The notes below the pieces were generated by a model that ran no database searches, had not been told where the DNA came from, and saw only the letters and a program-made list of their open reading frames with translations. Shown in pieces: positions 1-37,095 of a stretch of DNA of 37,095 nucleotides. This DNA comes from Candidatus Methanoperedens sp. GTDB lineage: Archaea > Halobacteriota > Methanosarcinia > Methanosarcinales > Methanoperedenaceae. The stretch lies in assembly GCA_023249105.1 (NCBI GenBank), contig JAHFDG010000040.1, forward strand, positions 1 to 37,095, read 5' to 3'. The position numbers were made by a program, and so were the translations under genes. Each line of letters starts with the position of its first letter. Positions within the stretch are counted from its first letter, which is position 1.

Positions 1-93
1 TCAGATGAAGAGCTATCTGATGTCAATATTCTAAAGGATGATTTCCATGGAGAATGGAATTATACAATTTGCACAAAAGTAGTTGATAAATAA
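1..93 (+). CDS. Transposase C-terminus, ISAzo13-like (partial, 5' end outside window)
   Basis: The plus strand from base 1 is open and ends at TAA 91-93, encoding 30 residues. It contains the string DDFHGEWNYTI at about residues 13-23. From memory, FHGEWNYTI-like strings close the Rhodopirellula-type DDE transposases of the ISAzo13 family; this was not checked by a search. The rest of the gene lies to the left of the window. On the opposite strand the helicase reading frame runs through these same bases, which suggests the element landed in the 3' part of the helicase gene. The element's right end should lie a little beyond base 93, but I could not define its terminal repeat. Confidence 0.6.
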   Translation, partial: SDEELSDVNILKDDFHGEWNYTICTKVVDK

Positions 94-3000
94 TCAAGTT
101 ATTTCGTAACAAATCCTTAGCGATCTCTATCATATCATCTATAGCCTTCCCATCAAGCCCTTCCATCCTTGAACTGCCCGCACTCTCAAACTTCCCTTTC
201 ATCAATTCAAATGCTCTGGGATTGGGAAGGGCGAGCTGCTCCAGTGTGAGTCTTTTCACCTTGTATTTGGAATAAACATGCTCAATCCCGTGTGCATAAA
301 GCAAAAGCTGTCTTGAACGCTCAACAGGTCCGGGTTCAGATTTTCCTGTCTTGTAATCGATGATCTCCACCTCATCCTTTGTACCTGGGATCAGGTCCAC
401 CCGGTCAATCTTTCCCTTGAACGTAAAACCACCAAGCTGTACGGCGAATTTCTGCTCAACCATCAGGTTATTCGCCATCGTATTCTTATTGCGCTCCCAG
501 AATACATCAAGCGCCGCTGTTGCAGTTTCAATGTCGACACCCCTGAATTTTGGATCTTTTGCGACCTTATCCCTTATCTCATACAACCTTTCTTTCGAGG
601 TTATTTTCTCGCTCACCGCTCTCTCAAGCACCTCATGAACAAAAGTGCCTCTATTCATGGCTCCGGTAGAATCTTCAGAATCGCGTGTGGGCATCCTTAG
701 AACTTCTGCGAGTTCATACTGCCTGGGGCAGTTCTCATAAGTACTTATTGACGAATAGCTGAAAGTCATGCTTGCGGGATTGAATTTCAATCCGTTCTTA
801 TTTTCTTTTATCCTGCCCATTATCTTCTCAGCATCCTCTGCGGGGTCTATTTTTGACCAATTGGAATTGAAGAGTTCCTTAAAATCCGGCGCTTTCCCTG
901 CATTTAAAGCCTGATACAGCAGCGTATTTTTCATGATCTCAGTAAAATTCCCTGAATCAAGCGACTCGATGAGAAGCCTTTTTCGCATAGCCTTTTCCCG
1001 CTCAAGCGCGCTGTCCTTTATCATCTCTCTGACTTTTACTTCGGTGTCCCTGAAATAGCTGAGATCTCCGTCTGTGATATTTCCTCCGGCTCTCCAGTTG
1101 TTATACCCGATATCTGTAAGGAACTCTGACGGCTCTCTTTCATCATCGCCATATTTTGTCGCCAGGGTCAAGAAGAGATGGTCTTTTGCTCTTGTAAATG
1201 CAACATAGGCAAGCCGTCTCTCTTCTTCCTTTTTGATTTCTTTTTTCCGCTCCTTAACCGTTTTGTCAATATCGGTGATTGATTTGTCCGCGAAGATATC
1301 ACGATATTGCTCCATTAATTCTGGCGGGATAAGAGGCTCAGCACCACCTCGGTATAGAGGGAATTTGTCCTTGGCAAGGTTTGTAAGAAACACTACGCTG
1401 AACTCCAGCCCTTTTGCCGCGTGTATGGTCATGAGGTTTATAGCATCCTCGTCTGCTATTCTTGCTGGTGGCGGGTTTCCGTCCATCTCATCGAGTATCT
1501 CAAGATAATCGATGAACAGGCTCAGGTCCTTTCCATGAAACTCCTCAAAATTACTGGCTAATTCATGAAGCTGCCTGAGATTCAGAAGTGCTTCCCTGCT
1601 GTGTTTTGTGTCAGTGTGGCCGAACTGCCTTGAGAGACCTGACAGATCATAAACCTCAAGGATCAGGTCTGATACGTCAAGATTTTTCTTCCCACACAGT
1701 ATATCAATTCTCTTTTTCACGTTGCTTATCGTCTCAAGTCCGCTCTTTGAAAGTCCAAGTTCTCCAACATGGTGATAAATGGCTTCCTGGAACGTGACCC
1801 ATTTTTTCTTGAGGTATTCCCCTATTCTTATGGAATCTTCCTGGCTCAGAGCATTATTGTAATGGAATATCCTCCACCACGCTTCTGTTCCGCGCGCAGT
1901 GGGATGGGAGATATTGTTGATCACGTACAGGTAGGCTAATGCCGTCTTTATTTCTGGCTGCTTCAGGAAGTCCGTATCGTCCTTGACCCTGAAAGGGAGA
2001 CCTCGATTCTCAAGGGCATGTCTTACCTTCCGCCCCTGGGCATGCGTTCTGTATAATACGGCGATCTCAGAAGGTGAGATTCCTTTTACGAGAAATCCCT
2101 CGATTTTCTCTACTATGGCTCTTGCTTCTTCATTCTCGTCTTCAGTCTCTATTATACAGATGTTTTCCCCTTCTATATCCTTGTGATTTTTCAGGAGCTG
2201 GTATTTTTGCTTTTTCTCTTCTAAATAGTTCTTTTCTATCAGCGTATGGGCTATTCTTAGTATCTTGTTGGTAGACCTGAAACTCACATCCAGCGATATG
2301 ACATCCTCTGGCTTTAGCTCGAATTGTTTCTTAAACTCCTCTATATTATTGGTGTACGCCCCGCGGAATGCATAAATTGTCTGGTTCGGGTCTGCTACCA
2401 CTGTTATGTTCTTATTGGCAGCAGTGAGCTTTTTAATCAACTCGAACTGAACGTAATTCGTGTCCTGGAATTCATCAATGATAACATAGCGAAACGTGTC
2501 GTTCAATTCCTTCGTGCCGTACATATCCAGATAGGCAAGGGCAATCCTGTTCAAATCACCATAGTCCAGGGCATTTATTCCGGATTTCTTTTCCTCGTAG
2601 TTCTCCCAGGCTGATATGAATTTCGAATATTTCAGGTATTCCTCATAGAGGTCTATGAATTCAGAGTGTCTTTTCTTCTCTGCCTGTTTTGTCTTTTTGT
2701 CATCTTTGTCTTTAAATGTCTGAAGATGGAAAGTATTGAGCTTGAATTTGGATTCACGATACATGTTCTGCCATCTGTTTTCATCTTTATCGATATCCTG
2801 AACTTGTTTTTTAATCTGTTCAAGGAACTTTTTGAAATCCTCTATTGAGATATTCAGGTCTTTGGCTTTTCCGATTGTATTTGCATAAAGGCTGGCAGTT
2901 CTTGCATCTGTTTCAAGTTCCCTGTAAATAAAAATGGCCGAATCTATCTCTTCAAATATCTTGAAGTCGCCAGGAACTTTGCATCTGTCAACATGATCCT

Positions 3001-3301
3001 TAATGAGCTGGGAACAGAATGAGTGAAATGTTTTTACAATTACTTCTTTTCCCTGAAGAAGTTTCTCGATCTTTTCCCGCATGTTCCTTGCGGCTTCCTT
3101 AGAGAAGGTGAGCGCGAGGAGCTGAGAGGGGTCGATATTTTCTTTTTCTACCATGTATGCGATCTTGGCAGTGATGGTCGTGGTTTTGCCTGTGCCTGCG
3201 CCTGCGAGGATTAATTGAGGTCCTGATATGTGTTTTATAGCTTCAATCTGGCACGGTTTTAATTCCGAGAGGAGAATGTCTAAGGAAATAAGTACCACCA
3301 A
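23..3301 (-). CDS. UvrD/PcrA-like superfamily 1 helicase with C-terminal RecB-type nuclease domain; 3' end replaced by transposon sequence
   Basis: This is a DNA helicase-nuclease of the UvrD/AddAB type, probably acting on DNA ends in repair or defence. The longest frame starts at 3361 (1112 residues). In that numbering Walker A AGAGTGKT is at 53-60, Walker B VIIDEFQD at 293-300, and the RecB/Cas4-type nuclease signature is GKIDRVD near 983 with IIDYKTG near 1000-1006. I prefer a start at TTG 3301 or GTG 3298, because a TATA box at 3327-3340 lies inside the longer N-terminus and would begin transcription near 3303; homology starts only around residue 31. The last 25-30 residues are antisense to the transposase at 1-93. 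The cysteine cluster that often ends this nuclease family is absent, so the protein is probably truncated and may be inactive as a nuclease. Confidence 0.85.
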   Translation of the reverse strand: MVVLISLDILLSELKPCQIEAIKHISGPQLILAGAGTGKTTTITAKIAYMVEKENIDPSQLLALTFSKEAARNMREKIEKLLQGKEVIVKTFHSFCSQLIKDHVDRCKVPGDFKIFEEIDSAIFIYRELETDARTASLYANTIGKAKDLNISIEDFKKFLEQIKKQVQDIDKDENRWQNMYRESKFKLNTFHLQTFKDKDDKKTKQAEKKRHSEFIDLYEEYLKYSKFISAWENYEEKKSGINALDYGDLNRIALAYLDMYGTKELNDTFRYVIIDEFQDTNYVQFELIKKLTAANKNITVVADPNQTIYAFRGAYTNNIEEFKKQFELKPEDVISLDVSFRSTNKILRIAHTLIEKNYLEEKKQKYQLLKNHKDIEGENICIIETEDENEEARAIVEKIEGFLVKGISPSEIAVLYRTHAQGRKVRHALENRGLPFRVKDDTDFLKQPEIKTALAYLYVINNISHPTARGTEAWWRIFHYNNALSQEDSIRIGEYLKKKWVTFQEAIYHHVGELGLSKSGLETISNVKKRIDILCGKKNLDVSDLILEVYDLSGLSRQFGHTDTKHSREALLNLRQLHELASNFEEFHGKDLSLFIDYLEILDEMDGNPPPARIADEDAINLMTIHAAKGLEFSVVFLTNLAKDKFPLYRGGAEPLIPPELMEQYRDIFADKSITDIDKTVKERKKEIKKEEERRLAYVAFTRAKDHLFLTLATKYGDDEREPSEFLTDIGYNNWRAGGNITDGDLSYFRDTEVKVREMIKDSALEREKAMRKRLLIESLDSGNFTEIMKNTLLYQALNAGKAPDFKELFNSNWSKIDPAEDAEKIMGRIKENKNGLKFNPASMTFSYSSISTYENCPRQYELAEVLRMPTRDSEDSTGAMNRGTFVHEVLERAVSEKITSKERLYEIRDKVAKDPKFRGVDIETATAALDVFWERNKNTMANNLMVEQKFAVQLGGFTFKGKIDRVDLIPGTKDEVEIIDYKTGKSEPGPVERSRQLLLYAHGIEHVYSKYKVKRLTLEQLALPNPRAFELMKGKFESAGSSRMEGLDGKAIDDMIEIAKDLLRNNLIIYQLLLCKLYNSILHGNHPLEY

Positions 3302-3326
3302 TTTTAGTTCAGCTAAATGAATACTT

Positions 3327-3340
3327 CTTTTATAATAATA
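3327..3340 (-). promoter_or_regulatory. Archaeal TATA box for the helicase gene
   Basis: The minus strand reads TATTATTATAAAAG here. A start site about 26 nt downstream falls at about 3303-3306, which suits a leaderless or nearly leaderless mRNA starting at TTG 3301 or GTG 3298. This is inference from spacing and composition only. Confidence 0.45.
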
Positions 3341-3361
3341 CTTTGCAAGGAGAAAATCCAA

Positions 3362-3562
3362 CTAACTTCAAAAACCCCTTTTCTAATTTGATTTGACATC
3401 CCAACATCTATGAATAAAAAATACAAGAATCTTTTAAAGCATTCGATAGTAGTAAACAAGAACCCTGCGTAGTACTGAAAATCATAAAAATAAGATGATT
3501 TGAACAAAAAAACTGATAGCTATGGCTATCAATCACTAAAAGAAAACAATTTTTCTCCGAGA
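3362..3562. other. AT-rich intergenic stretch with a small palindrome
   Basis: No convincing gene is present. A 64-codon minus-strand frame at 3313-3507 has no supporting signals and I treat it as chance. A perfect 7-bp-arm palindrome, TGATAGC-TATG-GCTATCA, lies at 3514-3531, about 30 bp beyond the transposase stop codon. It could be a transcription stop signal or part of the left end of the IS element. Confidence 0.3.
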
Positions 3563-4669
3563 TTAGATATAATTCTCGAAAGCGTTAGCAGGTTTAACTC
3601 CATTCTGCAAGTTTGTCAATAACAACAATTGATAGGCAACAAAATTGAATTTTGAATATAACTCTCTGTTTTCTTCCCTTATTCTCCTGACATCGAATTT
3701 TAGTGTAATTTTCATATGCCCATGAATTCTTTCGCATTCCTTCCTGAGTTTATATGAATCAGGGAAGGTTTTGTCCCTGAGAGTAAGGTTTCGGAGATAC
3801 ATGCCAACTTGTTCTCTTCTTCCGTGTTCATAAAGAAACTTCAGCTTATCCTCTATTTTCATTTGTCTTGAGCCTCCAAGCTTCCACATCTTATTCGCCC
3901 AATGATCTATTCTTTCAAGTTCTCCTTCTTCATTGATTACAGCATCCACTGGCAGCGAAATCAATGGTTTTGCCTTCAATTTGTACCAGATGTCGGCATG
4001 ATTTTCAAATGAATCATAACTGCCATCAAGGCGGTATTCGTCGATTTTTGCATTCATCTTCAAAAGAGCTGCTATATGCAGCGGTAGCTGAGGGGAGTCA
4101 CCATCATTTCCATCTGTATAGGTCATAAACACAGGATATGTGCCGATCATTGTAATCTGGGCTTTATCCATCTTGCACTCATAATATACGTTGAAATCGC
4201 TATGAGTATCATATCTTGATGCTTCAAGTGGAGTCGAGTCCAATTTTGCTTCTTTTGAATCTATGAGTTTAATGATTCTTTCACCAACCATTTCCATGAT
4301 TTTGCTGATACCTTCAACTCCTAAACGGTATTTTACAAAATGGTGAAGTGTTCCACCGGATGGTATTGATATTCCCCCATCTTTTCCTTCTTTGAAACCA
4401 AGAAGCTATGCCTCTTCCTGTGATAGAACGATTTTCTTAAAAGGCTGCTGCCTGAAGAATTTTAATACAGCAAATTTAATCATTGCGGACACGTCATACC
4501 TGAAATGCCAATCTTTATCGCTGTAGAAGTTGTTTTCTATTTGCTGTGCAATGTCCGCTATGTTTAGGAAAAATAGAAATTGGCATAGCGAGACATTTCT
4601 TATAGCTAAATAGTTTTTAAGGGAGTCCGTGATGGAGACTCCTTTAAAAACTTTTGAAATTTCTGCCAT
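3563..4669 (-). CDS. IS4-like DDE transposase with one in-frame TAG codon (pyrrolysine or nonsense mutation)
   Basis: Two adjacent frames, 4687-4406 and 4297-3563, lie in the same phase and are separated only by TAG at 4406-4408; translation continues sensibly across it. Read through, the protein has 368 residues from ATG 4669 with TAG as codon 88. The likely DDE residues are D in KLDST, D in RLDGSYD and E in the motif YKLRKECERIHGHMK, which fits the IS4 signature Y-2-R-3-E-6-K exactly. All three lie after the TAG, so no active enzyme can form without read-through or reinitiation. Some Methanosarcinales insert pyrrolysine at TAG, and transposases with in-frame amber codons are known there. 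The ordinary alternative is a pseudogene. The longer TTG start at 4687 is less likely than ATG 4669. Confidence 0.8.
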
Positions 4670-4691
4670 AAGATGGGGTCTTGGCAAAGTA

Positions 4692-4700
4692 TTTAAATCT
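4692..4700 (-). promoter_or_regulatory. TATA-like box upstream of the transposase
   Basis: The minus strand reads AGATTTAAATACT around this position. It is centred about 26 nt upstream of ATG 4669, which fits a leaderless transcript starting at that codon and supports choosing 4669 over TTG 4687. Confidence 0.35.
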
Positions 4701-4748
4701 GTCGATAGAATTCTGGCGTACTCTTTTGTAAAAATCAGGTCATAGCTA

Positions 4749-5109
4749 AAAAAGAGATAGCTTTTTAAGTCAAATGGCTAATTGGATTTCTTCGCAAGGA
4801 ACATTTTTATTATTTTTACTGGGATTATATGGTTAAATTACGCTTTGTAACTTCATAATGATTAAAAAGCCGATAGAGGGTCAAGACCTGAACCGTATGA
4901 CCTTCTGAAAAGGCAAAAAGATGTAGCATGGAGATTAGTAGATACCAGAAGTACGGCGAGCTATTCAAGAATTCGGTAGAGAGTCATCCTCTTCGGGATA
5001 AGATCGTACTGGTGATGAATTACCATGCATGGGTAAAGCAGGCGGTGGCGATGAGACGATTGTGAAAGCTGCGATGAAATGAATGAATAACTACATCACC
5101 GCTATAGAC
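4749..5109. other. Degenerate spacer between IS element and Wadjet operon
   Basis: No complete recognisable gene is present. The stretch has several short plus-strand frames broken by stops, including a 16-residue frame from ATG 4858 ending in TGA and a 45-residue frame at 4928-5065. The pattern looks like the decayed remains of an older gene, but I cannot name it. Confidence 0.3.
4928..5065 (+). CDS. Short hypothetical ORF, possibly a gene remnant
   Basis: This is a 45-codon frame from ATG to TGA with a fairly normal amino-acid mix (it contains HPLRDKIVLVMNYHAWVKQA). There is no good ribosome binding site just upstream. I do not recognise the product. It could be a piece of a decayed gene, since neighbouring frames are interrupted. 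Low confidence. Confidence 0.15.
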   Translation: MEISRYQKYGELFKNSVESHPLRDKIVLVMNYHAWVKQAVAMRRL

Positions 5110-5119
5110 TTAATAAATT
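5110..5119 (+). promoter_or_regulatory. Candidate TATA box for the Wadjet operon
   Basis: The sequence TTAATAAATT would place transcription start near 5140, upstream of the ribosome binding site (GAGGT, 5173-5177) of the leader ORF. A second box, TATAAATC at 5161-5168, would start the mRNA near 5187 and leave that site out. Which one is used decides whether the leader ORF can be translated. Confidence 0.35.
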
Positions 5120-5184
5120 GTTTCGATTAATATGCAACTCATATTTACGATAGTTTTGTCTATAAATCTCGAGAGGTTACTGTT

Positions 5185-5244
5185 ATGCCATCGAAAGCTG
5201 TTAGGACAGTAAACAGATTTAGTCTAAAACACATAGTTTCATGA
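5185..5244 (+). CDS. 19-codon leader ORF overlapping the jetA start
   Basis: ATG 5185 is preceded by GAGGT (5173-5177) at a 7-nt spacing, the best ribosome binding site in this region. The frame encodes MPSKAVRTVNRFSLKHIVS and ends in TGA 5242-5244, which overlaps the jetA ATG (5241-5243) as ATGA. jetA itself has no visible ribosome binding site. This arrangement suggests translational coupling, with ribosomes finishing the leader restarting on jetA. It may be fortuitous; there is no homology support. Confidence 0.35.
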   Translation: MPSKAVRTVNRFSLKHIVS

Positions 5245-6560
5245 GCGATCAAGAAAATTGCACCATTAGAGAGATACCTTGTGAAGAAAACCGACAAAGC
5301 AAATTAGAGGATTTTATTGCGCAGGGGTTGAAGATTGAGGATATTGATGCCTTAATTGACTATAAGAATCTATTGATATTCTATCCGCTATTAAATGAAC
5401 TCACCAAGGTTTCTGAGAACGACTTTCTTATTCGCATCTCTATCGTTGGCGAAATGGCTAGAGCTGACCATACTTATTGGGATAAAGACGCTCTTGATAG
5501 AGTTTTCAGTTGGCTAAAGCAGGAGAAAAGAGAGTACCTCATAAGTAGCTTAAGAAATAACCAATGGCTAGAATATGATCGAGACAAAGGTTATTATCTA
5601 ACAGCTCACGGTAGAACGATAAATTCAATTTTAAACCTTCTTACAGGACTCAGTCAAAGGCCTGAAGACTACGGCATAGAAGTCAGTGGTCTTGAATATT
5701 GCATAAATATGGGAATTGACCCATCACTTGTAATAGGAGGACTACGCAGTAAACTAGAAGAAATTACGGGAAGAATGGAAGAAGCATTAAGCTCTCACTC
5801 CCAAGTCATCATCTTAGAGGCTAGAGAAGAGCTTGATCAATGCTTAAAATGGTCAGAGAAGACAAGAGAAGTCCTCTCAAAAATAGATACCAGAGATTCA
5901 AATAATCTTATTGAAGTAAACTCCATACACCACAATCTATCTCTCCTTCATAATTACAGGTCAGAACTTCAGAGGAGTCTGACAGACATTGGAAGACAAT
6001 TTATCAGTTTAGAAGGAGGGATTACGCTAATTGATATTACTGACTATCTAATGAAAACTAAAATTTCAGAATTAGGGGAGGTTGCAAGAGAAGCAGTTAG
6101 TTTGCCTATCAAAAAACCCGTATTTGTATTAGAGGATGGTCTGATATCATCAACAGAAGCTGTTCTCATGAGGAATATTATAGAAGAAAAGGATGAGGGA
6201 TGGGGTAGTCCCGAATTTCCAATGGAGATGACACTCGATGTTGAGGAAGAAATTTCTCTAAAATACCTTCTTGAGGATTTAGAAGAAATTTTAGAGAGCG
6301 GATCACCAAAACGTTTGGGAGAAGTCGTTCCTAAAGACAGCAAAGAAATATCCTTCTACAGACTTTCAATGCTACCCTTAATCGGGGAAGGAAGAGAAAG
6401 TGAAGAAAGAAAAACCATATCCAGTAAGTTCAAAAACCTTCCATTAAATGTAAGAGTTGAGGGTGAAGACATGATCCAAGTAGACTCCCAATATATCCAC
6501 TCGATTTCGGACGGGAAAATTTACCTTATAAACAAAAAAGAAGGGAAAAAAGATGTCTGA
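5241..6560 (+). CDS. jetA: JetA-like subunit of a Wadjet system (MukF/kleisin-like)
   Basis: This is the first gene of a four-gene operon whose order and sizes match Wadjet jetA-jetB-jetC-jetD. JetA is the kleisin that bridges the SMC-like JetC dimer in a condensin-like complex that recognises and clears plasmids. The 439-residue protein has a probable winged-helix N-terminal half (about residues 30-130, ending in a segment with GYYLTAHGRTINSIL), a central helical region with heptad-like spacing (about 170-250) and an acidic C-terminal part. The primary sequence has no diagnostic motif; the call rests on position, size and the clear JetC and JetD downstream. The start is fixed by an in-frame stop just upstream. 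The stop overlaps the jetB start by 8 nt. Confidence 0.7.
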   Translation: MSDQENCTIREIPCEENRQSKLEDFIAQGLKIEDIDALIDYKNLLIFYPLLNELTKVSENDFLIRISIVGEMARADHTYWDKDALDRVFSWLKQEKREYLISSLRNNQWLEYDRDKGYYLTAHGRTINSILNLLTGLSQRPEDYGIEVSGLEYCINMGIDPSLVIGGLRSKLEEITGRMEEALSSHSQVIILEAREELDQCLKWSEKTREVLSKIDTRDSNNLIEVNSIHHNLSLLHNYRSELQRSLTDIGRQFISLEGGITLIDITDYLMKTKISELGEVAREAVSLPIKKPVFVLEDGLISSTEAVLMRNIIEEKDEGWGSPEFPMEMTLDVEEEISLKYLLEDLEEILESGSPKRLGEVVPKDSKEISFYRLSMLPLIGEGRESEERKTISSKFKNLPLNVRVEGEDMIQVDSQYIHSISDGKIYLINKKEGKKDV

Positions 6561-7197
6561 CCAGAAAATAGCAGCACCACTAGATATACCAACCCAAATT
6601 ATATCCCAGCTTCTAATAAAGGGCTATTTGCATAGAAAGGATGCCATAGAACTAATGGATCCAAATATCCGCAAGGAAGTAGAAGATCGCTTCCAAAGAG
6701 TTGGACTCTCATTGGTGAGTAGCGCCTACTCTGAGTACTATGGAATCCGCCTTATAAAAGAAGTTGAAAGTGACCCTAGAAATGATTGGCCAAGTAATTA
6801 TAAGATGGATGAAGCTTGCTATGCCCTATTAGTTATATTATGGGTTAAGCTCGTTCTGCCTAAACGAGTATCTAAAGATGAGGAACGAAGCCTTGAAATT
6901 AATAAGCAGACCCTCTTGGTAGAAGACCAGAATGCGTGGAAAAAATATACTTCGTCAATCTCCTGGGAAACCTTATACGCGGAGTTCGGTAAGAAGTTGG
7001 GCGGCAAGACAAAGTTTAATTCATATATAGGACAGCTAAAGCGAATGGGATTTATTCATTACACAAAGAAAGAGCACATCATTGCAGGCCCCATAATGGA
7101 AGTCTTAATAGATGGACATAAGATGGCCAGCTATATTAGAGATAGTTGCATAGCTGAACTCTTAACAAAGAAAAAAGACGAAGTGAAGGGGACTTAA
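6553..7197 (+). CDS. jetB: JetB-like subunit of a Wadjet system (MukE-like)
   Basis: The product has 214 residues, the usual size for the MukE-like JetB that binds the kleisin and helps load the SMC ATPase on DNA. It has winged-helix character in the C-terminal half: a helical stretch with a segment resembling a recognition helix (FNSYIGQLKRMGFIHYTKKE, about residues 156-175), followed by a short beta-like end. The ATG overlaps the end of jetA by 8 nt and follows an A/G-rich stretch (GAAGGGAAAAAAG). The stop is immediately followed by the jetC ATG. I infer its role from position and size between JetA and JetC; no catalytic motif is expected in this family. Confidence 0.7.
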   Translation: MSDQKIAAPLDIPTQIISQLLIKGYLHRKDAIELMDPNIRKEVEDRFQRVGLSLVSSAYSEYYGIRLIKEVESDPRNDWPSNYKMDEACYALLVILWVKLVLPKRVSKDEERSLEINKQTLLVEDQNAWKKYTSSISWETLYAEFGKKLGGKTKFNSYIGQLKRMGFIHYTKKEHIIAGPIMEVLIDGHKMASYIRDSCIAELLTKKKDEVKGT

Positions 7198-9984
7198 ATG
7201 TTTACAATCAAAGCGATTGAATTAAGAAATTGGGATTACTGGAAGCATTTTCGTTTTCCCCTCGATACCTCCATTGTGATGCTTACTGGCCCTAACGGTT
7301 CTGGAAAAACAACCATCCTAGACGCTATTCGTGTAATATTAAATACACGCCTCAGTAATAAGAGAAAAGTAGGAAAGTATGTTCGAGATAAAAACAAGAT
7401 AGTAGTCATAAAGGCAGTGGTTACAAACACTCCCACCAAGGGTAGGAGACCTTTTGCTTCCATTTCTATCAAAACCGATGAAGTCACTCTGGCTTGTATT
7501 CTTAAATTTAAGGGAGGAGCCCCAGATAAGCATTTTCTTGTGCTTCCTGGAGATGCAGACATGGAAAAAATTGAGGGGGCATTTGGAGAAAATCAATTCT
7601 ATAGTTCAGAGGCATATTCAGATATTTTGAATAAGGCTGGTGTGAGCAAGTCTCTTCTCAGTATATTTACTTTGGAACAAGGAGATACTAACAAACTATG
7701 CAGTAAATCTCCCCAAGAGCTCTTTAGCTACATAATGGAAATTAAAGGAAACCAAAGTGTCCTAAACCAATATAATAAAGCAAATATAAACTACAGAAAA
7801 GTTTCAGAAGAACTAAAAGAGCAACAAGGAATTCTTCTTAATGAACAAAATACTCTTAACAGACTCCAACGAGACAAAATTGAATACGAAACTTATAAGG
7901 GTTATTTTGATGAAAAAAATCAACTGGAAAATGAAACACTCCTGCTTGCAAACTATAAAGAAAAGAAAGACAATTTAGAGAAAATCGAGACAGGAATAAA
8001 AGCTCAGCGAGGACAAATAGATACCCTTAGAAAAAACATTGAGGATATAAAAACGAAGAGCGGTGAACTAAACCGAGAAATCGAATCTAATGATAAGAAA
8101 ATAAAAAGATTGGAGACAGAAAAGAAATCTTTTTATGAGGAAAATAGCAAATTATACACTCAGATTGGAGAAACAGGAAGCGAAAAGAAAGAACTCGAAA
8201 AAATTAAGATCGAAGTCGAAAAAATAGAGCCAAAGGACATCCGCGAATTAGAAAATCAACGTCAAGAACATCAGAAGAAATTTAACAGCTTAAACCTGGA
8301 AAAAGAAAGAAAAGAAAAAAATGCCTTCGAGCTCAAAGCGGAATTGGAAGAGCTACGTAGAGGAATTACTCCTTATAAATCTTATATTCGTGACCTGTCA
8401 AATAAACTAAATGAACTAAATGTCCCTAATATACTATTAGCGGATGTAATTGAGATTGTCGATGAGAAATGGCGATGTGCTATTGAATCTCTGCTGGGAG
8501 GGAATAGATTCACAATTGTTGTAAACCCAGAGGATTCTATAAAGGCAAGAGAGATAGGTCAAAAGTTCAAATACTATCACTACATCAGTGAACCAAGAAA
8601 AATTGAACCTTCTGTGCCAAAATCTGGCTCAGCATTGGAAAAGGTACACTTCCTTACAGATAGAATACCAATATGGATACTTGATATTCTTAATGATACC
8701 GCCCTTGTAGATACGATCACTGAAGGATATGAAAAGTTAGGTGCTTTCAGTGCTACAATTACTCCTGATGCCTACAAGCAAGATAAAAGAGGCGGCATTT
8801 CCTTAGAAGTCAAACAATATTACTGCGGGCAGGGTGGAAGAAAAGAAAGAATCAAAATAGCGGGACAAGGACTCATTAATGAACAAGAAGCTCTTAAAGA
8901 AATTGAAAGAGAAACCAGAAGTCTTTCAGAAAAAATCTCTAACACAGAATTGGAGCAAACTCAACAAGAGAAACGCATTCGTTGGAAAGAGACTGAAGAG
9001 CAACTATATCAAGAACTTTTCAAGACATTAAATGAACTAGAAAGAAAATCTACAGAGTTCAAAGACAAGATTGATAACATTGACACGGAACTCGAAAAGG
9101 AAAGACATATAGAAAAAGAATTTAATAAAGAATTATCAAAATTTAAAATTCAACAAGAAAACTTTGAATCGGAATTGGAAGGGAGAAATAAAAGCCTGGC
9201 GAACAATATCCAAGAGTCCAAAACTTTTGATAAAGAGCTAAGAAACATAGAAAGTAAACTTCCTCAAGAGAAGCTACAACCCGAAATTCTTATGGGGATG
9301 CCCCCTGTCTCATCCGTGGAATATTCTATCAAAATTACTAAAGAAAAGATAGAGAGACACCAGGGGTGTAAAGACCAAACAATCCTAGTCAGATATTCAA
9401 ATCAAGATGACAATGTAAAAAAACAAGAGGCTTTTGTGGAAAAGCGTCTCGGAGAAGTAAAAGAGGGCGAAGAGGAGCTTAAAAAGTGCCGCAGTGATTA
9501 CGTAAAAGTCGTAACGCAAGTAATTTGGAATTATCGCACGCATGCCAGCAAGCTTGCCAAGATGGCCAAAGCAGAAATTAAAATAGAAGCCCCAAATCTT
9601 TCTGAAGAGGATGATTCCATAGATCACGCGGGGCTCGAAATTGAAATATCATTTGATGAGAAGGCATTTACCCCAATAGGTGACCCAGATTTATCCGGGG
9701 GGCAACAAGTTATAGCCAGTCTCATTTTGCTAATGTCATTGGCAGATTTAGATCAGGATGGTTCAGGATTCTTCATCCTAGATGAGCCTTTTGCACATCT
9801 TAGTATTGAAAGGATTGATGAGGTGACTCGCTTTCTCCAGGCATCAAAAGCGCAGTATATTCTCACTACGCCTTCCACCCATAATATCAATATTTACACA
9901 CCAGCAGGTCTAACATTAAATCTTTTCAAGAAGAAACAAGGAGAAGACTACGCCCCACTTCCAGCGATCTGTAGAGGCAAATAA
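7198..9984 (+). CDS. jetC: JetC-like SMC ATPase of a Wadjet system
   Basis: This is an SMC/MukB-type ATPase, the motor of the Wadjet complex that extrudes DNA loops. Walker A GPNGSGKT is at 31-38. The ABC signature LSGGQ starts at 832 and Walker B FFILDEP is at 858-864. Between them are two long charged coiled-coil arms (about 195-400 and 560-790) around a globular hinge at about 405-555, which contains ADVIEIVDEKWRCAIESLLG. At 928 residues it is shorter than most JetC proteins (about 1100), so the arms are short. It begins at the base after the jetB stop, with AAGGGG upstream as ribosome binding site. jetD starts one base after its stop. Confidence 0.9.
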   Translation: MFTIKAIELRNWDYWKHFRFPLDTSIVMLTGPNGSGKTTILDAIRVILNTRLSNKRKVGKYVRDKNKIVVIKAVVTNTPTKGRRPFASISIKTDEVTLACILKFKGGAPDKHFLVLPGDADMEKIEGAFGENQFYSSEAYSDILNKAGVSKSLLSIFTLEQGDTNKLCSKSPQELFSYIMEIKGNQSVLNQYNKANINYRKVSEELKEQQGILLNEQNTLNRLQRDKIEYETYKGYFDEKNQLENETLLLANYKEKKDNLEKIETGIKAQRGQIDTLRKNIEDIKTKSGELNREIESNDKKIKRLETEKKSFYEENSKLYTQIGETGSEKKELEKIKIEVEKIEPKDIRELENQRQEHQKKFNSLNLEKERKEKNAFELKAELEELRRGITPYKSYIRDLSNKLNELNVPNILLADVIEIVDEKWRCAIESLLGGNRFTIVVNPEDSIKAREIGQKFKYYHYISEPRKIEPSVPKSGSALEKVHFLTDRIPIWILDILNDTALVDTITEGYEKLGAFSATITPDAYKQDKRGGISLEVKQYYCGQGGRKERIKIAGQGLINEQEALKEIERETRSLSEKISNTELEQTQQEKRIRWKETEEQLYQELFKTLNELERKSTEFKDKIDNIDTELEKERHIEKEFNKELSKFKIQQENFESELEGRNKSLANNIQESKTFDKELRNIESKLPQEKLQPEILMGMPPVSSVEYSIKITKEKIERHQGCKDQTILVRYSNQDDNVKKQEAFVEKRLGEVKEGEEELKKCRSDYVKVVTQVIWNYRTHASKLAKMAKAEIKIEAPNLSEEDDSIDHAGLEIEISFDEKAFTPIGDPDLSGGQQVIASLILLMSLADLDQDGSGFFILDEPFAHLSIERIDEVTRFLQASKAQYILTTPSTHNINIYTPAGLTLNLFKKKQGEDYAPLPAICRGK

Positions 9985-9985
9985 A

Positions 9986-11449
9986 ATGCAAGATGAGCAT
10001 CGATGCAGTTTTGATCTAGTTCGTACAGAATTCCTAGAGTTTGAACATAAAGGAGATTTCAATGAAGCAAGGCTAGTGAAACTTCGTCGCTGTGAATGTG
10101 GGAATAAGAAATTAAGCCATAGAGTCGCAGATATAGGAATTTTAAGGAAAGGTCTCACAGACAATCCCAAAATAGAAATTCTAGAAGGATATCGAGACGA
10201 TGTATTAATAGTTTTGAAGGAAGCATTAATATTTGCATCAAAAGGGGAGGACTATTATGAAATTTCTCTACGCGCATTAACTCCAAAGCTAAAAATGCAA
10301 CTCGATCCTCTTTCCTTACAAAAAAATTTGGAAACTTTTTGTAAACAAGGATTCATTGAGCTTTATTACCGTTATCGGAACTTTGGAGAACCTGAATTAA
10401 GTTCGGTTCGAATCTATCTAGATCAATATGAATCCCTAAGAAATTTCTTTGATATCCCTAAGAAAGAAGACCAGTTAAATAATCTAATGCAAACTCTTCA
10501 GGCTGCTTTAATTAAGTTAGACGGAAACGAAGACTTACGACTCAAAAAGATAGGAGCGTTTTTCAAGGAGCAATCAGAATCCATAGAAAATTGCGGAAGA
10601 GCAGATATAATCAAAAATGGCAAAAAACTTGCCTCAACGCAAGCGCTTGAAAAATATAAATATATAATAAAAGCTCTCGATGAAATCGCATTTATTATTA
10701 AAGAAGATAGGTATATTTCTTTTAGAGAACTGTCCCTGAGAGTTTGTGGTGAAACTAAAAAGCTTAAAAATTACAAGAAAGAACTCGAGGAGCTCTTAGA
10801 TGACATTGAAGAGTTCAATATTACAGATCATGTTCCTCTTCTTTTTATCGCAGGAAATTTTGGATACAATTGCAGAGGATATAGCTCCTGTCTTGCATCA
10901 ATGGATTATACGGTTTTAACAGAAAATACTGTTAAGGCTTTAGAAATAACAGATATAGGAGCCTCGAAAATTCTTCTAATTGAAAATTTAACTGCATTTG
11001 AACAAGTCGTTAAAAAAGGCTTACTAGGCGGAGGGGATGCGATAACCATATGGCTTTCAGGATATCCCTCTTCTCGTCACGAGATGATTACAGAGAAAAT
11101 CTTGCGATTCAAAAAGATTCCAGGATATTGTTGGTGCGATCTGGACCCTGATGGGATACAGATATTCCAAACGGTTAAGAACTTTTTCGATAAATCAAAC
11201 TGTCCCTTAGAGCCAATTTTAATGGATGTGGAAACCTTGAAAAAGGCTTTTATAAAGCTAAGACTAACTGAAGAAGACAAAAAGAAAATTCTAGATTTGA
11301 AGAAAACTAATCAAAGCTCGTTCCAAGAGCTTATGGACTATATGTTGGAAAATAGCGTTAAAGCTGAACAGGAGGTATTTTTGGATCAATTGCGAGCCCT
11401 TGAAATTTCTAAAAGAGCAGGTTCTTCCGTCATTAGTCCGCCTCATTAG
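9986..11449 (+). CDS. jetD: JetD-like TOPRIM nuclease of a Wadjet system (DUF2220/DUF2399 type)
   Basis: JetD is the nuclease of Wadjet; it resembles topoisomerase VI subunit A and cleaves small circular DNA handled by JetABC. The C-terminal half carries the TOPRIM signature: E333 in LLIENLTAF and the acidic cluster D385, D387 and D389 in CWCDLDPDG. The N-terminal half (about 1-240) includes a CxC pair (RRCECGNKK, 35-43) and winged-helix-like segments. The length (487) is slightly more than typical. The ribosome binding site GAGGC precedes ATG 9986. The stop is TAG; if TAG can be read as pyrrolysine here, the protein would gain only 12 residues before TGA 11486-11488. Confidence 0.88.
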   Translation: MQDEHRCSFDLVRTEFLEFEHKGDFNEARLVKLRRCECGNKKLSHRVADIGILRKGLTDNPKIEILEGYRDDVLIVLKEALIFASKGEDYYEISLRALTPKLKMQLDPLSLQKNLETFCKQGFIELYYRYRNFGEPELSSVRIYLDQYESLRNFFDIPKKEDQLNNLMQTLQAALIKLDGNEDLRLKKIGAFFKEQSESIENCGRADIIKNGKKLASTQALEKYKYIIKALDEIAFIIKEDRYISFRELSLRVCGETKKLKNYKKELEELLDDIEEFNITDHVPLLFIAGNFGYNCRGYSSCLASMDYTVLTENTVKALEITDIGASKILLIENLTAFEQVVKKGLLGGGDAITIWLSGYPSSRHEMITEKILRFKKIPGYCWCDLDPDGIQIFQTVKNFFDKSNCPLEPILMDVETLKKAFIKLRLTEEDKKKILDLKKTNQSSFQELMDYMLENSVKAEQEVFLDQLRALEISKRAGSSVISPPH

Positions 11450-11571
11450 GACAAGAATTTTAATACCTCTGCGCTTTGGCAATTTTGAAAATTCATTCCA
11501 ACTTCAGCAGGCACTTCGGATTGCCTCATAGAGAACGCACGAGGCTGTGTTTAGCGTGTGCCGGAGGAATT

Positions 11572-11919
11572 CTATTGCATAGTTATTCCCGCATCTGTGA
11601 CCTGGAAAAAAGATTCATAGCATGGAGTACAATAGAAGGTCTCACGAATGGAGCAAATCTTAATATACAGCACTTTATATCCTTGCCCTTTAATGAATTT
11701 ATCTCGGGGCGCGTCTTTGGAGTTTTCATTGATAGGAGTTTCTTTTACTTCTCCATCCTGTTTTATGATCGTTTCTCCGTCAATTTTGGAAGCATATATC
11801 ACTTCAAAACATTCAATTCCCAGCGCCGATATGCTCCCATGCAACAGCCCCGCATCAAAAACCGCGACAGATAGAAACCGCATCTCCAAGTCGCGGGAGC
11901 CCTCCGCAGGATCAGCCAT
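11572..11919 (-). CDS. Hypothetical protein, 115 residues
   Basis: I do not recognise this product. The frame has plausible codon composition and is more GC-rich at its 5' end than the neighbouring genes. The protein has mixed charge, no membrane segment and one CxxC pair near the C-terminus (YCTPCYES). It ends in TAG; reading on would add only six residues before TAA. It sits in the space between the converging Wadjet operon and the large GHKL-HNH gene and could be the last gene of the minus-strand unit, or a decayed piece of another gene. No clear ribosome binding site was seen. Confidence 0.4.
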   Translation of the reverse strand: MADPAEGSRDLEMRFLSVAVFDAGLLHGSISALGIECFEVIYASKIDGETIIKQDGEVKETPINENSKDAPRDKFIKGQGYKVLYIKICSIRETFYCTPCYESFFQVTDAGITMQ

Positions 11920-11925
11920 CTTTTG

Positions 11926-11954
11926 TATGTGTGCCCCGTCGCCCCGGACACATA
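11926..11954. terminator. Hairpin between the GHKL-HNH gene and the 115-residue ORF
   Basis: Perfect 7-bp arms, TATGTGT (11926-11932) and ACACATA (11948-11954), enclose a GC-rich loop. It lies about 50 nt downstream of the stop of the minus-strand GHKL-HNH gene and could mark its transcript end. No poly-U tract of bacterial type follows, so the role is uncertain. Confidence 0.3.
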
Positions 11955-12004
11955 AATAGGCTATGAAGCCCTATACCTACAACGCAACACAACTCTCTCC
12001 GTGT

Positions 12005-15000
12005 TCATCGTAGCATGTAGTTCTTCACGTAATTAAAATGCTCCTTAGTAAATCGAAGCCTCAACTCCTCTTCACTCATTACCTCTGGGTATAGCGTTAG
12101 CAATACGACATCTTCATTTTCCTCAATAATAATCCCCTCATTTCTAAATCCAAGTTTGAAATTCCCTACTCTATCCAGTATATTGTGATGGTATTTACAT
12201 AGTAATATTAAATTTCCTTTCTTATCTCTTTCAGGATTATTCTCAAATTTCTCGAAATGATGAATATCAGATGGTCCATGAACTTGTTCGCTCAATTCAC
12301 AATCACAAATTTCAATATTTCGTGATTTTCTACACTCTTCGCATATTAGAATACAAGATTGACAAAACCCATTTGCATTGGTTCTTACCCACTCACAAAT
12401 TTCTCCATAATTACTAGCATGATTCTGCGGTGGCCTACTTCCGCCTCCACCTCCACCTCCACCTCTTCCACCTCCATGTTTTCTTCCTTTGTGGATATTC
12501 GGTGTAATATTTTTAGGATCAATTAAACCAGTTCGACTTTTTTGAATAGCAGATTTAGGTTCTCTGTATGTCTTTGCTTTTATATTTTTTATACCCCATC
12601 CCTTCAAAAAGTTCTCCGGATCGGTTACTTCCAACAGATTCATTATCCAACTCGAAAGGCTTCTATTCTCATCGATTGTTCCAAGAATCTCCTTTGAAAT
12701 AAGATATGATAACTTTTGTAGTTTTTCTCCTCTTAATTGTTCAACGATATAGATATTTCCATCTTTTAAATAGACCTCTTCATGTCCTATTACCTCTATT
12801 CCGTTAATGATATATGTTGAGATTATATCCTTACAAACTTTAATTCCGGAAATTTTCCCCAATTTCGCGTCCCATCCTGATCTTTCGAATTGAGATTTAT
12901 GTTTGAACTGCGTCAAAAGAATGGCTCTCACGTGTTTAGCGAACTTATCCCCTTTTAATTTCCTTACGAGCCGCATATCATCCTTTCCTGTGCTATCTGA
13001 CTCCCCAATTATATGAACCGTGACTGGCTCAAATATCTCCGAGGTTCTTTTCAATGACATATTTCGTAGAAATGCCTCTCCCTCCAAGCTTCCTATATCT
13101 GCGAGATAAATCCCATTCTCTTTAAGTTGCTCAGAAATAGTATTGTTATCATCAATCACTACTTTTCCTTCTTTAGCAAAACTAACTGGTACCATTGAGC
13201 CTAAGTCGGTAAGGATTACCTCATCTTTATCCTCAAATTCAACATCTTTCCAATCGCGTCTTTCATACAGCGCATGAATTCTTTTGCGATAGTGCCGTCT
13301 GAAATCATCTGGAGACATTTCTTGGCATTTCTCGGCAATCATTATTAGAATTTCTTTGTAGTCTTTATTATCTGGTTTCTCTATGCATCCCAAATTAATG
13401 AGAGCGTCTTTTAACGCTTTGGAACAACCATTGAAATATGTTCGAAACTCTCCGAAATCGTCCTTGACTCTTCTTGTAGGATTAACTAACACCTTCCTTG
13501 GTATGCAATATTTTCCTTCGACTGAAATGATTTTTTCCTCAGAATACTCGGTGGATTTAATTTTTTCCTCCTTAATTGCTCTTGCCAGATTAATATAGAA
13601 TTCCTGATAATGTTGCATAGGTTTTTGTTTGTCGCGAATATTCCTCAGAAACCTCATCTGATCGAAGAACTTTGGTTTTGTATTTACTCCCAGCCGCCGA
13701 TAAAGCAAGGTGTAAGGCCCTTTCACATAGTGAACCTCTTTAGATCCGACAATATCCATTATCAACTTGCTATTCTCATAAGCCTTACCTATTGGAACAA
13801 GTAGATTATTACTGTCTAGTGTGTGGAAGATTTGCTTTAATTGTATTAGCAGATTATTGCTTATTTTTCTTTTTGATAGAAACTTTTCGAATAGGATGCT
13901 GTCTTTTTGTTTAATCTTGGGATTAGCTGGATTAATATCTTTTGCTCTCCGAATAATGTCTGCCTCTGTAATTCTACTCTTGATTTTGAAAACCTTCATA
14001 AATATTGGATTCTCTAAGAGGACAGGAGCGGGGTAACACAGCGTTTCACCAAAAGCTTTTTTCAATTCCTCGTCAAGGAGATATATTTCATCAAATGTAC
14101 ACAATTCGTTGTTCTTATCTGGAAATATAGGCAGAGCTTTCAGTTTTGAGACACAATTCTTTTCTTTCAAGAAATCAATATTGTCCAATATGAAACGTAA
14201 GAATCTCCTTTTTTCTTTTTCTTGAGTGCCTTCCTGGATAAGGGGGATGTATCTTTCTATTATTTCTTTTGAGATATTGTATTTTGAAAGAATCCTGTGC
14301 CTCTTGAAAAGATTGAGATCTTTCAATGCTGGGTGGACAATCGAGGATTTATTAAATCCTCTAAAATTACTTTCTACCCCATCGAATACAAATAAATTCC
14401 ATTTTGAGAGATCTCCATTTGCATTCAGTAATGATTTCGATGCTCTGAGCTTCTTATGGAATTCCTTATCTTTGGCTTTTAACTCCTCAATGTGGTTGGC
14501 AATTGCATCAAGATACTTCTTCTGTTTATCAATATTCTTAAATTCTTTTCTGTAAGATGATTCCGAAGTAAACTGCCAGGTGCTAATTTTATTGCTTCTG
14601 ATGGCTTCTTCATCATTGACCATCAGATCTACAACATCTTGAATTGTGAATAGTTCAACGATCTTATGATTGAGAAAGATGTTGGCAACCTTGGGATTGA
14701 TCATTGATGAAATTAAATCTGAATCAGATATAAATCCATATAGATCCAGTGCTACCTTAGTTCCATCAGACGAACATGGTAAATACTTTTTCTCTCCCAA
14801 AAACATGCCTTTATGGAGTCGATTGTGCACAAACTTGTTATTTAAAATAAGTGTTCCAGTCTTGATTTCCTTGAATAGAGTCTCGATGAACAATTCATTT
14901 TTCTGGTCGTTCTCCAAGAGAACATCATATGCCTCTGAACCAAGCAATGGCAACAGTTCAATTTTCAGTATCTTAGATGCCGTTTTCGCAGTTTGTTGGA

Positions 15001-16045
15001 TTAATTCTCTGTTGAAATCATTGTCGTTTAATCGGTCCCTCGTATCATTTAGATTAAATGGAGCGTTAACGCTGAAATAATTTCCAGTAAAAACCTTATC
15101 TAGCCCTATTGGATAAAAGAATCTTCCCAGAACTGATTGGTCAATCTTACCCCTACTATCAATTGGTATAGATATACCGACATTCAACCTTAGACCTTTT
15201 TCTGTTTTATGAGGCGAAAAGTATTCTGGGATTCTCTCCTCCTTATACATGCTACTAACTTCTATTTTTTCAATAAACTCAAATTCTCGAAATATCTTTT
15301 TAATTGGTTCAAAGCCCTCACTCTCTTGTTGATTGGTGCATGTTCGAACAAATTCCACGGTCCGACGATACATCAGCCCTGTTCTTCCACGTCTTGATTT
15401 CAACTTCCTTAAAGCTACTTTGCATTCCAGAGTCACTCCTAGTCGGTCAAATATAATCTGGACACTTTGAAGGATTTTCTTTTTGCTATCTAAAGGTAGC
15501 TTAATAAGCAAAAACGGGAGAGTTTCGGAGATTCTCCTGCATAATTGTCTTTCCTTCTCTGCATCGAATACAGAAAAAACTTTATAAGGTTCTTTTCTGT
15601 ACGGAACCTCAATATTTACTCCCTTTTCTCTAGTAAAAGTAGGATCATTTATCGGGTTGGTTGTTCCTAAGTTGAGTGAAAGAATTGCCCTCCTCCCCGC
15701 AGACTTAATCCTAATGTAGTCTCCTATCAAGAATAGAGCCCTGAGTCCCATGTTCTTAATACCGAGTTTACTTTCTTTAGGTGGCGTATCCCTGCCAGTA
15801 CCGAGTATCTTTCCCAACCTCTTCCATCCGTTATCGTCAATTGGATCGCCAAACCCTTCGACAACTAGCTTGTCGTTCATGAAGCGAATCAAGGTAGATG
15901 GGCTTTCAGCATCGTAATCATTTTGAATCAACTCTTCGAAGATATTCTCAGTAAAATATCCCGATATCATCTCTTGTAGAACACTCTCTCCAATCTCAAA
16001 TTTGAAATCACTCTCGTTTATTGCTTCCCCTAATACATCTACCAT
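12005..16045 (-). CDS. Large GHKL (Hsp90/sacsin-like) ATPase fused to a C-terminal HNH endonuclease
   Basis: This 1346-residue protein probably senses or remodels a target with ATP and cuts nucleic acid. The N-terminus resembles a GHKL ATPase: N-box IFEELIQNDYDAE (35-47), G1-like VVEGFGDPIDDNGW (61-74) and G2-like KLGIKNMGLRALFLIG (93-108). The middle (about 120-1180) has no domain I can name. A GGGRGGGGGGGG linker precedes an HNH domain with cysteine pairs (CQSC at 1228, CEEC, CDC), DIHHFEKF (1260-1267) and NLILLCKYHH (1278-1287), which keeps the H-N-H residues. AAGGAG precedes ATG 16045. Sacsin-like ATPases occur in defence islands, often with DUF3883; the HNH ending is less usual. It follows brxL on the same strand after a 260-bp gap and may have its own promoter. 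Confidence 0.8.
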   Translation of the reverse strand: MVDVLGEAINESDFKFEIGESVLQEMISGYFTENIFEELIQNDYDAESPSTLIRFMNDKLVVEGFGDPIDDNGWKRLGKILGTGRDTPPKESKLGIKNMGLRALFLIGDYIRIKSAGRRAILSLNLGTTNPINDPTFTREKGVNIEVPYRKEPYKVFSVFDAEKERQLCRRISETLPFLLIKLPLDSKKKILQSVQIIFDRLGVTLECKVALRKLKSRRGRTGLMYRRTVEFVRTCTNQQESEGFEPIKKIFREFEFIEKIEVSSMYKEERIPEYFSPHKTEKGLRLNVGISIPIDSRGKIDQSVLGRFFYPIGLDKVFTGNYFSVNAPFNLNDTRDRLNDNDFNRELIQQTAKTASKILKIELLPLLGSEAYDVLLENDQKNELFIETLFKEIKTGTLILNNKFVHNRLHKGMFLGEKKYLPCSSDGTKVALDLYGFISDSDLISSMINPKVANIFLNHKIVELFTIQDVVDLMVNDEEAIRSNKISTWQFTSESSYRKEFKNIDKQKKYLDAIANHIEELKAKDKEFHKKLRASKSLLNANGDLSKWNLFVFDGVESNFRGFNKSSIVHPALKDLNLFKRHRILSKYNISKEIIERYIPLIQEGTQEKEKRRFLRFILDNIDFLKEKNCVSKLKALPIFPDKNNELCTFDEIYLLDEELKKAFGETLCYPAPVLLENPIFMKVFKIKSRITEADIIRRAKDINPANPKIKQKDSILFEKFLSKRKISNNLLIQLKQIFHTLDSNNLLVPIGKAYENSKLIMDIVGSKEVHYVKGPYTLLYRRLGVNTKPKFFDQMRFLRNIRDKQKPMQHYQEFYINLARAIKEEKIKSTEYSEEKIISVEGKYCIPRKVLVNPTRRVKDDFGEFRTYFNGCSKALKDALINLGCIEKPDNKDYKEILIMIAEKCQEMSPDDFRRHYRKRIHALYERRDWKDVEFEDKDEVILTDLGSMVPVSFAKEGKVVIDDNNTISEQLKENGIYLADIGSLEGEAFLRNMSLKRTSEIFEPVTVHIIGESDSTGKDDMRLVRKLKGDKFAKHVRAILLTQFKHKSQFERSGWDAKLGKISGIKVCKDIISTYIINGIEVIGHEEVYLKDGNIYIVEQLRGEKLQKLSYLISKEILGTIDENRSLSSWIMNLLEVTDPENFLKGWGIKNIKAKTYREPKSAIQKSRTGLIDPKNITPNIHKGRKHGGGRGGGGGGGGSRPPQNHASNYGEICEWVRTNANGFCQSCILICEECRKSRNIEICDCELSEQVHGPSDIHHFEKFENNPERDKKGNLILLCKYHHNILDRVGNFKLGFRNEGIIIEENEDVVLLTLYPEVMSEEELRLRFTKEHFNYVKNYMLR

Positions 16046-16148
16046 TTAGTCTCTCCTTATTATCCATAGTATGCTCATTAAGCGCTCCAATCATTGAGCT
16101 ACCAGAGCTCTCATATTCTTCACCATTGAGTTCAAATCAAATGTCCTA

Positions 16149-16255
16149 GCAGTGATTGTCGTTGTCTTGCCAGTGCGCCTGCGCCTGCGAGGATCAATTG
16201 GGGGCCGTGGGTGTGGCGTATGGCTGAGAGCTGGCGGGGGGTTGGGGGGAAGAGG
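16149..16255 (-). pseudogene. Decayed fragment of a UvrD-type helicase (Q motif and Walker A)
   Basis: On the minus strand this stretch encodes a fragment like QLSAIRHTHGPQLILAGAG, then, after a 2-nt insertion, TGKTTTITA. Together these match the Q-motif and Walker A region of the helicase at the left of the window (SGPQLILAGAGTGKTTTITA). At DNA level 16149-16206 aligns with 3168-3223 with a 2-nt gap. Only about 100 bp remain; the upstream stretch is GC-rich, and the downstream sequence loses similarity before the next gene. It is a relic, not a functional gene. Confidence 0.75.
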
Positions 16256-16268
16256 AGTGAGTCTAAAA

Positions 16269-16276
16269 TATTTATA
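16269..16276 (-). promoter_or_regulatory. TATA box in front of the helicase relic
   Basis: The minus strand reads AAGGTGGTATAAATATTTTAG, with TATAAATA at this position. It would start a transcript near 16245 that passes through the relic and into the GHKL-HNH gene 200 nt further on. It may be the old helicase promoter now serving that gene. Confidence 0.4.
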
Positions 16277-16305
16277 CCACCTTTTTAAATTTATTTTGAT
16301 ACATC

Positions 16306-18351
16306 TTAACTCAACGCCAGTGACTTATACACAGCATCGATCGGATCCTCATAGAAAGATATCTGGAATTTACTGAATAAATCGGGAGGTACTACTGCGA
16401 TTTTTGGCGCTGCAGATATTGGAATTAAAACCTTCTTTGCCCCAGCATCCAGACAAACCTGAAGGAGGTCAGATAAATTGTCTATATTACTGATAGAGCC
16501 GCCAATGGTAATTGTACCCAATACCACGGTTTGTTCTTGCAGCGGCTTCTCTAAAGCACCCGAACATAAACTGAGGAAAGCGGCTAAGGCAAGATCATCA
16601 GACATTCCCACACCAGTTAGATCCTGCACATTTAAGTGGTAATCTTTTTCTTTAGTAGATATGCCTTGGCTGACTGATTTTGCATTAGCTTTGAAATAGT
16701 TGAATGCAGTTTGAATCGCTTCTTTAGCTTTTTGACTTGAACCAATACCTGACTTTTCATATTTCCCGTTACCTGAAACAACCTGCAACTCTATCTTGTA
16801 AACACCGATCCTGCCCGAACTGGCTCCAGATACTACATACACTTGCCCCGGTTTTGTCATCCCTGCAGGAATTATCTTATTCCCACCGCTCTCGCGAACA
16901 GTTACGAAATGCTCTGAAAGATCTTCATTATCGATATAAGAGAAATTCACATCAAAAAATTCTATGCCACCAATTTTTTTCAACTGCTCTTTTACTCTTC
17001 TTCTTCCTACCAATGCATATTCAAGTATCTCCCTCGCTTGCTCTTTAGATATATTCTCATCAGGATATATCAACTTCATTAAACCCGAGTATGTTTTTTT
17101 CACTGCAATGACATCTCTCTGGTTCAGGTTATTTCCAATCTTGAAATAATTGAACATATTGTCACTGAATGACTTTTTTCTCATTTCTCTTAAGAATTCA
17201 GCAAAATAATCCACAATAAAGCCAAATTTGTCCGTGAAGTGTTCTGGTCTGAACTTAGGAACCTCCCATCCAGGTAAGTAATAGTGTATCCTGTCAAAAA
17301 ATGCACTGTCATTGTTCATGGCCTCTGGGAAGGGTGCAAAAAGATGGAATGTTTTTAGCAATGAGGATATGCTCTGGTTAACATTGCCAACGAAAACAAC
17401 TGAGGCATTGGCATTTATCTGGTCTTTTCCCCTGGCAAAAGAACCAGATGCCATGTAATCTTTGAGTATCTGTATCCCGTCCTTGTCTTTGAACCTTATC
17501 CCTGCAACTTCATCAAAGGCAACAACATCCCACATCCCGACTAGTCCTACCTGTCTTGTGCTCATATTATAGAAAAGGTTTGCTACTGTCGTTTGTCCTC
17601 CAGATATCAATATTGTGTTAGGGGATATTTCTTTATAAACATGGGACTTTCCGGTGCTTCTCGGTCCGAGTTCAACCATGTTATAATTGTTTTCAACAAG
17701 AGGCACGAGACGTTCAAGTAGATGCCATTTTACTGGATATTCCAGTTGTGTGGGTTCCATTCCTATGGTTCTAATAAGGACGTCAATCCATTCATCTTTT
17801 GTGAAATTCTTTCTCTTTTCTATGAAATCGTTGATATTTACATTGGGTATCTGTATGGGTTTTAAGCTTGAGATTACAAATGGGGATTGGGATGATTCGG
17901 TTGAATATTCCATTTTGATGATGCACCAGATTCCACCACCAAGCAATTTGTCATACTTTTTTACATACTCTGGGTCAACTTCCACTCTCGTGATTCCAAG
18001 ATTGGAGAACAATGCCTCGTATACATCAAGGATTTCATTAAGACGGACCGTAACTTTGTCTATTATTGTGTAGTATCCTGTCTCTCTAATTTTTGATTTG
18101 ATCAGTTCAGCTTCATCAGGGCGAACATAGTTCTCAGATAATATCTTTTTTACTTTCTTTATTCCTTCCTTGATCAGTTCTTCATCATCAGTGGCGCAGT
18201 TCGATCCCAAGAGGTACTCCAGGACATATACTGGGACGTTGTGACCTACCTTCATAAGTTTGGTGAGATCCTTTCTTACCACTTTTCCAGGAAAATTGGT
18301 GTTCAGTTTATTATCAATCTCGGTGCCTGAATCTATGTCTGCCATTTTCAT
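16306..18351 (-). CDS. brxL: BREX Lon-like protease protein BrxL
   Basis: BrxL is the last core gene of BREX type 1. In studied systems it is a DNA-stimulated AAA+ protein needed for phage defence. The 681-residue product has an N-terminal domain (about 1-200), an AAA+ ATPase with Walker A GPRSTGKS (229-236), and a C-terminal Lon-like domain containing GVGMSDDLALAAFLSL and, nearer the end, AGAKKVLIPI. The lysine in the last motif suits the Lon catalytic dyad; the position normally holding serine reads MSDD, so protease activity is uncertain. Length is normal for BrxL. Two start codons are possible (18351, 18345). It lies 44 nt after pglZ in the same operon. Having brxL marks the operon as type 1 rather than type 2 or 3. 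Confidence 0.95.
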   Translation of the reverse strand: MKMADIDSGTEIDNKLNTNFPGKVVRKDLTKLMKVGHNVPVYVLEYLLGSNCATDDEELIKEGIKKVKKILSENYVRPDEAELIKSKIRETGYYTIIDKVTVRLNEILDVYEALFSNLGITRVEVDPEYVKKYDKLLGGGIWCIIKMEYSTESSQSPFVISSLKPIQIPNVNINDFIEKRKNFTKDEWIDVLIRTIGMEPTQLEYPVKWHLLERLVPLVENNYNMVELGPRSTGKSHVYKEISPNTILISGGQTTVANLFYNMSTRQVGLVGMWDVVAFDEVAGIRFKDKDGIQILKDYMASGSFARGKDQINANASVVFVGNVNQSISSLLKTFHLFAPFPEAMNNDSAFFDRIHYYLPGWEVPKFRPEHFTDKFGFIVDYFAEFLREMRKKSFSDNMFNYFKIGNNLNQRDVIAVKKTYSGLMKLIYPDENISKEQAREILEYALVGRRRVKEQLKKIGGIEFFDVNFSYIDNEDLSEHFVTVRESGGNKIIPAGMTKPGQVYVVSGASSGRIGVYKIELQVVSGNGKYEKSGIGSSQKAKEAIQTAFNYFKANAKSVSQGISTKEKDYHLNVQDLTGVGMSDDLALAAFLSLCSGALEKPLQEQTVVLGTITIGGSISNIDNLSDLLQVCLDAGAKKVLIPISAAPKIAVVPPDLFSKFQISFYEDPIDAVYKSLALS

Positions 18352-18395
18352 TTACCTATCTTTGTTTGTTTTATCCATATTGATTATATAATGTA

Positions 18396-21005
18396 TTAGA
18401 AATCATCTGTTATCAGAATGTCCACTTCAACGGGTATTTCAAATAGCTCTCTTTGTATTGCATTAGTATCTTCATCAATCGCTTTTAGATTGTACGTTTT
18501 GTTCATGATATCGCTGCTAAGGGTTAAAATGACCTCCTGGATCCTTTCTTCTGGTTCATCTGAAGTGCTGTCAAAAATGACCAATTTTTCATCACTGACC
18601 TTTCGTCCATCACTATCCCTCAAAGCTATCTTACAGCTGAGAGGCTCACGTTTATCAGTCACTTTTCCGGTTTGTAGTAATCTTATCTTAAAAGGGCTGC
18701 TGGTGATCTTTTTGTGGGAATCCAGGGCCGTGATCTCGACTTTGCCGTGTTCTATCCCTTTTCTGTCAAGGTCTGAATCATAGCGGTTGTGATTGTAAAT
18801 AAGCACTGGTATCACGATCTCCTGTAATGATGCCCCCCCGTGGACATAATTTACTCCGCCGCCCTGGGATTTGAAGCGCAGGTCTGCAAGCGGTATGTAT
18901 AGATACATCTTCTTTTCAGAATCAACGGTTGAAGCCATACTGAATTTGTGTGTGTTTTTTAATGTCAGGTCTTGCTCGCTCAAGATAAAACGCTTGTTCG
19001 AGTCGAGTATCTTGTTCCTTTCAAAATCCTGTGTTTCAAGCTTATCGACACTTTCGAGGTGTTCTCTCCTATAAATAAAACCGTGATCCGAAGTGATTAT
19101 TACCTTTGTAATATTGAGTGATCTGCCAAGACGATTGACCATTTTGTCAATATCCTGGATAGTTAATCCCACTGCATCGAAGACATTATGTTCAGATGAT
19201 AATTTATCTCCTGTATCGTCTATCCTGTTATGATAGATGTAGATCACTCTTTTTCCTCTGACCTTATCTCTTGCATCATCTGTTTTTAGTTCCTTAAGTT
19301 CATCGAACCTGAATGCCACAGAATCTGCAAAGCTCTTTGTCAGGATTTGTTCCCTGTTTTCGGTGCCTTCTGAGTCAATCCCATCCACAAAGACGCGCCC
19401 CTTACTGTACTCAAGCCTGCTGTTGGGTAAAAGGCTTGCCATGCCAAGTTTAGTGTATGATGGAAGTGAGCCTGCCATTGCTTTTAATTCCATCGTGCCT
19501 TTTGTGCTTTTGTTGAGCACTTCTTTCAGTTCGAAAGCACTCTCATAGCGCAATCCATCTGAGATTATGACAGCGACCTTGTCTCTATCATTCTTTCGGA
19601 TGATACTGTCGATGTAGGTTTTGTAGAAAATGTTCTGTTTATCTATGAGTTCTATGTTCCATGTGTTTTCAAGCTCTGAGTTTATCAGATCGCTCCATCG
19701 AGTGAGAAGTCTATCAAGCATCCTGTTATATAGGTTTTCAACTTTCTCTTTGATGTCTTTCTTTAGTATTTCTTTCTCACTGTCCTTATCAAAGTGGTAG
19801 TAGAATTTGCGGTAATAATAATCGATAAGATAGTAGCGGTTTGTATATCCTTTAAATAGCTCATTCAGGTTCTGCTCATTGATACCTCCCTTTTCGATTT
19901 CTTTCGAGAATTCATGGAGTTTAATAGCATTTTCAAGAGCACAGTATATGTTCTCATATGCACCATACCAGTGTTTTGTTTTTCTCCTGTCAATCCATTC
20001 AAGATATTTTTCAAAATTTTCGCTGCTTTCATTGAGTCCTATTACGATATTGCGGATGATGTTTTTGTCAAAAATATCGGCAGATTCAGCTTCAAGGTAA
20101 TCTTTTACTTCATATTTATTCAAGAGCGATGTCAGACTCGTTTCCAGCTTGTGTTCATCTTCCATAAGCAATTGATCGCAGTACTCATCGAATTTCTTTG
20201 AGTCATTTGAATGATCCATCCAACCTCTAATGAATATCTCACATTCATTGCTCTGTTTGTTAGTGTATTGTTTATAGGATGTCAGAGCTACTTTTGTGTT
20301 CCTGCTGATGTGGGTTATAATGAAGCTCAAGAACAGTTTTTTTAATGTTGGATGTTCTGATGAAAAACCAAAAAGACTTTTCATCATATTCCAAAATTCA
20401 GTCATGAGCCCATAATTTTCAATCTCGCCCCATATCTTATTTTCTTCTTCTTTGAGTGAACCCAGAAGCAATTTCCTGACAATCTCCTTCTGATCTATAG
20501 TTGATGAACCTGTGAGTACAGCAAGCATACCTGCCACAAATTGATCTTCTTTCCAATCGCTCTGGTAGAACGGCTTGAAAGCCGAAACCCTCTTTTTATT
20601 ATCAAAGAATCTGGAATTTGCTTCCAGGAATTTATCAAGGTAGTAATCTTCAACTCCAATCTCGCTTTTAATATCCGAGATCTTGCTGTTCTCAAATCTC
20701 GATGAATAGAGCTGTATGTCGAGCAGCCAGTTTGACCTGGGGTCTCGTTCTGCAACAGGCGAATAGATTAGATAATTTGACCCTGTATCATCATTTTCAA
20801 GTAGCTTCTTTGTTTGAAAGAAGTTGTTGTTCAGGATGTGTAGTTTTATATTATGCTCAGCAAGGGTGGATTTAATAGATTCAAGACCTTCAGGATCGGC
20901 AGTTTTGTCTTTATCATACCAGAAGACGATCTTTCTTTTTTCATACTCATCCCTGACTTCGAACTTTTTGAGTATGCTCTGGATTGTTTTTTCCACATTT
21001 AGCAT
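18396..21005 (-). CDS. pglZ: BREX type 1 PglZ phosphatase-domain protein
   Basis: PglZ is a core BREX protein with an alkaline-phosphatase-like fold, required for defence and for BREX methylation in several systems. The 869-residue protein has a helical N-terminal half and the PglZ domain at about 470-760. Visible metal-site motifs are VAVIISDGLRYES (D483), YHNRIDDTGD (591-600) and VIITSDHGFIYRREH (D640, H641). The C-terminal 120 residues look beta-rich. Size fits the type 1 form (about 850). It begins 3 nt after the cysteine-rich gene, so translation is probably coupled. In most type 1 operons pglZ directly follows pglX; here nearly 7.4 kb of other genes come between. Confidence 0.95.
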   Translation of the reverse strand: MLNVEKTIQSILKKFEVRDEYEKRKIVFWYDKDKTADPEGLESIKSTLAEHNIKLHILNNNFFQTKKLLENDDTGSNYLIYSPVAERDPRSNWLLDIQLYSSRFENSKISDIKSEIGVEDYYLDKFLEANSRFFDNKKRVSAFKPFYQSDWKEDQFVAGMLAVLTGSSTIDQKEIVRKLLLGSLKEEENKIWGEIENYGLMTEFWNMMKSLFGFSSEHPTLKKLFLSFIITHISRNTKVALTSYKQYTNKQSNECEIFIRGWMDHSNDSKKFDEYCDQLLMEDEHKLETSLTSLLNKYEVKDYLEAESADIFDKNIIRNIVIGLNESSENFEKYLEWIDRRKTKHWYGAYENIYCALENAIKLHEFSKEIEKGGINEQNLNELFKGYTNRYYLIDYYYRKFYYHFDKDSEKEILKKDIKEKVENLYNRMLDRLLTRWSDLINSELENTWNIELIDKQNIFYKTYIDSIIRKNDRDKVAVIISDGLRYESAFELKEVLNKSTKGTMELKAMAGSLPSYTKLGMASLLPNSRLEYSKGRVFVDGIDSEGTENREQILTKSFADSVAFRFDELKELKTDDARDKVRGKRVIYIYHNRIDDTGDKLSSEHNVFDAVGLTIQDIDKMVNRLGRSLNITKVIITSDHGFIYRREHLESVDKLETQDFERNKILDSNKRFILSEQDLTLKNTHKFSMASTVDSEKKMYLYIPLADLRFKSQGGGVNYVHGGASLQEIVIPVLIYNHNRYDSDLDRKGIEHGKVEITALDSHKKITSSPFKIRLLQTGKVTDKREPLSCKIALRDSDGRKVSDEKLVIFDSTSDEPEERIQEVILTLSSDIMNKTYNLKAIDEDTNAIQRELFEIPVEVDILITDDF

Positions 21006-21008
21006 GTT

Positions 21009-21482
21009 TTAGATCAAATCTCCATAAGGTCCTTCTTCACCACAATGTCGGCAGGGTAATGTTACTCCATATGTACATTTGTTACAATTTTCGCAGTGCC
21101 ATTCTCTCCAGTCTCTGCATTCTTTGCATATTTCACAATGCCATGAACAATCATCCTGAGCCACAACATTCCAACAAAATGAATACCAATACTTAGTCCC
21201 GCATCCTTTGCATTCATATTCTTTGAATAAATTTTTCAACTTTACTTTTTCGCATCCGCATGGTAATTCATATTCCTTATCCAATTCTTCCCGTGATAGA
21301 TTTTTGACAATGTTAATATTTTGAAGTGCACAGGTTGAATACTCTTCCACATCTATACCATTAAGCGGATTCTTGCAATCAACACATCCGCATTTATCAT
21401 CACACGGTTCTTGATTTTTATAACAGGAACACCGGCTATTTATGCATCCTGATTTACAGTTACAATTATAGTTCTTTTCCAT
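21009..21482 (-). CDS. Small cysteine-rich protein with tesmin/TSO1-like CXC domain
   Basis: This 157-residue protein has 24 cysteines. Residues 7-36 follow the spacing C-x-C-x3-C-x4-C-x-C-x6-C-x3-C-x-C-x2-C and continue with KN. This is the pattern of the CXC (TCR) domain of tesmin/LIN54/TSO1, which binds zinc and DNA, apart from one residue fewer in the first gap. A second cluster from about 91 to 147 ([24 protein letters not shown]) resembles CTCHY-type zinc fingers. The likely role is zinc-dependent binding of DNA or protein. It lies 2 nt after the HTH protein gene and 3 nt before pglZ, so it is embedded in the BREX operon. I know of no standard BREX component like it. The function is inferred from the fold pattern only. 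Confidence 0.75.
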
Positions 21483-21484
21483 TT

Positions 21485-21856
21485 TCAGGACTCCCTAATC
21501 ATTTTTTCAAACTCATCAAGACTGGCTTGCAGGGTAGATTTTTTCAGTTCCAGCGTAGCAACTTGAATTTTTAACATCTTCAATTCCTTGTTGGTTTGTG
21601 CAAGCTCTTTCTTGATTTTTTTCTTCTTGAGGCAGCTACTGCCGTGTTTTTCATCTACGAATGCTTCCACTTCACTTCGGATCAGCTTCAGATACGGACT
21701 CCCAAATACACTATTAACATGGTAATGCAGCTTGCCATCCTCAATGCCCTTAATAATTTCCTCCTGTGTGAGTCCAAATTCTTTTCGAGCAGACTTATCA
21801 CTGAGAGTAGCTCCCTTTTTAAACCATGAGGATTTTACGTCTTCAACTTCTGTCAT
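21485..21856 (-). CDS. Small HTH-like protein with C-terminal coiled coil
   Basis: The product has 123 residues. The N-terminal part (about 15-75) reads like a MerR/excisionase-type helix-turn-helix: a segment with [20 protein letters not shown] is followed by an extended stretch and a helix ([17 protein letters not shown]). The C-terminal 45 residues are lysine-, leucine- and glutamate-rich and should form a coiled coil that dimerises. It is probably a DNA-binding adaptor or regulator, perhaps acting on its own operon. It lies 18 nt after the AlbA_2 gene and 2 nt before the cysteine-rich gene. I do not recognise it as a standard BREX protein. The function is inferred. Confidence 0.7.
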
Positions 21857-21874
21857 TTTTACTTCTTTTTATTA

Positions 21875-23275
21875 TTAGTTAAGGTCTGGCGTCTTTGGCG
21901 TCTTTATGGCGTCATTGTGGCGTCTTTGGCGTCTTAGGATGTATGCTGTACCTTTTCCGGTAATACCGATCTGTTCAAATAGTCCTTTTGAAACAAGTTC
22001 TGCAAGATCCCGTGAAGAGGTTCTTTCAGATGTATTGCAGACTTCCTGATATTCTTTGTTTGTTATGTTTCCATTCTTTTTAACATACATCGCAGCTTTG
22101 ATCTGCCTCTCATTCAAATTCAGGCTGCGCAAATAATCTTCATTATAAATATCCTTTCTAAATACTACCTGAAATCCCTGATCTTCCTCAAATATCGGTC
22201 CCGGTAGTCCTGCATTAAGACAATATTTTTGCATTTTTTCTATGCCGCTGCCCCATTGTTCGATCAGTTCAGTATCATAGAAGACTTCTGCTAATCCTTT
22301 ATTTCGAAGGGCAGATGAATGTGGTTTGTAGAGTTCATCCAATGTAATTCCAAAAGGTAAATGACCGGGACTCCAGATTACCAGTTTATCTTCAAATATT
22401 CGTATCTCAATATGAGATAAGAGTGTATAATCCCTGTGACAGACAGCATTGATGAGCGCTTCCCGCAGCGCTTCTAGGGGATAATCCCATACCTGGTCTC
22501 TTTCAGGTTTGCCTGTCATTATGAATTCAACATTTATATTTTTATGAATGAAATCCATACCTTCATCGATCTGCTCAAATAGAGTTCCTGTAATCATCCT
22601 GTCGTCAATAACTATATTTCCTTCTTTGAACCTGCCGCAGTGTATCGCAGCCTGGGAGATGATTTTTTGTGGCTCTTTGCCAAAAAGAAGAACTGCTGCC
22701 CATGTGGGCTGTCCACTGGCAATCAGATTCATTTTTTCAAGAACCTGAACCGGATTCTCATCATCGCCGATCTTTTTTCTGCCTGTTTCTTTTGCTTTTT
22801 GTGTATATTTTCTGATAGTCTCAAAATCAATATCTTCAAGGCTGGCATTCTGGGCAGGATATTTATCCCAGCTCAATCCTGTGGAATGCAAATGCATTTG
22901 TGCGATCTCTTGCGGGGTCATTGAGCGATTGCTGCTGTCCACTCTTTTGAAGCACCTACCTTTTATTGAAACTGGTTTTATTGGATATTCTTTTATCTGA
23001 ACCGCTATGACGGTCTTTTCATCGATCTGTATCTTTTCAATTTCAGGGATGAGCCTTGGTTCAGTGCTTATAGATATCTGGTTTACCCACTGGTTGATTG
23101 TTTCTTTTCCAACCTTTATTCCTTTGATGTTGTTTTTATCGGATACGCCTATGAATATTACACCGCCTTTTGTGTTGGCAAAAGCTACTAAGGATTCAAT
23201 GCATCGCTCATCGAATTTTTCTTTGAATTCGACGGTTGGTGATTCTCCGGTTTTGATGAGGTCAGGCAGGTTCAT
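21875..23275 (-). CDS. AlbA_2/Schlafen-domain ATP-binding protein (RecG-like transcriptional regulator family, COG2865)
   Basis: The 466-residue protein has three parts. An AlbA_2 (Schlafen-type) domain at about 1-125 includes VEFKEKFD and AFANTKGGVIFIGVSD. A divergent GHKL-type ATP-binding domain at about 250-380 includes ALREALINAVCHRDY and EQWGSGIEKMQ. A C-terminal winged helix follows (about 395-450). Members are annotated as transcriptional regulators or RecG-like proteins, and Schlafen-type domains can act as RNases. Such proteins are often found beside BREX genes, but their role is unsettled. The C-terminus (KTPKTPDLN) comes from five GGCGTC units in the DNA. The gene starts 6 nt after the TIGR02391 gene. 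Confidence 0.85.
   Translation of the reverse strand: MNLPDLIKTGESPTVEFKEKFDERCIESLVAFANTKGGVIFIGVSDKNNIKGIKVGKETINQWVNQISISTEPRLIPEIEKIQIDEKTVIAVQIKEYPIKPVSIKGRCFKRVDSSNRSMTPQEIAQMHLHSTGLSWDKYPAQNASLEDIDFETIRKYTQKAKETGRKKIGDDENPVQVLEKMNLIASGQPTWAAVLLFGKEPQKIISQAAIHCGRFKEGNIVIDDRMITGTLFEQIDEGMDFIHKNINVEFIMTGKPERDQVWDYPLEALREALINAVCHRDYTLLSHIEIRIFEDKLVIWSPGHLPFGITLDELYKPHSSALRNKGLAEVFYDTELIEQWGSGIEKMQKYCLNAGLPGPIFEEDQGFQVVFRKDIYNEDYLRSLNLNERQIKAAMYVKKNGNITNKEYQEVCNTSERTSSRDLAELVSKGLFEQIGITGKGTAYILRRQRRHNDAIKTPKTPDLN
21888..21933. repeat. Five spaced GGCGTC units at the 3' end of the AlbA_2 gene
   Basis: GGCGTC begins at 21888, 21897, 21908, 21919 and 21928, with steps of 9, 11, 11 and 9 bp. 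The steps are not all multiples of three, so the same unit is read in different frames. It covers the last codons of the gene. Repeats like this can change length by slippage and alter the C-terminus. Confidence 0.6.
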
Positions 23276-23281
23276 ATTTTC

Positions 23282-24085
23282 TCATTTATGGCTATTATCA
23301 ATTCTTCGTAATACATAGGATGCAAGGGTGAAAAGGTCTAAAGCATCTTGTTCTTCAAGATTCCATTCTATTTTTGGAGCGTGAGCTGTTGGGTTACGAA
23401 ATGTTCCAAACAATCCCTTCGCCAAGTTGGCAAATCCTCTTTGCTCACTTTTTTCTGTTTCTGTTTTGAACGCATTAATCTTAAGAATTGGATCGGTTCC
23501 TCCAAAAGCATCATCTATAAGTTGACTTCCATCACTGGAAAGTCCAGTCATAGAACGAATCTTTGATGCCACGCTTTTTGTAGCTTCAAGCACAGCATGG
23601 AAATAATTCTCTTGAAGCAATTCAGCACTGCAAAAACGCAGTAAATCATTATGCAAGTTACGATCTGAAACTGAGGACTTAAATTTTTTAGCCCTCTTTT
23701 CTGCTTCTGATAATGAAGAAACAGGCTTGACGGTATGAAAATTACCATCATCTCTGAATTCTAATCCATGAAAGGCTAAAACAATATTTATGCTTCTCAA
23801 TATTGATTCATAGCGTTCTATGTTATTGATATACTTCGTAGGCTGCAATGCTTTGGCGATAAACGAAAGAACTTTATTACCAGCCTGATGTTTATTTTGT
23901 TCTTCAGCAAGCGCATTGTATAGGCGTTTCCACTTCGTCATCATTGGATCTGTATCGACACTACCGATTTGGGCTAATGTGTGAGCAATCTCACTCCCAG
24001 TTAATCCATTATTGGTATCCGCCAGAACTTTGCACAATGCTTCAAGATCCCCTGATGGAAATGGATTACGTTTTATATCCCCCAT
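23282..24085 (-). CDS. TIGR02391 (Ymh) family protein with HEPN-like Rx4H motif
   Basis: The product belongs to the TIGR02391/Hypoth_Ymh family by the shape of its C-terminal half (FHAVLEATKSVASKIRSMTG, then FRNPTAHAP). R-N-P-T-A-H is an Rx4H motif (R232, H237 counting from TTG 24091) like the active site of HEPN RNases, which act in toxin-antitoxin and abortive infection systems. The alpha-helical composition suits that fold. RNase activity is inference. I prefer ATG 24085 over TTG 24091 because GGAGGG lies 7 nt before ATG but touches the TTG. The gene follows the pglX remnant by about 40 nt and precedes the AlbA_2 gene by 6 nt. Confidence 0.75.
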   Translation of the reverse strand: MGDIKRNPFPSGDLEALCKVLADTNNGLTGSEIAHTLAQIGSVDTDPMMTKWKRLYNALAEEQNKHQAGNKVLSFIAKALQPTKYINNIERYESILRSINIVLAFHGLEFRDDGNFHTVKPVSSLSEAEKRAKKFKSSVSDRNLHNDLLRFCSAELLQENYFHAVLEATKSVASKIRSMTGLSSDGSQLIDDAFGGTDPILKINAFKTETEKSEQRGFANLAKGLFGTFRNPTAHAPKIEWNLEEQDALDLFTLASYVLRRIDNSHK

Positions 24086-24125
24086 AATCAACCCTCCTCT
24101 TCTTGCTGAACTTCCGTAATTTCAT

Positions 24126-24344
24126 TCATATACCCTCCACCAGCCCCTCAAACTTCGCATAATTCACAGCCACGCCATCATCCAGATCAATATCAATAAA
24201 GCTAAGCGCCTTATTATTCAGCTTTTCATCATACGCAACAAGCTCCTGCATCATCTTCCCAAGCCTCTCCTTCTCCAGCTTATCCCGCGCCGAGTCAGAA
24301 AGCATCCCCATCCTTGCATCAAGCTTCGCTTCAAGTTCAAGCAG
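24126..24344 (-). repeat. Direct repeat flanking the Gabija-like module (copy 1)
   Basis: This is the 219-bp copy of the pglX 3' end lying after gajB. Copy 2 is at 28344-28562 in the same orientation, about 91% identical by hand alignment. Recombination between them would delete gajA and gajB and leave one intact pglX end. Confidence 0.85.
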
Positions 24345-24386
24345 AGAGGCAATCTTCATATTCTTCATGTATTTGCACTTGTGCAT
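24126..24386 (-). pseudogene. Second, truncated copy of the pglX 3' end (86 codons)
   Basis: Residues 15-86 match the last 72 residues of the full pglX at 28344-31790; both contain LLELEAKLDAR, GMLSDSARDK and NYAKFEGLVEG. At DNA level 24126-24344 and 28344-28562 align without gaps over 219 bp with about 20 differences (my hand count), mostly silent. The frame has a start (ATG 24386) and a good ribosome binding site (AAGGAGATG), so a small PglX tail may be made. No methyltransferase motif remains. The silent bias suggests the two copies diverged as real genes in different operons before being brought together. Confidence 0.85.
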
Positions 24387-24414
24387 CTTCTCATCTCCTT
24401 TCTTTGAAACATGC

Positions 24415-24429
24415 CCACTTTTAAATCAC
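24415..24429. repeat. 15-bp sequence shared by the gajB end and the brxC/pglX junction
   Basis: CCACTTTTAAATCAC occurs here and at 31787-31801. At both places, read on the minus strand, it contains the stop codon of the gene before a pglX sequence (GTG ATT TAA AAG TGG). It could be a recombination scar. Confidence 0.5.
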
Positions 24430-26460
24430 TGGAACCACGACGGTGGAAGCTGTTTTTGTTATATCAATAATGTCCCATTTATCCTTAAAATCATCTTTAT
24501 TGAATCTGTTTATATGAACGGCAAAACATAACAAGTGGGTTGGTCTTGAAAGTCCAACATAGGTCATTTTTGTGGATTGTTTGTCATATTTTCCTGTGCT
24601 CCTAAAGCTATTACCTTTAAACTGTTCCCTTAGTCTCTCGGATTCATATTTTCGCTGATAATATGTTTCTAAATATAATGTGGCAGTATGCGTTTGGCCT
24701 TTCACTGCGTGGATAGTTGTAACCCCTATCTTTACCCCATCCTTTTCACATACATTATTGTTATTCAATTTACCAGAAACATCTGGCACTGTAACTTGTC
24801 CTCTATTCTCAGTTGTCTCAATAAACTTCTTGCTATAAACTATTGATTTTCCGAAAATATTTAAGAATTCAGATACATAATTTTTTAATTCAGAATAGAC
24901 ATCGTTCTTTCTACCCCTAATAATATTGATACTCCATAGATAAAGTAGTAATTTTAATTTTTCATATTGTTCTTCATTCTTCTCTTTCAGAAAAGATAAT
25001 AGCTTTTGTTTAGTATAATTACGATTGTCAATAAGTATGTCCTCATATCTTAATATTCGTAACAAAGCATTTAAAATGTTTTTCTGGACTGATCCCAATA
25101 TTCTCTTATCTTTATCATAATGTATCAGATAACTTTCCATGCTTGCATAATCTTCTTTTGGTCTTTGATTATCGCCATCAAAATCACACCAATAATCAGT
25201 TAATCCTATCATCTGAACTTCAGGTTTATTTTTAACCCACGCAATAGCTTTATAGGAGTTAAACGAATTGTCTGGCAATTTACCTTCATTGATTAATTGT
25301 TTTATTATTCTCGCAAATTCAGGGATAACATTTTTTATAGAGTCTTCTTTAAAAACAATAACAATCGGCCTAATGTTAACGCCAGTAGAATTTTGAAATC
25401 TTCCTTCAATATCTATAAATTCCAATCCAAAATGCTTAACTAACTCCGCAATTTCTTTTGTTAGGCGGTAACTTCCATTTAGTTTTAAGGTGAACTCCCT
25501 CGCCTTCCATATATCATCCAGTTTTGCACTTCCATTATATATTGCCTGGTTTTTATCCCCTATTCTTTGATAATTTGAAATACTATTTCCGTTGTTAAAA
25601 AAAATATCTTCAAGCAAATCATACTGATGTTGATCCATATCCTGCATTTCATCAACAAATATAAACCTAAATCTTTTTTGGATATAAGTTCTAATTATCG
25701 GATTCTGTTTCAGATAAAAAGTGGCAATATTAAAAGCATATTCATATGAAATTATCCCTTCTAATACGCTTTCTTCAATTATGGTTTTTAGCCCGATAAA
25801 CTTCTTGTTATTCTTGTCTGAAAGAATTACTTCTTTGTTGTCGATTCGCTTTATTTTGTCATCGCAATAATCATAAAATAAAGTTTGAATCTCCTTATCT
25901 ATATATTCATTGCAAATCTCGGATTCTGATTTCGAACATCGTCTTGCCTCAGCCTTTGCTTTCGTTATTTGTCTTCCCCAAAACAATGTGCCTGGTTTAT
26001 CATATTCAATCGACCAATATATTCTTTTAAATTTTTTCAAAATATTGCTTTTATATTTCTCTTCATCAATCCAAGAAATGCGTGTGCCAAGCAAGGTATG
26101 ACCACAAGGAATTGCTAAAAAACCATCTACAAAACTTTGGATAGTTCCAACAAAGTTTGGATATGAAAAAAGCTTGGGACAAAATTTTGCAATCTTATTT
26201 CTGATCTCATCGACAGCAGCATTCGTATGAGAAATAACTAAAATGCCGGAACCATTATCGAATGGAAGATATTTTTCAAGAATTAATAATTTTGCGAGTA
26301 ATGCCGTTGTTTTACCACTTCCGGGAACAGCTTGTAAGTCTATAGTATCCAAATTTTTAATAAAATCCTTTCTTTCAGTATCGAAATGCTGGTTTTCTGA
26401 AAGAAGAATATTTTCTGCATAAACAATATCTTCATCAGTAATATTAATTATCATAGGCAT
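24421..26460 (-). CDS. gajB: UvrD-like helicase, GajB-like partner of a Gabija system
   Basis: This is a superfamily 1 helicase of 679 residues, longer than the model GajB (about 494). Walker A with flanking residues is AVPGSGKT (44-51), Walker B IFVDEMQD (267-274), and the C-terminal helicase motif YVGLSRPTHLLCFA lies near the end. In Gabija, GajB works with the OLD nuclease GajA; binding of nucleic acid ends by GajB is thought to trigger GajA cutting. The ATG overlaps the gajA stop by 17 bp, typical of a paired system. A middle region of about 200 residues beyond the core helicase is not recognised. The name is by analogy, so a more general OLD-UvrD defence pair remains possible. Confidence 0.85.
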   Translation of the reverse strand: MPMIINITDEDIVYAENILLSENQHFDTERKDFIKNLDTIDLQAVPGSGKTTALLAKLLILEKYLPFDNGSGILVISHTNAAVDEIRNKIAKFCPKLFSYPNFVGTIQSFVDGFLAIPCGHTLLGTRISWIDEEKYKSNILKKFKRIYWSIEYDKPGTLFWGRQITKAKAEARRCSKSESEICNEYIDKEIQTLFYDYCDDKIKRIDNKEVILSDKNNKKFIGLKTIIEESVLEGIISYEYAFNIATFYLKQNPIIRTYIQKRFRFIFVDEMQDMDQHQYDLLEDIFFNNGNSISNYQRIGDKNQAIYNGSAKLDDIWKAREFTLKLNGSYRLTKEIAELVKHFGLEFIDIEGRFQNSTGVNIRPIVIVFKEDSIKNVIPEFARIIKQLINEGKLPDNSFNSYKAIAWVKNKPEVQMIGLTDYWCDFDGDNQRPKEDYASMESYLIHYDKDKRILGSVQKNILNALLRILRYEDILIDNRNYTKQKLLSFLKEKNEEQYEKLKLLLYLWSINIIRGRKNDVYSELKNYVSEFLNIFGKSIVYSKKFIETTENRGQVTVPDVSGKLNNNNVCEKDGVKIGVTTIHAVKGQTHTATLYLETYYQRKYESERLREQFKGNSFRSTGKYDKQSTKMTYVGLSRPTHLLCFAVHINRFNKDDFKDKWDIIDITKTASTVVVPVI

Positions 26461-28210
26461 ATTTAATAGCCTCTAACAGGTATTCAATTGTTTTATCATC
26501 CTTATTAATAATAATGTCAGGGATTTCTTTTTTACTATCTTCCTCAAGTAATTTGGCAAATTGATAAGCGATCTCAGTTTTATTTAAACCCCTATTATCA
26601 AGCTTCTCAGTGAGGCTTTTCCCAAAATCAGACCAATCAGTCTTAGTATGAATTCCTTTAACTATTTCTTGAAATTGAAGACCAAAACTTGATGATTTTG
26701 AAAGGCAATATTCCAATGTCAGGTGAGGGGATACAAAAGTTTTTACGACCTGCCCGTTGTATTTTAATGTTTTCTTGTCTGTTTCCAAATTCTTTTTTGT
26801 TATCCCTTCTATAATAATATCCTCATCTTCTAGTTTTACATCTAAATCTGTTATTATTGCAACAGGTATACTCATTTCTTGGCCATCGGTTCTTTGGAAA
26901 ATCTTCGCATATCTTAAAAAAGCAGTGCTTGCTACATTGACAATGGAAACACCTTTTTCAGTTAAATTAAAACCTGCCTTCTTTGCTAAAGCGGGTAACA
27001 GTATTTCCTCTGCCCATCCTTCGACAAGTATAACGCCTTTTGCAAAAAATAAGTTCGATTTAGTGGTATCTAAAAATAGTTCTAAGAAAGAATAATCCGA
27101 ATCATCTAATTGTGTATATCCCCGTCCCATGGGATAGGCATGTTTATTCTTGCAGATAATAAGATTATTAAGTTTCACCTTTGAAGCCAGATTTGGACTA
27201 TGGGTTGTTAAAATAAATTGAATATCCTTTTTGTTTTGCAACGATTCGATTATTTGCATCTGGGCTTGGGGATGTAGATGTGCTTCCAATTCTTCAATGA
27301 GACCTAAACGAACACCGTTCCACTTATTTTTATCTAAATGAAGTAATTCAGAAGCAATAAAAAGACGATTTAAAGTACCAAGCCCTGGATTTATTTCATC
27401 TTTGATTGATAATTCAAGTTTTTCAAGAATATTTTTTAATTTTCCCTCCGATACTGTAAATTTAGAGTCCTTTGTTTTATCGTAAAGCTCATGTATCAAA
27501 CCATCTATTTTATCTTTAAGTTCTTTTCCTTTTTTGTCATCAATGTCTTCAAAAGACTTACTTGCATTGTCGGTTGGTTTTTTGGCTTCAAAGTATTTTT
27601 CAATAGATTGATTAAAACTGGTAAATAGTTTTACAAGATGGTGAGATTCTTCCGACCCCTGAAATGCTTCATGACCCTGCAATATCTGTGATAATCTGGA
27701 ATTCTTCTTTGGAATAAATTCTGCTTTCGCATCCCTTAAAGGTTTAAGGAATGTGACTTTCAGATATTCTCTTGCTTCGGCAGTTAATCGGTAGCCCTCA
27801 TCATCAACGCCAGCATGAACATCTGATGGAAATATTTTTCCTTTTTTTCTTGTAACATCGTAAATTAAACGTAAGAATGGTTTTGCGTATTCTCCTTCAC
27901 CATCCCAACCAAGCCATTCTGTAAAATTCTTAGCTTCATCTTCAGCTAAGTCCTTAAATTTAATTTCAATTCTAAATCTTTCAGCCTCTTGGAAAAAATC
28001 CTCTTCCGTTATTCTTAACCATTCATAACTATGTGTGTTTAATACTAATTTTATTGCATCAATAATTGCAGATTTACCGGAATCATTTTCGCCAATAAGA
28101 ACATTTAAACCTTTTTGAAGCTCCAAATCCAAATTCGGCAGATTTATATTAAAATCAGATATCGAGCCAAATTTCCTGAAATTCCAAAGCTTTATGTTTG
28201 ATAAATACAT
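26444..28210 (-). CDS. gajA: OLD-family ATP-dependent nuclease, GajA-like (Gabija)
   Basis: The 588 residues are close to the model GajA (578). Walker A GENDSGKS is at 40-47 and the Walker B region LGLIEELEAHLHP at 303-315. The TOPRIM nuclease domain shows VILVEGWAEE (E397) and AIITDLDV (D455, D457), so all expected metal ligands are present. The middle is helical and charged, as in other OLD proteins. GajA is a DNA nuclease that is held back by normal nucleotide levels and acts when these fall during infection. The gene is cotranscribed with the helicase and has its own TATA box. It lies 133 bp after pglX inside the BREX operon. Confidence 0.9.
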   Translation of the reverse strand: MYLSNIKLWNFRKFGSISDFNINLPNLDLELQKGLNVLIGENDSGKSAIIDAIKLVLNTHSYEWLRITEEDFFQEAERFRIEIKFKDLAEDEAKNFTEWLGWDGEGEYAKPFLRLIYDVTRKKGKIFPSDVHAGVDDEGYRLTAEAREYLKVTFLKPLRDAKAEFIPKKNSRLSQILQGHEAFQGSEESHHLVKLFTSFNQSIEKYFEAKKPTDNASKSFEDIDDKKGKELKDKIDGLIHELYDKTKDSKFTVSEGKLKNILEKLELSIKDEINPGLGTLNRLFIASELLHLDKNKWNGVRLGLIEELEAHLHPQAQMQIIESLQNKKDIQFILTTHSPNLASKVKLNNLIICKNKHAYPMGRGYTQLDDSDYSFLELFLDTTKSNLFFAKGVILVEGWAEEILLPALAKKAGFNLTEKGVSIVNVASTAFLRYAKIFQRTDGQEMSIPVAIITDLDVKLEDEDIIIEGITKKNLETDKKTLKYNGQVVKTFVSPHLTLEYCLSKSSSFGLQFQEIVKGIHTKTDWSDFGKSLTEKLDNRGLNKTEIAYQFAKLLEEDSKKEIPDIIINKDDKTIEYLLEAIKYAYDN

Positions 28211-28240
28211 GTTATTTTCCCATATGGTTTTTTCTTTTGA

Positions 28241-28247
28241 ATATAAG
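28241..28247 (-). promoter_or_regulatory. TATA box for the gajAB pair
   Basis: The minus strand reads ACTTATATTCAAAAG, with CTTATAT at this position. The expected start site is near 28218, giving a very short leader before ATG 28210. The pair could therefore be transcribed independently of the BREX promoter. Confidence 0.45.
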
Positions 28248-28343
28248 TGTCTTTACTTAATTAATCTATTAAACATTTAAATAATGTTGTATTTCAAAAC
28301 TAACATCGCATATACATCCCTCTTGACAAACTACTCAATTACT

Positions 28344-28562
28344 TCATAGCCCCTCCACCAGCCCCTCAAACTTCGCATAATTCACCACAACCCCATCATC
28401 CAGATCAATATCAATAAAAGCAAGCGCCTTATTATTCAGTTTCTCATCATACGCCGCAAGTTCCTGCATCATCTTCCCAAGCCTCTCCTTCTCCTGCTTA
28501 TCCCGCGCCGAGTCAGAAAGCATTCCGATCCTCGCATCAAGCTTTGCCTCAAGTTCAAGCAG
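28344..28562 (-). repeat. Direct repeat flanking the Gabija-like module (copy 2, inside pglX)
   Basis: This is the 3' end of the intact pglX, the partner of 24126-24344. Both copies begin at the stop codon, and the similarity stops where the shorter copy diverges from the reading frame of pglX. Confidence 0.85.
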
Positions 28563-31500
28563 GTAATCAGTCCTCATCTTTGCCAGCAGGGTCTTATCAT
28601 ACCTGTGCATATACACCAGCGCATTGAACCCCCTGCCCTTCCCTGATGTGAAAAGCCAGTATATGGGTCTTTTCTGGTAAGTCCTGGCATGGTCTTTGAA
28701 GAACGACTTGAGGAAATAGTCCCGTATGATCTTCTCAGACGACTCGCCGCCTTTCTTCGATTTTGAGAGCGCCCCTGCTATGAAATCAAGGTTCTCAGCA
28801 AGGCTTTCCGCTCCAAATGTAACTTTGAGGAATTCCTTGAACCTCGATACGATGTCATCTTTAAAGTATTCATCCTCAAGTACAGGGATGATGTTATCAT
28901 CGTCAGGTATAAATGAAGGCACCGGGACTTTTGCCATGAATTCCTGTATGGTATCGCCTTTATTCGCAAGGATGAGCCCTTCCCTATCAAGAGAATACCT
29001 GCCGAACATGCAGCCTACCGCATAGGAAATGAACTGCTTTACGATAACTTCTTTTCTGAACACAAGTTCGCCATCTTTGATTTCAGACTCGTCTTTCAGG
29101 ATGGTAATGTCATCACGCGGTACATCCGGTGTCATTTCGTCTGCAAGGTCGTAAATATCTATGAAGATGCGGTTGAGTTCCTCCTCATTTTCATCGAGCT
29201 TCTGGAATCTGTCTTTCCAGTAAGAGCAGTAGGTGTCGTATGTGTCTTTGAGCCTTCCTGATGTCTTATGGCGCAGGAGTTCGCTTTTCTTGAAGTCCCA
29301 GCTTGTTTCACGGGAGTCCCACTCTTCGCGGGAGATGTCGATGTTTTGTTGGGTTAAGTTATTTATATGGGATTTTGTATCTTCTGATTTTGGGAATATA
29401 ATTGGAAGTCTGGATATATCTCCTACTTGAAAAGCAATTGTTGGATTTAAGATTTGCAGAAATTCAAAACAAATTTTTGAACTCATGAATGAAGTAATGT
29501 AGAAAATATCTTCTTCTTGTGGAAATAAACTCATTCCATTCACATCAAAAATAAAACCCTTGGTTTTGTATCTTACTCCGAATTTGGAACTACTGGTTAA
29601 TGTCCATGTTATCCCCTCTTTGAAATAAAAATCTTCATTTCGTATTACTGAACCATCAAAATTCTTTAATTCAATTCCATTGTTTTCCCAATTAATTACA
29701 AAGTCATTATTTCCAAACCACTTTCTAAATTCTCCACCTTTATTATAGGGAAACCATTTGTAACCAATAATTGATTCTGGAGATGTACAATTACATTTCA
29801 TATCCTTATAAGAAACTTCGTTCCAATATCTCAAGAAACGTTCATTGTCTGCAGTAGCAAGCCCTTGCCTTGGTGGATAAAAATCTTCCATTTTAGAATT
29901 TCTTTCAAATATTTCTTTCACTTTTGCACTTACCCAATATGCGATAGGACTTTCAGGTATTTTGGAGAAATCATCCTGATTTGACAAAAACAAGCCGAAT
30001 CCTCGATCCAAGAACCAGATTTCCTTTTGTTGGATACTATCTACTGCACCTTGCTTTAAAAATAATCTTCGATATACACCCGTGAAATTTTTATGTTTAC
30101 CATTGTTTATGATAAAAGAGACAGTTCCAAAATCCGAGCCAAAAATACCCCTACCATTATGTAATAATGAAAAAATAGTATGGTCATTCACTATTTTTTC
30201 TCTTAATGTTTGATATGAAGATAAAAACATCCACGAAGGAATATTTATCATTCCAAGAAAACCATAGCTATTGAGTAATTCAAATCCCTTTTCCATGAAA
30301 CACACCATTAAATCCCTTTTTGAATCCGGATATGTTTCTTTTACAAAATTTACTAATTTTGAGTTCATCCCCTTTGATCCCATATACGGTGGATTCGTCA
30401 CAACACAACTATATTTCCTGCTCATGAGCTTTGCCTGCCTTAAAAGCTCCTCAAGTTTCAACCCCACAAAAACAAAATCAAGCGTTCCTTCCTTCTTTAG
30501 CGCTTCAACCTCCCCTCTCAACTTCTCAAAATCAAATCCCGCCACCTTCAATATAGACCCATAATTCTTCGCATCAATGAAGAAATCCCACAGCCTGCAC
30601 AGTTCAGGATACTTCCCTTTATTCAAAGTGCACTCTTCCCTCGTTTCCTGGATTGCGCAGAGATTCAAAGATATCTTCTTGTTAAACAGCTCCTTATCAT
30701 ACATCCTTGCTTTCATCATCAGGGCAAAACCTGCAAGCTGCGCCGCCCGGTCATCGATCTCAAGCCCATAAAGGTTCTTGTTGAGTATCAGGGGCGCAAT
30801 CTCGCTCTCAAGATAACCCTGCGACCTGTATATCTCATACAGCACCTCAAAAGAATACACGAGTATATGACCCGACCCTTTTGCAGGATCAAGAACAGAG
30901 ATCTCTTCAGGACTGGATATCTTCTTCTCAGGAGGTCTGGTCTCCTGCTCTATATAATACTTGAACTTTGACTGCAGGTTTTTATTGGGATTTGATTCAA
31001 GCCACAATCTGCCAACCGAGTTCTCAACCAGGTACTTGACTATCCACTTGGGCGTGAAAAGCTGCGTTGCTGCCGGGATATTCTCCTTGCTTATCTTGAT
31101 ATTCTTCTTAAGATCAGCGAAAACTTTGTCTTTCCGGGGATTGATATAATCCTGGTATATCCACCCGATAACCTCAACTTCCTTCCAGTCTTCCTCTTTG
31201 ATGATTTCGTTTAAGTCCCTCAGGATAGAATCAGTATGCAGCAGCTTATCAGGGAACAAAAGCTCAGTATGATCTTCAATGCTCTCGAACAGGAACGGCA
31301 TGATCTTATTCAGGTAATTGCACATGCTCAGTGTCAAATACTTATACAGCTCCTCATCCTTACCCGCTGACTTCAGTTCAATGACAGTATTCCTGTCAAT
31401 CTTCAAAAAATCCAGTTTCAATGACTTTGTGAGGATATCAGGTTCAGTCTTCCCCGGCTCATTCGAGGAAAATACCTTGACATTCTCAGGAAGGTAACCA

Positions 31501-31790
31501 TTCACTTCCATGTACTTGAGCGCAACAAAACGGTTAAACCATGTGTAGGTGACTTCATCTATCAATTGGTCATACCCTTTTTTCCTCACCTCTCTCACAA
31601 GCTGCTCTCTCTGCCGCTTTATCTTCCTGTTAAAAACCCTACCCCCAATGATTATGGAATCCTCTAATTCCTTATCCACATCCTGTATCTTATCAGGAAA
31701 GATGCCATAATTTGCAGCCCGGTTCTTTGTTTCTTCATAAAGCCTGTCCCTGACAGTATCCGAGAACCTTATGATACTGGCTTTGTCCAC
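28344..31790 (-). CDS. pglX: BREX type 1 adenine-specific DNA methyltransferase PglX
   Basis: PglX methylates adenine in a short site on the host genome, marking self DNA, and is the core methyltransferase of BREX type 1. The 1148 residues match the usual size (about 1150-1220). The SAM-binding motif DPAKGSGH is at 301-308 and the catalytic NPPY at 466-469, followed by a large region (about 600-870) likely to contain the target-recognition domain. The start is GTG 31790, with GGGTGAT nearby as ribosome binding site, 2 nt after the brxC stop. Its last 73 codons are duplicated downstream of gajB. The frame is intact. Confidence 0.96.
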   Translation of the reverse strand: MDKASIIRFSDTVRDRLYEETKNRAANYGIFPDKIQDVDKELEDSIIIGGRVFNRKIKRQREQLVREVRKKGYDQLIDEVTYTWFNRFVALKYMEVNGYLPENVKVFSSNEPGKTEPDILTKSLKLDFLKIDRNTVIELKSAGKDEELYKYLTLSMCNYLNKIMPFLFESIEDHTELLFPDKLLHTDSILRDLNEIIKEEDWKEVEVIGWIYQDYINPRKDKVFADLKKNIKISKENIPAATQLFTPKWIVKYLVENSVGRLWLESNPNKNLQSKFKYYIEQETRPPEKKISSPEEISVLDPAKGSGHILVYSFEVLYEIYRSQGYLESEIAPLILNKNLYGLEIDDRAAQLAGFALMMKARMYDKELFNKKISLNLCAIQETREECTLNKGKYPELCRLWDFFIDAKNYGSILKVAGFDFEKLRGEVEALKKEGTLDFVFVGLKLEELLRQAKLMSRKYSCVVTNPPYMGSKGMNSKLVNFVKETYPDSKRDLMVCFMEKGFELLNSYGFLGMINIPSWMFLSSYQTLREKIVNDHTIFSLLHNGRGIFGSDFGTVSFIINNGKHKNFTGVYRRLFLKQGAVDSIQQKEIWFLDRGFGLFLSNQDDFSKIPESPIAYWVSAKVKEIFERNSKMEDFYPPRQGLATADNERFLRYWNEVSYKDMKCNCTSPESIIGYKWFPYNKGGEFRKWFGNNDFVINWENNGIELKNFDGSVIRNEDFYFKEGITWTLTSSSKFGVRYKTKGFIFDVNGMSLFPQEEDIFYITSFMSSKICFEFLQILNPTIAFQVGDISRLPIIFPKSEDTKSHINNLTQQNIDISREEWDSRETSWDFKKSELLRHKTSGRLKDTYDTYCSYWKDRFQKLDENEEELNRIFIDIYDLADEMTPDVPRDDITILKDESEIKDGELVFRKEVIVKQFISYAVGCMFGRYSLDREGLILANKGDTIQEFMAKVPVPSFIPDDDNIIPVLEDEYFKDDIVSRFKEFLKVTFGAESLAENLDFIAGALSKSKKGGESSEKIIRDYFLKSFFKDHARTYQKRPIYWLFTSGKGRGFNALVYMHRYDKTLLAKMRTDYLLELEAKLDARIGMLSDSARDKQEKERLGKMMQELAAYDEKLNNKALAFIDIDLDDGVVVNYAKFEGLVEGL

Positions 31791-31792
31791 TT

Positions 31793-34700
31793 TTAAATCA
31801 CCCGGATATTTTTCTTTTTATTCAAAATATCTTTCAAGGCTGCTCTCAAATCCTTAATATACTCATCAAGATCATCTTCGGTATCGATACTCTTTTTAGT
31901 TTTGAATATTGGAGAGCCTCTCAGGATTTCCACAACTTTGCCCTTCTTCTCAATACCATCCTTTCCAGTCTCTCTTCCTGTAGATTTCTCTTTTTCTATT
32001 TTCTCAATTGCACTGCTGTATAATTCGTCGATCCTTGATATCTGGAGTTTCACAAAAGCACAATCATCAGACCCGGTAGAATCTTTTTCAAAATCATTAA
32101 AAATGTCTCTGGCAGATCGTTTGAATTCATCTGAAAAACCTTTATAACTCCCAAGTTCTTTTTCAATATCTGCTTTCACAGTTTTCAATTTGTTCTCTAG
32201 ATCCGTCTCTAGCTTTGATATGGACTCTTTAAGTGAACCTTCTATCCTGCTTTCAAGCTGTGGGAGTAATTTTATTTTTGAATATGGTTCAGTAGAAGCA
32301 AGTATGACCTCGATCTCATCCACATCTTTCCTTACTTCATCGCTCAGGAACTGGGCGTTACGTCTGAAATTCTCTATCTTCTTTGAAACACGCCTGAATA
32401 TCCCCACCTGTGGACCATCGAAAAATGCCATCACAGGCTCTACCTTCTGGCGCAGACCCACAAGTTCAATTTTTCCATCAGCCATCGTTTTCAGAAAAGT
32501 TGATGGATCAGTAACGCCCTGCATCCTGTTCAGGAAATCAGCATACTTCTCGATATCCTCTTTGCCCGGATACCTCTTCTCCTCTGCATATTTACCTGAA
32601 ATCCCCTTTACACCCAGCAGCTCATCAGTGATTATCTTATGAGAATCATTATAAATATCATTCTCCTTCTCAGGAATATCTGTCTTATCGAACACATCCC
32701 TCAAGATCGATCTAACAGATTTGATAATTTCAGCGCCCGTCTTTTTCCTTATCTCAATGACGAGCTTGTCAGCATCCTCCCTTTTTGTAAGATACTTTGC
32801 GATTTCCTCAGCATTAGATACAAGATAGGTTTTCTGATACCGCAGCTTCACCTCTTCAGCAACAAACAGTGTGGCTATAAGACCCGATATGGTCATATCC
32901 TTCCATCCATAGGGCTTTTTTATGAAATGCTCTTTTAAGTCCTTTAAAACAACGGTAGTATTTTTCTCATCACGAATTGATATATAATTCAATACTTCCG
33001 AAAGCGCCAGTTTATTGGTATCTGACTTTCCAATACCATACTTTTCAAGGTCATCAGATCTTAATATCCTGAGGATATCGTTATCTGACTCATAATCCAG
33101 AGTGACATATGAAGATTTACTATAGACATTTTTCAAAAGGAGATTGAATCCTTCTATAACCCTCTCCTTCGGTTTCTTTTTCTCAATACTTGTCACTTCT
33201 TTCCCATCTATGAAGATCTTTGCATCCTTCACACCCTCTTGTATCCCCAGAACCGAGGACTCTTTTGTTCTCACAGCTTCCTGACTTTTATCCAACAATA
33301 TTCGCTGTATCAGAGAATCGTTCCTGTTCGAAGGATTTTGTTTGATGTATTTTTCTATTTGGAGATAGGTTCTTATCTGGTCGGTAAACTTGCTGCGTGC
33401 TGAGAAAATGAAAAGCAGGGTATCAGAAGAATCAATATTACTCAGATTCTCACCATGCAGAGATTTCTGCCCGCTGCCCCGTAACATCTCATCAGAAAGA
33501 GGCGTTAGGAATTTTACTGTCAGATCAGCATTTGTCAGGGTTTTGACCCTGTCATCTACTGCTCTGTTGAATTTATAATCCATATATTTGGCTGGACATA
33601 TTTCATTGGAATTATAGAGCACTTCATAGACTTCATCAAGTATCGAGTGCATCTCAACATCTGTGTTCTTTATCTCCCGGTTGATCTCCTGTTCCTCATT
33701 GGTCAGGAAATGGAAGGTATCGCCGGATTTGCTTATTAGCGTCTGCTCTTCCAATCTCCTGAGGGACTCAGCAACCTTTTCTTTCAATTTCAGCTTATCC
33801 TCATCGACACTAGATATGGACAGTGCCACAAGGTTATCAAGAGTGGGCTGTAGCTCTTTGACATGCCTTATCATGAAAAGGGTTCTTAAAATATCACAAT
33901 CGTTATCCTTAAGATAATTATTCTTTTCTGCCTGTTTTATTGTCCTCGTGATTATCGGGTCAAGAAAGCTCTCAATGGTATTATAGAACAAATGGAATGG
34001 AACCAGAACGCCCACGCTGCTATTGCCATATTCCATAGCAGCCTCTTTAAATGCATTCAGCATCGAGCGCTCGCCTTTTGCCAGATGTTTCCCTGAAAAA
34101 CCTGTTTGCCTGATTTTATCGAACACTTTCTGCAGGAGATTGATCTGGTATGGCACAAAAGGATAGACGCCAATAAAATCCTCCTCCTCCTTATAGTTCT
34201 TCATCTCAGCGCTGCCCCGTGAGAATGAGAACAGGTTTTTCAAAATTATCTTCTTATCAGTATAGAAAGATGCCAGCATCTCCCTGTGTTCTTCCTTCTT
34301 GAGAAGTATCCTTTTTTTGATGACCTCGTCCACATTAGCGCTTGATAGGCTGAGTCTCGTATCAAAACGTGCCTGTATCTTTGAAAAGTCATATCCTTTG
34401 ACCTTATCCTTTGTAACGCTGTCAATATCAGCCTGCGACGTCACTATAACCCATGCTTTCCCTCTCAGTTTTGTTCCGAGCTCTTCCACAACTGTCTGGA
34501 GATTAAGCATTAATTCGCTATCTTCACCTATGTACTGCCCTGCTTCATCGATAAGGAAAATGACCTGATGTTTATCTCCCTTTGACCTGCAATATTTCTC
34601 AATTTTCTTTGCGAATTTCTCAACATCGAGATGGTAATTTTGTCCATCATTCTTAAACATCATTACAGATGCTTCTCTGCTCTGGTATCCACAGTTAGTA

Positions 34701-35344
34701 AGAGCTTCTATTATGTCATCATTTTCAAACGTATATTGATCTCTTATATCTTCCCAGGCGCTGCCATTTATTTTCTTTAACTCCTTTTTGAAAGTGTCAT
34801 AAAGCCCTTTATTCTGCAAGTCTTCTTCGAGTTCTGCGATCCAGAAAACGTCCCCGAAAAACCCTCTTTTTTCATTGAACGCTCTCATAAGGATATTCAC
34901 GATCCGCTCTTTCTCAACAGTGGCAGTATTTGCCTTGGAATCGATATTGAAAAGTATGACATCCTTTGTGCCATATTCCACTGATTTTTCAATGGTTGCG
35001 AACATCTGGGGGTCAGTGATTTTATTTTCAAAAAAACTAAGAGCCGACTTATCAAATACCGTTCTGTTCTCCAGAAGGTAGGATAATATCTTTATAAAAT
35101 GGGACTTACCAGAACCAAAAAAGCCAGAGATCCACACACCGATCTTATCCGTGGGTGTCTGAGTGGCATTATAATATCTGTCAAAGAACTTATCAAAATG
35201 CTTCAATGACTCCTGCGTAACCACATATTCTTCAAGTTCTGTGAAGACGCTATTATCATCGTATTTATCTACTTTAATGACACCATCGATATCTCTTCTG
35301 ATATCTTTTTTAAACAGATCTTCTATCTTAAGATTTGCAGACAT
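31793..35344 (-). CDS. brxC: BREX P-loop ATPase BrxC
   Basis: BrxC is the large ATP-binding core protein of BREX, needed for defence and, in several systems, for methylation. The 1183 residues fit the family (about 1200). Walker A with flanking residues is SGFFGSGKS (73-81) and Walker B VIFLIDEAGQ (261-270). The central region (about 400-800) is helical, and a segment from about 930 to 1130 is rich in charged residues and likely forms coiled coils. A strong ribosome binding site, GAGGTGGTG, precedes ATG 35344. brxB ends 9 nt upstream and pglX starts 2 nt downstream, so the three form a tight unit. No frameshift or internal stop is present. Confidence 0.96.
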   Translation of the reverse strand: MSANLKIEDLFKKDIRRDIDGVIKVDKYDDNSVFTELEEYVVTQESLKHFDKFFDRYYNATQTPTDKIGVWISGFFGSGKSHFIKILSYLLENRTVFDKSALSFFENKITDPQMFATIEKSVEYGTKDVILFNIDSKANTATVEKERIVNILMRAFNEKRGFFGDVFWIAELEEDLQNKGLYDTFKKELKKINGSAWEDIRDQYTFENDDIIEALTNCGYQSREASVMMFKNDGQNYHLDVEKFAKKIEKYCRSKGDKHQVIFLIDEAGQYIGEDSELMLNLQTVVEELGTKLRGKAWVIVTSQADIDSVTKDKVKGYDFSKIQARFDTRLSLSSANVDEVIKKRILLKKEEHREMLASFYTDKKIILKNLFSFSRGSAEMKNYKEEEDFIGVYPFVPYQINLLQKVFDKIRQTGFSGKHLAKGERSMLNAFKEAAMEYGNSSVGVLVPFHLFYNTIESFLDPIITRTIKQAEKNNYLKDNDCDILRTLFMIRHVKELQPTLDNLVALSISSVDEDKLKLKEKVAESLRRLEEQTLISKSGDTFHFLTNEEQEINREIKNTDVEMHSILDEVYEVLYNSNEICPAKYMDYKFNRAVDDRVKTLTNADLTVKFLTPLSDEMLRGSGQKSLHGENLSNIDSSDTLLFIFSARSKFTDQIRTYLQIEKYIKQNPSNRNDSLIQRILLDKSQEAVRTKESSVLGIQEGVKDAKIFIDGKEVTSIEKKKPKERVIEGFNLLLKNVYSKSSYVTLDYESDNDILRILRSDDLEKYGIGKSDTNKLALSEVLNYISIRDEKNTTVVLKDLKEHFIKKPYGWKDMTISGLIATLFVAEEVKLRYQKTYLVSNAEEIAKYLTKREDADKLVIEIRKKTGAEIIKSVRSILRDVFDKTDIPEKENDIYNDSHKIITDELLGVKGISGKYAEEKRYPGKEDIEKYADFLNRMQGVTDPSTFLKTMADGKIELVGLRQKVEPVMAFFDGPQVGIFRRVSKKIENFRRNAQFLSDEVRKDVDEIEVILASTEPYSKIKLLPQLESRIEGSLKESISKLETDLENKLKTVKADIEKELGSYKGFSDEFKRSARDIFNDFEKDSTGSDDCAFVKLQISRIDELYSSAIEKIEKEKSTGRETGKDGIEKKGKVVEILRGSPIFKTKKSIDTEDDLDEYIKDLRAALKDILNKKKNIRVI

Positions 35345-35353
35345 TGCACCACC

Positions 35354-35938
35354 TCAATTTTCAGATGTTTTTTCATTTATAAGCCTGAATGCACGATAAT
35401 AATTTGCATCTTTGAATTTTCCGAACAGGCTCAGTTCATGATTGTCATATTCTCCCGGATAAAATGTTACCAGCGGAACATTTCCCAGTACAGGTTGTAA
35501 ATTGTTAAGAATTGAATGAGAACGTACCAGAGGCCATGCTTTTCCTACACCAGTTAAAAATATTAATTGGATATTTCCGCAGGATTCCATTCTTATCTGT
35601 ATAGCTTTTTTAACGGTTTCAGGTTTTAACATGATCTTTAATTTATTAAGTAATTCGTCTGAACCTTTATTATTTTCAAATTCGTTTATTTTTTCAGCAT
35701 TTATTTTATTTTCTAATAATTCAAGACAGATCTCGTATAAATCGATCACGAGGATATTCACCGATCTTTTCTTTAGTGAAGTGGTGATCTTATCGATGGT
35801 TTCACGCACAAGCAACTCTTTTTCAGGAGGATAGTCGAATATCCAGAACGGAATTTCATTGCCAAGACCCTTTGCCTCCAGGAAGTCATCTTCTTGCACT
35901 TTTTGTTTCAACAACTCTAACCGCTCTTCTACTTTCAT
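35354..35938 (-). CDS. brxB: BREX protein BrxB (DUF1788)
   Basis: BrxB is a small core BREX protein of unknown biochemical role. From ATG 35938 it has 194 residues, the usual size, and starts with MKVEERLELLKQKVQEDDFL, followed by the conserved GLGNEIPFWIFDYPPEKELL. The open frame extends back to 36070, but I prefer 35938: two TTTATATA boxes sit at 35953-35972, inside the longer N-terminus, and the first would start the mRNA at about 35941. A different in-frame ATG at 36025 has GGGAGGT just upstream, so a longer protein cannot be excluded. It is the first gene of the operon in this window; brxA, normally upstream, is missing. Confidence 0.92.
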   Translation of the reverse strand: MKVEERLELLKQKVQEDDFLEAKGLGNEIPFWIFDYPPEKELLVRETIDKITTSLKKRSVNILVIDLYEICLELLENKINAEKINEFENNKGSDELLNKLKIMLKPETVKKAIQIRMESCGNIQLIFLTGVGKAWPLVRSHSILNNLQPVLGNVPLVTFYPGEYDNHELSLFGKFKDANYYRAFRLINEKTSEN

Positions 35939-35952
35939 TGTAACTATTTCAG

Positions 35953-35972
35953 TATATAAATTACTATATAAA
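35953..35972 (-). promoter_or_regulatory. Paired TATA boxes of the BREX operon
   Basis: Two copies of TTTATATA (minus strand) lie at 35965-35972 and 35953-35960. The first puts a start site about 3 nt upstream of brxB ATG 35938, giving a leaderless mRNA; the second would start inside the gene. This is the most consensus-like archaeal promoter in the window. Confidence 0.6.
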
Positions 35973-36070
35973 GCTGTGGTTTTGATTTTATTTTGAATAT
36001 ATTGTGTTAAGTTAGCAGTCGCCATCACAACCTCCCGCCGCGCCCCCAACCCTAAGCGCCACGTCTCCAC

Positions 36071-36187
36071 AAGGAAACAAGCCCATCAGCGCGGGTGTGA
36101 GGAGTTCCTGCCCCTGACGATGCCCTGGAACGGCGCAGGACAACGGTGGAGGGAAGTATATATTGGAAGCAAAAGTGTATTTTAACA
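36071..36187. other. GC-rich spacer with a TATA-like element
   Basis: This stretch is much more GC-rich than the BREX genes. It has overlapping frames on both strands, none with recognisable content. The minus strand has AATATATAC near 36154-36162, which could be another start point for the BREX operon and would give a leader of about 190 nt. It may be the remains of a host gene. Confidence 0.3.
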
Positions 36188-36421
36188 TCACTTTGCTTCT
36201 CTTCCCCCCGTGCACTGGCTGAACTCCCATTCCTGTCTTTTGATGCCCTCAAGCACACCACTTGCTGCATCCTCCGGCAGCGCAAGCATAAGCGCGCCGA
36301 TGTGCTTGCAGAACCGTCTATCCCGCATCGTTCTTCACCAGTCGCCGCAGTCGTGCAGTATGAACCGCTTTTCAAGATCGATGTATACCGAATAACCTCG
36401 CATATCCACGACTTTACGCAT
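36188..36421 (-). pseudogene. Broken SWIM zinc-finger protein gene
   Basis: The minus strand from ATG 36421 reads MRKVVDMRGYSVYIDLEKRF, then ILHDCGDW and a TGA stop. In the same frame it goes on to RRFCKHIGALMLALPED and a tail ending at TGA 36188-36190. CGDW followed by FCKHIGAL is the SWIM zinc-finger pattern (C-x-C-xn-C-x-H), with the first cysteine replaced by histidine. Between the halves another frame encodes VKNDAG, which normally follows CGDW, so the gene seems to carry two compensating small shifts or a nonsense change. It is probably dead. Its GC content is unlike the AT-rich defence genes, so it may be a relic of the original chromosome. Confidence 0.65.
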
Positions 36422-36493
36422 CTGCCCTCTAAGCGCAGGGTGATTTGATCAAGGGTAAAGGTAAACTTAAACTTAATAGCTTTTTAGGGGGTA

Positions 36494-36547
36494 TCAGAAA
36501 ATGGTGAATTATGGATATCAAAGCAAAATGGAACGGCCATTTTCTGA
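36494..36547. repeat. 11-bp perfect inverted repeat
   Basis: TCAGAAAATGG (36494-36504) and CCATTTTCTGA (36537-36547) are perfect reverse complements separated by 32 bp. It could form a hairpin, be a protein-binding site, or be the ends of a tiny or deleted mobile element. It lies about 50 bp downstream of the unrecognised minus-strand gene. Confidence 0.6.
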
Positions 36548-36593
36548 AGGAAATTGAGTGAAGTTATTAACAAATTCCCATCTATTTTCCTTA

Positions 36594-37061
36594 TTATTCA
36601 AATCCCATATACTCACGTAGATATTTAAACGGAAAAGGTACAACGGTGCTTTGTCCGGTTCGAACAAAGTCAACATTCATGGTGGGGAGAAGCTCCTTTA
36701 ATATGAGCTTTGATCCATTCACAGCTACAACCTTGCGGAGATGACAGGCATCTTTAAATGAGAATTGAACATTCTCTCGACGATCTCCAACGAAGTAGTA
36801 AGCTTCAAAATCTGTTTCTCTAAAATATTTAATATTAAGCGATGCATCAAAGAGGGTATCCAAACTTATCTTTTTCTTCGGGAAGCTTAGTCTTATTCCG
36901 TATTTATTATACAAGCTACTTCTCAGGTGGGCTGCTATTTTTGTGTTCATACCAAGGTGTATATTCAGCTTTTTCCTGAAACCTGAGTTTGACAGGGTAA
37001 ATAATATGATAGTCCTCAGCATCTTTGTTATTGATGAAATACCAAAAAAAACTGAGGACAT
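36594..37061 (-). CDS. Hypothetical protein, 155 residues
   Basis: I do not recognise this protein. It is basic in its first third (KKLNIHLGMNTKIAAHLRSS, YGIRLSFPKKK) and has a probable beta-rich C-terminal part ending in PFPFKYLREYMGFE. There is no signal peptide; the first 20 residues are rather hydrophobic but carry a lysine and an arginine. A TATA-like CATATATTC at 37081-37089 lies about 24 nt upstream of ATG 37061, which supports a leaderless start there; ATG 37022 is an alternative. It is on the same strand as the BREX operon but separated from it by pseudogene sequence. Confidence 0.55.
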   Translation of the reverse strand: MSSVFFGISSITKMLRTIILFTLSNSGFRKKLNIHLGMNTKIAAHLRSSLYNKYGIRLSFPKKKISLDTLFDASLNIKYFRETDFEAYYFVGDRRENVQFSFKDACHLRKVVAVNGSKLILKELLPTMNVDFVRTGQSTVVPFPFKYLREYMGFE

Positions 37062-37080
37062 ATGAGATAATCCCTAATGA

Positions 37081-37089
37081 GAATATATG
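37081..37089 (-). promoter_or_regulatory. TATA-like box for the last gene
   Basis: CATATATTC on the minus strand, centred about 24 nt upstream of ATG 37061, fits a leaderless archaeal transcript. The window ends 6 bp further on, so any upstream elements cannot be read. Confidence 0.35.
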
Positions 37090-37095
37090 CTTTCC

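Follow-up and report, generated by a model that had tools for sequence, protein, structure and literature searches.

Lone 3' ends of pglX recur in the cargo slot of BREX operons from archaea and bacteria

Lone 3' ends of pglX recur independently in the slot between pglX and pglZ of BREX operons from ANME archaea, Bacillota and Betaproteobacteria. One of them lies in the window, by which we mean the whole stretch of 37,095 nucleotides analysed here, from the methane-oxidising archaeon Candidatus Methanoperedens sp., where the Gabija genes gajA and gajB stand between an intact pglX and a diverged second copy of its last 219 bp. It is likely, in our view, that the slot grows through displacement of the pglX 3' end, in the style of the orphan modules of CDI and rhs loci. 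Defence islands are highly variable, and to our knowledge little is understood of how one operon takes up or sheds modules when no recombinase of its own assists it.

The slot and its cargo types are not new, as they are described in the portions available to us of three papers (PMC11341690, PMC9009780, PMC12839542), which report PARIS, BrxU, Gabija, Schlafen and HEPN/MNT in the pglX-pglZ interval of type I BREX. Among the ~9,000 genomes in which pglX and pglZ are linked, ~7,000 carry other genes in between (PMC11341690), an indel between the two genes distinguishes Salmonella LT2 from E. coli HS (PMC9009780), and an effector catalogue includes Gabija-type and Schlafen-type cargo (PMC12839542). 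The same portions, which treat the same slot and the same cargo classes, make no mention of lone pglX 3' ends, of a fixed 3' end or of a recombination route. What we report as new is the recurrence of the lone ends, for which we found no description in a literature coverage that left subscription journals and bioRxiv mostly outside; we make no claim of priority.

Results

The BREX operon of the window

The genome amounts to 3.28 Mb in 134 contigs, of which the window is contig C134. Its minus strand carries, in this order, brxB, brxC, pglX, gajA, gajB, a lone pglX 3' end, a Hypoth_Ymh gene, an AlbA_2/HATPase gene, two small conserved genes, pglZ and brxL, and brxB, brxC, pglX, pglZ and brxL share a single operon, as is the case in type I BREX. 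No brxA match was obtained for the ORFs at 36052-36375 and 36594-37061, the window ending at 37095. The features are as follows:

35354-36070, minus strand: brxB (PADLOC BrxB, 1.2e-70)
31793-35344, minus strand: brxC (PADLOC BrxC, E=0; Pfam BrxC domains)
28344-31790, minus strand: intact pglX, 1148 aa (PADLOC PglX, E=0, residues 1-1145)
28344-28562, minus strand: tail A, the last 219 bp of pglX, ending GGTGGAGGGGCTATGA (SD-like GGAGG, and ATG overlapping the stop)
26444-28210, minus strand: gajA, OLD-type ABC ATPase with TOPRIM (PADLOC GajA, 2.1e-218; Pfam AAA_15 and OLD-like_TOPRIM)
24421-26460, minus strand: gajB, UvrD-type helicase (PADLOC GajB, 1.8e-227; UvrD-helicase, 2.6e-24)
24126-24386, minus strand: 86-aa ORF of ~14 codons of other sequence followed by tail B, its ATG standing after AAAGGAGATGAGAAG (matches PglX C-terminal models)
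24126-24344, minus strand: tail B, which repeats the end of pglX with 90.9% identity to tail A and without indel
24088-24129, minus strand: MNEITEVQQEEEG, a stub of 13 codons that opens on the ATG over the stop of tail B (from the sequence)
23282-24091, minus strand: Hypoth_Ymh family gene, PADLOC PD-Lambda-3_B (Pfam 8e-42, PADLOC 3e-91)
21875-23275, minus strand: Schlafen AlbA_2 and HATPase_c_4 protein (Pfam 7.8e-26 and 3.8e-23)
21485-21856, minus strand: 123-aa protein, kept in the G024 and G054 slots
21009-21482, minus strand: 157-aa Cys-rich (CXC-like) protein, kept in the G024, G013 and G054 slots
18396-21005, minus strand: pglZ, right border of the slot (PADLOC PglZ, 5e-275)
16306-18351, minus strand: brxL (PADLOC BrxL, E=0)

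The two Gabija genes have the constitution expected of this system, with a GajA that combines an OLD-type ATPase and a TOPRIM domain and an adjacent UvrD-type GajB. Genes, order and domains are the same as in known Gabija, the pair here lying inside a BREX operon. They overlap by 17 bp, and gajA has its own 134-bp leader and is not coupled to tail A.

Several neighbouring genes deserve mention. The 157-aa CXC-like gene immediately precedes pglZ in G024 and G013, is also present in G054, and possibly encodes an unnamed BREX accessory of this lineage. A 1346-aa protein weakly similar to TmtA models adjoins brxL (12005-16045, minus strand), and a Wadjet-like operon lies at 5241-11449 on the plus strand (439 aa, MksE-like 214 aa, JetC-like 928 aa, JetD 487 aa). 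The large UvrD-type helicase gene at 23-3361 belongs to a family that also flanks BREX in three other loci (L037, L038, L094), and just past brxL a 62-bp stretch (16174-16235) resembles it (73%).

Comparison of tails A and B

A repeat search of the window returned the pair 24125-24362 and 28343-28580 (89% over 238 nt), for which chance is ruled out (E ~1e-84) and which is the sole long direct repeat there above 75% identity. It contains a clean block of 219 bp, 28344-28562 against 24126-24344, with 20 differences (90.9% identity) and no indel. An earlier note on this DNA had placed gajA and gajB between an intact pglX and a second 219-bp copy at ~91% identity and in the same orientation, and was right as to coordinates, identity and strand. 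It had also called the differences mostly silent, which holds well as a rate (dS 0.38, dN 0.07 and dN/dS 0.18 over 237 bp) but less strongly as a count, with 10 silent and six replacement changes among the 16 codons that differ.

Tail B is equally far from tail A (88.6%) and from the pglX tail of G013 (88.9%), and at tail residues 41, 64 and 77 it shares its residue with G013, or with all of G013, G018 and G024, where tail A differs. This agreement with other Methanoperedens pglX genes bears out the view that the repeat is not a fresh duplication. Neither a third copy nor a donor pglX was found in the same genome. Assigned changes, with the few codons that lie upstream of the block included, number 17 on tail B against six on tail A. 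Identity to G024 is 85.0% for tail A and 78.6% for tail B, so that there is no plain case for tail B as the ancestral allele of this locus; its higher rate of change could account for the greater distance. Judged from the sequences, tail B would fit the end of a pglX that came from a different BREX lineage within the genus and later lost its function; in a tree of archaeal tails, support was too low to place it.

Since the 219-bp block has no indel, any crossover within it keeps the pglX frame. A crossover between the two tails could thus in principle leave the reading frame of pglX intact.

Cargo of the slot in related genomes

One comparison within the genus of the window genome is with G024 (DYGR01000009.1), recorded as Candidatus Methanoperedens nitroreducens. 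Its pglX end is followed by a DUF1016-like gene, Ymh, AlbA_2 and pglZ, without Gabija, and the right flank of the window (Ymh, AlbA_2, 123 aa, 157 aa, pglZ) is collinear with it. The stub MNEITEVQQEEEG, whose reading frame extends into the Ymh gene, may be the remnant of a coupled cargo gene, as G024 carries its DUF1016-like gene at the same point.

Gabija is found at the same place in three other genomes, with the order pglX-gajA-gajB: G090 (L087), G099 (L088) and G127 (L049). Four of the five genomes of the window's order that have a close GajA, the window included, carry it directly behind pglX, and G090 possesses a second operon with an empty slot of ~120 bp (L100). The AlbA_2 and HATPase_c_4 gene is a frequent slot cargo among the relatives compared in this order. 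Alleles lacking the module, which the earlier note proposed to search for, thus exist both here (G024) and in bacteria, where L158 and L163 lack HEC-01, and other cargo does stand between pglX and a lone pglX tail in other loci. In E. coli, 352 genomes matched a pglX 3' query at 353 places; the commonest chromosomal BREX rows listed had no pglX-pglZ cargo, and this species was therefore dropped as a population test.

Two archaeal loci carry large in-frame deletions: in L033 (G018:C66) the PglX tail has been joined to the BrxB N-terminus, with a dGTPase gene coupled directly to the fusion, and in L038 (G024:C18) the start of BrxC is fused to PglX pieces. In these loci the cargo outlives the BREX core.

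Recurrence and specificity of lone pglX ends

We surveyed 103 loci from public genomes and viral contigs for copies of their own pglX end. The last 197 bp of pglX are duplicated in a Hydrogenophaga MAG (L174, 94%) and the last 101 bp in the isolate Virgibacillus sp. MSJ-26 (L133, 93%); a betaproteobacterial MAG (L164) has a lone pglX tail at 90%, and the isolate Desulfosporosinus metallidurans (L132) a second pglX end at 84%. Complete second pglX genes also occur, in Bacillota. Among ANME archaea, a single slot of G058 contains five tail pieces, and that of G013 a 49-bp tail together with internal pglX bits. No tail was present in any of the ~24 slots of Methanosarcinaceae. With a 130-aa query, which misses short tails, lone tails appeared in 1 of 9 Burkholderiales and 1 of 39 Bacillales pglX genomes, so that they represent a minority state; most cases come from MAGs. 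As to mobile carriers, viral contigs gave only distant pglX (41-48%), and none had an ANME-type tail.

As a control, the search for second copies within the locus was applied to 14 segments of five BREX genes, the pglX 3' query being 600 bp long. Second copies of the pglX 3' end turned up in 13 of the 105 loci, and 11 of these copies extend to the stop or close to it; segments of brxB, brxC, brxL and pglZ gave only 5 in 739 tests (Fisher p=4e-9, or p=5e-6 for terminal copies only, values to be taken as a guide since the loci are not fully independent). A scan of 35 archaeal slots with the full set of BREX core genes matched no core gene other than pglX. Matches to 'pglX codons 625-654' in L048, L099 and L103 were set aside, as they are probably due to AlbA_2 sequence carried in the L039 query.

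Virgibacillus sp. MSJ-26 (L133 with L212 and L213, G187:C3) has, beyond the 101-bp tail in its slot, a 556-bp terminal pglX piece downstream of brxL.

Anatomy of the tails and start of the cargo genes

The lone tails have a 3' end fixed at the pglX stop and a variable 5' end, with lengths of 49, 53, 60, 63, 74, 101, 139, 197, 219-237 and ~397 bp; non-terminal pglX fragments are also found in some slots (L034, L041, L042, L133). With 5' breaks so variable and the 3' end fixed, 219 bp is not a unit and a fixed attachment site is disfavoured. A docking unit of 219 bp is therefore not supported. Nor, on our reading, does the tail form the right-hand arm of the Gabija module: it belongs with the cargo that follows it downstream, whose displaced leader it would be.

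In Methanoperedens, pglX ends in GGTGGAGGGGCTATGA or a similar sequence, which combines an SD-like stretch with an ATG overlapping the stop. Of 105 primary pglX genes, 24 are followed by an ORF of 100 codons or more that starts no further than 15 nt from the stop; the lone tails of L034 (TIR-like), L036 (dGTPase), L174 and L164 are likewise followed by an ORF that opens on the stop-overlapping ATG. However, only ~5 of the 13 lone tails overlap a full-length ORF, and stop/start overlaps occur at other BREX genes as well (brxC 7/63, pglZ 7/74, brxB 6/65). From its sequence, the lone tail may plausibly serve as a translation leader of the cargo; as such overlaps are not special to pglX, we put this no higher than plausible.

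Two archaeal slots show repeats of a larger kind. In L034 (10601-11900, G013, reverse-complement), a direct repeat of the pglX end and the start of the TIR-like gene flanks an inserted nucleotidyltransferase/RelE-like pair. In L036, a near-identical repeat (7566-8395 and 16259-17159, reverse-complement) of AlbA_2 N-terminus, pglX tail and DUF1016 start lies within one slot, and is either a recent duplication or an assembly effect.

Shared cargo and a mosaic tail

The genes behind lone tails come from families whose members immediately follow an intact pglX in other genomes. TIR-like and dGTPase genes, for example, follow lone tails in some loci and come first behind an intact pglX elsewhere. 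The clearest case is L164, with the order pglX, HEC-01A/B, a 139-bp pglX tail and a PDC-M25A gene. Homologues of this last gene (80% identity in Acidovorax L158, 79% in Giesbergeria L163) lie directly behind pglX in both genomes, with an overlapping start and no HEC-01 between.

The lone tail of L164 is also closer to the L158 tail (83.0%) than to its own pglX (80.9%). Along its length it is first like its own pglX and then, near the stop, like L163 (17:1 then 0:6, permutation p=0.0002, 14 comparisons). This mosaic is direct evidence of exchange within the pglX tail. The same test in the window gave p=0.03 to 0.10 before correction, which is suggestive only, and the window provided neither a decisive mosaic nor a close pair of strains with and without the module. 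The proposal that pglX 3' ends act as homologous docking sites therefore stands in part: exchange within the tail has direct evidence in the one case of L164, but there is no 219-bp unit, and on our reading the tail belongs to the downstream cargo.

Discussion

Origin of the lone tails

We favour displacement as the probable origin of the lone tails, and infer the following order of events. DNA from another BREX locus would bring in the 3' part of a pglX together with its own cargo, here gajAB, recombining by homology on the pglX side and joining elsewhere on the far side. The incoming end would become the 3' end of the working pglX, and the last 50 to 400 bp of the resident pglX would remain before the resident, older cargo. 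Left-over tails would be kept, or deleted more slowly, where they hold the translation start of the cargo, that is the SD-like stretch and the stop-overlapping ATG. The two tails, as direct repeats, could then lead to loss or exchange of the intervening DNA. By this route Gabija would have reached the window behind an incoming pglX end now seen as tail A, with tail B left to the older cargo.

The chief rival, which we regard as unlikely, supposes that two complete pglX genes of different specificity once stood in tandem with Gabija between them, and that deletion cut the second to its tail, with no cassette-like exchange. Tandem complete pglX genes are indeed common in Bacillales, where they occur in 4 of 39 pglX-bearing genomes (G191, G727, G961, and G759 with three), as well as in L127 and L165, and in L042 and L051 a pglX tail is immediately followed by a pglX 5' end. 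However, such decay leaves unexplained why the surviving pieces nearly always end at the stop, why lone-tail cargo shares 79-80% identity with genes found immediately after an intact pglX elsewhere, and why the L164 crossover lies near the stop; moreover, the window has no 5' or middle pglX piece adjoining tail B. Decay and displacement may also be stages of one process. It appears improbable that tail B was instead kept as a working peptide, in which the C-terminal segment of PglX alone would, for example, dock cargo proteins on the BREX complex. The 86-aa ORF with its own SD-like site, the in-frame fusions that run as far as the stop of pglX in L036 (101 aa), L033 (BrxB N-terminus and tail) and L164 (69 aa), and the dN/dS of 0.18 would agree with such a role, yet replacement changes accrue faster in tail B than in tail A, many tails encode only 15-25 residues, and a low dN/dS is expected if both tails evolved in whole pglX genes until recently.

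Two further explanations can be given very little weight. An element that integrates by site-specific recombination at an attachment site within the end of pglX could have brought gajAB and duplicated the target end, and the same orientation and restored 3' end of pglX do resemble attL/attR around elements that use gene 3' ends; we hold this highly improbable, as neither the ORFs of the window nor family scans revealed an integrase or recombinase between the copies, the repeats vary in length between 49 and 397 bp, and the copies share 84-94% identity, none being identical. Hardest of all to credit is an assembly artefact or a fresh local duplication, conceivable in a genome of 134 contigs. 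An assembly error is unlikely because 20 of 219 sites (9%) separate the copies, the right flank is collinear with G024 and the order pglX-gajA-gajB is found in three other genomes; flanks are matched by other genomes, and the lone-tail pattern also occurs in the isolates L133 and L132.

Comparison with known systems

Displacement at BREX loci would parallel the model proposed for CDI orphan modules, in which a newcomer joins the main gene and the older module is pushed downstream with a piece of that gene (PMC4927057). In the available portions of the papers on orphan cdiA-CT/cdiI and rhs-CT/rhsI arrays (PMC4927057, PMC3967940), a new 3' module likewise joins the main gene and displaces the older one downstream on the same strand; the displaced module keeps a homologous piece of the main gene, and the arrays that form can recombine back. 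Partial same-strand 3' copies downstream, each with a module, are what we observe in the window, G058, G013, L174, L164 and L133. The displaced part, however, is not a polymorphic toxin with its immunity gene: in CDI and rhs loci it is the toxin-coding 3' end, whereas in BREX it is the conserved, non-effector C-terminus of PglX, and the cargo consists of separate defence genes.

Integron cassettes also form an exchangeable array in which each gene is joined to a repeated short element. In contrast to them, no integrase was found here, and what is repeated is a stretch of coding sequence, variable at its 5' end and placed upstream of the cargo. The site-specific recombinase and fixed site of integrons or integrative elements were not found, with no recombinase between the copies.

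We raise more tentatively, as a possibility that we somewhat doubt, that the pglX 3' end is a portable adaptor which would offer each new defence gene both a homology arm for docking and a ribosome-binding site with start codon. Archaeal and bacterial BREX operons would then gather and exchange immune genes as cassettes that enter behind pglX and need no recombinase. Joint transfer of the tail and the start codon, if it occurs, would explain why unrelated cargo families begin at an identical point. Lone pglX tails provide a readable footprint of past module boundaries and reveal which cargo once stood first behind pglX, so that the turnover of BREX cargo becomes directly testable with strain collections. 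A gene starting on a pglX tail is likewise a simple cue to missed defence genes.

Finally, PglX is split in two ORFs (residues ~1-577 and ~603-1147) in several archaeal genera (L036, L039, L088 and L091-L096, from G058, G138, G099, G110, G097, G135, G098, G107 and G144), often with an AlbA_2/Schlafen-type gene between the halves, and its methyltransferase and specificity parts may there be separate proteins.
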